Assembly: GCF_030052995.1 (NCBI RefSeq)
Contig: NZ_JASJPW010000001.1
Location: 678,501 to 742,500, forward strand
Direction: 5' to 3'
Length of the DNA stretch: 64,000 nt
From: Gemmobacter sp. 24YEA27
GTDB taxonomy: Bacteria > Pseudomonadota > Alphaproteobacteria > Rhodobacterales > Rhodobacteraceae
The notes beneath the pieces were generated by a model that searched no databases, was not told where the DNA came from, and worked only from the letters and a program-made list of their open reading frames with translations. Below are positions 1 through 64,000 of the stretch, one piece after another. The position numbers and the translations under genes are program-made. Each line of letters opens with the position of its first letter. Position 1 is the first letter of the stretch.

Positions 1-1502
1 GCCGGCCATACGGTCGCGGCGCAGATATCGGCGGCCCTCTTCTTCGGCCTGACGCGATTCAGCCACCTGCTCCAGCGCTTTCAGCGAGATTTTCACCTGG
101 CTCCAGCGCGCCATCATGGTCGAGACCTGCGACAGCGGGCCGAGGGTGCGGCCGGTCAGGATGCCGGTCGCAATGATGGTGCCGACGGTGAACTGGCCGG
201 CAAAGACCAGGTAGGTGCCGGCAATCACGGTGGCGACATAGGTGATTTGCTGCACCGCCTGCGACCAGGTGGACAAAAAGGTCGTCAGCTTGCGCTGTTC
301 GGCGCTTTGCACGGCATTGACCGCGACCAGCTCTGACCAGATGCGGTTGACCCGGTCCTCGCCGCGCTGCGTGGTCAGGGTTTCATGCTCGAACACCGCC
401 TCATAAAGCAGTTTCGCCTGTTTGATCGAGGCGCCCTGGGTCTCGCCAGCCAGCCGCACCATCTTTTTGCGCATCAGGAAGCCGGGCAGCACCATCAGGA
501 TGCCGCCGATGACCAGGAGCCAGACCAGATTGCCGGCAATGGTCGCCACAAGTGCCAGGAACAGCAGAAGGAAGGGCAGATCAGCCAGGGTGCCAACCGT
601 GGCAGAGGTGAAAAACTCGCGCACCGAGCCGAATTCCCGCATCGCGGCAAAGACTTCGGAGGGTTTGCGCTCTCCGGGGCCCATTTTCATGCCGAGGAGC
701 TTTTTCATCAGCCGCTTCTGCACGGCGATTTCGACCTTGCGGCCGGTATTGTCCATCAAAAGCGCGCGGGCGATTTTCAGCGTGGCCTCAAGGCAGACTG
801 CCAGAAGCACACCGATCCCAGCACCCAGAGCGTGGGCTGCGACTGATAGGGGATGACGCGGTCATAGATCTGCATCGAGAAAAGCGAGATCGCGACGGCA
901 AGGACATTCGCCACCATCGACGCGGCCGAGACTTCGCCGAAGGGACGGCGGAAATGACGGAACTCGCCCCAGAACCAATGCGGCTTTGCCTTGACCTCGA
1001 TATGGCGGGCTTCCAGCTCGCTCAGCGGTGCGCGCGCCTGCAGGATTCGGCCTGCATAGAGACTGTTCAGGTCGGAAAGCAGCAATTCCGCACGGTTGTC
1101 ATGCGCGGTCTTGTCGTAGATCGTGGCGCCCTCGCCATCGACGCCCAGCACCAGAACGACCTGGCCATTGGTGGTCTCGGCCAGAGCCGGGTAGCCGTCG
1201 ACCGGCAGTTGAACCGAGCGCAGGATGCGCGTCGAAAGACCGCCCTGTGTCAGGGCCTGAGCCATCTCATCCAGCCCCGGCGCCGCGCCCGTGGCATCGG
1301 AAGCGCTCTGGATCCGTTCCAGCAGGTCAGGCACCGACAATTCGGACCCGATCAGCCCGGCATAGACCGAGGCCAGCGTGGCCCGGTTCTTTGCCCGGTT
1401 GGTAAAGCGCTGGCTTGCCGGCCTGGCGGCGATGACCGGGCGGGCGCCCGCTGCCACCTGACCCGCATTCATTTCGAAAGCGATCACCCGATTATCGGTC
1501 AC
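1..1502 (-). pseudogene. Type I secretion ABC transporter, LapB-like (3' part off window, frameshifted)
   Basis: Inner-membrane ABC exporter that would pair with the TolC-like protein and export the neighbouring adhesin. Residues 1-150 look like the degenerate C39-peptidase-like domain of LapB/RTX exporters. Transmembrane sequence begins near residue 190 (VANVLAVAISLFSMQIYDRVIP). The ATPase domain lies beyond the left edge. The ATG at 1502 overlaps the stop of the upstream gene (ATGA). The frame breaks at the CCC run 817-819: restoring one base gives TLWVLGIGVLLAV and an open frame of membrane-domain sequence down to position 1. Family assignment is firm; the frameshift is probably a sequencing error. 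Confidence 0.85.
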
Positions 1503-2848
1503 ATTGCGCCTCCATCTACCAGAACTCCGCGCATCAGCGCGATATCCAGCCGCGCGAGCGCGATCTGGTATTTCAGCGAAGCGTGGTCCCGCTTCATCGA
1601 GGTCAGGGTCTCGAACTGGCCGGTCAGCTCGATCAGGCTGCGGCGGCCGGCTTTATACTGTTCGGTATAAAGACCCATATTGCCTTCCATCTGGGCAATC
1701 ACCGCGCCATCGGCCTGCTCGCGCAGCGCCAGCATGTTGATCTCCTGGGTCAGCGAGACGATCTTGCGATTAGCCTCGCGGTCGGCCTCGTCAACCTTGC
1801 GCCGCGTCACTTCGATCGCTTCGTCCAGCGAGGCCAGATTGTCGGCACGACCAAAGCCAAGAATGTCACCACTCAACGACAACCCGCCGTCGATGCCGCC
1901 ATCCTTGCCGACCGATGCCCCGGCCCCGATCCCTGCGAGCAGCCCCGATTTCGCCACGGCGACCTCGGCCAGGGTCCGCGCGGCCTCGCCTTTGGCATAG
2001 ACCACGGTCAAAGGTTCCGGCGTGCCATTGTCCGGCGGCAGCGAGGTCAGACCCCGCTCGGCCTCCATCGATTGACCTGCAATGACCGCAAGCTCGGCCC
2101 AGGCACTTTTCTCGCCCTGCCGGTAAGACATCAGAGTCGCTTCGATCTCGGCGCGGCGCTGGCTGACAAGCCGGTATTCCGAGCCGTCCGACAGCCCCCC
2201 GCTGACGCGGATCTTCGTGATACGTTCGAACTCTGTCATCTGCGTCAGGGCACCATCAGTGATCTGCGCAAGATCGGCGGCGCGCTGTGCCTCGATATAC
2301 AGCTTCAGCCCATCATAGACCTTTTTGTTCAGGTCCTGGACCAGCCCAATCGCTGCCATCTCGACATCGGCCGCCGCGAAATCGCGCTCGGCCTGGCGTC
2401 GGCCGCGGTCAAAGATCGCGGTATCCAGCACGAGGCTGGCCGCAATCGACGACAGCGAGCTGAGGCTGACATCCGGCCCCAGTTTCGGCAGCCAGTTCTT
2501 CGATCTTGCCCGCGCGCTCAGGCGTTTGACGCGCAGCTGGGATTCGGCCGAGGCCTGGCTGCTTTTCAGGACCGCAGCCCCGACCCGGCCAAAGCTGCTG
2601 TTGGCGGGCAGGATCGACTGTCTGAGCTTCAGCTGGTCGATCTTATCCGACACAACCTCGCCCTTCCTGTCGAGATGGGCAGCGGTTTCTCCGGCTGTTG
2701 CCGGATCACCCGGCGATGCGGAGGACCTGGTTGCCTGGGGGCCGCCGAAGCAGCCCGCAAGCGCCAGGACCAGAGCGCCAGAGATGAGGGGGGCAGCGGC
2801 AGAGCGAAATCGCTCTGCCTTCTCTGCCTTGCAGGTGCGGGCTTCCAT
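1499..2848 (-). CDS. TolC-family outer membrane lipoprotein of a type I secretion system
   Basis: Outer-membrane channel component, 449 residues, expected to form the exit duct with the downstream ABC transporter. The N-terminus has a signal sequence ending in a lipobox (LALAGC, Cys33), so the mature protein should be a lipoprotein. The rest is long and helix-rich with two halves, as in TolC-family outer membrane efflux proteins (for example the AEIEATLMSYRQGEKSAWAELAVIAG segment in the first half and the LIELTGQFETL segment near the end). The start at 2848 is chosen over an in-frame upstream ATG because it has a GGAG ribosome site about 8 bases upstream and does not overlap the adhesin gene, which ends at 2883. 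It is the middle gene of a three-gene minus-strand operon. Confidence 0.85.
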   Translation of the reverse strand: MEARTCKAEKAERFRSAAAPLISGALVLALAGCFGGPQATRSSASPGDPATAGETAAHLDRKGEVVSDKIDQLKLRQSILPANSSFGRVGAAVLKSSQASAESQLRVKRLSARARSKNWLPKLGPDVSLSSLSSIAASLVLDTAIFDRGRRQAERDFAAADVEMAAIGLVQDLNKKVYDGLKLYIEAQRAADLAQITDGALTQMTEFERITKIRVSGGLSDGSEYRLVSQRRAEIEATLMSYRQGEKSAWAELAVIAGQSMEAERGLTSLPPDNGTPEPLTVVYAKGEAARTLAEVAVAKSGLLAGIGAGASVGKDGGIDGGLSLSGDILGFGRADNLASLDEAIEVTRRKVDEADREANRKIVSLTQEINMLALREQADGAVIAQMEGNMGLYTEQYKAGRRSLIELTGQFETLTSMKRDHASLKYQIALARLDIALMRGVLVDGGAM

Positions 2849-2882
2849 TTCCGGTTCTCCGGGTGGTTTCCGGGATGCTGGA

Positions 2883-5800
2883 TCAGAAGAAGGTGGTGTG
2901 AATATCCTGATCCACCAGGACGGTCCCACCATCCATCGCATAGACGTTGTAATGCTGACCGTCGATCTCGCGAACCTCCACCGGAGTGGTGTTGGTCAGC
3001 TGCAAGCGGACCTGATCCAGGCTGTCACCGCGGATCATCAGCTCGTTGTCGCCTCCGGTCAGTGCCAGCAGGTCATGGTTGCTGAGTGTCAGCTTTGCCT
3101 GGGACATGGTCAGATCGATAGAAGCGAAATCGAAGCCCTGCAGACCTTCACGATCCAGGTTCACGACCACGTCCGAACGGTTGTTGACGATGAACAGCGT
3201 AGACGCCTCGTTACCCGCAGCATCGGTATTCTGGATCACCAGATAGCTGCCGTCCGGAACGCCTTCCTGCAGGTCATAATAGTCGGAGACGACCGTCGTC
3301 CCATTGACCCTGGTAGGCATATCTTCGGTGACGGTGGCGTGCAGATCGACTGGTTTTCCGGTGTTGTCGACCCGATAAATCGAGACCTGTTCGCCATTGG
3401 TATCGGTGAAGATACCCGTCAGCGCCCCCTCGTCGCGCACGATCTTGAGCGGATCAACCGCGGTCGGGGCCACGGTGTCCACCGTCACTTCGCGTGTCAG
3501 TTCAGCCGTGTTGCCGGCGCGGTCGGTTGCGGTGACCGTCGCAGTCATCGACACGCCATCGCCAACCGGCAGATAGCTTGCCGGGATGGTGACCGACCAA
3601 TGGCCGCTTGCATCCGAGGCGGTGCGCAGAACCTGACCGTTCGAGAGAACAACCTCGATCTGCGAGAAGGCCTCTGCCGTGCCGCCGAAGGGCACGCCGC
3701 TCAGCCGTTCATGGGCGTTGATCATGCCGTCGCCGCTGATCAGGGCATCCGCCCCGAAATTGGTCACGACCCGGTCGATCACGATGGTCTCGGTCGGCAG
3801 GGTCGCCGTATTACCATAGCGGTCAGTCGCGACTGCGACGACATTGACGGTGGTCTCGCCGGGCGGGATCACGCCGGGCGGGATGACCACGGTCCAGGTG
3901 CCGCCGGTGACGGTTGCGGCATAGGGGCCGTGAGCGCCGAAACTCACCTGAACCTGCGAACCCGCCTCGACGCTGCCGGTGATGGTCAGGCCAGAGGCCG
4001 CCTCGGCATTGTTGAGAACATGGTCAGCGCCGGTCGAGTTGCCGGTGATGGCGAAGGGGCTGACCTGGGTATCGATGGTCACCAGATGGCTCGCGGTTGC
4101 CACATTGCCGGCCACATCGGTCGAAGTGACGGTGGCGGTTTGCGCCAGGCCGTTGCCGGTCGGGATCTCGGCGGCGGTAAAGGTTGCCGACCAGGTGCCC
4201 GATGCGCCGACCGTCACCGTACGGGTGCCCGAACCGAACTGGACCACCACTGTTGCGCCGGCTTCGGCAGTGCCGGTGAGGCTGACGCCGGCGCCGCGCT
4301 CGACGCCCGAGACCACGTTGTCGCCGGCCTGGACCGGATCAAAGGCCACCGAAGTGCCAAGGTCGATCGAGATCACGCGGCTGTCGGTCGCGGTATTGCC
4401 GTAAGCGTCGGTCGCGGTGACCGTTGCGGTGGTGGCGGTCAGCACAGCGCTGCCCGAGACGGCCGGGAAGGTCACCGACCAGGTGCCATTCGCGGCGACC
4501 GTTGCCGGAAGGGTCGAGCCCTGCCACGAGACCGAGACCACCGAGCCCGGCTCTGCGGTGCCGGTCAGCACCACATTGCGCGATTCCGAAGCGTTGACGA
4601 TATTGTCGCCCGCCACGGTTCCGGTGAAGGCAACCGAGGCCTGGGTGTCGACGCGGAAGGTATGGGTCTCGCTGCTGCCATTGCCAGCGGCATCGGTCGA
4701 GGTCGCGGTGACGGTCGCGTTATATTCGCCGCCCGGCAGGGTGCCGGCGGGAATGTTCAGCGTCCAGGTGCCATCCGCACGGGTGGTCACGGTCTGGCTG
4801 TAGCTGGTCGCACCGGCCTGAACTGTCACCACCAGCACCGCTCCGGCAACCGAAGTCCCGGTCACGGCGAAACCGAGGGTATTTTCGCCATTATTGACCA
4901 CATTGTCGCGGGTCACAGCGTCGAAATCGATCGGGTTCGGCACCGTATCCACCACGAGGCGGTCGGTGATCACCGTGGTATTGCCCAGCGGATCGCGGGC
5001 GGTCACGGTGATGTCGGTGGTGTATTCGCCGGTACGGATCTCGGTCGTGGTGAAAACCACCGACCAGGTGCCGTCACCTGCAATCACGGTGGAATGGCTG
5101 TGGCCTTCGATCACAACAGTCACCGAGGCGCCGGGTTCACCCGTGCCGCCGATCCGCACGCCGTCGGTGTAATCGGCTGCGTTTTCAACATGGCCAACCG
5201 ATTGCGACCCTTCAGTGATGTCCACATCCGGCGGCGTCAGGTCGAGGATGAAATCCGGGCCCGGCAGCGTGGTGGTCACGCCATCGGTCTGATCGAAAAC
5301 GACCACGGCCTCATGGCTGCCGTCGGGCGGCAGGTTGGTTTCCGGGAAGGTGACATGCCAGGTGCCATCCGGCCCGATCACCGTGGTCTCGGTGACAGTG
5401 CCGATGGTGACGGTCACAGTATCGCCCGGCTCACCCGTGCCGGAGACGTCGAGCTCCTTGTCGGGCGTGTCGATGATGACCGTGGTGGTGTCTTTCGGGT
5501 CAACGGTCGGCGGACGGCGCTCGGGCTCAACCGGGCCAGTCGGGCCGGTCGGATCAATGGGGCCAGTCGGGCCGGTCGGATCAATGGGGCCAGTCGGGCC
5601 GGTCGGATCAACGGGGCCAGTCGGGCCGGTCGGATCAACGGGGCCAGTCGGACCGGTCGGATCAACGGGGCCAGTCGGACCGGTCGGATCAACGGGGCCA
5701 GTCGGGCCGGTCGGATCAACGGGGCCAGTCGGGCCGGTCGGATCAACGGGGCCAGTCGGGCCGGTCGGATCAACGGGGCCGGTCGGGCCGGTCGGATCAA

Positions 5801-6479
5801 CGGGGCCAGTCGGACCGGTCGGATCAACGGGGCCAGTCGGACCGGTCGGATCAACGGGGCCAGTCGGGCCGGTCGGATCAACGGGGCCAGTCGGACCGGT
5901 CGGATCAACGGGGCCAGTCGGGTCTACAGGGCCGGTCGGGCCCGTAGTGCCGCCACCACCGCCGCCACCGACTGCGGCCAGGCCGACGAGACCGACGCCC
6001 GCAGCCCCGGCACCAAGCCCGCCCAGACCCACAAGGCCCGGCGCGAACATGGCCATGCCAGCCGGCTCATCCACCGCACCGCCGGCAAGAGCGACGTCAT
6101 CGCCCTCCGAGAAACGCAGCGCATCGAGATTGGAGTATTTATCCCAGCCCTCGACCGCACCGTAGCTGGCGTAAAGCCCGCCATCAGCGGAATTCGAAAG
6201 CTGAACCGCGATCACCTCGCCATTTTGCGACAGATACAGCTGGTTGGCGGTGCCTGCGGTGAAATACCCGTCAAGCACAACCGTACGACCGTCGATCAGC
6301 GTCAGAACAAGGTCATCGCCCTGGCGCGCATAACCGGCGACGCTCTGCCGGGAGAGATTCAGCGAAACCGCGTCGCCCGAACCCATCTGAATGAAATTGT
6401 TTCCTGCATCACCCGCAACCGCACCGCGCGAGGTACCGCCCGCAGAATCGCGGACGACGAATTGAATCGCCTTAGCCAT
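2883..6479 (-). CDS. Large Ig-like repeat adhesin (BapA/Lap-type), type I secretion substrate
   Basis: Predicted surface or biofilm adhesin of 1198 residues. Order: an N-terminal BapA-prefix-like domain (about 1-145), a Gly/Ala-rich stretch ending in seven glycines (about 146-178), a collagen-like TGPTGPVDP repeat (about 177-318), then seven bacterial Ig-like modules of roughly 95 residues. Each module carries GTAEPG-type and GTWSVTF-type motifs and ends in a TVDT-type strand. An eighth, divergent module and an acidic tail ending DQDIHTTFF follow. No RTX nonapeptides are seen and no Sec signal is present, consistent with a C-terminal type I export signal. The start at 6479 has GGCGGAG upstream. 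It is first in an operon with a TolC-like lipoprotein and a LapB-like exporter. The ligand is unknown. Confidence 0.85.
5523..5950 (-). repeat. 27-bp tandem repeat encoding TGPTGPVDP
   Basis: About fifteen nine-residue units, thirteen of them contiguous and nearly identical in DNA with an exact 27-bp period, plus one shortened unit (TGPVDP) at the N-terminal side. Variation is confined to a few bases (gga/ggg, aac/aat), giving V or I at position 7 and one E at position 8. Read as GPT-GPV-DPT it is collagen-like with every third glycine replaced by aspartate. It lies between the prefix and the Ig modules of the adhesin. Confidence 0.95.
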
Positions 6480-6986
6480 TTTACTACTCCGCCTCATACC
6501 GCCGGACTCGTTGGCCCGACATGTTTTTATTGACGCACTTCCGGCGTCTATTGCCGATCTGAATAACCGGTTTCACTTTCATTTCCAGTAGGTATCAGGC
6601 GTCCTTCACATGTCTGGCCCAATTTTTCCCAACTTTCGCCCCAAAGTTCTTTTCGGCAACCCTCAGATCCGGCCTGGAAGAACCCCAACTTTGTGTCCCT
6701 GGTCGCTCGGGCTACAAGCCGATTTGCCGCCTGCCCCATTCGCGCCGCATTCAGGCCACAATCGCAAAGGCCCCGGCGCGCTGGTGAGAAAATCTGCCAA
6801 CTCACAAATCTGCTGACGGCACTGTGAGGCCGATGCGGCGTCCCCGCATTGCGGACAGGCCGCGTCATGACAGTCTGACTGCAGGTTGCGCCGCTTTCGG
6901 TGCCGCCTTCATGGTGCCATTCGGGCAAATGCCAGAAGGCCGCGCTCCGTCCCGACCGTTGAATGTAGTGTGAAGCGAGATGGTCA
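6480..6986. other. Intergenic region upstream of the adhesin operon
   Basis: About 500 bp with no recognisable gene on either strand; short open frames here have no recognisable protein features. It should hold the promoter of the minus-strand adhesin operon. The first 100 bases are AT-richer than the surroundings. I could not identify a convincing -35/-10 pair or operator. Confidence 0.5.
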
Positions 6987-7289
6987 ATGACCCTGATCCC
7001 GACCAGAACCGCAATTGTCAGCCTGCTTGGCGCCGCTGTCATCGCCGCCGCAGCTGCGTGGAAAGCCAGGCCGCAAAGCCCGCCGCCCTCGGCAGTCGCT
7101 GCGGCGGCCCCTGCCGCGCCTGCCGCGCGCCCGCTGGATGCGGCCGGCCAGGCCCGGGTTGCCGCACGCCTGAAGGAGCTGGAGCCGGATTCTGGACGCG
7201 CGCTCGAAAGATGTGAAGCCGCCGCGAATGCCTGGCTGCAGCAAAACGTCGTGATCGGCCGCGAAGAGGCACGGCGTGGCGCGGGCTGA
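6987..7289 (+). CDS. Hypothetical small protein with N-terminal membrane segment
   Basis: 100 residues. Residues 8-24 form a hydrophobic helix (TAIVSLLGAAVIAAAAA), followed by a Pro/Ala-rich linker and a short charged helical C-terminus. This would suit an anchored periplasmic protein. Its stop codon (7287-7289) directly abuts the restored stop of the convergent lldD-like gene (7290-7292), which mildly supports both ends. No family was recognised, and the ribosome site is weak. It could be a chance open frame in GC-rich DNA. Confidence 0.35.
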   Translation: MTLIPTRTAIVSLLGAAVIAAAAAWKARPQSPPPSAVAAAAPAAPAARPLDAAGQARVAARLKELEPDSGRALERCEAAANAWLQQNVVIGREEARRGAG

Positions 7290-8605
7290 TCAGGTTTCGC
7301 CGATCTGGCCGCCGTAATATAGTCGCCCGCTGGCCCCGCCTTCAGCTGATCGACGGAATTCAGGCCCATCAGTTGCAACGTGATGCCGATTTCCGCCGTC
7401 AGCAGGAAAACAGGCGCCCGGCGCCCCAGGTGCCCTCGGCCGCGACGGCCCAGGCAAAGGGCCGCCCCATCATCACCGCATCTGCGCCCAGGGCCAGCGC
7501 CTTCACCACATCGCTGCCACGCCGGAAGCCGCTGTCCACGATCAGCTCGCAGCCCGGGCCAAGCGCTGCGCGCATCGCGGCAACCTGGGCAATCGTCGCA
7601 TGCCGTGATCGAGCTGGCGCCCGCCATGGTTCGACAGCACCACGCCATCGACCCCGCTTTGCCGCGCGATCTCGCCATCGCGCGGGTCAGAAACCCCCTT
7701 GATCACCAGCCGCCCCGGCCAGAGATCGCGCAGGGCTTTCACCTTGTCCCAGGTCAGGTGCGCCCGCCATGGTTCGACAGCACCACGCCATCGACCCGCT
7801 TTGCCGCGCGATCTCGCCATCGCGCGGGTCAGAAACCCCCTTGATCACCAGCCGCCCGGCCAGAGATCGCGCAGGGCTTTCACCTTGTCCCAGGTCAGGT
7901 GCTTGTCGAGCCGTGACGACAGGGCCGAGGCCTGGGCCAGCGCGCCGCGCCCGAATTCGGGCCGCCCCTCGACCAGTTCCACCCCGGAAAGCCGTTGCGC
8001 AACAGATCCAGCGACCAGCGCGGGCGTTTTGCGAATTGCCAGGCCAGGCCCGGCGTGATGTGTTTCACCGCGCGAAAGCCGTTGCGGTTATCGCGTTCCC
8101 GCACCGAGGTGATGGCGGTGTCGACGGTCAGGAAGATCGTCTCGACCCCCGCCGCATGGCAGGCGGCCAGGTAGCTTTCATTCACCGCCGGATCGCGGTC
8201 GAGATAAAGCTGAAACGCCAGATTCTCGCCCAGCTGAGGCGCAAGGCTGGCGATCCCTTTGATCGAGAAGGTCGAGAGCCCGAACGGCACCCCCGCCGCC
8301 TTTGCCGAGAGCCCGACCAGCAGATCTCCGTCGCGGCGATAAAGCCCGAGAAACCCGACCGGCCCGGGAAAGAACGGCAAGGACCAGCGCCGGCCGAGAT
8401 AGGTCGTGCTCAGATCCGGCTGCGGCGCGAGATCCTGCAGCACCCGCTGCGACAGGGCATAGCGGTCAAAACCCATCCGGTTGCGGGCCAGCGTGGTCTC
8501 CGAAAAGGCCCCGCCCTCGATATAATCGGCAAAGATCTTCGGCAGGCGGCGCCAGGCGGCGCGGCGGAAATCCTCGACATTCTGGTAGCGGCGGTCGCGC
8601 GACAT
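7290..8605 (-). pseudogene. FMN-dependent alpha-hydroxy-acid dehydrogenase (LldD family), disrupted
   Basis: LldD/glycolate-oxidase family enzyme oxidising a 2-hydroxy acid to a 2-oxo acid with FMN. Visible family features are IEGGAFSETTLARNR near residue 30, the FMN-barrel strand QLYLDRD, the active-site motif SNHGGRQLDH, and GADAVMMGRPFAWA. The start at 8605 (MSRDRRYQNVEDF) lies 1 bp after the upstream gene's stop. The frame breaks at the CCCC run 7982-7985, near 7600 and near 7411, and possibly near 7320. A 143-bp segment is tandemly repeated (7618-7760 / 7761-7901). Restored, the protein ends LYYGGQIGET at 7290. Last gene of the ABC/HisD-like operon. The substrate is unknown; lactate or imidazolelactate are candidates. 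Confidence 0.8.
7618..7901. repeat. 143/141 bp tandem duplication within the lldD-like gene
   Basis: Copy 1 (7618-7760) and copy 2 (7761-7901) are identical except that copy 2 lacks one C in two homopolymers (cgacccc to cgaccc and gcccc to gccc). Copy 1 keeps the protein frame (DLWPGRLVIKGVSDPRDGE); copy 2 breaks it twice. The pattern suggests two error-bearing reads that were not collapsed during assembly. Confidence 0.95.
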
Positions 8606-8606
8606 G

Positions 8607-9889
8607 TTACGGCTCCGGACGGATGGACTCGAAGAACCGCACCATCCGGTCCTCGCCCGCCAGCGGCCTTGCACCGCAAAGGATCGCCTGGGACAGCCCG
8701 ATGGCCGAGCTTTGCGGGTTATGCCGCCCGGCGCCGGCGCGCAGGTTCATCACCAAAGTCGGGCACAGGAACAGCGCGAGCCGCAAGACCTCCTCCCAAT
8801 CCGCGGGCAGCATGTCATGCTCTGCCAGATGGGCGAGCCAGGGCTTCCAGAAGCGTTCGGCCTTGACCGCCAGCACCGCGTCGCGCAGAACGCCCGGCGC
8901 CCAGTCGCTGTCGATATAAAGGCAGCCATCCGCCAGCCGCGCCGAAACCTGCCAGCGCCCCGGCACCATATCGCTGTCGTAAAGCCAGAGCGGATGGGCG
9001 AGGATATTGTGGAAGGTCGACTTCACCTCGGCCAGCAGCGCGGGCACATGTTCGCCGGCGAAAGCCGGATCGAAAAACGCCAGATGATCAGCGGTCTCGC
9101 CGCGCTCATACCAGACATTGGCGTTATGGGCGTCACCATGCGCGACGATGCCGCCTGCATCCGCCAGCCGCGCGGGGCGAGCCGGGTCCGGGCCGCGTCG
9201 AACAGAACGGCGAGGGGGTGGTCATATTCAATGCCATTGATCACCGGTCGGGCCAGCGCGATCTCATCCCAGGAAGCGCTCAGACCGGCGAGATCAAAAT
9301 CCTGGCCGATATAGAAAGAGGCCAGCCGTCCGCCGGGGTAATGCCCGGTCGCGGGGTCGATCAGGCGTTCGGAAAACAGACGGTGGATCGGTTCGGAGGC
9401 GGATTGATCCGGTGTGATCTCATGCAGGCTGGCCTTTGCCACCGCGAGCAGGTGGTCGTTCAGCGCGCCTTCTGCCGCCAGCGCGCGGGCCATCGCAGGC
9501 GCATCGGGCGCGAGGTCCAGCGCGCGCAGCACATCTGAAAAACGCGGGTCACTGCGGCGCCGATAGACGAGGATCTGCTCGCCCGGGAGCGTCGAAGACA
9601 GGATCGGCTGGTCCACCGGCAGACCGGCGCGGGCAAGGATATCGGCGCGGTAATATTCGCCGCGCATCTCCTCCTCACCCTCTTCCTGATGGAATTTAAA
9701 GAAACACTCGCCCTGCTCGCAGGTGAAGAACCCGTTCAGTGAGTTCAGCGAATACTGGTCGTGATTGATCCGCACATCGCTGGCAGTGATCGCAAAAGTC
9801 TCGCCCAGAAAAGCCGCGAGCATTGCTTCGGCACGGGCCGGATCGGTGGCGGCAGTGGCGCGGATTTCGGCGGTGCGCGACAGCGTCAT
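8607..9889 (-). pseudogene. APH-fold phosphotransferase (aminoglycoside/choline kinase-like), frameshifted
   Basis: Small-molecule kinase of the APH superfamily, about 427 residues when restored. The N-terminal lobe covers residues 1-110, and the catalytic loop HGDAHNANVW is followed by LAFFDPAFAG, the equivalent of the metal-binding Asp segment. The frame breaks near 9175 (run cgcggggcga); a one-base restoration joins FDAARTRLAPR to RLADAGGIVAHGD. Start overlaps the dehydrogenase stop (ATGA at 9886-9889), so the two are translationally coupled. The substrate is unknown. Because the genes around it are importer and dehydrogenases rather than resistance genes, a catabolic kinase is more likely than drug resistance. 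Confidence 0.75.
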
Positions 9890-10884
9890 GGCTGCATCTC
9901 CGGCAGAATAATCGTCTTGGCGCCCATCACTTCGCCCGCAAGATGGCGCGCATAGGCATCGGGAACCGCGTCGAGCGGGATCTCGGCGTCGATCAGCTGT
10001 TCCAGCTGCGGGCCGAGGAGGTCGAGCAGCGCCACCGCCTCGGGCAGTTCCCCCCCGAACGCATGACAGCCGGACAGCCGGATCTCGCGCTCCACCAGCA
10101 GCGTCGGATTCAGGCTGAGCGGGCGCGCGCCGATCCCCACCAGCGCTATCGCCCCGCCGCCGCGCAGGGAGCGGATCAGTTGGTCGATCACCTCGGGGCT
10201 GCCGGTCGCGTCAATCGCATAGCGGGGCGGTGTCGGGCCGAGCTCATCAAGCTGCACGACCTCGCCTCCGAAGGCCGCCGCGGCACGGGTGGCGCGGATC
10301 TGGTTACGATCAACGATGCTGACCGGGTGGCCTTTATGCGCGAGAACAAGCGCCGAAAGCGCGCCAATGGCACCGGCGCCCGTGACCAGAACCGGCGCGC
10401 CGGCTGGTGCGTTCAGAAGATGCGCGGCATGGAGCGCCACCGCCAGCGGCTCGGCCATCGCAAGCAGGCGCGGCTGCAGACCGGCGGGTGCTTTAACCAC
10501 GTTTTTGGCCGGAATAGTGACGTATTCCGCGAAGCCGCCATCGATTACTTCGCCCAGAAACCCAAGCTTTTCGCAGATCTGGCTGAGGCCCTCCAGGCAG
10601 CTGTCACAGCTGCCGCAGGTCACGCGGCTGTCCACCGCAACGGTGTCGCCCCGGGCAACATGGCGCACCCCTGCCCCGACTGCCGTGACCACGCCGGCAA
10701 ACTCATGCCCCGCAACCGAAGGGCTGCGCGAGATCCAGGCCCCGGTTGCAAAATTATGCAGGTCTGATCCGCAGATCCCCGCCGCCGTTACCCTGAGCGT
10801 CACCTCTGCCGGGCCGGGAGGCTCCGGCAAAGCCACGTCTTCGACCCGCAGATCCTTTACGCCATAAAGGCGGACGGCGCGCAT
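9886..10884 (-). CDS. Zinc-dependent medium-chain alcohol/polyol dehydrogenase
   Basis: 332 residues, MDR superfamily, similar in layout to L-threonine, L-idonate and sorbitol dehydrogenases. Catalytic zinc ligands appear as Cys38 (GICGSD) and His60-Glu61 (GHEFAG). The structural zinc lobe is C-G-S-C-D-S-C with a fourth Cys eight residues on (SQIC). The Rossmann motif is GAGAIGALSALVLA. It begins 3 bp after the HisD-like gene and overlaps the phosphotransferase by 4 bp. It probably oxidises a secondary alcohol made or imported by this operon, with NAD(P). The exact substrate cannot be read from sequence. Confidence 0.85.
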   Translation of the reverse strand: MRAVRLYGVKDLRVEDVALPEPPGPAEVTLRVTAAGICGSDLHNFATGAWISRSPSVAGHEFAGVVTAVGAGVRHVARGDTVAVDSRVTCGSCDSCLEGLSQICEKLGFLGEVIDGGFAEYVTIPAKNVVKAPAGLQPRLLAMAEPLAVALHAAHLLNAPAGAPVLVTGAGAIGALSALVLAHKGHPVSIVDRNQIRATRAAAAFGGEVVQLDELGPTPPRYAIDATGSPEVIDQLIRSLRGGGAIALVGIGARPLSLNPTLLVEREIRLSGCHAFGGELPEAVALLDLLGPQLEQLIDAEIPLDAVPDAYARHLAGEVMGAKTIILPEMQP

Positions 10885-10887
10885 ATC

Positions 10888-12212
10888 TCAGCCTTTCAGA
10901 TACTGCTTGCGGATGTCTGAGACCGCATTGGCGTGATTGTCGAATCCCTCATAGCGCGCCAGCGTGCCGGCAGCCTCGGCCAGTTCCGGGAAACCCTTTG
11001 CAGTGACGTAGCCGACCGAGGACCGGCGGATGAAATCGGTCACGGAAAGCGGCCCATAAGTGCGCGCCCCACGGGAGGTCGGCAGCACCGCATTCGGCCC
11101 GAGGCAGAAATTGCCGATAGAGACCGGCGTATATGGCCCCATCAGGATCTCGGCGGCGGCGGTGATTTCTCCCAGATGCTCGAAGGGTTTTTCCGAGAGG
11201 AGCTGGAGATGTTCGGGCGCGTAATCATTGATGAAGGCATAGGCCTCGGCCAGGGTTTCGGTCACGAGGATACCGCCATGGCTGCCGCACAGCACCGCTT
11301 TCGAGAAAGCAACCCGCTGCTCGCTCATCCGCGACCAGTGATCCGGCAGCGCGGCCAGCGCCTCATCGGCGACGCGGCGGGAATTGGTCACGAGCCAGGC
11401 GGAACTGTCGGGTCCATGTTCGGCTTCGATCAGCAGATCAAGCGCGGCGAGGCCGCCATGCACGGTTTCATCGGCGAAAATGATCGATTCCGACGGGCCA
11501 GCGGGCAGACCGGGGTCAATCACGCTCGACAGGAGGCGCTTTGCCGCCACCACCCAGGGGCTGCCCGGGCCAACGATCTTGTGGCAGGGGCGCACGGTCT
11601 CGGTGCCATAAGCCGCCGCCGCCACCGCCTGGGCCCCGCCCGCCTTATAGACCGTCTTCACCCCGGCCAGCCGCGCCGCCACCAGCGTTGCCGCATCGAC
11701 CTTGCCGCCCGGGATCGGCGGCGTGAAGATCGCGATATTCGGCACCCCGCCACCACTGCCGGCACGCCGGTCATCATGGTCACGGACGGAAACGACCCCT
11801 TGCCGCGCGGCACATAGAGCGCGACCGAATCGATGGGGATGAACCGATCCCCGGCAAAGGCGCCTGGACGGATCTCCTTCAGCGTCATCGGCTCGGGCAG
11901 CTGTTCCTCATGGAACGACCGGATGTTCGAAATCCCCAGCTCAATCGCGCGGATCACCTCGGGCTCGACCAGGGTGAAGGCCTCGTCAAACTCGGCTTCG
12001 GTGACTTTCAGCTTGTCCGCCGTCAGCCCCTCGGCCTTGTCGAAACTCACCCCGAACTCGACCAGCGCGGCATCGCCACGGGTTTTCACTGCCTCAATGA
12101 TCGCGGGAACCTTGTCGAGGAAGCCCGACAGATCGGTCTCGGATCGCGCGAAGAGCGCCTCACGTTCGGCCGAAGTCAGATCGGCCAGGATTTTGAAATT
12201 GACCTCAGCCAT
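10888..12212 (-). pseudogene. Histidinol dehydrogenase paralogue (HisD family), frameshifted
   Basis: HisD-family NAD-dependent dehydrogenase, about 440 residues once the deletion in the CCCC run 11745-11748 is restored (AVVAGVPNIAIFTPP). Recognisable features are YVPRGKGSFPS, the nucleotide-side GPGSPWVVAAKR, AGPSES, AEHGPDSS, the catalytic pair in APEHL, and the C-terminal His of NHANAV. Compared with E. coli HisD, two of four zinc ligands look changed (Gln to Glu before AEHGPDS; Asp to Asn in GNFCLGPNAVLPT). There is also a two-residue insertion before AGPSE. Start 12212 has a GAGAGG site. Because it sits with an importer and other dehydrogenases, a catabolic rather than biosynthetic role is inferred. 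HpsN (sulfopropanediol dehydrogenase) is a related alternative. Confidence 0.85.
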
Positions 12213-12232
12213 GGACAGGCCCTCTCGCATAG

Positions 12233-13030
12233 TCATTTGGATTTAAGAAAGATTTCCAGCCCGACGAGCTTGTCGAGCAGCCAGATCGCCGCCAGCGCAA
12301 TCGCGATGAACACCACCGAGACGGCGGCCAGATCAGGCGTGATGATCGAGCGGATGGAGTTGTAGATCAGCACCGGCAAAGTGACGATGCGGGCATCAGT
12401 GAGAAGAAGGCTCACAAGGAATTCGTTCATCGCGAGGATGAACATCAGAAGACCCCCGGTGATCACGCCCGGCATCACGGCAGGCAGCGTGACATGAAGG
12501 AAGGTCTGCACCCGCCCTGCCCCGCAATTCTGCGCCGCAAGCTCAAGATCCGGGTCCAGCAGCACCGCCGAAGACGAGACCGACCAGATGATGAAGGGCA
12601 GATTGATGACCGCGCAGGCCATGCCCACCGGCCAGAGGCTGCCCAGCACATGCCATTCGCCGAAAACCAGCATCAGCCCGATCCCCGATCCGATCAGCGG
12701 CACGGTAAAGGGCAAGAGCAGATAGACCTGGATCGCCGTGGTAAAGCGCAGGCGGAACCGCGACAGGGCAAGACCCGCCAGCGTCCCCACCGGCACCGCT
12801 ACGAGGGTGCAGATCCCGGCAACGATCAGCGAGCGCAGAAAGGCCTGCTGCAAATCGCGGGCCAGCGCGATCTTCTCATACCATTGCAGCGAAAGCCCCT
12901 GCGGCGGAAAGGCGACCATATTGCCGGCGGTCAGGCTCGCCCCCAGCACCACCAGCGTCGGCAGAGACAGCGTGATGATCGAGAACCAGACGAGGCTCCA
13001 GACGGTGATCTTCTGGCTGAAAGACATCAT
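12233..13030 (-). CDS. ABC transporter permease, PotC-like
   Basis: 265 residues with about six membrane helices, starting with an N-terminal TM (VWSLVWFSIITLSLPTLVVLG). The EAA coupling loop is ELAAQNCGAGRVQTFLHVTLPAVMPG. It is the second permease of a spermidine/putrescine/opine-class (type I) importer. It overlaps the PotB-like gene by 4 bp and is followed 20 bp later by the HisD-like gene, so importer and enzymes form one transcription unit. Confidence 0.9.
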   Translation of the reverse strand: MMSFSQKITVWSLVWFSIITLSLPTLVVLGASLTAGNMVAFPPQGLSLQWYEKIALARDLQQAFLRSLIVAGICTLVAVPVGTLAGLALSRFRLRFTTAIQVYLLLPFTVPLIGSGIGLMLVFGEWHVLGSLWPVGMACAVINLPFIIWSVSSSAVLLDPDLELAAQNCGAGRVQTFLHVTLPAVMPGVITGGLLMFILAMNEFLVSLLLTDARIVTLPVLIYNSIRSIITPDLAAVSVVFIAIALAAIWLLDKLVGLEIFLKSK

Positions 13031-13974
13031 TTGCGGCCTCCCATCGCCAGCGTCCCGGCGCCGAAGATCATGAACACCAGCCCCACCAGCACCGACCCCG
13101 CCGCCACCAGCAAAAGCGCCAGGGCCGAACCAAGCCCCTGATCGGCGGTGCGGAAGAACTGGTCATAGATTGCATTGGCGATGAAATCCTGGCCACCGCC
13201 GCCCAGCATCGCCGGCACCGCGAAGTCGGTAAGCGTCAGCGTAAACACCACCAACCCCGCCCCGATCAGCCCCGGCTTCGCCATTGGCAGCAGAACATGC
13301 CACAGAATGCGCGGCCAGCTCGCGCCCAGCGATCCGGCGGCGGTCTCGGTTTCCTCCGGGATTGCGGTCAGTGCCGGCACCAGCAAAAGCACGGCGAAGG
13401 GCAGCATATATTGCACCAGGCCAAAGACCACCGCGCCGTAATTGAACAATAGCCGCATCGGGGTCACGCCGACCAGCGACATTGCCTCATTCACCATGCC
13501 GGAATTCCCGAGGATGATCAGCCAGCCATAGGCGCGCACCACCTGGCCGATGAAAAAAGGCAAAAACAGGGTGATCAGCAGCGCCTTGCGGATCCAGGCC
13601 TTTTTCACCCGCACCAGCGCATAGGCATAGGGAAACGCGAGAATGAGCGTCAGAACCGTGGTCAGCATCGCGGCAGACAGCGACCGCCAGGCCACCGTCA
13701 GATAGGTCGATGACGAAAGCGCCTTGCGGTAATTCTCTGTCGACCAGTCCTCCGACATCAGAAAAGTCGAGGTGTCCAGCGTCCTGAGCGAGGCATCCGC
13801 GATCTGGATCAGCCCCAGCACCAAAAGCCCGACCAGCAAAAGCGCAGGCGCGATGAACAGCCAGCCGGTATGGCGCGACAGACGGCGCGGCCAGACCAGG
13901 TCGGCAATCCGCTCCACCGCGTCCATCAGGCGCCAGTGCAGCGGGTAGCGAAACTCGGGAGAGGGGTTCGGCAT
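13027..13974 (-). CDS. ABC transporter permease, PotB-like
   Basis: 315 residues with about six TM helices, the first at LFIAPALLLVGLLVLGLI. The EAA loop is ETAAGSLGASWPRILWHVLLPMAKPG, which contacts the ATPase. It lies downstream of the binding-protein gene across a 144-bp spacer with two strong hairpins, and overlaps the partner permease by 4 bp. Family is clear; substrate is not. Confidence 0.9.
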   Translation of the reverse strand: MPNPSPEFRYPLHWRLMDAVERIADLVWPRRLSRHTGWLFIAPALLLVGLLVLGLIQIADASLRTLDTSTFLMSEDWSTENYRKALSSSTYLTVAWRSLSAAMLTTVLTLILAFPYAYALVRVKKAWIRKALLITLFLPFFIGQVVRAYGWLIILGNSGMVNEAMSLVGVTPMRLLFNYGAVVFGLVQYMLPFAVLLLVPALTAIPEETETAAGSLGASWPRILWHVLLPMAKPGLIGAGLVVFTLTLTDFAVPAMLGGGGQDFIANAIYDQFFRTADQGLGSALALLLVAAGSVLVGLVFMIFGAGTLAMGGRK

Positions 13975-14000
13975 CGGCTTTATCCGGAAGGGTCACCCCA

Positions 14001-14063
14001 CCCGCCGGGTGAACCACCGGCGGGCAGGCGCGGGATGGGGGGTCCGGGGGGCCTGCCCCCCGG
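14001..14063 (-). terminator. Two intercistronic hairpins between binding protein and permease genes
   Basis: CCCGCCGG (14001-14008) pairs perfectly with CCGGCGGG (14017-14024). CCGGGGGG (14044-14051) pairs with CCCCCCGG (14056-14063) across a 4-base loop. There is no U tract, so these are more likely mRNA-stabilising or partially terminating structures that raise binding-protein level over permeases, as seen in other ABC operons. Confidence 0.6.
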
Positions 14064-14118
14064 CCTGCGCTGACGGTGCCCCCTGGCCTTCAGGCCCGGG
14101 GAAAGCCGTCAGCTCCCG

Positions 14119-15228
14119 TTACCCCTGCATGATCTCTTTGAACTTCGAGAACCATTCGCTCTCATTCTCGACCTGCACCTTGGTCGAGATGCGGATCAGA
14201 TGCGACATCTCTTCCGGCGTATCCGGGTAGGACGGGTCATCCGCCAGATCTTCCGGCGGCGTCAGGCCCGGCACCACGCCCGGCAGACCCAGCCCGTCAC
14301 ACCAGACCTGCTGCGCCTCCTGGCTGATGGCGAAGTTGATATATTCCTTCGCCCAGTACAGCTCATTCTCCGGCAGGCCTTTCGGGATCCAGAGCCCATC
14401 CGTGTCAAACTTCGCGCCCTCTTCCGGCACGGTCCAGGCCAGATCAACGCCGTTCTTCTTCGCTTCACGCGCATTCGTGGAAATGGTGCAGGCGATGTCG
14501 ATCTCACCATTCTGGAACCAGGCGGTGAAATCGGGGTCTTCGCCCAGCAGCGGCTGCTGCTGTTTCACCTGCGTGATGAAATCCCAGGCCGGTTGCATAT
14601 TGCCTGGAATATCCTCAAGCTTGCCGCCGCCGGCCACCTGGGCCGGGAAGTGGAAGCCGATCCCGTCATTGTAAAGCGCGATCCGCCCCTTGAATTTCGG
14701 ATCCAGCAACGCCTTCCACGAGGTCGGCGCGCCATCGGGGAACGCCCCGGGCCGGTAGGCCAGCACATAGACATAGCCATAGGTGTTCACGATCGGATAG
14801 CCGTCGAGCCCCACCGGCTTCGCGAGTTCCGTGGTATTCGCAAGGTTCGCCAGATCTGACAGATCCTCGGTCACACCGCGCAGCGCCGATTTCGTCGCAT
14901 TGGTGGTGGTGTCCCAGTTGATATGGATCGGCGGCACGCGTCCTTGCGCCACGGCGGCCCAGACCTTCGGCTGGATCTCGTTATCCTCGGTCAGATCATG
15001 ACGCACCTGGATGCCGGTCGCGGCGGTGAACGGGTCCGAGACGCCTTTCTTCAGCGCCTCAACCCAGGATCCGCCCCAGGCCCGCACGATGATTTCCGCC
15101 GGTTTCGCCGGCGCGTCCTGCGCCATCAGCCGGCGCGCCGGCAGCGATCCGATCAGCGCCGCTGCCCCCGCAGCAGCCGTTCCGCGCAACAGCGCACGGC
15201 GATTGGGACGATAAACAGGGTTCGACAT
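14119..15228 (-). CDS. Periplasmic substrate-binding protein, PotD-like, Tat signal
   Basis: 369 residues. The N-terminus NRRALLRGTAAAGAAALIG resembles a twin-arginine signal, with likely cleavage after LMAQDAP-type sequence near residue 37. The mature part is an iron/polyamine/opine-type binding protein (family 1 extracellular solute-binding), with AWGGSWVEALKKG near its start and LWIPKGLPENELYWAKEYINFA toward the end. It binds the imported substrate for the PotABC-like importer. Ligand cannot be deduced. Given the HutC-type site in front of the operon, an imidazole or histidine-derived ligand is a hypothesis. Confidence 0.9.
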   Translation of the reverse strand: MSNPVYRPNRRALLRGTAAAGAAALIGSLPARRLMAQDAPAKPAEIIVRAWGGSWVEALKKGVSDPFTAATGIQVRHDLTEDNEIQPKVWAAVAQGRVPPIHINWDTTTNATKSALRGVTEDLSDLANLANTTELAKPVGLDGYPIVNTYGYVYVLAYRPGAFPDGAPTSWKALLDPKFKGRIALYNDGIGFHFPAQVAGGGKLEDIPGNMQPAWDFITQVKQQQPLLGEDPDFTAWFQNGEIDIACTISTNAREAKKNGVDLAWTVPEEGAKFDTDGLWIPKGLPENELYWAKEYINFAISQEAQQVWCDGLGLPGVVPGLTPPEDLADDPSYPDTPEEMSHLIRISTKVQVENESEWFSKFKEIMQG

Positions 15229-15265
15229 GTCTCAGGTCTCCTTGTTGATATGGCTCGCCGCCTGT

Positions 15266-16387
15266 TTAGCGGTCTTTTGCGGGAAAGATCAGCAGGTCTC
15301 TTGCAGTCCAGCCGACTGAAACTGTCGCACCCCGCGCATAGGGCGCATGTTCTGCCGGATCGTGGTGAAAAACCTGAATTGTCGTCTCAAGCGCCGGCAG
15401 GGTGACAAAGTACAAAAGCCGCTCGCCTTCGAAAATCGTGTCACTGACCTGGCCCTCCAGCACGGTATCGCAACCGGAAAGCGCGTCCCCCGGCGCCCCG
15501 ATCCGCACCTGTTCAGCCCGGATCGCGCCCTGGGCCGCAGCGCCCGGCGCAATATCCGCCACCGCCTGGCCCGCGCAATCACTGCCATTCACGGTCAGGC
15601 CCGTTTCTGTCCGCCGGCCCGTCAGAAAACTCGACACGCCGATAAAATGCGCGACGAACGGGTTTGCGGGGCGGCGATACATCTCGACCGGCGAAGCATG
15701 TTGCTGGATCTCGCCCTGGTCCATCACGATGATCTCATCCGAGACCACCAGCGCCTCGCGCTGGTCATGGGTCACATTGATGGTGGTGACGCCCAGCTCT
15801 TTCTGAATGCGGCGAAATTCCAGCTGCATCTCTTCGCGCAGCTTGCGGTCAAGCGCCGCCAGCGGCTCGTCCAGCAGCAAAAGCTCCGGCTCGAATACCA
15901 GCGCCCGCGCGATCGCCACGCGCTGCTGCTGGCCGCCCGAAAGCTCATTGATCCGCCGTTTTGCAAACCCGCCCAGCCGCACCAGGTCAAGATACTGCGC
16001 CACCCTTCCCGGGATCTCACGCGGGTTGAATCGCCGCATCTTCAACGGGAAGGCGACATTTTCCTCGACACTCATATGCGGGAACAGCGCCAGTTTCTGA
16101 AACACCATCCCGACCGAGCGGCGATGCGGCGCCACCGCATCCGCCGGCTTGCCGCCGATCAGGATCTCGCCACGAGTCGGCGTCTGAAAGCCTGCGATCA
16201 TTCGCAAAAGCGTGGTCTTCCCCGATCCCGACGGGCCAAGAATGGTCAGGAAACGCCCGCGCGCAAGGCTGAACCCGGCCTGTTTCACCGCCATCGCGCC
16301 GGTGCCGAAATCCATATCCACATTCCGCGCCACCACTGCGTCAGACGAGCCCGTCCCGCTCATTTCTGCGTTGCTCCTGCCTGACAT
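15266..16387 (-). CDS. ABC transporter ATP-binding protein, PotA-like
   Basis: 373 residues. Walker A GPSGSGKTT at about 51-59, signature LSGGQQQRVAIARAL, Walker B LLLLDEPLAALD and switch His in NVTHDQ, followed by a C-terminal TOBE-type region. It energises the importer encoded just downstream. First gene of the 9.1 kb minus-strand operon; a HutC-like palindrome lies about 60 bp upstream. An alternative start eight codons in (16363) has an AGGAG site and is equally plausible. Confidence 0.93.
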   Translation of the reverse strand: MSGRSNAEMSGTGSSDAVVARNVDMDFGTGAMAVKQAGFSLARGRFLTILGPSGSGKTTLLRMIAGFQTPTRGEILIGGKPADAVAPHRRSVGMVFQKLALFPHMSVEENVAFPLKMRRFNPREIPGRVAQYLDLVRLGGFAKRRINELSGGQQQRVAIARALVFEPELLLLDEPLAALDRKLREEMQLEFRRIQKELGVTTINVTHDQREALVVSDEIIVMDQGEIQQHASPVEMYRRPANPFVAHFIGVSSFLTGRRTETGLTVNGSDCAGQAVADIAPGAAAQGAIRAEQVRIGAPGDALSGCDTVLEGQVSDTIFEGERLLYFVTLPALETTIQVFHHDPAEHAPYARGATVSVGWTARDLLIFPAKDR

Positions 16388-16444
16388 TTCCGTAGGTCCT
16401 CACCCATCGCATCGCGCCTTCCGCTGTCTTTCTTCCCCTTAACC

Positions 16445-16461
16445 GGTATAATGTATATACC
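16445..16461. promoter_or_regulatory. HutC-like operator upstream of the ABC/HisD-like operon
   Basis: Palindrome GGTATA-ATGTA-TATACC containing the 10-mer ATGTATATAC (16451-16460), which is also found at 17364 and 21068 in this window. HutC (GntR family) is known to bind TGTATATACA-type palindromes in hut promoters. Its position, about 60 bp upstream of the PotA-like start, suits repression. Confidence 0.65.
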
Positions 16462-16518
16462 TGAGAAGGGTCTCGGCCCGGATTTTACAGCATCACGCCT
16501 GTATTTCAGGCAGATGGC

Positions 16519-17289
16519 TCAGATCGAGGCCAGATACCCGCCGTCAATACCGATACATTGCCCGGTGATATAGGCCGAAGCGTCCGAGGCGAGGAAAATC
16601 ACCGCGCCAATCAGATCTGCCCCTTCGCCAAAGCGGCGCTGCGGGATCTTGTCGAGCATCGCGCCCGCCCAAGCCTCGTTCTGGTAGAACACTTCCGTCA
16701 TCTCGGTGCGGAAATAGCCCGGCGCGATGGCATTGACCCTTACGCCCCGCCCCGCCCATTCCGATGACAGCGCCCGCGTCATGCCCAAAAGCCCCGATTT
16801 CGACGACCCGTAAGGCGTGGCCGTCGGCACGCCGACATAAGAGGTCAGCGAGCAAAGATTGATGACCGTACCGCGCCCGCGGTCCAGCATGCCCTTTGCC
16901 ACCGCCTGGGTGGTGAAAAACGCACCCTTAAGATTGGTGTCGACGATCTTGTCCCAAAGCGCCTCGGTCACTTCGGTCGAGGGACGGATTTCCTCTACCC
17001 CGGCATTGTTCACAAGGATGTCGATATCCCCTAGGCCCGCAAGCGCGGGTTCGATGCCGCCGACCTCACTCTGATCCATTGCAAGCGCTGTGACCCTGCC
17101 GCCAGCGTCGCGGATCAGCCCGGTGGTTTCCTCAAGCGCAGTGATGCTGCGGGCGGAAATCACCAGATCCGCCCCCGCTTTCGCCAGACCCAGTGCCATG
17201 GCCTGGCCAAGACCCCGGCTGGCGCCAGTCACAAGGGCACGACGGCCGGAAAGAGAGAAGAGCGCGTTGACACTCGACGCGGTATGCAT
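16519..17289 (-). CDS. Short-chain dehydrogenase/reductase (SDR)
   Basis: 256 residues, classical SDR. TGASRGLG nucleotide motif at 21-28, NNAG, a catalytic Ser in LCSLTS, and YGSSK with Tyr160 and Lys164; C-terminal ITGQCIGIDGGY. Similar in layout to gluconate 5-dehydrogenase and 3-oxoacyl reductases; substrate unknown. The start at 17289 (MHTASS) is preferred over an upstream in-frame ATG because AAGGAAG lies about 6 bp before it and the longer form would cover a HutC-like operator. Divergent from the HisC-like gene and probably co-regulated with it. Confidence 0.88.
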   Translation of the reverse strand: MHTASSVNALFSLSGRRALVTGASRGLGQAMALGLAKAGADLVISARSITALEETTGLIRDAGGRVTALAMDQSEVGGIEPALAGLGDIDILVNNAGVEEIRPSTEVTEALWDKIVDTNLKGAFFTTQAVAKGMLDRGRGTVINLCSLTSYVGVPTATPYGSSKSGLLGMTRALSSEWAGRGVRVNAIAPGYFRTEMTEVFYQNEAWAGAMLDKIPQRRFGEGADLIGAVIFLASDASAYITGQCIGIDGGYLASI

Positions 17290-17363
17290 GGCGGGCTTCC
17301 TTTCATTGCCGGCGAGATTAACGATCCCGGCCGGAAGAGAGAACAGCAGACGGCACTCTTTAC

Positions 17364-17374
17364 ATGTATATACA
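17364..17374. promoter_or_regulatory. HutC-like operator between SDR and HisC-like genes
   Basis: ATGTATATAC at 17364-17373 inside the perfect palindrome TGTATATACA (17365-17374), followed by AGAG. It sits centrally in the 146-bp divergent spacer, 75 bp from the SDR start and about 60 bp from the aminotransferase start, so one site could control both. Confidence 0.65.
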
Positions 17375-17435
17375 AGAGACATAGCTTCGGCCTGGCTGTC
17401 AACCGCCCTCGCCCTCCGCTTTCCCCTGAGGCTCC

Positions 17436-18553
17436 ATGACCGGATCTGTCCCGCTTCTGCGCCCCGAGCTGGCGGCGCTCAGCCCCTATAATGCCGGGCT
17501 GACGCCGGCGGCAGTCGCGTCGCGCTCCGGTGTGACACGGGTGGCAAAGCTGGGGTCGAATGAAAATCCCGCTGGCCCGGCACCCGAGGTGATCACGGCT
17601 GTTTGTGAAGCGGCGGGTCGCATCGGGGCCTATCCCGATCCGGAGGGGCGCGATCTGATCGCCGCGCTGGCCGCGTTTTACGGGTTTGATCCCCAGCATT
17701 TCATCCTTGGAAACGGCTCTGAGGATCTGCTGGCGGTGCTGGCCCGCGCGGTTCTGCGGCCCGGAGACGAGGTGGTGACGCTGTTCCCTTCCTTCCCGCT
17801 GCATGAGGATTACGCGCAGGCCATGGGCGCGAAAGTCACGCGGATCGGGCTGACCGCTGCGGGAGAGATAGACCTGCCGGCCCTGCTCGCGGCCGTGTCA
17901 CGGCCGGTGCGCCTTGTGCTTTTCGCTAATCCGATGAACCCGGCCGGCCTCTGGCTTGATGCGGACGGGCTGCGGTCGGTGCTTGCGGCTGGTCATCCCG
18001 ACTCGATCACCTGTCTCGATGAGGCCTATCACGAATATGCCTCGGCCCCCGGTGACGGGCCGGATTATGCCAGCGGCGCGCCCTGGCTTGCCACCCATCC
18101 CGGCCCGCTGGTGATCCTGCGGACCTTCTCCAAGGCCTGGGGTCTTGCGGGTCTGCGGATTGGCTATGCCATGACCAACTCAGCAGACCTGAAGCGCGGC
18201 TTTGATCTTGCCCGCACGCCATTCAATACGAATCTCCTGGCGCAGGTCGCGGCGCGGTCCGCGCTGGATCATACCGCGTCGATGCACCAGGCCGTCAGCC
18301 TTGCGGTCCAGGAACGTGACCGTATGGCAAAGACGCTGCGGTACTGGGGCTGCGGGTTCTGGCCTCGCGCGGCAATTTTCTCTTTGTCGATTGCGGGCGG
18401 CCTGCTGGTCAGGTCGCTGAATCGCTGCTGGATCAGGGTATCATCGTGAAGCCCTGGAAACAGAAGGGTTATGAGAGCTGGCTGCGGGTTTCGACCGGGA
18501 CTGTGGAAGATGGAGACCAGGTGCTCACAGCGCTTGGCGCCCTTCTTGCCTGA
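17436..18553 (+). pseudogene. HisC-like PLP aminotransferase, frameshifted near 3' end
   Basis: Histidinol-phosphate-aminotransferase family (class I/II fold), 372 residues if restored. SNENPAGPAP near residue 41, NPMNPAGLW, DEAYHEY, and the PLP lysine Lys233 in TFSKAWGLAGLRIGY. The frame breaks near 18345; after one base is restored the protein continues GLRVLASRGNFLFVDCG and ends LTALGALLA at 18553. Divergent from the SDR gene across a HutC-like site. It may transaminate histidinol phosphate, or imidazolepyruvate to histidine; the regulatory context favours a catabolic imidazole substrate, but that is inference. Confidence 0.82.
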
Positions 18554-19220
18554 CTGCCTTTTCCCGGGTGCGGCCACCGTCTGAAAAGAGATCACCGATC
18601 TGATTGTCGTCGGGGATATGTCTGTGGACTGCAGCAAAGGTTTTGTGCTGTTTTCCCGCCTTTGCTTTTATCAGTGATGCCTCAGACATCGCCAGAACCT
18701 CCTTTTTGCGATCCGCAAAAACAGGGGCATTGTCGAGGCGGGCCTCGTCCTATTCCCCAGGCGACCGGGCCATCGGGCGCCCTTTTCCTGCGTGTTACAG
18801 CCGACTGAAGCGACCTTAAGCCAAACATCTTTCAAAAAAGTTGACACATTTTTTGCCGGACCCGGCCATCAATGACCCTGGCGGCGTTGAGACTCTGTAA
18901 AGCTGTGCTGCGCAGAATGGCGGCAGTCCGGGGTGCGGAAAAGCGAGTCCGATGTTGCCTTTCATTTCAGGAAATCGGCCGGTCGACCACCTGACAGTGC
19001 TGGCCCGCTTTGTCGCGCGTGCCCAGGATGTCGGTTCGGTCTGGTCCGGCAGGCTGACCCCGAATGTTTCCGGGGCGCAACTCCTGACGCCGGAAAGGCC
19101 CGGCGCGGTGGTTTTCCCGTCAGACCTGTCGATTGCCGAAGCCCGCCTGCCATCAACGCGCTGTCTTATTATCGCTGCCCCAAAAGCCTTGATCGCGCTG
19201 GCAATTCCTGGTGTCATGCC
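18554..19220. other. Unassigned region upstream of the TadE-like gene
   Basis: About 670 bp with no recognised gene. A TTGACA hexamer occurs at 18840-18845, but I see no good -10 at the right distance. One plus-strand open frame (18952-19224, 90 residues) ends in an ATGA overlap with the TadE-like start and could be a partner gene. It has no recognisable domain. Confidence 0.4.
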
Positions 19221-19658
19221 ATGACCGGGCGCCGGTTGCAGAGGTTTCTCCTCCGCTCAGATGCCGCTGTGACGGCGGAATTCGTGATCATCTTCCCGCT
19301 CGTGCTGGCGCTGATTTTCCTTATCGTCTTTATCAGCATGTATATTTCCGCAGCCAGCGATCTTCAGCAGGTCGTGCATGAACTTGCCCGCTATTCCTAC
19401 CGCTTTGCGGGCCGACCCGAAGCGAGCCAGCTCTGCGCGACCCTTGAACGCGACGCCGTCCCGGTTCTCGTCAATGCCAGCCTGCTATTGCATCCCGAGA
19501 ATTTCACGCTGATCTCGTGCAGTCCGCCTCAGGGTCCGGACAGGATTATTGTTATCACAGCCAGCTATGATTTCGCCGGCAGTTTCGTGCAATCCGCAGG
19601 CCGGACACTGGGTCTGAGCATCGGAACGATCACCCGGCAGTCTCTGTTCATCCCGTGA
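19221..19658 (+). CDS. TadE-like pseudopilin / pilus assembly protein
   Basis: 145 residues. Short basic leader (MTGRRLQRFLLRSDAA), then an E-containing hydrophobic helix (VTAEFVIIFPLVLALIFLIVFISMY) as in TadE/TadF minor pseudopilins of Flp/Tad pili, and a soluble domain with two cysteines. The open frame extends further upstream, but the leader-type start at 19221 fits the family best. The other tad genes are not in the window, so its pilus system must lie elsewhere or this is an orphan. Confidence 0.7.
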   Translation: MTGRRLQRFLLRSDAAVTAEFVIIFPLVLALIFLIVFISMYISAASDLQQVVHELARYSYRFAGRPEASQLCATLERDAVPVLVNASLLLHPENFTLISCSPPQGPDRIIVITASYDFAGSFVQSAGRTLGLSIGTITRQSLFIP

Positions 19659-19685
19659 CCCGCTTCGCAGCAGCCTGTGACAGGG

Positions 19686-21019
19686 TCAGTCCAATACCGC
19701 GCGCAGCGCCGATGCATATGCCGCTGCAACGGGAGCGCGCAAAACATGTTCCCCGCCCTGCACCACATGAGCCCCAAAGGCCCAGACATCGGCGACCCTC
19801 AGGTCCCGGCCAAAGATCCAGCGATCAACGATCTGCCCGGTGGCAAAATCCGGCCCCAGCGGATCGGTCAGGGCCACAAGATCCGCATCTGCACCCGGTG
19901 CGATCTGCGGCTCCGGAACTGACAGGGCCTGCGCCCCGCCCTTTGCTGCCGCCGCAAACAGGGCAGTCCCCACAGAGCCGCCAGCGGTCATAACGTTGCG
20001 TGCCCGCGTGGCCAGTCTTTGCGAATATTCCAGCTGTTTCAGCTCCCCCGCGACAGTGATCTCGACATTGCTGTCAGTGCCGATCCCCCAGGCTCCCCCG
20101 CAGTCAGATAGTCCGATCCCGGAAAGATCCCATCGCCCAGATTGGCCTCGGTCAGCGGGCAAAGGCCAACAACCGCACCCGAAGCCGCAATCGCCCTGGT
20201 CTCGGCCCTGGTCAGATGTGTCGCATGAATAAGGCACCACGAGGGATCAACCGGCGCCTGTGCCAGCAGATATTCCACCGGGCGCGCGCCGCAAAAGCCA
20301 AGGCAATCCTCAACTTCCTTCACCTGTTCGGCGATATGGATATGGAAGGGGCGATCCGGAAAGTCAGCCGCCAGCCGCCGGATTTCAGCCATGCTCGCCG
20401 CGCGCAGGCTATGCGGCGCGATCCCCACCCGATCCTGCTCGCGTCTCAGGGGGGCGCAATGTTCAACCAGCCGCGCGAAAGCGTCATAGCTGTGCAGAAA
20501 GCGCCGTTGCCCCTCTCCCGCCGGGGTCGGGCCAAAGCCACCATGCGCATAGAAGACCGGCAGATGGGTCAGCGCAATGCCGGTATCCCGTGCCGCCGCG
20601 AAGATCCGGCCCGACATCTCGGCCGGATCAGCATAGGGGCGGCCATCCGGCGCATGATGCAGGTAGTGGAACTCTCCCAGCCTTGTATAGCCCGCCTCGA
20701 GCATCTCGACACAGGCCATGGCTGCGATGGCCTGCATCTGATCCGGTGTCAGGCTGAGGGCGAAGCGGTAAATCATCTCGCGCCAGGTCCAGAAACTGTC
20801 CGGACCTGCGCCCCGAAATTCCGTTAACCCCGAAAACCCACGCTGAAACGCATGGCTGTGGAGGTTGGGCATCCCGGGCACCAGAATTTCAGCACAGTGA
20901 TCGCCTGGCCGCGCCGTCACCTGGCTTTCGACCGATACGATCCGCCCTGCCGCTGTCGTCAGCCGGACATCATCGGCCCAGCCGCCCGGCAGCAATGCCT
21001 GTTTTGCATGGATCGCCAT
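19686..21019 (-). pseudogene. hutF: Formimidoylglutamate deiminase HutF, frameshifted
   Basis: Converts N-formimidoyl-L-glutamate to N-formyl-L-glutamate plus ammonia; amidohydrolase fold. Metal-binding HSHAFQR near residue 55, further His in HIHIAEQ, and the family motif GFGPTPAGEGQRRF. The frame breaks in the CCCCC run 20095-20099; one extra base restores LTAGGAWGIGTDSNVEI, the conserved GTDSN-type metal segment, through to AVLD at 19686. Divergent from hutI with a HutC-like operator between them. It pairs functionally with HutG in the five-step histidine pathway. Confidence 0.9.
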
Positions 21020-21067
21020 TCACCCCTCCAGCCCGGTCCGAGAATCCGCTTCCCTTCTTATCTCTTT

Positions 21068-21078
21068 ATGTATATACC
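21068..21078. promoter_or_regulatory. HutC-like operator between hutF and hutI
   Basis: ATGTATATAC at 21068-21077 followed by CTGAAAG, in the 123-bp divergent hutF/hutI spacer. It is the third exact copy of the 10-mer in the window, and its place in the hut promoter region anchors the interpretation of the other two. Confidence 0.7.
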
Positions 21079-21142
21079 TGAAAGAGATCCAGGGGAAGGG
21101 AAAAGCCCATAACGGCCCCGCCCTTTGCACAGGGAGACACAG

Positions 21143-22342
21143 ATGGGTGCCACGCTCTACACCAATGCGCGGATCGTCACCTGCGACGGCGAGGTTGCGC
21201 GCGACCCTGAACCCGGCGCGCTTGAGCTGGAAGTGACCGGCACCCGCATCACCGCGCTTGGCCGGGGGCTGCCGCGTGACGGGCGGCGGATCGTCGATTG
21301 TGGCGGGCGGCTGATGACGCCGGCGCCGATTGACTGCCACACACATCTGGTCTTCGGCGGCGACCGCGCCAATGAATTCGAGATGCGGCTCGACGGGGTT
21401 CCTTACGAGGAGATCGCGCGTCAGGGCGGCGGGATCAAAGCCTCGATGGTGGCCACCCGCGCCCTGTCCGTCGATGCGCTGGTCACGGCCAGCCTGCCGC
21501 GCCTTGATCATCTGCTGGCCGAAGGGGTCTCAACTGTCGAGATCAAATCCGGCTATGGCCTGTCGGTCGGGGCCGAGCTGAACATGCTGCGTGCCGCGCG
21601 GCGGCTGGGGCAGACCCGGCCGGTGCGGATCAGGACGACCTGGCTCGCCGCCCATGCCCTTCCGCCCGAATATGCGGGCAGGGCCGGTGCCTATATCGAC
21701 GAGGTCGCGATTGCCGGGCTTAAGGCCGCCTGTGCCGAAGGGCTGGTCGATGCCGTTGACGCCTTTTGCGAGGGCATTGCCTTCAACACGGCCGAGCTGG
21801 AGCCGCTTTTTGATGCAGCCCGCGCCCTCGGTCTGCCGGTAAAGATTCATTCGGAACAGCTCAGCCATCAGGGCGGCACCGCTTTGGCCGCGCGCTATAA
21901 TGCCCTTTCCGCCGACCATCTGGAACATGCGACGGCGGCAGATGCGCGGCTTATGGCGGAAGCGGGCATGGTGGCCACCTTGCTGCCGGGTGCCTTTTAC
22001 ATGTTGCGCGAAACGGTGATGCCGCCAGTCCAGGCCTTTCGCGACCATGGCGTCCCGATGGCGCTTTCGACTGATTGCAATCCGGGCACTTCACCGCTGA
22101 CCTCGATCCTTATGGTGATGAATATGGGCGCGACGCTCTTTCGCCTTACCGTCGCCGAATGCCTGCTGGCGGTGACCGCCAATGCCGCAAGCGCGCTTGG
22201 TCTGAGCGCCGAGACCGGGCGCCTCAGACCCGGGCTTTCCGCCGATCTGGCGCTTTGGGATGTCACGCGCCCTGCGCAGCTGGTGGCGCGGATCGGCTTT
22301 AACCCGCTTCACGCCCGCATCTTCCAGGGAGACCTGCAATGA
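21143..22342 (+). CDS. hutI: Imidazolonepropionase
   Basis: Hydrolyses 4-imidazolone-5-propanoate to N-formimidoyl-L-glutamate, third step of histidine degradation. Metal motif [20 protein letters not shown] and the late [10 protein letters not shown] segment are typical; about 399 residues. Start 21143 is chosen for its AGGGAG ribosome site; an upstream in-frame ATG at 21125 lacks one. First gene of hutI-H-G-U-D; its stop overlaps hutH (ATGA). Confidence 0.95.
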
Positions 22343-23883
22343 CCGAGACCCTCATCCCCCAAAGCCTGATCCCGGGCGCGGTGCCGCTCTCCCTCCTGCG
22401 CCGGATCTGGTGGGACGGGATCACCCCCGGTCTTGATCCGGTCGCAGATGCCGGCATCAAACGCGCAGCGGCGCGGATCGCCGAAGTCGCCAACGGCAAT
22501 GAGGCGGTCTACGGCGTCAATACGGGCTTTGGCAAACTGGCCTCGATCCGCATTGAGGCCCGCGACGTCGCCACGCTGCAAAGGAACCTGATCCTGTCGC
22601 ATTGCTGTGGGGTGGGCGCGCCTCTGACCGAGCCCGTGGTGCGGCTGATCATGACGCTGAAACTGATGTCGCTGGGGCGCGGAGCCTCGGGCACGCGACC
22701 CGAGGTTGTGGCGCTTTTGGGCGCTATGCTGGCTGAAAACGTAATCCCGGTGATCCCTGAAAAGGGTTCGGTCGGGGCCTCGGGCGATCTGGCTCCGCTG
22801 GCGCATATGGCTGCGGTAATGATCGGTGAGGGTGAGGCGTTTTACCAGGGCACCCGCCTTTCGGGCGCCGAGGCCCTCGCACGCGCCGGGCTGAAACCGG
22901 TGACGCTTGCCGCGAAAGAGGGGCTCGCGCTGATCAACGGCACGCAAGTCTCGACCGCGCTTGCGCTGGCGGGGCTCTTCCGGGCCGAGCGCGCGCTGCG
23001 GGCCGCGATCATCACCGGCGCCCTGTCGACCGATGCCGCGATGGGATCGACCGCGCCCTTTGCCGCAGAAATCCACACCCTGCGCGGCCATCAGGGCCAG
23101 ATCGATGTCGCCCGCGCTCTGCGCGAATTGCTTGAGGGCAGTCAGATCCGCAACAGCCATGTCGAGGGGGATGAACGGGTTCAGGACCCCTATTGCATCC
23201 GCTGCCACCCCCAGGTCGCGGGCGCCGCGCTAGACGTGCTGCGTCAGGCGGCGCGGACGCTTGAGATCGAGGCCAATGCCGCCACCGACAACCCGCTGAT
23301 CCTCTCGGATGGCCAGGTGGTCTCTGGCGGCAATTTCCATGCCGAGCCGGTGGCCTTTGCCGCCGATATGATCGCGCTGACTGTGGCCGAGATCGGTGCA
23401 ATCGCGCAGCGCCGCGTCGCGCTGCTGGTTGACCCCGCGCTGTCTTACGGGCTGCCAGGCTTTCTGACACCGAAGCCGGGGCTGAATTCCGGCATGATGA
23501 TCGCCGAAGTCACAACCGCCGCTTTGATGAGCGAAAACAAGCAGATGGCACATCCGGCGAGCGTGGACAGCACCCCCACCTCCGCCAATCAGGAGGATCA
23601 CGTCTCGATGGCCTGCCACGGCGCCCGCAGGTTGCTCGCCATGACGCAGAACCTGTTCTGGATCATCGGCACCGAGGCGATGATCGCGGCCCAGGGCGTG
23701 CATCTGCGCGGCCCGCTGAAATCCTCGCCCCGGCTTGAAGCCGCAATCGAGGCGATCCGGGCGCGCATTCCGGTGCTTGAAACCGACCGTTTCATGGGAA
23801 CCGACATGGAGGCGGCGGGCGAGCTGATCGCCACCGGCGCGCTCGACCTCGCCGGGGCCGGCCTCTTGCCGGAGGTGGGCTGA
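22339..23883 (+). CDS. hutH: Histidine ammonia-lyase
   Basis: Deaminates L-histidine to urocanate, entry step of the pathway. 514 residues. The Ala-Ser-Gly triad at 147-149 ([12 protein letters not shown]) forms the MIO cofactor; other conserved segments are [15 protein letters not shown] and the [14 protein letters not shown] segment. Overlaps hutI by 4 bp and hutG by 1 bp (TGATG). Confidence 0.97.
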
Positions 23884-24683
23884 TGGACCCGTTCACCCTC
23901 CGGCAGGGCAACAGTCCGATCATTCTTGGCTTTCCCCATGCCGGGTTTTCCTACCCGCATGAGGTTGTTCAGCGCCTGAATGACGAGGGTCGGCGCAGCC
24001 GCGATACCGACTGGCATATTCAGCATCTCTATTCTGATCTGATCCCGGGCCTGACCACGATCACCGGCAATCATTCGCGCTATGTGATCGATCTGAACCG
24101 TGATCCTGAGGGCAACAGCCTCTATCCCGGCCAGACCACGACGGGGCTTATCCCGGAGACCACCTTTGACAACACCCCGATCTGGCGCGAAGGGGCCGGT
24201 CCGACTGCCACCGACATCGCCCATTGGCTGGAAACCGTGCATCGCCCCTATCACGCAGCACTTCAGGCTGAAATCGACCGGGTGAAGGCGCTGCATGGCG
24301 TGGCGATTGTCTATGACTGCCACTCGATCCGCTCGCAAATCCCCTGGCTATTCGAGGGCGTTCTGCCCGATCTGAACATCGGCACCGATGGCGGCGTGAC
24401 CTGTGCGCCGGAATTTGAGGCGGCGGTGGTCGATATCGCCCGGGCCTCTGGCCATTCCTGGGTGCTGAACGGGCGCTTTCGCGGCGGCTGGACCACACGC
24501 CATTATGGCAAGCCCGCGTCAGGCGTTCACACGATCCAGATGGAACTGGCGCAAAGCAGCTATCTCGCGACCGAAACGCTCCCCTTCGCAACGGATCCGC
24601 AGAAAGCCATCCATTTGCGTCTCACCCTGGCGCAAATACTCAAAAAACTTGCCGAACTCGCGCCCGCTTTGGCCAATCGCTGA
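23883..24683 (+). CDS. hutG: N-formylglutamate deformylase
   Basis: Hydrolyses N-formyl-L-glutamate to glutamate and formate, the last step when HutF is present. 266 residues of the FGase family: IILGFPHAGFSYP near the N-terminus, DLNRDPEG, and VYDCHSIRS, likely metal-binding. Its presence with HutF shows the five-step route rather than the formiminoglutamase route. Starts within the hutH stop codon overlap. Confidence 0.93.
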   Translation: MDPFTLRQGNSPIILGFPHAGFSYPHEVVQRLNDEGRRSRDTDWHIQHLYSDLIPGLTTITGNHSRYVIDLNRDPEGNSLYPGQTTTGLIPETTFDNTPIWREGAGPTATDIAHWLETVHRPYHAALQAEIDRVKALHGVAIVYDCHSIRSQIPWLFEGVLPDLNIGTDGGVTCAPEFEAAVVDIARASGHSWVLNGRFRGGWTTRHYGKPASGVHTIQMELAQSSYLATETLPFATDPQKAIHLRLTLAQILKKLAELAPALANR

Positions 24684-24695
24684 GAGGTTCCCGCC

Positions 24696-26390
24696 ATGAC
24701 CATGACCCGCCATAACACCCGCGACATCTACCCCCCGACCGGGCCGGAGATCAGCTGCAAGACCTGGGGCGCCGAAGCCGCGCTGCGCATGCTGATGAAC
24801 AACCTGCATCCCGATGTGGCCGAGAACCCGCATGAGCTGGTGGTCTATGGCGGCATCGGGCGGGCGGCCCGCAGCTGGGAGGATTTCGACCTGATCGTCG
24901 ACGCACTGCGCGATCTGGAAGCGGATGAGACGCTGCTTGTGCAATCCGGCAAGCCGGTTTCCATCATCCGCACCCATACAGACGCACCGCGCGTGCTGAT
25001 CGCGAATTCCAACCTCGTCCCCCGCTGGGCCACCTGGGAGCATTTCAACGAGCTCGATCGCAAGGGCCTGATGATGTATGGCCAGATGACGGCCGGATCC
25101 TGGATCTATATCGGCGCGCAGGGCATCGTTCAGGGCACCTATGAGACCTTTGCCGAGATGGGGCGCCAGCATTACAATGGCGATCTGACCGGCAAATGGG
25201 TGCTGACCGGCGGGCTTGGCGGTATGGGCGGCGCGCAGCCGCTGGCGGCGGTTTTCGCAGGCGCCTCCTGCCTTGCGGTCGAGGTCGATGAGACCCGGAT
25301 CGATTTCCGCATCCGCACGAAATATGTCGATGCGAAAGCGCGGACGCTGGACGAGGCGCTGGCCCTGATCGCGGATTGGACCGCAAAGGGCGAGGCGAAA
25401 TCGGTGGGTCTTCTGGGCAATGCCGCCGAGATCTTCCCCGAACTGCTGCGCCGCCAGCTGGCCGGTGAGGCGCTGCCGAATGGTGGCCCTGATATCGTGA
25501 CCGACCAGACTTCGGCCCATGACCCAGTACATGGCTATTGCCCCGCCGGCTGGAGTGTTGGCGAATGGCGCGCGCGGCAGGAAAGCGATCCGGCTGGCGT
25601 CGGGCGCGCCGCGCGGGCCTCGATGCGGGCGCATGTCGAGGCGATGACCGGTTTTCATGATGCCGGTGTGCCCACGGTCGACTATGGCAATAATATCAGG
25701 CAGATGGCCAAAGAAGAAGGTTTTGAACGTGCCTTCGCCTTCCCCGGTTTCGTCCCCGCCTGTATCAGGCCTTTGTTCTGCGAAGGCATTGGCCCCTTCC
25801 GCTGGGCGGCGCTTTCGGGCGACCCTGAGGATATCGCGAAAACCGATGCGGCGATGAAGCGCCTCTTCCCCGAGAACACGCACCTGCATCGCTGGCTGGA
25901 TATGGCCTATGAGCGGATCGCGTTTCAGGGCCTCCCCGCCCGGATCTGCTGGATCGGCCTTGGCGACCGGCATCGCGCAGGGCTGATGTTCAACGAAATG
26001 GTGGCAAGAGGTGAGCTGAAGGCGCCCATCGTGATCGGGCGCGACCATCTTGACAGCGGCTCGGTCGCGAGCCCCAATCGCGAGACAGAAGGCATGATGG
26101 ATGGCTCAGACGCCGTCTCGGACTGGCCGCTGCTGAACGCGCTCACGAATACCGCTTCGGGCGCGACCTGGGTGTCGATCCACCACGGCGGTGGTGTGGG
26201 AATGGGGTTCAGCCAGCATGCCGGCGTGGTCATCGTCGCCGATGGCACGCCCGAGGCTGCAAAACGACTGGAACGCGTGTTGTGGAATGATCCGGCCTCA
26301 GGTGTGATGCGCCATGCCGATGCGGGGTATGAGCTGGCGAAAGACTGCGCCCGCCTGCATGGTCTGCGCCTGCCGGGCATATTGAAGTGA
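24696..26390 (+). CDS. hutU: Urocanate hydratase
   Basis: Adds water to urocanate to give imidazolonepropionate, with tightly bound NAD. 564 residues, full length for the family. Visible are [25 protein letters not shown] (NAD-binding) and the late [15 protein letters not shown]. It lies 12 bp after hutG. Confidence 0.97.
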
Positions 26391-26941
26391 GGGGCATCTA
26401 CCCCGCTGAAGGCCGAAGCTTCCGGCCCTGGAAGAACGGCGGCGGGCAGACGGCGGAGATCGCCATTTCGCCGGTTTCCGCCGGGTCAGAGACGTTTATC
26501 TGGCGCGTCTCCACCGCCTGGGTGGCATCTGACGGTCCGTTTTCCGAATTTCCCGGCATCGACCGCGTGCTCACGGTGATCGAAGGCGGGCCGATGGTGC
26601 TTGCCACCCCGCAAGGCGACCATCGGCTTGACCAGACCAGCCAGCCCTTTGCGTTTTCAGGCGAGGCCCCGGTCTCGGCACGGCTGATCGGGCCGGCATT
26701 GCTGGATTTCAACGTCATGTGCCGTCGCCCCTTGCAGGCCGAGGTCAGCAAGGGCACGCTGCCGGAAGAACATGACTTCGACCTTGCCCTGCTGCTGGCA
26801 CCCGGTGGCGGATTGCAACGGCTTGATCTTGTGGATTTCACGCAGCAGCCGGGTCTTATCCGCTCCCTGTCCGGAACCCTGGCCATCGCGGTCCGCTTTA
26901 CTCAGGCAGGACGGGAGTCTTCGGCGCGCGGCTCGAACTGA
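26387..26941 (+). CDS. hutD: HutD family protein
   Basis: 184 residues of the cupin-like HutD family; [12 protein letters not shown] near the start is diagnostic. It has no established enzymatic step and is thought to help the cell under high histidine-derived nitrogen. Likely GTG start overlapping the hutU stop (GTGA). Its 3' end overlaps the convergent hutC by 40 bp. Confidence 0.88.
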
Positions 26942-27666
26942 GCCATCAGCTGGTGGCGCTCTCCGGGGTAACTTTGCCGCACCAGCGTCACCCATTGACC
27001 AGAAAGCTCCGTCCGCCGCGTCAGCTCCAGACAGGCCTCGCCCAAAGGCAGGCGCAGATCCCGCGCCAGCGCTTCGGACGCATTGACCGCCCGGATCCGG
27101 TTTTCCGCCGAGGTCCAGGGAATTTCCACCCGCAGCCAGTGGCCCGGCGCCTCATGGCTGAAATCCTGGTCCAGCGCGGCCGGGGCGGCTGCGGGATTGA
27201 TGATCCGCTCTTCGAGGCAAAAGGGCAGATCGCCTGCGAAATGCAGCCCGCGCAGTGCCAGAACCGGCGCCGCAGCGTCAGAAATCCGCGCTTCACGCAT
27301 CTCGCCTTCCACCGCAGGGCGCAGCGCCCGTGACATCAGCTGGAACCGCCAGGCCAGGCCGAGCGCCCGCACTTCGGCCTCGATATCGGTGATCTCCATC
27401 ACCGCCGATTGCGCGCGCGGCTGCGCGACAAAGGTGCCCAGCTTGCGCCGCCGCACCAGATAGCCTTCGCGCGTCAGCTGCGTCAGCACCTTGTTCATCG
27501 TCATCCGCGAGACGCCATGCGCCTCGGCGAGATCGGTCTCGAACGGCAGCTGAAAGCCCGGCGGCCATTCCTGGCTGACGATGAAACCATGAAATTTCGT
27601 CAGCAGCGTCTCATGCAGACTGCGTGCTTTCTCTGGCTTCATCGGGGGACTGTCCATTGGGCGCAT
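26902..27666 (-). CDS. hutC: Histidine utilization repressor HutC (GntR family, UTRA domain)
   Basis: 254 residues. N-terminal winged HTH with LPFETDLAEAHGVSRMTMNKVLTQL and the wing LVRRRKLGTFVA, then the HutC-specific QSAVMEITDIEAEVRALG and a UTRA effector domain. Known HutC proteins bind TGTATATACA-like sites and respond to urocanate; three such sites occur in this window (16445, 17364, 21068). It lies 43 bp downstream of the ApnL-like gene on the same strand, so it could share that operon's transcript. Starts at 27657 or 27642 are also possible. Confidence 0.92.
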   Translation of the reverse strand: MRPMDSPPMKPEKARSLHETLLTKFHGFIVSQEWPPGFQLPFETDLAEAHGVSRMTMNKVLTQLTREGYLVRRRKLGTFVAQPRAQSAVMEITDIEAEVRALGLAWRFQLMSRALRPAVEGEMREARISDAAAPVLALRGLHFAGDLPFCLEERIINPAAAPAALDQDFSHEAPGHWLRVEIPWTSAENRIRAVNASEALARDLRLPLGEACLELTRRTELSGQWVTLVRQSYPGERHQLMAQFEPRAEDSRPA

Positions 27667-27709
27667 GACCCTTCTTAGGCAGAGACGGCGCGCGCGTCCA
27701 TGGTGCCGC

Positions 27710-29437
27710 TTATGCCGGCATCACGACCCAGCCAAAGGGCGGCAGATCGCCGGTCTGAAGAGCGGTCAGATTGGCGCGGAAAAGCCGGGCGCCAAGCCGG
27801 AGCCGCGCCTCACCGCCCTCAATCTGTGCCGCAATGACCGGCTGCCCGGCGCTGGCCGCGAGTTCACGCAGCAATTGCGCAACCGGCCATGCCCCATCGC
27901 CCAGACCACGCGGGCCGAAGAGCGCCGCAGGGCTCCAGACCGCAGGCGCGAAAGGTGCGAGCGCCGTCGCCATGCCAAGGGTCCAGGCCGCGCCGAAGGC
28001 TGCGCGGTGGCGGGGGTCGTCATCGGTCATTGTCACGCGCCCGCCCTTCGGGTTCGGAATGGTGCGTGAACCATATGGGTTCTGCCGCATTGCAATCGTT
28101 GACGGTCCGATCCGGTATTCCGCCGCCCCGATGATCGCACGGGCCGAGCGCGCGATATGCGGCACGGCTTCCAGCGTCTCCATCACTGCGAGATCGTCGG
28201 AGGCATGGACGGTCGGACAAAAGCCGTGGCTGATGAAATCGATCCCGGCAGGCGGGCGTTTGCGGTTCAGCTCGGGGAAGAAGCTCGCCATTCCGCCGCC
28301 ACGTTTGATGCCGGGAAAGGTGCGGGCGGCGGCGGCATGGATCTCGTCCAGCGGCGGGCAATCGGGCCAGGCCGAACCCGGCGGCGTCGATTGGCGGTCA
28401 ACCGAGGGGCAGACGAAAACCGACGCCACAGCCAGGCCCGATGCGCCAAGATCCCTGGCATGCGAGGTGAGTTCCGGCGCGGGATCACCGCGGAAGCGGC
28501 AGATCAGCTCCAGATCATAAAGCGCCGCGGGGTAAGCAACCTGCAAAGCGGCAAAAGCGGCGAGCTGACCTGAAACCGGTTCGGGGAGCGTCGCATCGAC
28601 ATGGGCGAGAACGCGTTGCGGCGCGACCAGAGCCAGCATCTGAGCAGCCTCGGGGTTGCGCGCCTCGTCCGGGGTCACGACCAGCGCCAGATCCGGGAAG
28701 ACGGTGCCCGCCGGGATCACAACCGGTTTGGCTTTGACGGCATTGCCCGCGCCGCTCCAGCTGAGCGTGACCGACTGGCGCAGCGTATCTGCGCCGGTCA
28801 ACTGATAGGGCCAGGGCAGGGCCAGCGGGCGGTTATAGGTCTTGTAAGAGGCATCGCCCCATTGGCGCTGATCCTCCATCTCGAACGTATCGCCCTCAAA
28901 AGCGCAGCTGATCGTCAGCCCATGCGCCTCATGTTCCAGATGGACGATGTCCATGAAGGGTTGCCAGGGTTCGATCAGATCGGGAAAGCGGCTTTCTTCC
29001 ACCGACCCGTCGCTATGGGTGACGCGGGCCGGCGCTCCGGCAACTCCGGTGATCGGATGCAGCACGGTAAAACCGGTTCGATTCGTCTCGAACATGCCTG
29101 AAATTCGCGATTCAGCTGCAAAGGAGAGGCTGGTCGCGCCGATGGTCAGCGAAAGGCTCACATGCTGTTCCGCGCCGTTCGAGCGGAAGACCATCGGGAA
29201 ACGAAACACCAGGTTGTCGCCAGTGGTCTCGCGCCCGACCACACCGATTTCCGGGCGCACGGTGCCCCAGTCACGGTCGCGCACCAGAAACGCGATCTGG
29301 CGAATGATTTCGGTGCCGCCGACGCGGATATGACGCAGAGCGCCATCCTGAAACCCGAGGCTGACATCGCCATGACGGATGATTTCCGCCTCCTCCACCG
29401 GCTCGGCAGTACCATAAAGCGCAAGGGCGCCCATCAC
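27710..29437 (-). CDS. Probable D-apionate lactonase (ApnL-like)
   Basis: 575 residues, cytoplasmic, no signal or TM segment. The layout is a beta-rich N-terminal part, a TIM-barrel-like middle (FISHGFCPTVHASDDLAVMETLEA) and a small C-terminal domain. I judge it to belong to the D-apionate lactonase family, which hydrolyses D-apionolactone, chiefly because it overlaps by 4 bp a Gfo/Idh/MocA dehydrogenase resembling D-apiose dehydrogenase. The assignment is from memory of the family and should be treated as probable. Otherwise it is a conserved protein of unknown function. Confidence 0.6.
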   Translation of the reverse strand: MMGALALYGTAEPVEEAEIIRHGDVSLGFQDGALRHIRVGGTEIIRQIAFLVRDRDWGTVRPEIGVVGRETTGDNLVFRFPMVFRSNGAEQHVSLSLTIGATSLSFAAESRISGMFETNRTGFTVLHPITGVAGAPARVTHSDGSVEESRFPDLIEPWQPFMDIVHLEHEAHGLTISCAFEGDTFEMEDQRQWGDASYKTYNRPLALPWPYQLTGADTLRQSVTLSWSGAGNAVKAKPVVIPAGTVFPDLALVVTPDEARNPEAAQMLALVAPQRVLAHVDATLPEPVSGQLAAFAALQVAYPAALYDLELICRFRGDPAPELTSHARDLGASGLAVASVFVCPSVDRQSTPPGSAWPDCPPLDEIHAAAARTFPGIKRGGGMASFFPELNRKRPPAGIDFISHGFCPTVHASDDLAVMETLEAVPHIARSARAIIGAAEYRIGPSTIAMRQNPYGSRTIPNPKGGRVTMTDDDPRHRAAFGAAWTLGMATALAPFAPAVWSPAALFGPRGLGDGAWPVAQLLRELAASAGQPVIAAQIEGGEARLRLGARLFRANLTALQTGDLPPFGWVVMPA

Positions 29438-30465
29438 AGGGTCCCCGGATCAACCGAGCGGCCTTCCGCGGCGGAAAGGTAAGCGGCCTCGACCAGGGCA
29501 AAGGTCTCAAGATTGTCAGCGCCCGAGGTTTCCGGCTGGCGCCCCTCCCGCAGGCAATCCACGAAATGCTGTTGGATGATCAGCACACTCTCCTGGATAT
29601 TGTGCCAGGGGCGCTCGGCCCAGGGCAAAAGCGGCGGGCTGACATCCTGGGTCTGCGATCCGCCATCACGCTGGATCACCAGCTTGTATCCGGCATCAAG
29701 GCACAGGCTGCCTTCGGTCCCGTCAATCTCGATCAGGCTTTCGGGGAAGGTCTCGGGGAGCCGTTTCGTCGCGTAGGAACAATCCACCACCGAGGTCACG
29801 CCCGATTTGTGCAAAAGCTGCATCGTGGCGACATCCTCGCCTTTGATCTTCGGATTGACCCGCCGCGTGGTCGCCGTGACCCGCGCCACATCGCCGAACA
29901 AAGCCCGCGCGATGTCGAGGATATGGATCCCGAGATCTTCGATGATGAACCGTTCGCCCTCGGCCAGGTAAGGCTGGCCCGAGTACACGTCATAGCCGGA
30001 CCGGAAGGAGACGCGGCCAAAAAAGGGCTCGCCGATCGCGCCCGCGCGCAACGCGTCGATCGTATGACGCACGGCGGATTGCCAGCGAAAATTCTCGTGG
30101 ATCATCAGGGTTTTGCCGGTTTTGGACACCGCTGCGACCATGGCTTTCGCATCTGCGAGGGTTGGCGCGAAGGGCTTCTGGCAGATCACATGCACGCCGG
30201 CAGCCGCCGCCATTTCAACCAGTGCCCGATGTGAGCCCACCGTCGTCGCGATATCGGCCACATCGAAACCGCCATCGGCAAACAGCTCTGCCGCGTCCCT
30301 GTAACGGCGCGCGATCCCGAACTCCTCGCCTGCTGCCGCGAGCCGAACCGGGTCGCGGTCACAGATCGCCACGACCTCGACCCCTTCGATCCCCGACCAG
30401 GCAAACAACTGGTTCCGGGCAAAGAACCCGGCGCCGATCAGCGCGATCTTCAGCGTCTGGGTCAT
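29434..30465 (-). CDS. Gfo/Idh/MocA oxidoreductase, probable D-apiose dehydrogenase
   Basis: 343 residues. N-terminal Rossmann motif [14 protein letters not shown], then the family EKP-type segment written here QKPFAP, with catalytic-region residues FRSGYD and [12 protein letters not shown] (the conserved D/H pair). It would oxidise D-apiose to apionolactone with NAD, feeding the lactonase next door. The sugar is inferred from the pair. Other MocA-type sugar dehydrogenases are possible. Confidence 0.65.
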
Positions 30466-30484
30466 GGTGAGGCTCCTTCTGCAA

Positions 30485-30507
30485 TGTAACTGGTATAATG
30501 AGGTAAC
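30485..30507. promoter_or_regulatory. Possible promoter/operator in the divergent spacer before kdsA
   Basis: GTAAC occurs twice (30486-30490, 30503-30507) flanking TGGTATAATGAG, which holds a TATAAT hexamer on the plus strand (30494-30499). It sits between the divergent dehydrogenase and kdsA genes. No matching -35 was found, so this is tentative. Confidence 0.3.
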
Positions 30508-30628
30508 ATGCCTTTGTCACGCGGCAAGCGGTGGCCCGCTCTTGTACCCGCGCGGTCCAGGTCTATCTGGCAGTAAGACGGGATTTCATGCCATAATCCT
30601 GACGGATCGCAGCGCCGGAGAAGCACAG

Positions 30629-31456
30629 ATGAGCCAGAACATTGTCACCATCGGCGATATTGCCATCGGCGGAAAGAACCCGATTGCGCTGATCTGCGGC
30701 CCCTGCCAGCTGGAAAGCCATGACCACGCGCGGATGATGGCCGAGAGGATCCTTGAGGCCTGCGCGCCCACGGGCACGAAATTCATCTTCAAGGCCAGCT
30801 ATGACAAGGCAAACCGCTCTTCGCTGGGCGGCAAGCGCGGCCTCGGGATGGAAAAGGGGCTCGAGATCCTTGGGCTGATCCGCGACGAATTCGGCGTGCC
30901 GGTGCTGACCGATGTGCATGAGCCGGGCCATTGCGCGCCTGCGGCCGAGGTTTGCGATGTGCTGCAGATCCCGGCTTTTCTCAGCCGTCAGACCGATCTT
31001 TTGCTGGCGGCGGGCGCCACGGGCAAAGCCGTGAATATCAAGAAGGGCCAGTTCCTTGCGCCCTGGGATATGGACAATGTAGCAGTCAAGGTCGCCTCGA
31101 CCGGCAATCGCAATATCATGCTCTGCGAGCGAGGGACGTCCTTTGGCTATAACACGCTGGTCACCGATTTTCGGGGCCTGCCGCGTATGGCCGAGACCGG
31201 CTGGCCGGTGATTTTCGACGCCACCCATTCGGTGCAGCAGCCGGGCGGGCAGGGGAATTCCTCGGGCGGACAGCGCGAATATGTGCCGGTTCTGGCGCGG
31301 GCGGCCTGTGCGGTCGGGGTCTCGGGCCTCTTTATCGAAACCCATCAGGACCCCGACAATGCGCCCTCGGACGGGCCGAATATGGTGCCTGTCGATCAGC
31401 TGAAAGACCTGATCGGCACCTTGCGCAGCTTTGACGCATTGGCCAAGGGCCTGTGA
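30629..31456 (+). CDS. kdsA: 3-deoxy-8-phosphooctulonate synthase (KDO-8-P synthase)
   Basis: Condenses PEP with D-arabinose 5-phosphate to KDO-8-phosphate for LPS inner core. 275 residues. [32 protein letters not shown]-like [17 protein letters not shown] and [14 protein letters not shown] are family signatures. Start 30629 has a GGAG site; the frame extends upstream but without homology. Followed 11 bp later by kdsB. Confidence 0.95.
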
Positions 31457-31467
31457 GGGAAGCCGCG

Positions 31468-32251
31468 ATGGATACGGTCATCATCATCCCGGCCCGCTAT
31501 GCCTCGACCCGCTACCCGGCCAAGCCGCTGGCGCTGTTGAAAGGCGCGAGCGGGGCAGGGCGCAGCCTGCTGGAACGCTCGGTCATAGCCGGGCGTCGCG
31601 CCGTCGAAGAGGCCGGCGGCGGAATCGGGCTTTATGTCGCAACCGACGATAGCCGCATTGCCGATGAGGCGCGGCGGATCGGGGCCGAGGTGATCATGAC
31701 TTCGGAAACGCGCGCAACGGCACCGAGCGCGTTTCGCCACAGATTGTGGTGAATTTACAAGGCGATGCGCCACTGACGCCGCCGTCTTTCGTCACCGCGC
31801 TGATCCGCCATATGCGCGAGAAACCGACCACCGGCATCGCCACGCCGATCCTGCGCTGTGACGAAGACGCCGTGCGGAATTTCATCGCCGACCGCGCGGC
31901 GGGGCGCGTGGGCGCGACGACCGTGGTCGCAAACCGGCTCGGCCAGGCGCTCTATTTCTCGAAAGAGGTGATCCCCTTTACCAATGGCAAAGGTGTGGTC
32001 GATGGTCAGGTGCCGGTCTTCCACCATGTCGGGCTTTACGCCTATCGCCCCGCCGCACTGACCGCCTATGGTCAATGGGAGCCGGGCCACCTTGAGACGC
32101 TGGAAGGGCTGGAGCAGCTGCGTTTTCTGGAAAACGGCCATCCGGTCGATGTGGTCGAGGTATCGGCCCCGGTGCGAAATTCTGGGAGCTGAACAACCCT
32201 TCTGACGTGCCGCTGATCGAGGGCTATCTGAAGCAGATGGGCTGGGACTAA
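31468..32251 (+). pseudogene. kdsB: CMP-KDO synthetase (3-deoxy-manno-octulosonate cytidylyltransferase), frameshifted
   Basis: Activates KDO as CMP-KDO for lipid A glycosylation. IIPARYASTRYPAKPLA at the N-terminus, VNLQGDAPL and HHVGLYAYRP are typical. Two single-base losses split the frame: near 31709 (should read TSETARNGTERVSPQ) and in the ggcccc-gg run at 32167-32172 (should read SAPGAKFWELNNPSD). Restored, it ends KQMGWD at 32251, about 261 residues. The gene is normally essential, so the breaks are likely sequence errors. Confidence 0.9.
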
Positions 32252-32264
32252 AGGCCCGAAGCAA

Positions 32265-32295
32265 TTGTCCCCGGAGCCAATGGCTCCGGGGACAA
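32265..32295. terminator. Bidirectional terminator-like hairpin between kdsB and leuB
   Basis: TTGTCCCCGGAGCC (32265-32278) pairs perfectly with GGCTCCGGGGACAA (32282-32295) across AAT: a 14-bp stem between convergent genes. The sequence GGGGACAAATCAG is then repeated directly (32288-32300, 32304-32316). Confidence 0.75.
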
Positions 32296-32316
32296 ATCAG
32301 GTGGGGACAAATCAGA

Positions 32317-33422
32317 TCAGACCGAAGCGTTCAGCGCTGCGATGATCGCATCGCCCATTGCGGCGGTGCCGATGGGCGAGCCGCCCTCCGGGCCAAGAAG
32401 GTCAGCGGTGCGCAGCCCGTCGGCGAGCACTTTTTCAACCGCCTGTTCGACGCGGGTGGCCTCGTCGCCAAGATCAAAGCTGTAGCGCAGCGCCATCGCA
32501 AAGCTGAGGATACAGGCGATCGGATTCGCCTTGCCCTGGCCCGCAATATCGGGGCCGAGCCATGCACCGGCTCATACATCGCTTTCGGGCGGCCATTGGC
32601 CATCGGCGCGCCGAGGCTGGCCGAGGGCAACATGCCAAGCGAGCCGGTCAGCATCGCGGCCAGATCCGACAGAAGATCGCCGAACAGGTTGTCGGTCACG
32701 ATCACGTCGAACTGTTTCGGCCAGCGGGTCAGCTGCATCGCGCCGGCATCGGCATACATATGGCTGAGTTCGACATCCTGGTAATCGCGCTGATGCACCT
32801 CGGTCACCACATCGCGCCACAGGATGCCGGATTCCATCACATTGGCCTTCTCCATCGAGCAGACCTTGTTGCCCCGGCGGCGCGCCAGTTCAAAAGCCGA
32901 TTTCGCGACACGGGCGATTTCGCTCTCGGTATAGCGCTGCGTGTTGATGCCAACGCGCTCATTGCCCTCTTTGAAGATCCCGCGCGGCTCGCCGAAATAG
33001 ACGCCCGAAGTCAGCTCGCGCACGATCATGATGTCGAGACCGGCAACCACATCGCGCTTCAGCGACGAGAAATCCGCCAGCGCGTCAAAGCACTGCGCCG
33101 GACGGAGGTTCGAAAACAGGTCCATCTCTTTGCGCAGCCGCAGCAGGCCCCGCTCGGGCTTTACGCTGAAATCGAGCTTGTCATATTTCGGGCCGCCCAC
33201 CGCGCCGAGCAGAACCGCATCCACCTCCTGCGCCTTTGCCATGGTCGCGTCGGTCAGCGGCGTGCCATGCGCGTCATAAGCGCAGCCGCCCACCAGATCC
33301 TCCGAGACATCGAAATGGATGCCGCGGGCGGTGCCCATCCAGGAGATGACTTTTTTCACCTCATCCATGACTTCGGGGCCGATACCGTCACCGGCAAGGA
33401 TCAGGAGGGAGGGGTTGGCCAT
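32317..33422 (-). pseudogene. leuB: 3-isopropylmalate dehydrogenase, frameshifted
   Basis: Oxidatively decarboxylates 3-isopropylmalate in leucine biosynthesis. [10 protein letters not shown] at the N-terminus, [23 protein letters not shown], and [12 protein letters not shown] are diagnostic. The frame breaks in the GGGGCC run at 32551-32556; one base restores [26 protein letters not shown] and the end AALNASV at 32317, about 368 residues. Start 33422 ([11 protein letters not shown]). Probably intact in the organism. Confidence 0.92.
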
Positions 33423-33490
33423 CGGGGCGCTCCGTTTGAATGGGGTCGGCAGCGGGCTAGCCGATGCCTGACCCCTGGTCAAGGTCGGGC

Positions 33491-36205
33491 CTATTCCGCC
33501 GCCAGTTTTACGCCATTATCAGGGGTGTAATTCAGGATCGGCGCCAGCCAGCGTTCGGCCTCGGTAAGATCCATCCCCTTGCGGGCCGCGTAATCCAGCA
33601 CCTGATCCCGCTCGACCCTGGCCACGCCGAAATAATAGCTGGACGGATGGCCGATATAGAAGCCAGACACCGACGAGCCCGGCCACATCGCCATGCTCTC
33701 GGTCAGCGTGACGCCAGTATTTTTTTCAGCATCCAGCAGACGGAAGAGGGTGAGCTTCTCGGTATGGTCGGGCTGCGCCGGATAGCCCGGGGCAGGGCGG
33801 ATGCCGGCATAAGGCTCGCCGATCAGCTCATGCGGCTGGAAGGTCTCTGCCGCGCCGTATCCCCAATATTCCTTGCGCACCCGTTCATGCAGCATCTCGG
33901 CCATGGCTTCGGCATAGCGGTCAGCCAGCGCCTTGACCATGATCGAGCCGTAATCATCATTTGCCCGCTCATAGCGCGCGGCGATCTCTGCCTCTTCCGG
34001 GCCGGCCGTCACCACGAACCCGCCGACATAATCCGGCGTGCCGTCCGGGCCAACGAAATCCGAAAGCGCCACATTCGGACGCCCGTCCCGCTTGGTCGTC
34101 TGCTGACGCAGCGTGTGCAGCATAGCCAGGGTTTCGGCACGGTTTTCGCCTGTATAGAGACGAATATCGTCGCCGGTCGCATTGGCGGGCCAGAAGCCGA
34201 TCACGGCGCGCGGGCGGAACCATTGCTCGGTAATGATGCGCTGCAGCATCGCCTGGGCATCTTCGAACAGCTGGCGCGCAGCCTCGCCCTGCTTTTCATC
34301 TTCGAGAATGCGCGGATAAACGCCTTTCAGCTCCCATGTCTGGAAGAAGGGGGTCCAGTCGATATAGCGCGCGATATCCGCGAGATCCCAGTCCTCAATC
34401 ACCCGTGGGCCGGTAAATTGCGGGGCAGGGGGCGCATAGCCCTCCCAGTCGATTTTCAGCGCATTGGCGCGGGCGGCTTCCAGTGGCAGACGTTTTTTCG
34501 CCAGCTCGGCGCGTTCATGACGCTCGGCCACCTCGACATATTCGGCCTGGATCGACGCGATATAGGGCTCTTTCTGCGTTTCACTCAGCAGCTGGCTGAC
34601 CACGCCCACCGCGCGGCTGGCATCCAGCACATAGATCGCCTGGCCCTTATGGTAGCGCGGCGCGATTTTCACCGCCGTATGCACCTTGGACGTCGTCGCG
34701 CCGCCGATCAGCAGCGGAATGTTGAATCCTTCACGCTCCATCTCGGAGGCCAGATGCACCATTTCGTCAAGGCTGGGGGTGATCAGGCCGGAAAGCCCAA
34801 TCACATCAACCTGTTGTTCGCGCGCGATCTCAAGGATCTTCTGCGGCGGCACCATCACGCCCAGATCAATGATCTCGTAATTGTTGCAGGCCAGCACGAC
34901 ACCGACGATGTTCTTGCCGATGTCATGCACATCGCCTTTCACCGTCGCCATCAGCACCCGGCCGGCAGAACGGCGCATCTCGCCGCCCTGCGCCGCCTTT
35001 TCCTCTTCCATATAAGGCAGCAGCACGGCGACCGCCTGTTTCATCACCCGTGCCGATTTCACCACCTGGGGCAGGAACATCTTGCCGGCGCCGAACAGGT
35101 CACCGACGACATTCATCCCCGCCATCAGCGGGCCCTCGATCACATGCAACGGGCGGGTGGCCTGCTGGCGCGCAACCTCGGTATCCTCTTCGATGAATTC
35201 GGTGATGCCATTCACCAGCGCATGTTCGAGACGTTTTTCCACCGGCCAGTCGCGCCATTGCAGATCGCGGACCTTTTCCTCACGCGCACCACCGCGGTAC
35301 CTTTCCGCGATTTCCAGCATCCGTTCGGTCGCATCGTCACGGCGGTTGAGGACGACATCCTCGCAGGCCTCGCGCAGCTCGGGCTCGATCTGGTCATAAA
35401 CGGCGAGCTGGCCCGCATTGACGATGCCCATATCCATCCCGGCCTGAATGGCATGGTAGAGAAAGACGCAATGCATGGCCTCGCGCACAGGTTCATTGCC
35501 GCGGAAGCTGAAGGAAAGGTTCGAAACGCCGCCCGAGATGTGACAATGCGGCAGGTTCTGGCGGATCCAGCGCGTCGCCTCGATAAAATCGACGCCGTAA
35601 TTATTGTGTTCCTCGATGCCGGTCGCGACCGCGAAAACGTTCGGGTCAAAGATGATATCTTCCGGCGGAAAGCCGATTTCCTCGGTCAGGATGCGGTAGG
35701 CCCGGGCGCAGATCTCGGTCTTGCGCTGGAACGTGTCGGCCTGGCCAGTCTCGTCAAAGGCCATGACCACCACTGCCGCGCCGTAAGCCAGGCACAGACC
35801 GGCATGGTGGCGGAACTGAGCCTCACCCTCTTTCAGGCTGATCGAATTGACGATCGGCTTGCCCTGAACGCATTTCAGCCCGGCCTCGATCACCTCCCAT
35901 TTCGAGCTGTCGATCATCACCGGCACGCGGGCGATGTCGGGCTCGGACGCGACGAGGTTGAGGAATTCGACCATCGCGGACTTACTGTCGATCAGCCCTT
36001 CATCCATGTTGATGTCGATGATCTGGGCGCCGTTTTCCACCTGATCACGCGCCACGTCCAGCGCAGCGGCATAGTCGCGATTGGTGATCAGCTTGCGAAA
36101 TTTGGCCGAACCGGTGACGTTGGTGCGCTCTCCAACATTCACAAACGGGATGTCGGGCGTGAGGATGAAGGGTTCCAGCCCCGAGAGACGAAGATAGCGG
36201 CTCAT
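33491..36205 (-). CDS. metH: Methionine synthase MetH, pterin-, cobalamin- and AdoMet-binding part
   Basis: 904 residues matching E. coli MetH from the folate domain onward: [15 protein letters not shown] and [11 protein letters not shown] (pterin-binding, 1-300), the helical Cap, then B12-binding [11 protein letters not shown] with the cobalt-ligand His and GLSGLITPS, and the reactivation domain with [12 protein letters not shown] near the C-terminus. Transfers methyl from methyl-THF to homocysteine via cobalamin. Its ATG overlaps the stop of the homocysteine-domain ORF (ATGA, after an A6 run). A single missing A would explain the split, so it may really be one protein. Confidence 0.93.
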
Positions 36206-37242
36206 TTTTTGATCTCGCGCGGTTTATGGGGGCGGACAGCTTCTGCAATGGCCTGGATATGGCCGGGCGTGGTGCCGCAGCACCCGCCAACCACATTGAC
36301 CAGCCCGTCGCGGGCAAAGGTCGCCACCTGGGCAGCGGTCTCCTCGGGCCCCTCGTCATATTGACCAAAGGCATTGGGCAAGCCGGCATTCGGATAGGCG
36401 CAGGTGAAGGTTTCCGCCACAGCAGAGAGCTCCGCCAGATGCGGACGCATCGCGCTCGCCCCGAGCGCACAGTTCAGCCCGATGGTTAAGGGTTTCGCGT
36501 GGCGCACCGAATGCCAGAAAGCCGTAGGGGTTTGCCCGGACAGGGTGCGGCCCGAAGCATCGGTTATGGTGCCCGAAATCATCACGGGCAGCCGGCTTCC
36601 ATGTTCGGCAAAGGCGCTGAGACAGGCGAAGATCGCGGCTTTGGCGTTCAGAGTGTCAAAAATCGTTTCGATCAGAATGATATCGGCGCCGCCCCTGATC
36701 AGGCCCCGGATCTGTTGGGCATAGGCTTTGTGGAGGTCGTCGAAACTCACCGCGCGATAGCCCGGATTGTTGACGTCGGGGCTGATCGACGCCGTCCGGT
36801 TGGTCGGACCGACCGCACCGGCAACAAAGCGCGGCTTGCCGTCAATGGCTGTGGCGCGGTCCAGAGCGCGGCGGACAATGCGCGCGCCCTGGACGTTCAG
36901 ATCGTCTACCGCTGCTTCCAAAGCATAATCGGCCTGCGCGATGGTCGTCGCCGAGAAAGTATTTGTCTCAACGATATCGGCACCAGCCATGGCATAATTG
37001 AAGTGGATCTCCTCGATGGCCTCCGGCTGGGTCAGGATCAGAAGATCGTTATTGCCCTTTTGCGGATGGTCGGAATGGTGCCGACAGGCACAACCTGAGC
37101 CATGGCCGGAATAGTCCTCTTCCGTCAGTCCAAGGCCCTGGATCTGGGTGCCCATCGCCCCATCGAGAATAAGAATCCGCTGCCTCGCTGCGGCTTCCAG
37201 GGCAGCGAGTGCCGGAGTGGGGGGAAGAATGAAGTTCTGCAT
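36202..37242 (-). CDS. metH: Methionine synthase MetH, homocysteine-binding domain part
   Basis: 346 residues corresponding to the N-terminal barrel of Met[10 protein letters not shown] near the start; the zinc-binding cysteines appear in GLNCALG and [11 protein letters not shown]. It ends exactly at the natural linker (PREIKK) before the folate domain encoded by the overlapping downstream frame. Either a true split methionine synthase or a homopolymer deletion at 36206-36211. An insertion with HHSDHPQ near residue 55 differs from the E. coli protein. Confidence 0.9.
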
Positions 37243-37300
37243 GAATCCGGCGCTCCTGGTTCGCGCGGACCATATGAGACCAGATGCCTGTTGTGAAATT

Positions 37301-37341
37301 CATAATACCGGTTAATATTATGAGGAATTTCGAATATTATG
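37301..37341. promoter_or_regulatory. AT-rich repeat element upstream of metH
   Basis: CATAATA (37301-37307) and TATTATG (37316-37322) form a perfect inverted repeat; AATATTATG occurs again as a direct repeat (37314-37322 and 37333-37341), 19 bp apart. It lies 60-100 bp upstream of the metH homocysteine-domain start, in strongly AT-rich DNA for this genome. It could be the metH promoter/operator; no known riboswitch was recognised. Confidence 0.4.
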
Positions 37342-38469
37342 CTACTGGATGACAAATTCTGCGTGCAACGCGCCAGCTGCATGGATGCTCTTGAGAATAT
37401 CGATCATGTCATGTGGCTGAACACCCAGCGCGTTAAGACCGGAAATCACTTCGGACAGACTGGTATCGCCCGTGACTTCCGCCAGAGCGCTGCCTTCAGT
37501 GGTGATTTCAGCGTTGCTTCTGGGAACCACAATGGTTTCACCCTCGGCGAAAGGGTTGGGCTGGATTACGATAGGATACTCTTCCACACGCAAGGTGAGA
37601 TTTCCCTGCGATACCGCAACACGGCTGATCCGAACATCGGCGCCAATCACGATTGTACCTGATCGCTGGTCGACCACCACCCTGGCCCTGGTCGCGGGGT
37701 CGATCCGCAGACTTTCAATCCTCGCTATGGCATGTGCCGGAGAACCACCACCGATACGGCTAAGATCAAGCGCAACCGTACCCCCGTCCAGCATTGTCGC
37801 CGAACGTGAGCCAAATTCCTGATTGATGGCCCGTTCAATTCTGGCGGCTGTTGTAAAATCTGCTGATTTCAGCGCAAGCCGCAAAACTGAAACCTGGTTG
37901 AAATCGAACGGAACCTCACGCTCTACCCGTGCGCCGGAGGGGATCGACCCCGCCGTTGGCACACCCTGGACAACCCGAGCGGCATCGCCTTCGGCAGAGA
38001 TCCCACCTGCAATGATGGTTCCCTGAGCCACCGCATAGATCTGGCCGTCCGCCCCATTCAGAGGTGTCATCACAAGCGTTCCACCAAGCAGGCTTTTCGC
38101 ATCACCAATGGCCGAAACCGTTATGTCAATCCGCGCCCCGGCCCGCGAAAACGGCGGCAGGGTTGCGGTTACGAAAACAGCCGCGACATTTTTCGGGCGC
38201 GATGCTTCACCGACGATGTTGACACCAAGCCTCTCCAGAAGATTTGCCATAATCTCTTCTGTGAACGGCGAATTCCGGATACCATCACCGGTGCCGTTCA
38301 GCCCCACAACAAGACCATATCCCACGAGATCATTGCCCCTGACCCCGTCGATTTCGACCAGGTCTTTGATACGGACCGGTTGCGCCATGGCCGGGATCGA
38401 CAGGGCGAGACTTGAGACAAGCAGCAGGATCAGACCTTGTAAGGCGTAAGCAAAGATATTCGGTTTCAC
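37342..38469 (-). CDS. flgI: Flagellar P-ring protein FlgI
   Basis: 375 residues with a Sec signal peptide (ILLLVSSLALSIPAMAQP), so periplasmic. VRIKDLVEIDGVRGNDLVGYGLVVGL and the late GLNALGVQPHDMIDILKSI are highly conserved in FlgI. Forms the P ring around the flagellar rod. Start overlaps flgL by 4 bp; last gene of the motB-flgE-flgK-flgL-flgI set. Confidence 0.95.
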   Translation of the reverse strand: MKPNIFAYALQGLILLLVSSLALSIPAMAQPVRIKDLVEIDGVRGNDLVGYGLVVGLNGTGDGIRNSPFTEEIMANLLERLGVNIVGEASRPKNVAAVFVTATLPPFSRAGARIDITVSAIGDAKSLLGGTLVMTPLNGADGQIYAVAQGTIIAGGISAEGDAARVVQGVPTAGSIPSGARVEREVPFDFNQVSVLRLALKSADFTTAARIERAINQEFGSRSATMLDGGTVALDLSRIGGGSPAHAIARIESLRIDPATRARVVVDQRSGTIVIGADVRISRVAVSQGNLTLRVEEYPIVIQPNPFAEGETIVVPRSNAEITTEGSALAEVTGDTSLSEVISGLNALGVQPHDMIDILKSIHAAGALHAEFVIQ

Positions 38470-39470
38470 CGGAGATATCCCGTCAGGCTGAGTTGCGACA
38501 GTCGCGCTGTGATGGTGTAGAATGCATCCAGTCTGCTCTCGAGATCCTTAAGGCGCACCGTAGCCTCATAGGGATCTGCTTCGGTCAGGCTGTTGCGTGT
38601 CAGGGCAAGTGCCGATTTCTCCGCAGAATTGCGACTTTGTGCCTGAGACAGTTGTTGCTCAACCGTGCCAATCCTGCTGGCGAGGACAGTCCTCGCTTCG
38701 GAAGAGCTGAAAAGGTTCTCACCCGCCCTGAGCGCAAGGGCAGACCGCGAAGCGTGATCTCCTGTAAAGAGACCCCGGTCAAGCAAAGCCACCTTAGAGA
38801 GGCCCGCCAGTGTCGCGCGGATTGCAGGGTCAAGGGCAGTGAAGGGAAGCGATGCCGTCTCTCCAGGTGCCACATTGAGGCCAGCCCGACCCTGGCCTCC
38901 GGTGTATAATGCCTCATATCCGGCGGTCCCTTTGAACCAGTCATCTATCCCGTTGGAAATATCGTCAATATCTGTCAGGCCGGCGATCGCGGTCTCGAGT
39001 GCCGTGAGGATCGCCTCGGATCCGGGCAAAGCCAGTTGGTCAGAAGCATCGCCGCCAAAAACCGACTTGTCGGCAAGGCGGGTGTTCAGCGCTGATATGG
39101 CAGTGTTGAAATCACGCGTGCCGGTGGACAGGATCGAAGAAAGCAGGGTGTCAGACGCGCCACTGGTTACGCGCAGCAGGTTAGCTGCGAGCTCTGTGGT
39201 CGCTTCAGAAATGACAGATAAAGCGCGCTGCATCGCCTCGCCCATCAGGGTAAGTTCGGTGGTGGCTGCGGCAAACCCGGAAAGTCGGGCAAGGGCATGA
39301 TCTGTCGCGGCCAGAGCAGAAAAGTCGCCACGCAAAGCTTTACCCTGATCAGAAAACTTGCCGGTCATCATCTCTTGCGTGGCCTTTTGCAGGCCCGCAC
39401 GAAGTTCAGACGACTGTCGCAGAAGTGCCGGGGTCAGAAACGGGTTTGAGCTTATGCGTTCCATCGTCAA
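38466..39470 (-). CDS. flgL: Flagellar hook-associated protein FlgL (HAP3)
   Basis: 334 residues with flagellin-like helices at both ends: N-terminal RISSNPFLTPALLRQSSELRAGLQKATQEMMTG-type segment and C-terminal LKDLESRLDAFYTITARLSQLSLTGYL. Connects hook and filament with FlgK. It overlaps flgK and flgI by 4 bp each, so the three are co-translated. Confidence 0.88.
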   Translation of the reverse strand: MTMERISSNPFLTPALLRQSSELRAGLQKATQEMMTGKFSDQGKALRGDFSALAATDHALARLSGFAAATTELTLMGEAMQRALSVISEATTELAANLLRVTSGASDTLLSSILSTGTRDFNTAISALNTRLADKSVFGGDASDQLALPGSEAILTALETAIAGLTDIDDISNGIDDWFKGTAGYEALYTGGQGRAGLNVAPGETASLPFTALDPAIRATLAGLSKVALLDRGLFTGDHASRSALALRAGENLFSSSEARTVLASRIGTVEQQLSQAQSRNSAEKSALALTRNSLTEADPYEATVRLKDLESRLDAFYTITARLSQLSLTGYLR

Positions 39471-40921
39471 AGCCCCAACAGAGTTTTGATCATTTCATCC
39501 ACGACCTGAATGACCCGCGCATTGGCCGCGTAGTTTTTCTCAATCACCAGCAGCGACTGCAGCTCTTCATCGGTGTTCACGCCCGAAGCGGCCTCGATGT
39601 CGGACAATGCCGTGTATCTCGCGGCAGTATAGCTTTGTTCGGTCTCCTGTGTGACGCGCTGAGAGGAGGTTCGGGACAGAATGGCTGCTGCCAGGCCTGC
39701 GAGGCTCCTGGTGCCACCGGGGATCGGCGATGCGATGGCGCGGTTGGTGTTGAGCGCTGAGGAGAGTGAATTGAGGAGCGTGGAGTTTCCAACAGGGCCC
39801 GGCGTGAGCGCGCCGAGCCCGTCGCGCAGCCGCGTGACTTCTCCGCCTTTCAAAGGATCTGTGGCGAAATTCAATGCGATACGTGACGCCAGACCCACCT
39901 CATCAGCGGGATCAAAGGCCAGACCGCCATCGGTGAACAATCCGGGGGCACCAGCAGGTAAAGTGGGATCGAGACCTGCTGCGCTGAACCTTTCAATCAT
40001 GTCACGCGCCAATGCATCGAGCACAGACTGGCCTTCAACAGCCAGCTCGTCGCGAACCGCGAAGAGCGCCCCGAGCTCTCCACCAAGGATCATGCTGCTG
40101 CTTCCTGTGGTTGCCATCGGTTTGCCGTTGATGGTCAGCCCATAGAGGCCTCCGCTGGCCTGGGTCATTTCAGGCACGATTGTATGGACTTCGGTGAAAC
40201 CGAAGCTCACAGGGTTTCCGTCCAGCAGAAGGGCGCCCCCGGCAGAGATCAGCGCAATCTGATTGCCGTCTCGTGGCATTTCCTTCAGCGGAATGATGCT
40301 GGCAATGCTGTCGATCACCTGCTGACGCTGATCCATCAACGCCGAGGCATCCCGACCGGAGCCGCTGTGAGAGGCGATCATCCGGTTCAGCTCCTGAACC
40401 TGGCGCAGGCCGCTGTTCAGACTTTCCACAGCCGAAGCGATGCCTTTCTCGGCCTTGAGACGTTCAGCCTGGATGGCGTCACTCGCCTGATTCAATCCGG
40501 TGGCAAGGGATCTTGCTGCCGAAACCGCCGCAGCAAGCCTTGCCTCGGATTCGGGATGGCTCGCGGCCTCAAGTAAAGTGGTGTCCAGCGTGCTGACGCG
40601 GGAAACCAGGGATCCCGGAGATTCAGTTGTGCCGAGAATGGTCTCAAGCCGGTTGAGAAAGCCTGCCTTGGTCGCGCTGTCACCCGCAGCGGCCTGAGCG
40701 CCCCTGCGGTCATTGATCAGATAGAGATCTGCATGTCTGGTGATGCCGACCACGCGCACGCCCTGACCCGATCCTCCGAGGTTAAGAGCCGAAAGCGAAA
40801 CGGAACGGCGCGCGTAGCCCAAAGTCGTTGCATTTGCGACATTGTTGGACACCGCCTCAGCCTGCCGCGAGGTGGCGGTCAGTCCGGTCAGCGCGGAATT
40901 GAGGGCCGAGGTGATGCTCAT
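39467..40921 (-). CDS. flgK: Flagellar hook-associated protein FlgK (HAP1)
   Basis: 484 residues. N-terminus SALNSALTGLTATSRQAEAVSNNVANATTLGYARR-like rod/hook motif and C-terminal EELQSLLVIEKNYAANARVIQVVDEMI are standard for FlgK. Secreted by the flagellar export apparatus, no signal peptide. It follows flgE by 6 bp. Confidence 0.93.
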   Translation of the reverse strand: MSITSALNSALTGLTATSRQAEAVSNNVANATTLGYARRSVSLSALNLGGSGQGVRVVGITRHADLYLINDRRGAQAAAGDSATKAGFLNRLETILGTTESPGSLVSRVSTLDTTLLEAASHPESEARLAAAVSAARSLATGLNQASDAIQAERLKAEKGIASAVESLNSGLRQVQELNRMIASHSGSGRDASALMDQRQQVIDSIASIIPLKEMPRDGNQIALISAGGALLLDGNPVSFGFTEVHTIVPEMTQASGGLYGLTINGKPMATTGSSSMILGGELGALFAVRDELAVEGQSVLDALARDMIERFSAAGLDPTLPAGAPGLFTDGGLAFDPADEVGLASRIALNFATDPLKGGEVTRLRDGLGALTPGPVGNSTLLNSLSSALNTNRAIASPIPGGTRSLAGLAAAILSRTSSQRVTQETEQSYTAARYTALSDIEAASGVNTDEELQSLLVIEKNYAANARVIQVVDEMIKTLLGL

Positions 40922-40927
40922 TTTGCG

Positions 40928-42253
40928 TTACCGTTTGATATTGGTGGTTTCCTGCAACATTTCGTCGACGGTCTGGATGACCTTGGCGTTCGATGAATAG
41001 GCCCGCTGCGTCTGAATCAGCGAAGTCAGTTCTGCCGCAACATCTGTGGTCGATCCCTCACGGGCATAGCCTTCAATCGAGCCGGTCGGGCCGTCACCGG
41101 CATCCCAGAGGAAGAAAGAGCCCGATTGCGGCGAGACCTGATAGGTCTGGTTATGCAGCGAGATCAGGCCATTGGGATTCGGCACATCGACCAGCGGGAT
41201 CTGGTAGAGCACGCGGTTGAACCCGGTATCATAGGTTGCGATGATATAGCCGTTCGGATTGATCTCGACCGTGGTGAGATTGCCGACGGGCGATCCGTCC
41301 TTGGTGATCTGCACCGGCGCAAAATCATCGGAAAGCTGGGTCAGACCGTTCGGATCACCGACGCGGCCGATGGCGACGCTCATCGGGCCGCCGGCCACGG
41401 TCAGCGGCAGAGTTCCGGTGGCACCGTCATAAGCCGGCCAGGCCGGAACCGCCGGAACCGCAACAACTGTCGCGAGCGTGCCGCCAGCCGCGCGGGAATC
41501 GTCAAAGGTCAGAACATATTCCCCGATGATCGCATTATTGCTGGCAGAATCGCGGATCACCATGGTCCAGGTGTTGGATGGCGGGCTGCCTGCCGCCGGA
41601 ACGGTCGGCGTGAAGTTGAAATCCAGAGATTCCGACGTGCCGAGATTGCCGAAATATTCGATCGCGAAGGGCAGCGGATCGCCGGTGGCGCCGGCTTCGG
41701 TACCCGTGGCCGGCAGGTTGACCCCCGCCGTGATCTGGGTGGTCGGATCGCCGGCGGTCTGGTTCGCATTGATCACAACCGGTACCAGGCCGGTGATCGT
41801 ATCCCGCGGGAAGACCGGAATGCTGCCATCCGACGTGGCAGGCCAGCCCATCAGCACCAGACCGGACTGGGTTTTCAGCACACCATTCGCATCGGTTCGG
41901 AAAGAGCCGGTCGTTGTCATCAAAAGCGCGCGGTCTACTGAATTGACCCCCAGAGATACTTCGGTGATCACTGGCAGCATCCCGCGCCCGGAAACCGCAA
42001 TGTCCAGCGGATGCGAAGTGCCGACAAGGCCGCCGCGTTCTTCGATCAGTCGCATGGTCGAGGCGCGAACGCCGCCTGCCGAATAGGTGCCAGAGCCGCG
42101 ATTGTTCGTGATCACCATGCTGGAGAATTCAGCATGGGCGCGTTTATAGCCGAAAGTGCCCGAATTCGCGATATTGTCTGAGATGGTCGCGAGCCGCGTC
42201 GCGTTGGCACTGAGCCCGGCTACGCCGGCATTGAGCGCGGAGGAAATCGTCAT
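40928..42253 (-). CDS. flgE: Flagellar hook protein FlgE
   Basis: 441 residues. N-terminal SALNAGVAGLSANATRLATISDNIANSGTFGYKR-type motif, FlgE D2 domain in the middle, and C-terminal TSLIQTQRAYSSNAKVIQTVDEM. Builds the hook. ATG at 42253 is preferred to an in-frame GTG nine bases upstream because AAGG lies about 8 bp before it. Confidence 0.93.
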   Translation of the reverse strand: MTISSALNAGVAGLSANATRLATISDNIANSGTFGYKRAHAEFSSMVITNNRGSGTYSAGGVRASTMRLIEERGGLVGTSHPLDIAVSGRGMLPVITEVSLGVNSVDRALLMTTTGSFRTDANGVLKTQSGLVLMGWPATSDGSIPVFPRDTITGLVPVVINANQTAGDPTTQITAGVNLPATGTEAGATGDPLPFAIEYFGNLGTSESLDFNFTPTVPAAGSPPSNTWTMVIRDSASNNAIIGEYVLTFDDSRAAGGTLATVVAVPAVPAWPAYDGATGTLPLTVAGGPMSVAIGRVGDPNGLTQLSDDFAPVQITKDGSPVGNLTTVEINPNGYIIATYDTGFNRVLYQIPLVDVPNPNGLISLHNQTYQVSPQSGSFFLWDAGDGPTGSIEGYAREGSTTDVAAELTSLIQTQRAYSSNAKVIQTVDEMLQETTNIKR

Positions 42254-42337
42254 CAGTCGCACCTTTATCCTGAATGAGCTTGCGACAGGTTTGGCCCGGA
42301 GGACTGAATTTTCCGCTAACAGATAAAATTATCGGGA

Positions 42338-43147
42338 TTACCGGTCACGCCGCAGCAGCACGATCTCGATCCGGTTGTTGCGCCGCGATGCCGGATCGGC
42401 CACGGCGGGCTTGCGGTCAGCAAAGCCCCCGATGCGGCTGAACCGGGTCGCCTGAATGCCGGCCCTCTGGAGCAGACTGCGCATGGCACGGGCACGATCG
42501 GCCGTCAGTTCCCAGCCCGGATTTTCAACCAGCGTGACCGGATAGCTTTGCACATAGGCGTTCACCGCAAGACCATTCACGGTCAGATTGAGCACCTCGG
42601 CCAGCATCCGCGCCAGATGCATGGTAACCTCTTGCGGCTCGGCGGTATGGCCCTTGAACAGGCTGGCGTCATCAAGATCGAAGAGCTCGATCACAAGGCC
42701 TTCATCGGTGACCCGGGTGACAACATGGCGCATCAGTTGTTCCATGGTGCGGCTTTCGCCGCCACGATCGAACAGGGCTTCTTGGACGGTTTTCACCATC
42801 TCGGCCTGGGCTTTTTCCTCGGCCTCGCCGGCGCCAGTCTGGCTGGCGAGGCCGCCGCGGCCCATGGCGGTCCGGTCCTCCTCGGAGAAAATGGATTCAC
42901 CGCCCAGTGTGCCATCACCGCCACCTGAAACCTTGCTGAGCGGGATCGACGGATTGAAGTAATCCGACAGTCCCTTGCGTTGTTTTTCTGTCGTCGCATT
43001 CAGCAGCCACATCAGCAGGAAGAAGGCCATCATTGCGGTCACGAAATCCGCATAGGCCACTTTCCAGGCGCCGCCATGATGGCCGCCGCCCGAAACCACT
43101 TTCTTCCGTTTGATGATGACTGGCGGCGCATTACTTTGCCCGGCCAT
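42338..43147 (-). CDS. motB: Flagellar motor stator protein MotB
   Basis: 269 residues. Short basic N-terminus with HHGGAWKVAYADFVTAMMAFFLLMWLL: one TM helix carrying the proton-binding Asp, followed by the plug. C-terminal OmpA-like peptidoglycan domain with LTADRARAMRSLL and RIGGFADRKP. Anchors the stator to the cell wall. Start 43147 follows AAGGGTG; an upstream GTG is less likely. motA is not in the window. Confidence 0.93.
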   Translation of the reverse strand: MAGQSNAPPVIIKRKKVVSGGGHHGGAWKVAYADFVTAMMAFFLLMWLLNATTEKQRKGLSDYFNPSIPLSKVSGGGDGTLGGESIFSEEDRTAMGRGGLASQTGAGEAEEKAQAEMVKTVQEALFDRGGESRTMEQLMRHVVTRVTDEGLVIELFDLDDASLFKGHTAEPQEVTMHLARMLAEVLNLTVNGLAVNAYVQSYPVTLVENPGWELTADRARAMRSLLQRAGIQATRFSRIGGFADRKPAVADPASRRNNRIEIVLLRRDR

Positions 43148-43259
43148 TCCCGTCACCCTTTTCACTCACCCGGGGCCAGGATCACAGGTCGGAATGAAGA
43201 ACGGCTTAAAGTTATGATTTTTAGGGAATAGTCCAGAAAAAGCCCTGATCTTCGACGGC

Positions 43260-43958
43260 TCAGCTCCGCTTCAGCCAGATAGCGGCATCGCCCAGTTTCG
43301 CAACAAATGCCTCATGCGCGGCTGTTTCCGCAGCGGTGATCCGCGCGGGCAATGCGGTCGGGCGGGGACGGGGGCGCCAGTCTCCGTCCAACTGCCCAGC
43401 ACTTGCGGGGCTGTTGCTTTGTATTGGCGCCAGCACGAGGTCGGGCTGACGACCCCCGACCAGTTCGAGATAGACCTCGGCGAGGATTTCGCTGTCGAGC
43501 AGCGCGCCGTGTTTTTCACGCCGGGAATTGTCGACGCCAAAACGCCGGCAAAGCGCATCCAGCGAGGCAGGCGAGCCGGGAAAGCGCTGCCGCGCGATGG
43601 CCAGCGTGTCGATGGCGCGCGCCCAGGGAATATCGGCCAGCCCCATACGCTTCAGTTCGAAATTCAGAAACTTCATATCAAAGGCTGCGTTATGGATCAC
43701 CAGTTTCGCATCACCGACGAAATCCACAAATGCCTGGCCGATTTTCGCGAAAACCGGCTTGTCGCTGAGGAATTCGCTGCTGAGCCCGTGCACTTCGAAG
43801 GCGCCCTGCGGCATGTCGCGTTCGGGGTTGATATATTGGTGATAAACCTTGCCGGTGGGCAGGTGGTTGAACAGCTCGACCGCGCCGATCTCGACGATGC
43901 GGTCGCCCTGTTCCGGGTCAAAGCCGGTGGTCTCGGTATCAAGGACGATTTCACGCAT
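43260..43958 (-). CDS. dnaQ: DNA polymerase III epsilon subunit
   Basis: Proofreading 3'-5' exonuclease of the replicase, 232 residues. Exo [12 protein letters not shown] (Asp7, Glu9), Exo II in [12 protein letters not shown], Exo III-epsilon with [12 protein letters not shown]-terminal tail is Pro/Ala rich and would carry the polymerase contact. Overlaps coaE by 8 bp. Part of the maf-aroE-coaE-dnaQ set next to the origin. Confidence 0.95.
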
Positions 43959-44553
43959 TCTGGCCCGCCATTCCTGCGCGCAGATGCGCGATCAGCGCCT
44001 GTACATACACCCGGGTGCTGTCGATTGACAGGGTTTCGACGATATGGGTGGCGCGGGCGCGCTTGTCCTGGTCGGGCATCTGGCGCGAAAGGACCAGGTC
44101 AAGCTGCGCCGCCGTCATACCGGGCCGCGCAAGGACGCGGGCGCGTTGCAAAGCGGCAGGTGCCGTGACCAGCAGCGACGCGTCACATTCCCGGTCGATG
44201 CCTTTCTCAAACAGAAGCGGCACATCGAGCAGCAGGATATCGGACCCGGTATGGGCCAGAAATGCGGCCCGATCTTCCGCAACAAGCGGATGGATCAGCT
44301 GTTCCAGCTGTTTCAGGCGCGAGGGATCGGCGGCCAGCAGCGTCTTTAATGTTTCCCGTGAAACACCCTGATCGGAAACCGCTTCGGGAAAAGACCCCGC
44401 CAGAGCTGCGGCACCCTTTGCGCCGGGGGCATAAAGCCGGTGCACCGCCGCATCCGCATCCCAGACCGGGATACCTGCGTCCCAGAACATTGCGGCCGTG
44501 GTCGATTTCCCCATGCCGATGGAGCCGGTCAGGCCAAGGCAGAAAGCTCTCAT
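43951..44553 (-). CDS. coaE: Dephospho-CoA kinase
   Basis: Last step of CoA biosynthesis. 200 residues. P-loop [12 protein letters not shown] at 8-19, [11 protein letters not shown] and [12 protein letters not shown] are family signatures. Overlaps aroE by 4 bp and dnaQ by 8 bp. A parS-like sequence with one mismatch lies inside at 44350-44365. Confidence 0.94.
44350..44365. other. parS-like site, one mismatch (inside coaE)
   Basis: TGTTTCCCGTGAAACA differs from the alphaproteobacterial parS consensus TGTTTCACGTGAAACA only at base 7 (A to C). It lies on the dnaQ side of the putative origin, about 1.6 kb from it. Confidence 0.6.
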
Positions 44554-45389
44554 GCGTTCAGAACCGCGAGGCGGGTCTCCTCATCCACCACCGGGCGTTT
44601 GCCGAACCAGCGCTCGAACCCGGGCACGGCCTGGTGCAGCAACATTCCGAGCCCGTCGACCACCGTGCAGCCACGCGCTTCAGCCTCGGTCAGCAGGCCG
44701 GTTTTCAACGGCGCATAGACAATGTCAGTCACAAGGCAGCGCTGGCTGATCCGGTCGAGATCAATGACAAGGTCTGGCTTGCCGGTCATGCCGAGCGAGG
44801 TCGTGTTCACCAATGTGGCACAACCTTCGATCATCGCGCCGACATGGGTCCAGTCCCAGACCACCACTTTCGCTCCGAAGTCCGAACGCATGGCCTCGGC
44901 CCTGGGGCGGGTGCGGTTGACGATGCGGATCTCGGGTGCACCGACCTCGATCAGCGCCGCGACAACGGCACGGGCCGCACCACCAGCGCCCAGCACCGCA
45001 GCCGGACCGGCGGTCGGATCCCAGAAAGGCGCGTTCTGCCTCAGGTTGGAAATAAAGCCGGACCCATCGGTATTATCCGCATGGATCTTACCATCTTTCC
45101 GGAAAATCAATGTGTTAGCAGCACCTATCAGCGCCGCACGATCGGTAATGATATCCGCGATCTTCAGGATCGCCTCTTTATGGGGAATGGTGACATTGGC
45201 CCCGACAAACCCCATCTGCGGCAGGGTGCGCAAGACATGCGCCAGATCCTGAGGCGCCACATCCATAGGGATATAATGCCCCGCGAGACCATAGCGCTTC
45301 AGCCAATAGCCATGCAGCGCCGGGCTGCGGCTATGCGCGATCGGATGCCCGATCACACCGGCCAGCGGAATACGCGGATGGTCAGTCAT
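44550..45389 (-). CDS. aroE: Shikimate dehydrogenase
   Basis: NADPH-dependent reduction of 3-dehydroshikimate to shikimate. 279 residues. [16 protein letters not shown] substrate-binding segment, NVTIPHKEA with catalytic Lys, NTDGSGF, and [13 protein letters not shown] nucleotide motif. Start 45389 ([11 protein letters not shown]) overlaps the maf stop by 4 bp; the longer frame upstream is not conserved. Confidence 0.95.
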
Positions 45390-45982
45390 GCGGGAATATC
45401 CCCTCTCAGCGAAAGCCAGTTCAGAAGGGGAAGTAAGGGCAGCCCCAGAATCGTGAAGTGATCCCCCTGGCACGAGGAGAACAGCCGAATGCCCTCCTCT
45501 TCAAGCCGGTATCCACCGACGGAATGACGGATTTTATCCCAGTTGCGCGAGATATAGCCGTCAAGCCACAGATCCCCGAAATCCCGCATCGTAAGCCGCG
45601 CCTCGCTCACGTGACGCCAGAGCGGCTGGCCGCCCTGGCAAACCACCACCGCCGAGATCAGACGGTGGGTTTTGCCGCGCAGATCTACCAGCTGGGCGCG
45701 CGCCGCCTCCGGGCTTTCAGGCTTGGCAAAGATCCGGCCATTCAGCTCGAGCAGTTGGTCCGAGCCGATCACCAGCGCCTCTGGCCGCTTGCCCGAGATT
45801 TTCAGCGCCTTGGTTTCCGCCAGTGCGTCGGCGACATCGCGCGGCTTTGCACTCTCAGCCTCCAAAGCGCGGCGAATGCTGTCTTCATCCACCCGCGCCG
45901 CAAGGCTCTCAAACGCCAGGCCCGCCGCCCGCAACATGGCGATTCTCGTCTCCGAGGCAGAGGCCAGCACCAAAGCCGGCAT
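45386..45982 (-). CDS. maf: Maf-family nucleoside triphosphate pyrophosphatase
   Basis: 198 residues. [17 protein letters not shown] near the N-terminus and [12 protein letters not shown] hold the conserved Ser/Arg and Asp of Maf/YceF enzymes, which hydrolyse non-canonical or methylated NTPs. Start at 45982 ([10 protein letters not shown]); the frame continues upstream into the origin region but that part has no homology. First gene of the leftward replichore cluster. Confidence 0.9.
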
Positions 45983-46592
45983 TTTCTTGCCTGCGACGTC
46001 TTCGGAAAAATCAGAGGGCACTTGTGGATAATCCTGTTTTGTTCGGGGGAAGACTCGGCCGGTTATCCCATGCCTCAGGGCCAGGGTCGGGATATCCTCA
46101 AAAAGCGCCCGCACGCGACCCCGGTTATCCCACTGCGCATGCTGTTTTCCACCATCGATCCGCGCGGGGGTTTTGCGCGGGCTGTGACATTTCTCCTCCA
46201 CAGGCCGATGCCTGGAAACGCTGTTCTAAGAACATGATATAAATAGATAAATCAAAACACCATGCATTTTTTCCCAATCTTTCCCACTTCTGTCCACAGG
46301 TGGAAAACTCAAGGGAAAATGCCCCGGAACTGCCGCTATCCTGTTATCCTCAGGGCCTACTACAACATCATCCTTCATATCTTTCTCTTAAATATATTAT
46401 GAACTCTGCACGGGTTTGTGCCTCCCAGCTCGCATTTCGCCTTCTGAGCGGCCTTTCTGCTCAGAAAGATTGACTTACAGCCCCAGTCCCCCTATCTGCA
46501 GGCAATGCGGGGCCGTCCGGTCCTGACGCTTCCCTTTTTCAGCCTCTGATCCAGCATCGCGCCGCACGCGCGTCTGGCATAATGGTATTGCG
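45983..46592. other. Putative chromosomal replication origin (oriC)
   Basis: About 610 bp gene-free region between divergent maf and rho. It contains a perfect DnaA box (TGTGGATAA, 46023-46031, reverse of TTATCCACA) and near matches: TTATCCTCA (46344-46352), ATATCCTCA (46092-46100), CTGTCCACA (46290-46298), TTTTCCACC (46145-46153, and inverted at 46299-46307), and TTATCCCA twice (46063, 46125). AT-rich tracts at 46229-46280 and 46374-46403 could be the unwinding element. Genes diverge from it on both sides, and parAB/parS lie 5-8 kb away, as around origins of other Alphaproteobacteria. Confidence 0.75.
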
Positions 46593-47861
46593 ATGACAGA
46601 ACGCCTCAACCTCTCCGATCTCAAGGCCAAGACCCCGGCCGATCTTCTCGCCATGGCGGAGGAGTGGGAGATCGAGAATGCGCCCTCGATGCGCAAGGGC
46701 GAGATGATGTTCCAGATCCTCAAGGAACATGCCGAGGAAGGCTGGGAAATCGGTGGCGATGGCGTCCTTGAGGTTCTGCAGGATGGTTTCGGCTTTCTGC
46801 GCAGCCCTTCGGCCAACTATCTGCCTGGCCCCGATGACATCTATGTCGGCCCCGAGATGATCCGTCAGTTTTCGCTGCGCACCGGCGATTCCATCGAAGG
46901 CGTGATCAAGGCCCCGTCCGAGAATGAGCGCTATTTCAGCCTTGTGAAGGCGACGCTGATCAATTTCGACGATCCGGAGCGCGCGAAACACAAGGTCCAT
47001 TTCGACAACCTGACGCCGCTTTACCCGGAAGAGCGGCTGAAGATGGAAATCGAGGATCCGACGATCAAGGACCGCTCGGCCCGGATCATCGATCTGGTGG
47101 CGCCGATCGGTAAAGGCCAGCGGGCGCTGATCGTGGCCCCGCCGCGCACGGGTAAGACGGTTCTTCTGCAAAACATCGCGCGCTCGGTCGCGGCGAACCA
47201 CCCGGAATGCTATCTGATCGTGCTGCTGATCGATGAGCGGCCCGAGGAAGTTACCGATATGCAGCGTTCGGTGAAGGGTGAGGTTGTGTCCTCGACCTTT
47301 GACGAGCCGGCGACGCGCCACGTGGCTGTGGCCGAGATGGTGATCGAAAAGGCCAAGCGCCTGGTTGAACATAAACGAGATGTTGTGATCCTTCTTGATT
47401 CGATCACAAGACTTGGTCGTGCCTTTAACACAGTCGTGCCGAGCTCGGGCAAGGTTCTGACCGGTGGTGTGGACGCCAACGCGCTGCAACGCCCCAAGCG
47501 TTTCTTCGGTGCAGCACGGAATATCGAAGAGGGCGGCTCGCTGACGATCATTGCGACCGCGCTGATTGATACCGGCTCACGGATGGATGAAGTTATCTTC
47601 GAAGAATTCAAAGGCACCGGTAACTCTGAGATCGTTCTGGATCGGAAAGTGGCCGACAAGCGCGTCTTCCCGGCGATGGACATCCTCAAATCCGGCACAC
47701 GGAAAGAGGATCTCCTGGTCGATAAATCCGATCTGCAGAAGACCTATGTGCTGCGCCGCATCCTGAACCCGATGGGCACCACCGACGCTATCGAATTCCT
47801 GATCGGCAAGCTGAAACAGACCAAGTCGAATTCCGAGTTCTTCGACTCGATGAATACCTGA
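46593..47861 (+). CDS. rho: Transcription termination factor Rho
   Basis: 422 residues, hexameric RNA-dependent ATPase. N-terminal helical [22 protein letters not shown]-binding cold-shock-like part ([12 protein letters not shown]: [15 protein letters not shown]), Walker [12 protein letters not shown] near 182-192, and the Q/R-loop region [26 protein letters not shown]. First gene rightward of the putative origin; mnmE follows after 21 bp. Confidence 0.97.
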
Positions 47862-47882
47862 TCGGGGGCCAGCGGGGTTGCG

Positions 47883-49163
47883 ATGGCTGACACGATCTAT
47901 GCCAGCGCGACAGCTCGTGGGCGGGCGGGCGTCGCGGTAATCAGGGTCTCTGGCCCGAATTCTTTCGCCATATGCAAAGTACTGACAGGCGCGGCTCCAA
48001 AGCCGCGCCTTGCCAGTTTGCGCAATATCGCGTGGCAGGGTCAACATCTCGACCAGGCTCTGGTGTTGGGCTTTGTGGAAAATGCCAGCTTTACCGGCGA
48101 AGAAGTGATCGAGCTGCAAACCCATGGCGGGTTGGCGGTGGTCAATGCCGTGCTGCGGGCTATTGGCGAAACCGGCCTTGCGCGTATGGCAGAGGCGGGC
48201 GAATTTACCCGGCGGGCGCTCGACAATGGCATGCTCGACCTGACACAGGTCGAGGGGCTGGCCGACCTGATTGACGCTGAAACCGAGGCGCAGCGTAAGC
48301 AGGCGCTGCGGGTATTGTCTGGTAGTATCGGAAAAACAGTTGATCACTGGCGAAGCCGCCTGATCCGGGCCGCGGCTCTGATCGAGGCAACGATTGATTT
48401 TGCTGATGAAGACGTGCCAGTCGATGTGACCCCGGAAGTGCGCGAGATTCTGACAGCGCTATCGGGTGAGATTGCCCGCGAAGCGGCGGCCGTTTCAGCC
48501 GCAGAACGCATTCGCGAAGGTTTCGAGGTCGCGATTATTGGCCCACCGAATGCCGGAAAATCCACACTTCTCAATCGCCTGGCAGGTCGGGAGGCGGCGA
48601 TTACGTCGGAAATAGCGGGCACCACGCGGGATGTGATCGAGGTCAGGATGGACCTATCCGGCCTCGCGGTTACCTTGCTCGACACCGCCGGGCTCAGGGA
48701 AAGCGACGATCTCGTGGAGCGCGAAGGTATCAGACGGGCGATCCAGCGCGCTGAGGCCGCCGATTTGCGGTTGTTCCTCGGGGAGGGTGATCTTGGGATT
48801 GCGCTTCGGGATGGTGATATCCAGCTGAGCGGGAAGGCCGACCTTGGTGGTCCTGGCCCTGGCCTCGCGGTCTCGGGTCTCACTGGCGAAGGAATTGACG
48901 CTTTGCTGCAGCAAGTTACAGCGCGGCTCTCGGAAAAAGTCGCTGGTGCTGGTATAATGGTGCGTGAACGGCATCGGCATGCGCTGGAGCAGGGAATCAC
49001 CGCGATCGGGGCTGTGTTGCAGATGATGGATAACGGTGTTCAGTCCGAGATTGTGGCGGAAGAGTTGCGTCAGGTATTGCGATCACTGGACAGTCTGGTT
49101 GGGCGTGTTGATGTCGAAGAATTGCTGGGCGAGATCTTCGCCAGCTTCTGTATCGGAAAGTGA
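47883..49163 (+). CDS. mnmE: tRNA modification GTPase MnmE (TrmE)
   Basis: With MnmG makes the cmnm5U34 modification of tRNA. 426 residues: N-terminal folate-binding domain, helical domain with embedded G domain ([27 protein letters not shown]), and C-terminal FCIGK with the catalytic cysteine. Slightly shorter than the E. coli protein. Its stop overlaps the start region of mnmG. Confidence 0.95.
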
Positions 49164-49165
49164 GG

Positions 49166-51040
49166 GTGTTTCACGTGAAACATTTTGATGTTCTGGTGGT
49201 CGGCGGCGGCCATGCCGGGGCCGAGGCCGCAGCGGCTGCTGCGCGTATCGGGGTGCGAACGGCATTGGTGACAATGCGCGCAGAGACAATAGGCGTCATG
49301 TCCTGCAACCCGGCGATTGGCGGTCTTGGAAAGGGCCATCTCGTTCGGGAAATTGATGCGATGGACGGCATTATGGGCCGGGCCGGAGATATGGCTGGTA
49401 TTCAGTACCGGCTTTTGAATCGCAGAAAGGGCCCCGCAGTACAGGGGCCAAGGACCCAGGCTGATCGTAAACTCTATCGCCGTGCGGTGCAGAGTTTGCT
49501 GGCCGAGGAAGCCTGTCTTTCTGTCATTGAGGGCGAGGCGGCCGGGTTGATCACTCTGGCAGGGCGCGTTACCGGATTGCGGCTGGCTGATGGGTCAGAG
49601 ATTTCTGCAGCGGCCATCGTGCTCACAACCGGCACATTCCTGAACGGCCTGATCCATGTAGGTGACCAAAGCCGCCCTGGTGGTCGCGTTGGCGATCAAG
49701 CTTCTGTCCGACTTGCACAGCAGATCCATGATCTTGGTCTGGAAACTGGGCGCCTTAAAACCGGGACGCCACCGCGACTGGACGGGAAGTCGATTGACTG
49801 GAGCCGGCTGGAAATGCAGCCCGCCGATGAAGATCCGGTTCTCCTGTCGTTTATGAATAATAAAGCGGTCGCAAGGCAGATTTCCTGCGGCATTACGCAT
49901 ACCTCTGCGGCCACGCATCAGATTATTCGTGATAATCTTAATCGTTCGGCAATGTATGGCGGCCATATTGATGGAGTCGGCCCCCGTTACTGCCCCTCGA
50001 TCGAAGATAAAGTCGTGCGCTTTGCCGACAAGGACAGCCATCAGGTCTTTCTGGAACCCGAAGGCCTAGATGATGACACTGTCTATCCAAACGGAATATC
50101 GACCTCTTTGCCCGCTGAAATACAGGAGGCTTACGTCCGGACCATGGCTGGCCTTGAGAATGTGGCCATTCTTCAGCCAGGCTATGCCATTGAATATGAC
50201 TATCTCGACCCGCGGGGGTTGAAGTCGTCGCTGGAAACTAAAGCTCTCGCCGGCCTATATCTTGCGGGGCAGATCAATGGAACCACAGGATATGAAGAGG
50301 CGGCAGCCCAAGGCATGGTTGCCGGGCTGAACGCCGCGCGAGCCTCAAGGACGCAGGAGCCGGTGAGCTTCTCGCGCAGTGACAGCTATATCGGGGTCAT
50401 GATTGATGATCTGGTCACCCGTGGCGTCACCGAGCCCTATCGTATGTTCACCTCGCGGGCCGAGTACCGGCTTAGCCTGCGTGCAGATAACGCGGATCAG
50501 CGCCTGACGCCCAAGGGCCAGGAGGTGGGTTGTGTCCGGGAGGCGCGCAGCCGCGCATTCGGAGCGAAAATGGAGGCCCTCGGGGCGATCACCGAGGTTT
50601 TAACAGCGGCAAAGTTCACCCCAAAAGAGCTTGCCGAGGTCGGAATCACCGTCAGCAAAGACGGCGCCAGACGGACCGCCTGGGATCTGATGGCCATGCC
50701 GGAATATGATCCGGCCGTTTTGGATGGGCTGGTGCCGGCGCTTGCAGATCATCCGGCTGCCGCAAGGGCGCAGGCGGAAATCGAGTCGCTTTATTCCCAA
50801 TATACGGATCGGCAGGCCGCTGCGGCCGAAGAGCTTCGTCGCCATGAGGCGATGAAGATTCCGGCAGATTTCGATTATGCCGCGCTTTCCGGTCTTTCGG
50901 CGGAGCTTACCGGGAAATTGCTGCGTAAGCTGCCGGAAACTATCCAGCAGGCGCGTCAGATTGAAGGGATGACCCCGGCCGCAGTGATGCTGCTGATTGC
51001 ATCGCTGCGCAAGATCGCAGCGGCCAGACTGGCCGGGTGA
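49166..51040 (+). CDS. mnmG: tRNA uridine 5-carboxymethylaminomethyl modification enzyme MnmG (GidA)
   Basis: FAD-dependent partner of MnmE, about 624 residues. [12 protein letters not shown] dinucleotide motif near the N-terminus, [25 protein letters not shown], and [13 protein letters not shown] choose the GTG at 49166 so the protein begins MFHVKH, the same start as hemW; a GTG at 49160 is the alternative. A perfect parS spans the first codons. Confidence 0.93.
49167..49182. other. parS centromere site (perfect), at the mnmG start
   Basis: TGTTTCACGTGAAACA, the exact ParB-binding consensus, a perfect palindrome. It overlaps the mnmG GTG start and encodes FHVK. About 2.5 kb upstream of parA and 2.6 kb from the putative origin. 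Confidence 0.93.
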
Positions 51041-51043
51041 CCC

Positions 51044-51678
51044 TTGGATCAAGCACTTTGGAATGACCTGGGCATCAGCCCGGAAGGCCTTGAAAAGCTA
51101 AGGCTATACGAGGCACTGACCGCAAAATGGACGCAGAAGATCAATCTGATCTCACGCTCCACTGTGGGAGAGATCTGGGCGCGGCATATCGAGGATTCGG
51201 CGCGGATCTTTCTGCTTGCGCCGGAGCAACCCCAGCTCTGGGCAGATTTCGGGTCGGGCGGCGGATTTCCTGGGATCGTTGTTGCCGCTTTGCTTCAGGA
51301 TCGTGGTCTTGCAACCAGGGTGGTTCTCGTTGAATCGGACCAACGCAAGGCCACCTTCCTGCGTGAGGCGGCGCGTCAGATGGGTATCCCGGTTGATGTG
51401 CGGGCCGAGCGAGCCGAGGCCATTGCGCCACTTGGGGCAGATGTTGTGTCCGCAAGAGCGCTTGCCCCCTGGATATGCTTTGCGCGATTGCCGAGCGACA
51501 CGGATCGCCCGATATGACCTGTCTTTTTCCGAAGGGCGAGAGCTGGGCAGATGAGGTTGCGGCGGCGCAGAAAAACTGGCGCTTCGATCTGGAGGCGGCG
51601 GACGATCCGGGGCATAAAGGATCAGCCACCCTGAAATTAAGGACAGTGCGCCGTGCCAGCCGCGATTCCCAAGACTGA
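51044..51678 (+). pseudogene. rsmG: 16S rRNA (guanine527-N7)-methyltransferase RsmG (GidB), frameshifted
   Basis: Methylates G527 of 16S rRNA using SAM. EALTAKWTQKINLISRST, HIEDSARI and the SAM motif ADFGSGGGFPGIV are diagnostic. The frame breaks in the CCCCC run 51465-51469 (should read ARALAPLDMLCAIAERHG); restored it ends at 51678, about 211 residues. Start is TTG at 51044, 3 bp after mnmG. Loss of RsmG would give low-level streptomycin resistance, but a sequence error is more likely here. Confidence 0.9.
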
Positions 51679-52468
51679 CGCCATGCCCTTTCCGGCGCAT
51701 GTCATCGCCGTCGCCAACCAGAAAGGCGGCGTTGGGAAGACCACGACCGCGATAAATCTGTCGGCAGCCCTGGCCGAGAGGGGGCTGCGGATCCTGCTCG
51801 TCGATCTTGATCCCCAGGGTAACGCTTCGACGGGCCTTGGGGTTGCGACGAATGATCGTAAACTCACCACTTATGACCTGATTTTGTCGGACGGGGCACC
51901 GAACGCCATCATTCAGCGCACTTCAGTGAATAATCTGTGGATCAGCCCGGCGAATTCCGACCTGGCCTCGGCGGATATCGATCTTGTCGCCAATGAGAAG
52001 CGCAGTTTTCTGCTGCATGACGCTTTGCGCCACCCGGATATCGAGGCGATGGGCTTTGATGTCGTGCTGATTGACTGCCCGCCTTCGCTGTCTTTGCTGA
52101 CGGTTAACGCGCTTGTGGCGGCGAATTCGGTGCTTGTGCCGCTTCAGGCCGAGTTTTTCGCGCTTGAGGGGCTCTCGCAGCTTCTTTTGACGGTGCGGGA
52201 TGTGCGGCGTTCGGCGAATCCGGATCTTCGGATTGAGGGCGTTGTTCTGACGATGTATGATGGTCGCAACAATCTGGCGCAGCAGGTCGAGACTGATGCG
52301 CGCGAGAACCTTGGTGATATGGTGTTTCGCACCATCATCCCGCGCAATGTGCGGCTTTCTGAAGCGCCCTCTTTCGCCAAGCCGGTGACGGAATATGATC
52401 CGACCTCGCGCGGTGCCGAAGCCTATCGGTCTTTGGCCGGGGAAATTGCCGCTAAACTGCGGTCCTGA
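51653..52468 (+). CDS. parA: Chromosome partitioning ATPase ParA
   Basis: 271 residues. Deviant Walker A KGGVGKTTT near residue 25, DLDPQGNAS, and DCPPSLSLLTVNAL. Segregates origin regions together with ParB-parS. GTG start at 51653 has AAGGA about 9 bp upstream and overlaps the end of rsmG; an ATG at 51683 is an alternative. Confidence 0.95.
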   Translation: MPAAIPKTDAMPFPAHVIAVANQKGGVGKTTTAINLSAALAERGLRILLVDLDPQGNASTGLGVATNDRKLTTYDLILSDGAPNAIIQRTSVNNLWISPANSDLASADIDLVANEKRSFLLHDALRHPDIEAMGFDVVLIDCPPSLSLLTVNALVAANSVLVPLQAEFFALEGLSQLLLTVRDVRRSANPDLRIEGVVLTMYDGRNNLAQQVETDARENLGDMVFRTIIPRNVRLSEAPSFAKPVTEYDPTSRGAEAYRSLAGEIAAKLRS

Positions 52469-52490
52469 CAACAAGAAGAAGAGGCAGAGC

Positions 52491-53378
52491 ATGGAACGCA
52501 AAGGGCTTGGTCGTGGTCTTTCGGCATTGATGTCGGATGTGAATTTGCGCCCCGAGAGTGAGGGGCCGCGGCGGGCGGACACCAGGCTGCCGGTCGAAAA
52601 GCTGCAACCGAACCCGGAGCAGCCGCGCAAGGATTTCGACCAGGCGGCGCTGGAGGCGCTGGCAGATTCGCTGCGGCAGAAGGGGGTTATCCAGCCTCTG
52701 GTCGTGCGGGTCAAAGGCGACCATTACGAGATCGTCGCCGGCGAGCGGCGCTGGCGCGCGGCGCAGATAGCACAATTGCATGAAGTTCCGGTGGTGATCC
52801 GCGAGCTTGATGATACCGAAGTGCTGGAAATCGCGATCATCGAGAACATCCAGCGCGAAGATCTCAATGCGATTGAAGAGGCTTTGGGGCTGCGCCAGTT
52901 GATTGATCGTTTTGGTCATACCCAGGAAAAAGTGGCCGAGGCGCTGTCGAAAAGCCGCAGCCATGTGACCAATCTGCTAAGGCTGCTGAATCTGCCCGGT
53001 GACGTGCAAAAGATGGTGCGCGAGGGCGCGCTGTCGGCAGGTCATGCACGGGCTCTGATCACAGCGCCAGACCCTTTGCGGCTGGCCCAGACAGTGATCG
53101 CGCGCGGTCTTTCGGTGCGGGAGACTGAAAAGCTGGCCCGTGAGGCCCTGGAGCCGACGAAATCGACGTCGTCGGAGCAGTCTAGCGCGCGGGAAAGCAC
53201 CAAAGATGCCGATACGCGCGCGCTGGAGGGAGATTTGTCGGCGCAGCTTGGGATGACTGTACGGATCGATCACAAGGGGCAGGGCGGCAGCCTGGTTATT
53301 TCCTATCGCGATCTGGAAGAGCTGGACCTGCTGTGCCAGCTGCTGTCTTCCGGGCCCTCGGGTCTGGCCCGCGACTGA
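52491..53378 (+). CDS. parB: Chromosome partitioning protein ParB
   Basis: 295 residues. N-terminal KGLGRGLSALMSD (ParA-contact), PNPEQPRKDFD, CTPase motif region GERRWRAAQ, IENIQREDLNAIEEA, and HTH QEKVAEALSKSRSHVTNLLRLL-type segment. Binds the parS sites seen nearby. 22 bp after parA; stop abuts the convergent hemW stop. Confidence 0.96.
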   Translation: MERKGLGRGLSALMSDVNLRPESEGPRRADTRLPVEKLQPNPEQPRKDFDQAALEALADSLRQKGVIQPLVVRVKGDHYEIVAGERRWRAAQIAQLHEVPVVIRELDDTEVLEIAIIENIQREDLNAIEEALGLRQLIDRFGHTQEKVAEALSKSRSHVTNLLRLLNLPGDVQKMVREGALSAGHARALITAPDPLRLAQTVIARGLSVRETEKLAREALEPTKSTSSEQSSARESTKDADTRALEGDLSAQLGMTVRIDHKGQGGSLVISYRDLEELDLLCQLLSSGPSGLARD

Positions 53379-54560
53379 TCAGGCTTCTGACAGCTCCAGG
53401 ATCAGCCGGTTGAGCAAAAGCCGGCCGGTCGCGGTGGCTGTCAGACGATCATCCTGCAGGGTGATGAAGCCATCCTTCTGCAGGGTTTCCAGCTTTTCGC
53501 TGTTCGGCCGACGTCCAAGCATCCTGGTGTAGCGGGGCAGTGACATGCCCTCACTCAGCCGCAATGACATCATCAGATATTCCAGCGCCTGATCCTGCGG
53601 GCTGATAGTTTCACGTGGAACTTCGCCTTTACCTGTTTTTCTCAGGGCTTCCAGCCAGAGCTCAGGTGACTTATGAGCGAGTGTTGCCACGCGTTGCCCG
53701 TTCAGAGTGAGGCGGCCATGTGCGCCCGGGCCGATGCCGAGATAGTCACCCATGCGCCAATAGGTCAGATTGTGGCGCGATTCACAGCCCGGTCGGGCAT
53801 AGTTCGAGACTTCATACCCAAGCAAACCGGCTGTGCCACAGACGTCAGTGGTCAGATCATACATATCTGCTGCGAGGTCTTCATCCGGAAGACCCCGGAG
53901 CTTTCCGGCGTCATATAGCCTGGCAAAAACCGTGCCTTCCTCGACGGTCAGCTGGTAGAGCGAGATATGGTCGGGGCCTCGGGCCAGGACCTGGCGCAGT
54001 TCATCTCCCCATGAGGCGAGATCCTGATCCTGACGGGCATAGATCAGATCACAGGAGGTTCGGTCAAAAAGGTCACGGGCCAGATCCAATGCTGCCAGCC
54101 CCTCAGCGGCGCTATGCTGACGCCCGAGACGCAGCAGATCCTGATCATTCAATGCCTGAAGGCCGAGTGAGACACGATTAACGCCGGCCAGGCGATAAGA
54201 CCTGAAACGCGATGCTTCTACGGAAGTCGGATTGGCCTCGAGTGTAACCTCAAAATCGTTTGTCATGCGCCAGTGGCGGGAAATCCGATCCAGAATGGCG
54301 CCAACCGTTTCGGGGTCCATCAGCGAGGGCGTGCCACCACCGAAGAATACCGAATGGAGGATACGTCCTCCGGTTTCTGTGGCAGCGCGATCCAGCTCGC
54401 GCAGATAGGCCTCTTTCCACTCGGCCTGATCAATTCTCGCACGTACATGGCTGTTGAAATCGCAATAGGGGCATTTTGCCTTGCAGAAGGGCCAATGAAG
54501 GTAGAGGGAGAAGCCTCCCTCTTGCCAGTCTTCTGCATGTTCCTGTTTCACGTGAAACAC
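53379..54560 (-). CDS. hemW: Heme chaperone HemW (radical SAM, formerly coproporphyrinogen III oxidase-like)
   Basis: 393 residues. Radical-SAM cluster CKAKCPYC, FFGGGTPSLM, and C-terminal HemN-like domain with GIGPGAHG. The cysteine N-terminal to the cluster typical of true HemN is absent from view, consistent with HemW. GTG start at 54560, giving MFHVKQ from a perfect parS; overlaps rdgB by 13 bp. Confidence 0.9.
   Translation of the reverse strand: MFHVKQEHAEDWQEGGFSLYLHWPFCKAKCPYCDFNSHVRARIDQAEWKEAYLRELDRAATETGGRILHSVFFGGGTPSLMDPETVGAILDRISRHWRMTNDFEVTLEANPTSVEASRFRSYRLAGVNRVSLGLQALNDQDLLRLGRQHSAAEGLAALDLARDLFDRTSCDLIYARQDQDLASWGDELRQVLARGPDHISLYQLTVEEGTVFARLYDAGKLRGLPDEDLAADMYDLTTDVCGTAGLLGYEVSNYARPGCESRHNLTYWRMGDYLGIGPGAHGRLTLNGQRVATLAHKSPELWLEALRKTGKGEVPRETISPQDQALEYLMMSLRLSEGMSLPRYTRMLGRRPNSEKLETLQKDGFITLQDDRLTATATGRLLLNRLILELSEA
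53607..53622. other. Degenerate parS-like site (inside hemW)
   Basis: AGTTTCACGTGGAACT keeps the 8-bp core TTCACGTG and has three mismatches to TGTTTCACGTGAAACA. Its right half matches the TGTTCCACGTGGAACA variant. Weak candidate only. Confidence 0.35.
54544..54559. other. parS centromere site (perfect), in the rdgB/hemW overlap
   Basis: TGTTTCACGTGAAACA, exact consensus, spanning the last codons of rdgB (CFT-stop) and the first codons of hemW (MFHVK). About 1.2 kb downstream of parB. Confidence 0.93.
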
Positions 54561-55159
54561 TTTTCCATGATAGCGGCGACTGCCCGTGCCCGGTGGCTTA
54601 TCGCATTCTTTTGATCGGCTGACATCTCGGCAAAAGTCTGCGCGTAGCCGTCAGGCTGGAACATGGGATCGTAGCCATGGCCTTCAAGACCCCGGCGCGG
54701 CCAGATCAATTCTCCGGCGCAGCTGCCTTCGACGATTTCGTCATGACCATCGGGCCAGGCAAGAACCAGAGTGCACCGAAACTGGCCCAGGCGCGGGGCA
54801 GGCGCCCCGCGCTCTTCCAGCAGCGCCCAGGTTTTTTCCATCGCCATGCCGAAATCACGGCCATTCGGGGTTTCGGCCCAGTCAGCGGTATAGACACCCG
54901 GAGCCCCGTCCAGCGCATCAATCGTCAGGCCGGAATCATCAGCCAGCGCGGGAAGGCCGGTGGCCATTGCCGCATAATGTGCTTTGATCCGGCCGTTGCC
55001 GACGAATGTGTCCTCGGTCTCTTCCGGCTCATCCAGGTCAAACTCACCGGCGGAAATGCAACGGATGCCAAGCGGTGCCAGCAATGTCGCGAATTCCTCC
55101 AGCTTGCCTTTGTTGTGGCTCGCGATCACAAGCTGGTCGCCGGTGAATTTGCGGGTCAT
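54548..55159 (-). CDS. rdgB: dITP/XTP pyrophosphatase (RdgB/HAM1)
   Basis: 203 residues. Cleans the nucleotide pool of dITP and [16 protein letters not shown] near the N-terminus, [25 protein letters not shown], and HRARAVAAI near the end are family signatures. Start overlaps rph by 4 bp; 3' end overlaps hemW and contains a parS. Confidence 0.94.
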
Positions 55160-55872
55160 GCGCCAATGGCCTTCTTCTGTGCTTCGACCAGCGCCGCAGT
55201 GCCCTTAAGGCCAAGCCCGAGCAGGATGGTGAGGTCTTCAACCGCGAAGGGCGCGCCTTCTGCCGAGGCCTGAACCTCAACCAGCTTGCCCTTGCCGGTG
55301 ATCACGAAATTGCCATCAGTGCCTGCTGCCGAGTCTTCGTCATAGTCAAGATCCAGCACATTCTGGCCGGCATAGATGCCGCAGGACACTGCCGCGACGT
55401 GATCGAGCAGCGGATCGCCGGTGACGAGGCCCTTTTGCATCAGCTTGTTCATTGCCAGGCGCAAAGCGACCCAGCCGCCAGTGATGGCCGCGCAGCGGGT
55501 GCCACCATCGGCCTGGATCACATCGCAATCGACGGTGATCTGACGTTCCCCAAGCGCTTGCCGGTCAACCACTGCGCGCAGGCTGCGACCTATAAGCCTT
55601 TGAATCTCTTGTGTTCTGCCGGATTGTTTGCCTGCAGCTGCCTCGCGGCGCGATCTGGTATGGGTGGATCGCGGCAACATGCCATATTCCGCCGTCACCC
55701 AGCCCATGCCGGTGTTGCGCAGGAAGGGCGGCGGCTTGTCTTCGATCGAAGCGGTGCAAAGCACATGGGTATTTCCCATCCGGATCAGGCAGGAGCCTTC
55801 GGCGTGAAGGGAAACCCCGGTTTCAATGGAAACCGTGCGAAGTTGGTCGAGCTCTCTTCCAGAGGGGCGCAT
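55156..55872 (-). CDS. rph: Ribonuclease PH
   Basis: 3'-5' phosphorolytic exoribonuclease that trims tRNA 3' ends. 238 residues, full family length. [12 protein letters not shown] at the start, [32 protein letters not shown] active-site segment, [12 protein letters not shown], and [13 protein letters not shown]. Start at 55872 lies within a much longer open frame whose upstream part is antisense to hrcA. Divergent from hrcA. Confidence 0.95.
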
Positions 55873-56016
55873 GACTGATCCTTTCAAAGATTTGCGGTCA
55901 GATATGCGCGGGCAGGCGCCGGATGCAACCCTGATCACCAGGCGTAACAGGGGGCTGGCGCATTGACGGCGGGTGCTATTGGTCCTTAAGTCAAATGAAA
56001 GGCGGGCCGGGATGTA

Positions 56017-57087
56017 ATGGCGGACAGAAAAGAGCTGCTGCAGCAAATGAGTGACAGGTCGCGCGAAGTTTTCCGGCGCGTGGTCGAGGGCTATCTTGAA
56101 ACCGGTGAGCCGGTTGGATCGCGCACGCTTACCCGTAGCCTGAGCGAACAGATCTCGGCCGCGACCATCCGCAATGTGATGCAGGATCTGGAATTCCTCG
56201 GTCTGCTGGACAGCCCGCATATTTCGGCAGGGCGGATTCCGACGCAGCAGGGGCTGCGGCTGTTTGTCGACGGCTTTCTTGAGGTCGGAACGGTTGATCA
56301 GGCCGACCGCGCGCGGATCGATGCGACGCTCAGCGGCGAGGATCACGATGTTGGCATGGCGCTCGACCATGTTTCGGCGGCGCTTTCCTTCCTGACCGGA
56401 GGCGCCAGTATCGTGATGACGCCAAAGCATGAATCGGCACCGATCCGGCATATCGAATTTGTCTCGCTTTCGGCAGATCGGGCGCTTGTGGTGCTGGTCT
56501 TTGCCGATGGCCAGGTTGAGAACCGTCTGTTCCATCCGCCGCCCGGGCAAACACCGTCCTCGATGCGCGAGGCTGCGAATTTCCTTAATGCCATGGCGGG
56601 CGGGCGGACGCTTTCTGATCTGCGCCAGCATATCCGCGCCGAAGTAGCCGCCCGTCGCCAGGAAGTTGATGTTCTGGCGCGCGAGCTGGTCGAAAGCGGG
56701 CTGGCGGTCTGGGAGAATGCGGGCCTTTCGTCCGAGCGGCTGATTGTGCGCGGCCGTGCCAATCTGCTGGAAAGCGCCGGATCCGAGGATGTCGACCGGA
56801 TCCGCAATCTTTTCGACGATCTCGAACGCAAGCGCGATATCGCGGAATTTCTGGAACTTGCGGATGAGGGTGACGGGGTGCGCATCTTCATCGGCTCGGA
56901 AAACAAACTCTTTTCACTTTCGGGTTCAAGTCTGGTCGTTTCCCCCTATATGAACGCCGAGCGAAAGATTATCGGTGCCGTCGGCGTGATCGGACCGACC
57001 CGGCTGAACTATGGGCGGGTTGTGCCGATTGTCGATTATACGGCGCAGCTCGTCGGTCGGATGGTTTCCGATCGCGGACGCGGTTGA
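56017..57087 (+). CDS. hrcA: Heat-inducible transcription repressor HrcA
   Basis: 356 residues. N-terminal HTH with [13 protein letters not shown] and [26 protein letters not shown], and the GAF-like C-terminal [21 protein letters not shown]. Represses groESL/dnaK-type genes by binding CIRCE. I see no CIRCE palindrome just upstream of hrcA here. grpE follows after 41 bp. Confidence 0.95.
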
Positions 57088-57128
57088 AGTGAAAAGGGGC
57101 TGAGGCCCGAAAGACTTGAGGAGTGGTC

Positions 57129-57668
57129 ATGGCGCAGGAAGACAACGCCGCCCAGGAAAACGGCCAGGCGGGCGATCTGCCGGAATATGAAGAGATGTCG
57201 CTTGACGAGCTGGAGACGATCCGTCTGGAACGTGACGAGTTCCGCGACAAGTTCATGCGCGCCCTGGCAGATGCCGAGAATTCGCGCAAACGGGCCGACC
57301 GGGATCGCCGCGAGGCCGAGCAATATGGCGGCACGCGGCTGGCACGGGATCTTCTGCCGGTTTATGATAACCTGAACCGCGCGCTTGCGGCCATTCCGGA
57401 AGAAAGCCGCGCCGCGTCGAGCGCGCTTATCGAAGGCGTCGAGCTGACGCTGCGGGAATTGTCCAAGGTGATGGACAAGCACGGGGTAAAGGCAGTGTCG
57501 CCGGCGGTCGGCGATCAGTTCGATCCGCAGATGCATGAGGCGATGTTTGAGGCGCCGGTGCCCGGAACCAAAGCCGGGCAGATCATCCAGGTGATGACCG
57601 AGGGCTTTATGCTCCATGACCGGCTGCTGCGTCCGGCGCAGGTGGGCGTGTCCTCGACCCCGGGCTGA
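57129..57668 (+). CDS. grpE: Co-chaperone GrpE
   Basis: Nucleotide exchange factor for DnaK, 179 residues. Acidic N-terminus, long coiled coil (about 30-85, with RDKFMRALADAENSRKRADRD), then the C-terminal beta domain with DQFDPQMHEAMFE and LRPAQVGVS. ATG at 57129 has GAGGAG upstream; a GTG six bases earlier is less likely. Its stop abuts the convergent mutS stop. Confidence 0.95.
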   Translation: MAQEDNAAQENGQAGDLPEYEEMSLDELETIRLERDEFRDKFMRALADAENSRKRADRDRREAEQYGGTRLARDLLPVYDNLNRALAAIPEESRAASSALIEGVELTLRELSKVMDKHGVKAVSPAVGDQFDPQMHEAMFEAPVPGTKAGQIIQVMTEGFMLHDRLLRPAQVGVSSTPG

Positions 57669-60299
57669 TCAGCCCAGCAGGGCCTTCAGCTCATAGATAA
57701 GATTTAGGGCCCCGATCGGCGTAAGCTGGTCGGGGCTCGTTTCTTTCAGCCGGGCTTCGATCCTGCTTTCCTGTGCGGGTTTCACGGCAGAAGGCGGAGG
57801 CGCGGCGCGGAACAGCGGCAGGTCGTCGATCAGGGCGGCTTGCTTCGTGCCCTGGCGGTCGCCCTGTTCAAGTGCTTCGAGAACCGTTTTCGCGCGTTCG
57901 ATAACCGAAGGCGGCAGGCCGGCGAGCCGGGCGACCTGGACGCCGTAGCTGCGGTCGGCGGCGCCGCGCCTGACCTCATGCAGGAAGATCACCTCGCCTT
58001 CCCATTCACGAACCGAGACGGTGGCGTTTTCGACCCCGTCAAGCTTTGCGGAAAGCTGGGTCATTTCGTGGTAATGAGTGGCGAAGAGCGCGCGGCAGCG
58101 GTTGATTTCGTGCAGATGTTCCAGCGTGGCCCAGGCGATGGAAAGGCCATCCCAGGTGGCGGTGCCACGGCCGATCTCATCCAGGATGACAAGCGCCCGG
58201 TCATCGGCCTGGTTCAGGATGGCGGCGGTTTCCACCATTTCTACCATGAAGGTCGAGCGGCCCGCGCGAGGTCGTCTGATGCTCCGACGCGGCTGAAAAG
58301 CTGGCTGACAAGGCCGATATGGGCCGAGCGGGCCGGGACGAAGCTGCCGGCCTGGGCCATCAGCGCGATCAGGGCGTTCTGGCGCAGGAAGGTTGATTTA
58401 CCCGCCATATTCGGGCCGGTCAGCAGCCAGATCGCCGGGGAATTGCCGGTGGTCAGATCGCAGTCATTGGCGACAAAGCTCTGCCCGCCCTGGCGTCTGA
58501 GGGCCCGTTCGACCACCGGATGGCGTCCGCCCCCGATCAGGAAGGCGCGGCTGTCATCGACCTTTGGCTCTGTCCAGTCGCCCTCGGCGGCGAGATCGGC
58601 AAAGCCTGCGCAGAGGTCGATTTCGGCCAGGGCGCGCGCTGTGGCGCCTATTGGGCCGGCCTGGTCGAGAATCGCGCGTTTCAGGCTTTCATAGTGACGT
58701 TTTTCCAGCTCCAGCGCCCGGTTGGACGAGTTCAGGATCCGGGTTTCCAGATCGGACAGCGCGACCGTGGTGAACCGCACCTGACCGGCGGTGGTCTGGC
58801 GGTGGATGAAGAGGTCGGGATGGGCGCGGAGTTTTTCCTCATGCGTTGTGGTGACTTCGATGAAATAGCCCAGCACGTTGTTATGTTTGATCTTCAGCGC
58901 GGGCACACCGGCATGCTCGGAATATTGCGCCTGCATTCCGGCGATCACACCCGGCCTTCGTCGCGCAGCTGGCGGTTTCATCCAGTTCATGGTCGAAACC
59001 GGTGGCGATAAAGCCACCATCGCGGGCCAGCAGCGGCGGCTCGGCCACCAGCGCCTGGTCCAGCAGGCCCACCAGGGTTTCATGGCGGTGAGCGCCTGCG
59101 AGGCTTCGCTCAGCAGATCGGGCAGGTCGTTCAGTTTGCCGGTCAGGCTCAGGGCTGGGTCAGGCCGGCGCGGATCGCGGTCAGATCCCGCGGGCCGCCC
59201 CGATCCAGCGCAAGGCGCGACAGCGCGCGGTCCATATCGGGCACGCGGCGCAGGTCGTCGCGCAGATCTTCGCGGAGCCTGCTTTTATCCAGGAGCGCAC
59301 GCAACGCGTCATGGCGGCTGCGGATCGTGGTCAGATCGCGCGCGGGGCGAGGAGAGGCGGCGCTCCAGCAGGCGCGCGCCGGGGCGGCGGTCACGGGTGC
59401 GGTCGATGGCGGCCAGCAGCGATCCCTCGCGCCCGCCGAAAGCGCCTGGGTGATTTCGAGATTGCGCCGGGTCGAGGCGTCGATCTGCATGGTGCCGCCG
59501 GGCAGTTCTTTGATCGGCGGCGCAACAGCGGCACCCGGCCGGCCGCGCTGCGTCAGGTCAAGATAGTCCGACCAGCCCGCCCATCGCCCGCGATTTCGGC
59601 GCGGGTAAATGATCCGAACCCTTCCAGAGAGCTGACCTGCCACAGCGCGCAAAGCCGCTTTTCGGCACCGGTGGAATCGAAACTCGCACGGGCCAGCGGC
59701 GTCATCGCGGCGCCGGAATCAGTCACCAGGCTTGCGATTTCGGTCGATTCTTCATCCGGAACCAGCAATTCGCGCGGCGCAAGCCGGGCCAGCTCTGGCC
59801 CGAGACGCGCCAGCGCGCAGGGCATGACCCGGAACTCGCCGGTCGAGATATCGCACCAGGCCAGCGCGCCCTCATCGCGCAAAGCGGTATAGGCGGCGAG
59901 GTAATTATGGCGCCGCGCTTCGAGCAGGGAATCCTCGGTCAGGGTGCCGGGGGTTACCAGCCGCACCACATCGCGTTTCACAACCGATTTCGAGCCGCGC
60001 TTCTTTGCTTCGGCCGGGTCTTCCAGCTGTTCGGCGATGGCGACACGGAATCCCTTGCGGATCAGTGTCAGCAGATAGCCTTCGGCGGCGTGATAGGGCA
60101 CGCCGCACATGGCAATCGGCTCGCCCTTGTGGAACCCGCGTTTGGTCAGCGCGATATCCAGCGCCTCGGACGCCGCCAGGGCGTCATCAAAGAACATCTC
60201 GTAGAAGTCGCCCATCCGGTAGAACAACAAAGCCCCAGGATTCTGCGCTTTGATGTCGAGATATTGCGCCATCATTGGCGTGACGGTTTCGTCTGACAT
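57669..60299 (-). pseudogene. mutS: DNA mismatch repair protein MutS, multiply frameshifted
   Basis: Mismatch recognition ATPase, about 877 codons if restored. Mismatch-binding [15 protein letters not shown] near residue 30, connector and lever parts, clamp region [12 protein letters not shown], Walker [15 protein letters not shown], Walker [21 protein letters not shown], and ATHYHEMT. At least seven indels, in both directions, break the frame: near 58260, twice near 58950-58970, near 59070, near 59430, and twice near 59570-59590. Start 60299 ([14 protein letters not shown]). Such a cluster in one gene is more consistent with poor consensus sequence than with decay. A true loss would make a mutator. 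Confidence 0.9.
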
Positions 60300-60427
60300 G
60301 GTTCCCCGGGCTTCGGCGCCGACCCTACAAAAACGAAGGCGTGACGAAAAGGCCGTCATCCGGGCTTTTCATTTCATGCGTGACAAGGCATGTGCAAAGT
60401 AACTTTAATTCGCACCATGGCCCGAAA

Positions 60428-62683
60428 ATGACCCGTTCCAGAACCACGCCGGAAGAAGCCCTCGCTTATCATTTCGAGCCGCGTCCGGGGAAGTACGAGA
60501 TCACAGCGTCGAAGCCAATGGCGACGCAGCGTGATCTGTCGCTGGCCTATTCGCCCGGGGTTGCAGTACCGGTTCAGGCCATCGCCGACCGGCCCGAGAC
60601 GGCTTATGATTACACGGTCAAAGGCAATATGGTCGCCGTTATCTCGAACGGAACCGCGATTCTGGGGATGGGGAACCTTGGCGCGCTGGCCTCGAAGCCG
60701 GTGATGGAGGGAAAGGCGGTTCTTTTCAAACGCTTTGCAGATGTGAATGCGATCGATATCGAACTTGATACCGAAGACGCGGATGACATCATCAGGGCGG
60801 TCAAGCTGATGTCACCGACCTTTGGCGGCATCAACCTTGAAGATATCAAGGCGCCGGAATGCTTTATCATCGAACAGCGTCTGAAGGAGATCTGCGATAT
60901 CCCGGTCTTCCATGATGACCAGCATGGCACAGCGGTGATCTGCGCGGCGGGGTTGATCAACGCGCTGGAGATCTCGGGCAAGAAGATCCAGGACGTGAAG
61001 ATCGTTCTGAACGGGGCAGGGGCCGCCGGGATTGCCTGTCTGGAGCTGTTGAAATCCATGGGCGCGCGGCATGAGAATTGCATCATGTGCGACACCAAGG
61101 GCGTGATTTACCAGGGCCGTACCGAGGGTATGAACCAATGGAAATCGGCCCATGCCGTGAAGACCGATGCGCGCAGCCTTGAAGAGGCGATGATCGGCGC
61201 GGATGTGTTCCTGGGCGTTTCGGCCAAGGGTGCGGTGACGCCCGAGATGGTCGCCTCGATGGCGGAAAATCCGGTGATCTTCGCGATGGCGAACCCGGAT
61301 CCGGAGATCACGCCGGAAGAGGCCCATGCGGTCCGCGCCGATGCGATCGTGGCAACCGGGCGTTCAGATTACCCGAACCAGGTCAATAACGTGCTGGGCT
61401 TCCCCTATCTCTTCCGGGGTGCGCTGGATATCCATGCCCGCGCGATCAATGACGAGATGAAGATCGCCTGTGCCCAGGCGCTGGCCAAACTCGCCCGCGA
61501 AGATGTGCCCGACGAGGTCGCGATGGCCTATGGGCGCAAGCTTTCCTTCGGGCGTGACTACATCATTCCGACGCCGTTTGACCCGCGTCTGATCTATGTC
61601 GTGCCGCCGGCGGTGGCCAAGGCCGGGATGGATACAGGCGTGGCGCGCCGCCCGATCATCGATATGAAATCCTATGAGGCAAGCCTGAAGGCGCGGATGG
61701 ACCCGACGGCGACCATTCTGCAGGGCCTGCATGCAAGGGCGCGCCAGGCCCAGGCCCGGATGATCTTCGCCGAGGGCGATGACCCGCGTGTCCTGCGCGC
61801 GGCGGTGGCCTGGCAGCGGTCTGGTCTGGGAAAATCGCTGGTTGTGGGCCGCGAGGCGGATGTGCGCGAAAAGCTGGAGACTGCCGGTCTGGGCGACGCG
61901 GTGCGCGAGCTTGAGGTGGTGAATGCCGCCAATTCACGCCATCTCGATCACTATAAGGACTTTCTTTACAAACGCCTGCAACGTCAGGGTCATGATCGCC
62001 AGGATATTCACCGCATCGCGGCACGTGACCGGCATGTGTTTGCATCCCTGATGCTCGCACATGGGCATGGCGATGGGCTGGTGACCGGCGCAACCCGAAA
62101 ATCGGCACATGTCCTTTCTCTGATCAACAATGTGTTCGACGCGAAAGCCGTCGATGGCGCGGTGGGGGTGACAGCGCTGCTGCATAAGGGGCGGATCGTC
62201 TTCATCACCGATACCCTGGTGCATGAATGGCCCGATGAAGAGGATCTGGCGACCATCGCGACCCGCGCCGCCGGCGTGGCGCGCTCAATGGGGGTCGACC
62301 CTCGCGTGGCATTCGTCAGCTTCTCGACCTTTGGCTATCCGGTATCAGAGCGCGCCACCAAAATGCATCGGGCTGTCGATGTGCTGGACCGGCGCGGTGT
62401 CGATTTCGAATATGATGGCGAGATGACCGTCGATGTCGCGCTGAACACAGATCAGATGGCGGCCTATCCGTTCTGTCGCCTGACCGGGCCCGCGAATATC
62501 CTCGTGGTGCCGGCGCGGCATTCGGCCTCGATCTCGGTCAAGCTAATGCAGGAAATGGCAGGCGCCACGGTGATCGGGCCGATCCTGTCGGGCGTGAACA
62601 AGCCGATCCAGATCTGTTCGACCTCTTCCACCGTCAATGACATCCTGAATATGGCGGTGATGGCGGCCTGTAAGGTGGGGTAA
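60428..62683 (+). CDS. maeB: NADP-dependent malic enzyme with phosphotransacetylase-like domain
   Basis: 751 residues. N-terminal malic enzyme half (about 1-430) with the SLAYSPGVAVPVQ segment, FADVNAIDIELD, VFHDDQHGTAV and NGAGAAGIACLELL; C-terminal phosphotransacetylase-like half (about 440-751) with GLVTGATRKS and FSTFGYP, which is regulatory (acetyl-CoA sensing) in homologues. Converts malate to pyruvate with NADPH. Start 60428; an upstream stretch of the frame is not conserved. Divergent from mutS. Confidence 0.95.
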   Translation: MTRSRTTPEEALAYHFEPRPGKYEITASKPMATQRDLSLAYSPGVAVPVQAIADRPETAYDYTVKGNMVAVISNGTAILGMGNLGALASKPVMEGKAVLFKRFADVNAIDIELDTEDADDIIRAVKLMSPTFGGINLEDIKAPECFIIEQRLKEICDIPVFHDDQHGTAVICAAGLINALEISGKKIQDVKIVLNGAGAAGIACLELLKSMGARHENCIMCDTKGVIYQGRTEGMNQWKSAHAVKTDARSLEEAMIGADVFLGVSAKGAVTPEMVASMAENPVIFAMANPDPEITPEEAHAVRADAIVATGRSDYPNQVNNVLGFPYLFRGALDIHARAINDEMKIACAQALAKLAREDVPDEVAMAYGRKLSFGRDYIIPTPFDPRLIYVVPPAVAKAGMDTGVARRPIIDMKSYEASLKARMDPTATILQGLHARARQAQARMIFAEGDDPRVLRAAVAWQRSGLGKSLVVGREADVREKLETAGLGDAVRELEVVNAANSRHLDHYKDFLYKRLQRQGHDRQDIHRIAARDRHVFASLMLAHGHGDGLVTGATRKSAHVLSLINNVFDAKAVDGAVGVTALLHKGRIVFITDTLVHEWPDEEDLATIATRAAGVARSMGVDPRVAFVSFSTFGYPVSERATKMHRAVDVLDRRGVDFEYDGEMTVDVALNTDQMAAYPFCRLTGPANILVVPARHSASISVKLMQEMAGATVIGPILSGVNKPIQICSTSSTVNDILNMAVMAACKVG

Positions 62684-62730
62684 GGACCTAAGGTGGGGCA
62701 AGAACCTCTGGCCCGACCCAAAAATTGCTG

Positions 62731-62761
62731 TCAGTGCGGGGCCTTACCGGTCCCGCACTGA
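62731..62761. terminator. Bidirectional terminator hairpin between maeB and argG
   Basis: TCAGTGCGGGGCC (62731-62743) pairs with GGTCCCGCACTGA (62749-62761), 13 bp with one G-U, loop TTACC. Between convergent genes, so it can serve both. Confidence 0.75.
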
Positions 62762-62770
62762 ATCCGGCAA

Positions 62771-64000
62771 TCAGCCTTTTTTCGCGACGCGCGCATTGCG
62801 GGTGGCGATCAGCCGCAGGCGCAGCGCGTTCAGGCGGATAAAGCCCGCCGCGTCTTTCTGATCGTAAGCACCGGCATCTTCTTCGAAAGTGACATGCTTC
62901 TCAGAATAAAGCGTGTGATCCGACCAGCGGGCGACAGTGCGCGCGACGCCTTTGTAAAGCTTCAGCTTCACGGTGCCAGAGACATGCTCCTGGGTCTTAT
63001 CGATCAGGGCCTGCAGCGCCTCGCGCTCCGGCGAGAACCAGAAGCCGTTATAGATCAGCTCGGCATAGCGCGGCATGATCGAGTCCTTGAGGTGACCCGC
63101 GCCGCTGTCGAGCGTGATCTGTTCGATGCCGCGATGGGCTTCCAGCATGATGGTACCGCCGGGGGTCTCGTAAACGCCGCGCGACTTCATGCCGACGAAA
63201 CGGTTTTCGACGAAATCGAGCAACCCGATGCCGTGCTTGCCGCCCAGTTCGTTCAACCGGGTGAGCATGGTGGCCGGCGACAGCGCCTCGCCATTCAGCG
63301 CAACCGGATCGCCCTTTTCGAAGGTGATTTCGATAAATTCCGGAGTGTTCGGGGCGTCTTCCACCGCGACAATGCGCGAGGCGACATAGTCGGGTGCTTC
63401 AATTGCCGGGTCTTCCAGCACGGTGCCCTCGGACGAGGTATGCAGCAGGTTCGCGTCGACCGAGAAGGGGGCCTCGCCACGCTTGTTTTTCGCGACCGGA
63501 ATCTGGTTCGCCTCGGCGAATTCCAGCAGTTTGGTGCGGGAGGAGAGATCCCATTCCCGCCAGGGTGCGATCACCCGGATCGACGGATCAAGCGCCGCAA
63601 CGCCCAGCTCGAACCGGACCTGATCATTGCCTTTGCCGGTCGCGCCATGCGCCACGGCATCGGCGCCGGTGGCCTGAGCGATCTCAACGAGGTGCTTCGC
63701 GATCAGCGGCCGCGCGATCGAGGTGCCAAGCAGGTAAAGCCCCTCATAGACCGCATTGGCGCGGAACATCGGGAAGACGAAATCACGCACGAATTCCTCG
63801 CGCAGGTCGAGGATGTGGATATTTTCCTCTTTGATCCCCAGCAGCAGCGCTTTCTGGCGCGCTGGTTCCAGCTCTTCGCCCTGGCCGAGATCGGCGGTGA
63901 AGGTCACCACTTCGCAGCCATATTCGGTTTGCAGCCATTTGAGGATGATCGAAGTGTCGAGGCCGCCCGAATAGGCAAGCACGACTTTGCTGGGCTTTTT
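62771..64000 (-). CDS. argG: Argininosuccinate synthase (5' end off window)
   Basis: Joins citrulline and aspartate using ATP in arginine synthesis. At least 409 residues visible. N-terminal P-loop-type [36 protein letters not shown], and C-terminal [16 protein letters not shown]. The open frame continues through KKPSKVV to the window edge, so the true start lies just beyond 64000. Confidence 0.96.

Follow-up and report, generated by a model that had tools for sequence, protein, structure and literature searches.

Introduction

The HutC regulon, as set out in the text of Leyn et al. (2016, PMC5343134), takes in the hut enzymes and histidine transporters and, in two gammaproteobacteria, also the operon for histidine biosynthesis, and the canonical HutC site has been given as TGTA-N2-TACA (PMC12977541). 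The main text of PMC5343134, which also predicts a Rhizobiales ABC transporter, HisXYZ, nowhere uses the terms histidinol, hisD or imidazol. A second described system is the breakdown of dihydroxypropanesulfonate (DHPS), in which HpsO, HpsP and HpsN represent the SDR, MDR and HisD-like families (PMC11131964) in one cluster with a transporter and a regulator, and His126 of the 122-126 motif is the published marker of HpsN (PMC11382572).

In a tolC mutant of Sinorhizobium meliloti, hisC3, ABC genes, hisD2 and a GntR gene were down 8-24-fold and hutUGH were down 8-12-fold (PMC2912261, Table 2), and the function of the transporter was given by the authors as not known. Since many nitrogen genes changed as well, this co-change may reflect NtrC and not HutC. 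The S. meliloti genes (SMa0387-SMa0402) are apparently the cluster studied here, the tags having been placed on our S. meliloti strain (L026) from the names and order of the genes rather than from sequence; in that strain the cluster lies on pSymA with its own HutC-like gene and no hut genes in the 24 kb examined. No function for the module was found in the available text of the open-licence literature, including PMC2912261, PMC8844928, PMC12542648, PMC11382572, PMC11131964, PMC5585171, PMC12977541, PMC12772324, PMC5343134, PMC10454721 and PMC4494728. Here we describe the locus as it occurs in a 64,000-nucleotide stretch of the Gemmobacter sp. 24YEA27 genome (the window).

Results

Gene order and reading frames

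A single operon (about 16387-7290) encoded a PotABCD-type ABC importer and then HisD-like, MDR, kinase-like and LldD-like proteins. Next to this operon lay a divergent SDR/HisC-like pair, and beyond the pair came hutF, I, H, G, U, D and C (19686-27666; Table 1). Re-reading of the window's open reading frames agreed with the gene order and coordinates of the original prediction, and its 37-base and 144-base spacers, divergent pair and hut neighbours were all recovered, although the junctions which it had described as gaps throughout include several 4-base overlaps. The 144-base spacer had been called a hairpin, and its folding bears this out (z = -2.5; 2 of 200 shuffles equally good). The names hutI, hutG and hutD were assigned by recognition.

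Table 1. Features of the module and its hut neighbours in the window
Feature	Position	Strand
PotA-like ATPase of the ABC importer; opens the operon	15266-16387	-
Solute-binding protein, PotD/agropine/mannopine-type family	14119-15228	-
G+C-rich spacer, 144 bases, able to form stem-loops	13975-14118	-
ABC permease 1	13027-13974	-
ABC permease 2	12233-13030	-
HisD-like dehydrogenase, separate subfamily; two frames	10888-12236	-
MDR zinc dehydrogenase, threonine/sorbitol dehydrogenase-like	9886-10884	-
Kinase-like protein, APH/methylthioribose kinase fold; two frames	8613-9889	-
LldD-like FMN 2-hydroxy-acid dehydrogenase; several frames, approximate end	7290-8605	-
SDR dehydrogenase; start set by likeness to relatives, listed ORF longer	16519-17289	-
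HisC-like aminotransferase; two frames	17436-18553	+
Predicted HutC-type operator, upstream of ABC operon	16450-16463	
Predicted HutC-type operator, between SDR and HisC-like genes	17363-17376	
Predicted HutC-type operator, between hutF and hutI; third genome site	21067-21080	
hutF; two frames	19686-21019	-
hutI, hutH, hutG, hutU, hutD	21125-26941	+
HutC repressor; TIGR02018, 255.3 bits (cut-off 220)	26902-27666	-

In the window the HisD-like, APH-like, LldD-like, HisC-like and hutF genes were each spread over at least two frames, a feature absent from the original prediction. Intact orthologues occurred in the close relatives L037 and L029; the more distant L031, with its many paired gaps, was uninformative on the split frames. 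Since the single-base gaps relative to L037 and L029 were mostly bases missing from the window, often in homopolymers, and were densest at 6.7-7.6 kb, assembly error is probably the cause; decay into pseudogenes is unlikely on the same grounds and because hutF was hit too and the relatives are intact.

HutC-type operators

Both HutC-like sites named in the original prediction proved real, and a third, missing from its list, was found between hutF and hutI. Searching the window with the 14-mer at up to 3 mismatches gave 6 strand matches, at 3 places, against 0.81 +/- 0.95 in 100 shuffles, and the 10-mer with 1 mismatch gave 4 against 0.06 expected, with one extra match at 44000. TGTATATACM occurred at exactly three places in the 5,082,392-base genome, which were the ABC-operon, SDR/HisC and hutF/hutI promoters, and the reversed control pattern did not occur in it at all. 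The same genome encodes a HutC repressor scoring above the family cut-off.

When relatives were scanned, an operator with at most 1 mismatch lay upstream of the SDR or ATPase gene at 64 of 84 loci, and upstream of the other genes hardly at all (SBP 0/85, PERM1 0/84, HisD 0/78, MDR 0/65, APH 1/49); random windows, used as the control for these counts, gave 29/1700. Across 1.80 Mb of loci, a set with some genomes present twice, 120 of 121 operator matches lay upstream of module or hut genes at a distance of no more than 450 bases. In 20 of the 84 loci the two regions tested (upstream of SDR and ATPase) contained no site at up to 1 mismatch, and 11 of the 20 were in genomes with hutU. A rule that the operator is lost with hut failed, the site being missing in four hutU-less genomes but also in 11 of 14 genomes with hutU, most of which had been selected for missing operators. 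HutC-like regulators were encoded at 49 of 74 loci and fell into a hut-type clade and a module-internal one. The in silico evidence strongly supports joint control of the ABC operon, the SDR/HisC pair and the hut genes by HutC-type operators.

Recurrence and linkage to hut genes

Further copies of the module were found in Rhizobiales and Rhodobacterales, most of them with operators in the corresponding positions; in 16 of 74 full-length loci the module adjoined hut genes, through differing junctions. The occurrence check suggested with the original prediction gave a divided answer: in the class sample each of the 6 genomes carrying the importer gene (three of them from one genus) also had hutU, against 82 of 289 overall, but 4 of 18 module genomes, chosen for this search mainly for missing operators, were without hutU and 14 had it. 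A hutH match was obtained in 32 of 34 module genomes (31 over the cut-off and one only below it), and the other two gave none. The genomes without hutU or hutH matches speak against Hut as an obligatory outlet.

The LldD-like gene was present in 24 of 74 loci and the HisC-like gene in 31 of 74, the latter missing from the module in three of the four hutU-less genomes. After clustering of 687 other neighbouring ORFs of at least 110 residues, none of the 30 largest clusters appeared in more than 6 loci, and most represented same-genus synteny. A D-hydantoinase-type gene flanked the module only in L041, L044 and L046 among 91 loci searched, accounting for three of the four hutU-less genomes; since three loci are too few to build on and L044 and L046 are near-identical, this link was set aside.

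Core genes with other importers

In each of 8 further kinase loci (L154, L156, L159-L164, of which L164 is from a genome already in the survey) the kinase gene was accompanied by a HisD-like gene, and in 6 of them by the SDR gene as well. Six of the 8 differed from the PotABCD type. An SsuA/NMT1-type binding protein was encoded in four of these six, all from one genus, three of which also had an amidase; the other two, from another family, carried genes for a glutamine-amidotransferase-like protein and a threonine ammonia-lyase. None of the six contained hut genes, and no operator was found in the four that were scanned (L159-L161, L163); in L162 the module was of the PotABCD type but likewise lacked an operator. 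The L154 and L160 variants matched a sulfonate-type binding-protein family just under its cut-off. The occurrence of kinase, SDR and HisD-like genes with an SsuA/NMT1-type binding protein and an amidase, and without the operator, counts against a function tied to histidine alone.

The HisD-like dehydrogenase

The zinc ligands of HisD we take to be Gln259, His262, Asp360 and His419 in E. coli numbering. Their roles are known from the M. truncatula enzyme. The HisD-like protein formed a clade separate from histidinol dehydrogenase (support 100/100); in 83 of 83 module rows, some sharing genomes, position 259 was Glu and position 360 was Asn, whereas 25 canonical HisD sequences kept Gln259 and Asp360. 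The original interpretation is thus partly supported: a hut-linked module with HutC-type operators is real and recurrent, but the exchange of two of the four zinc-ligand positions speaks against a plain histidinol dehydrogenase. Catalytic Glu326 and His327 were retained in 83 of 83 rows, and His262, His419 and Glu414 are also common to both, while His367 was mostly Ala and a PRGKG loop replaced PGG. The HpsN marker His126 was missing, the rows displayed reading PRGKG and then FPSV without His. A separate biosynthetic HisD is also present in the genome.

Kinase-like, importer and other proteins

The earlier kinase assignment rested on one motif, and the fold, APH/choline/methylthioribose kinase among the fold families listed, agrees with it; the protein shares this fold with PsiK, methylthioribose kinase and APH kinases at about 7-14% identity in the best rows. 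It gave no Pfam or NCBIfam match and none in a defence-family scan. HGDAHNAN and Asp274 were invariant, and we take these to be catalytic.

The binding protein was strongly conserved (77-83% identity to 11 of 13 aligned relatives, 60 and 68% to the other two), and its structure prediction was poor (pLDDT 66). Its profile gave agropine and mannopine binders, plus PotD, as the best solved relatives, and it scored 24.3 bits against the PotD equivalog cut-off of 582. The nearest solved relatives of the LldD-like protein were mandelate dehydrogenases, and the SDR has a close homologue of solved structure, 4j2h. Against TIGR01141 the HisC-like protein of L037 was barely over the cut-off (278.5 vs 276.55) and the window's split copy was below it; a separate biosynthetic HisC is encoded in the genome.

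Discussion

Import and oxidation of a small alcohol-like compound, possibly a relative of histidine, is the probable role of the module. Our best guess, to which we give a probability of about 0.5, is a HutC-repressed uptake-and-oxidation pathway that feeds histidine breakdown and extends the histidine-utilisation regulon, sharing with the described regulon a HutC-type repressor and common control of hut genes. The compound imported would be a relative of histidine, such as a three-carbon imidazolyl alcohol, amino alcohol or hydroxy acid, and the kinase would phosphorylate the substrate or an early intermediate. The SDR, MDR and HisD-like enzymes would oxidise the alcohol end, as modelled on DHPS breakdown where the same families act, the HisD-like enzyme taking a primary alcohol to the carboxylate. 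The LldD-like enzyme would then convert a 2-hydroxy acid to the 2-oxo acid, which the HisC-like enzyme would transaminate to histidine; HutH would yield urocanate, and this would release HutC and raise expression of both pathways. The HisD-, HisC- and LldD-like genes are consistent with such a three-carbon acid/alcohol chain and were counted in its favour, as were the operator triplet unique in the genome, the placement of operators in relatives, the adjoining hut genes, the HutC-like regulators and, with the NtrC reservation given above, the S. meliloti expression changes. Judged on sequence, the exchanged zinc-ligand positions, the 20 of 84 loci without operators and the four hutU-less genomes speak against it, as do the limited occurrence of the LldD-like (24/74) and HisC-like (31/74) genes and the core genes found with another importer and without operator.

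It is possible, though we put this forward only tentatively, that the HisD-like protein is a third catalytic branch of its family, with an E-H-N-H metal site in place of Q-H-D-H, and that with a dedicated kinase and further dehydrogenases it forms an undescribed alphaproteobacterial route from an imidazolyl alcohol into histidine breakdown under one HutC switch.

Rather doubtful, in our judgement, is the reading in which the kinase, HisD-like and usually SDR genes are a portable cassette that acts on a different nitrogen-containing alcohol or diol. Its placement under HutC in Rhizobiales and Rhodobacterales would then be due to the nitrogen or glutamate released by its breakdown, and not to an imidazole substrate. 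The core pair in 8/8 further loci, six of them not of PotABCD type and without hut, the missing operators in the four scanned, and the four hutU-less module genomes, three with the flanking D-hydantoinase-type gene, would all fit; the core's recurring position beside hut genes and HisC, and operators common to module and hut promoters across many genera, argue the other way. Salvage of leaked histidine precursors (imidazoleglycerol, imidazoleacetol, histidinol) into histidine for protein synthesis and catabolism is improbable. The HisD-like, HisC-like and kinase genes do resemble the last biosynthetic steps and the module persists in four hutU-less genomes, but repression by HutC that urocanate lifts does not suit a biosynthetic pathway, the genome has its own biosynthetic HisD and HisC, the HisD-like metal site is altered, and three of the four hutU-less genomes have no HisC-like gene in the module.

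A polyamine importer beside unrelated oxidoreductases is very improbable: against the PotA/PotD family similarity stand the weak PotD score, solved relatives that include agropine and mannopine binders, and the hut linkage, which it leaves unexplained; as a class, the PotABCD polyamine importer was rejected on the PotD equivalog score. Scarcely credible is a DHPS or other sulfonate pathway. The three dehydrogenase families of HpsO, HpsP and HpsN and the near-threshold sulfonate-type binding proteins in two variants point towards it, but the module has another HisD subfamily, without His126 (on which the class was rejected) and with two differing zinc-ligand positions, as well as added kinase, LldD-like and HisC-like genes and a hut linkage that DHPS would not explain, and no desulfonation genes were noticed among recurrent neighbours in the general clustering.

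Many genomes may mislabel this HisD subfamily, because it bears the histidinol dehydrogenase name in the records examined and scores over the hisD family cut-off. The system is open to direct testing in S. meliloti, where the hisC3/hisD2 cluster has published expression changes and, in the available text, no known substrate. If the histidine-feeding pathway is correct, the histidine-utilisation regulon would be wider than described, with uptake and oxidation of a second nutrient, and this would apply to plant-associated, soil and marine alphaproteobacteria.

Module layout and genomic neighbourhood

As the original prediction had it, the module sits directly beside the hut genes, with hutF and hutI-H-G-U-D, together with hutC, beyond the SDR/HisC-like pair in the window. 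The source genome comprises 5,082,392 bases, with Paracoccus sp. IB05 and Pseudogemmobacter as close relatives. In the window, hutF and four of the module genes were broken across frames, but relatives carry intact copies; single bases are missing in a pattern that favours an assembly error.

Table. Positions of the features (window numbering unless a locus or contig is named)
Feature	Position	Strand	Remarks
Window	G000:C1:678501-742500		source genome
ABC operon	16387 to ~7290	minus	ATPase, solute-binding protein, two permeases, HisD-like, MDR, kinase-like, LldD-like
SDR and HisC-like pair			divergent, after the ABC operon
hutF, then hutI-H-G-U-D, with hutC			beyond the SDR/HisC-like pair
Low-quality assembly stretch	6685-7761		single-base gaps versus relatives unusually dense
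Large protein, perhaps a surface adhesin	2883-6497	minus	long repeat run (13 protein letters, not shown) and Ig-like looking repeats
D-hydantoinase/dihydropyrimidinase genes flanking other modules	L041 16812-18212; L044 15419-16906; L046 ~15421-16905		all from genomes where the hutU search found none
Further HisD paralogue	L002, G000:C3:46530-47741		HpsN-type SAHM motif

HutC-type operators and regulators

The canonical HutC site is given as TGTA-N2-TACA (PMC12977541). The core TGTATATACM was found at three places genome-wide, 5' of the ABC operon, in the SDR-HisC interval and in the hutF-hutI interval, so that the sites predicted at both module promoters are present, and a reversed control pattern gave no match in the genome. 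A site at ≤1 mismatch was observed 5' of SDR or ATPase in 64/84 loci (none in the other 20) and 5' of the binding-protein gene in 0/85, the first permease in 0/84, HisD in 0/78, MDR in 0/65 and the kinase-like (APH) gene in 1/49; random windows contained one in 29/1700, some of which may overlap true sites. The HutC-like proteins formed two fully supported clades, hut-type and module-internal, with long branches flagged by the program and with two exceptions, a module-side row (L066) placed with the hut type and an upstream row (L028) placed with the module type. The operator pattern indicates that the module in this genome is very probably under HutC control (probability about 0.9).

Distribution and linkage to hut genes

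A genome scan returned 79 loci from the best 80 of 170 relatives, and with four plasmid loci and two genome stretches the survey comprised 85 loci, 74 of them with sufficient flank. Among these 74, where rows of the same genus are not independent, we counted HisD in 72, SDR in 72, MDR in 63, kinase in 45, HisC in 31, LldD in 24, a HutC-like regulator in 49 and hut genes in 16. Module-hut junctions vary by lineage: the SDR/HisC pair adjoins hutF, with or without hutC, in Rhizobium and Citreicella, SDR adjoins hutI-H-G in Pleomorphomonas, and hutU-G lie past the module in Tranquillimonas. In a Rhizobium MAG (L074) a single contig holds two copies of the SDR-to-HisD part in head-to-head orientation, possibly an assembly artefact.

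In an even sample of the class the importer was present in 6/289 members (three from one genus), and hutU accompanied it in 6/6 versus 82/289 overall; a hutH match was found in 32/34 module genomes, 31 of them over the cut-off. HutU was absent from 4 of the 18 module genomes searched, most of which had been chosen for having no module site at ≤1 mismatch, namely Falsirhodobacter sp. alg1 and three Aureimonas. These absences and the two hutH misses are evidence against the hut link. The three Aureimonas loci carry no operator (4-5 mismatches) and that of Falsirhodobacter is weakened (2 mismatches); among the 14 hutU-bearing genomes searched, 11 lacked a module site at ≤1 mismatch. HutH-like genes under the family cut-off, mostly second copies, occur in several module genomes (G062, G084, G070 and others) and are possibly other ammonia-lyases.

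In a tolC mutant of S. meliloti 1021, hisC3 (SMa0387), the ABC genes SMa0391-0396, hisD2 (SMa0398) and a GntR gene (SMa0402) were down 8-24-fold and hutUGH 8-12-fold, with many nitrogen genes lowered too, and the authors gave the transporter as of "unknown function" (PMC2912261). By gene order and names, SMa0387-SMa0402 is apparently the S. meliloti locus of our survey (L026). SMa0392 is reported as an AbcR1/2 sRNA target (PMC8844928). The main text of the Proteobacteria HutC regulon study makes no mention of histidinol or hisD (PMC5343134).

The HisD-like subfamily and the core genes

Numbered by alignment with the E. coli enzyme HisD, each of the 83 module rows (some from the same or near-same genomes) has Glu259 where Gln is canonical and Asn360 where Asp is, together with Arg133 and Lys135. 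Position 367 is Ala in 79 rows and Cys in 4, and His262, His419, Glu326, His327, Ser237 and Glu414 are retained. Glu259 and Asn360 are also present in farther members (51-66% identity; L125-L130) and in 10/10 divergent tree rows, and in none of 23 canonical HisD loci among the matches listed. The subfamily forms a single clade (support 100/100) separate from canonical HisD and the HpsN-like paralogue, and unlike HpsN it lacks His126. In the M. truncatula enzyme zinc is bound at the Gln and Asp positions, and the His367 equivalent gives the substrate a main-chain oxygen (PMC5585171). With Glu and Asn in these places the pair still consists of an acid and an amide, from which we infer that a metal site may survive. 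The further paralogue in the source genome (L002) is a possible DHPS or related dehydrogenase; its neighbours, named by eye, are a regulator of LacI type and an ABC binding protein of sugar type.

A class search found the kinase-like protein in 11/386 genomes. Eight loci were fetched (L154, L156, L159-L164; G211 and G292 were left out), with HisD-like near the kinase in 8/8 and SDR in 6/8. A PotABCD-type importer accompanies only L162 and L164, the latter from the genome of L036 in the earlier survey. In one genus (L154, L159, L160, L161) a kinase-SDR-HisD-like variant has an SsuA/NMT1-type binding protein, and the first three loci also encode an amidase; a urease alpha gene lies ~8 kb from the L159 cluster. 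In two small genomes of one family (L156, L163) the genes beside HisD-like/kinase include one for a threonine ammonia-lyase and one that is glutamine-amidotransferase-like. HisD-like is present in L155, L157 and L158 with no kinase nearby. An operator scan of L159-L164 matched in L164 only.

Substrate and role

Because the kinase/HisD-like core occurs beyond the hut context, the reactions it carries out may be independent of histidine. Nor should histidinol be assumed as the substrate, since the HisD-like metal site is altered; it is only one candidate among others. On balance, there is about an even chance that the module feeds histidine breakdown via an imidazolyl alcohol or hydroxy acid.
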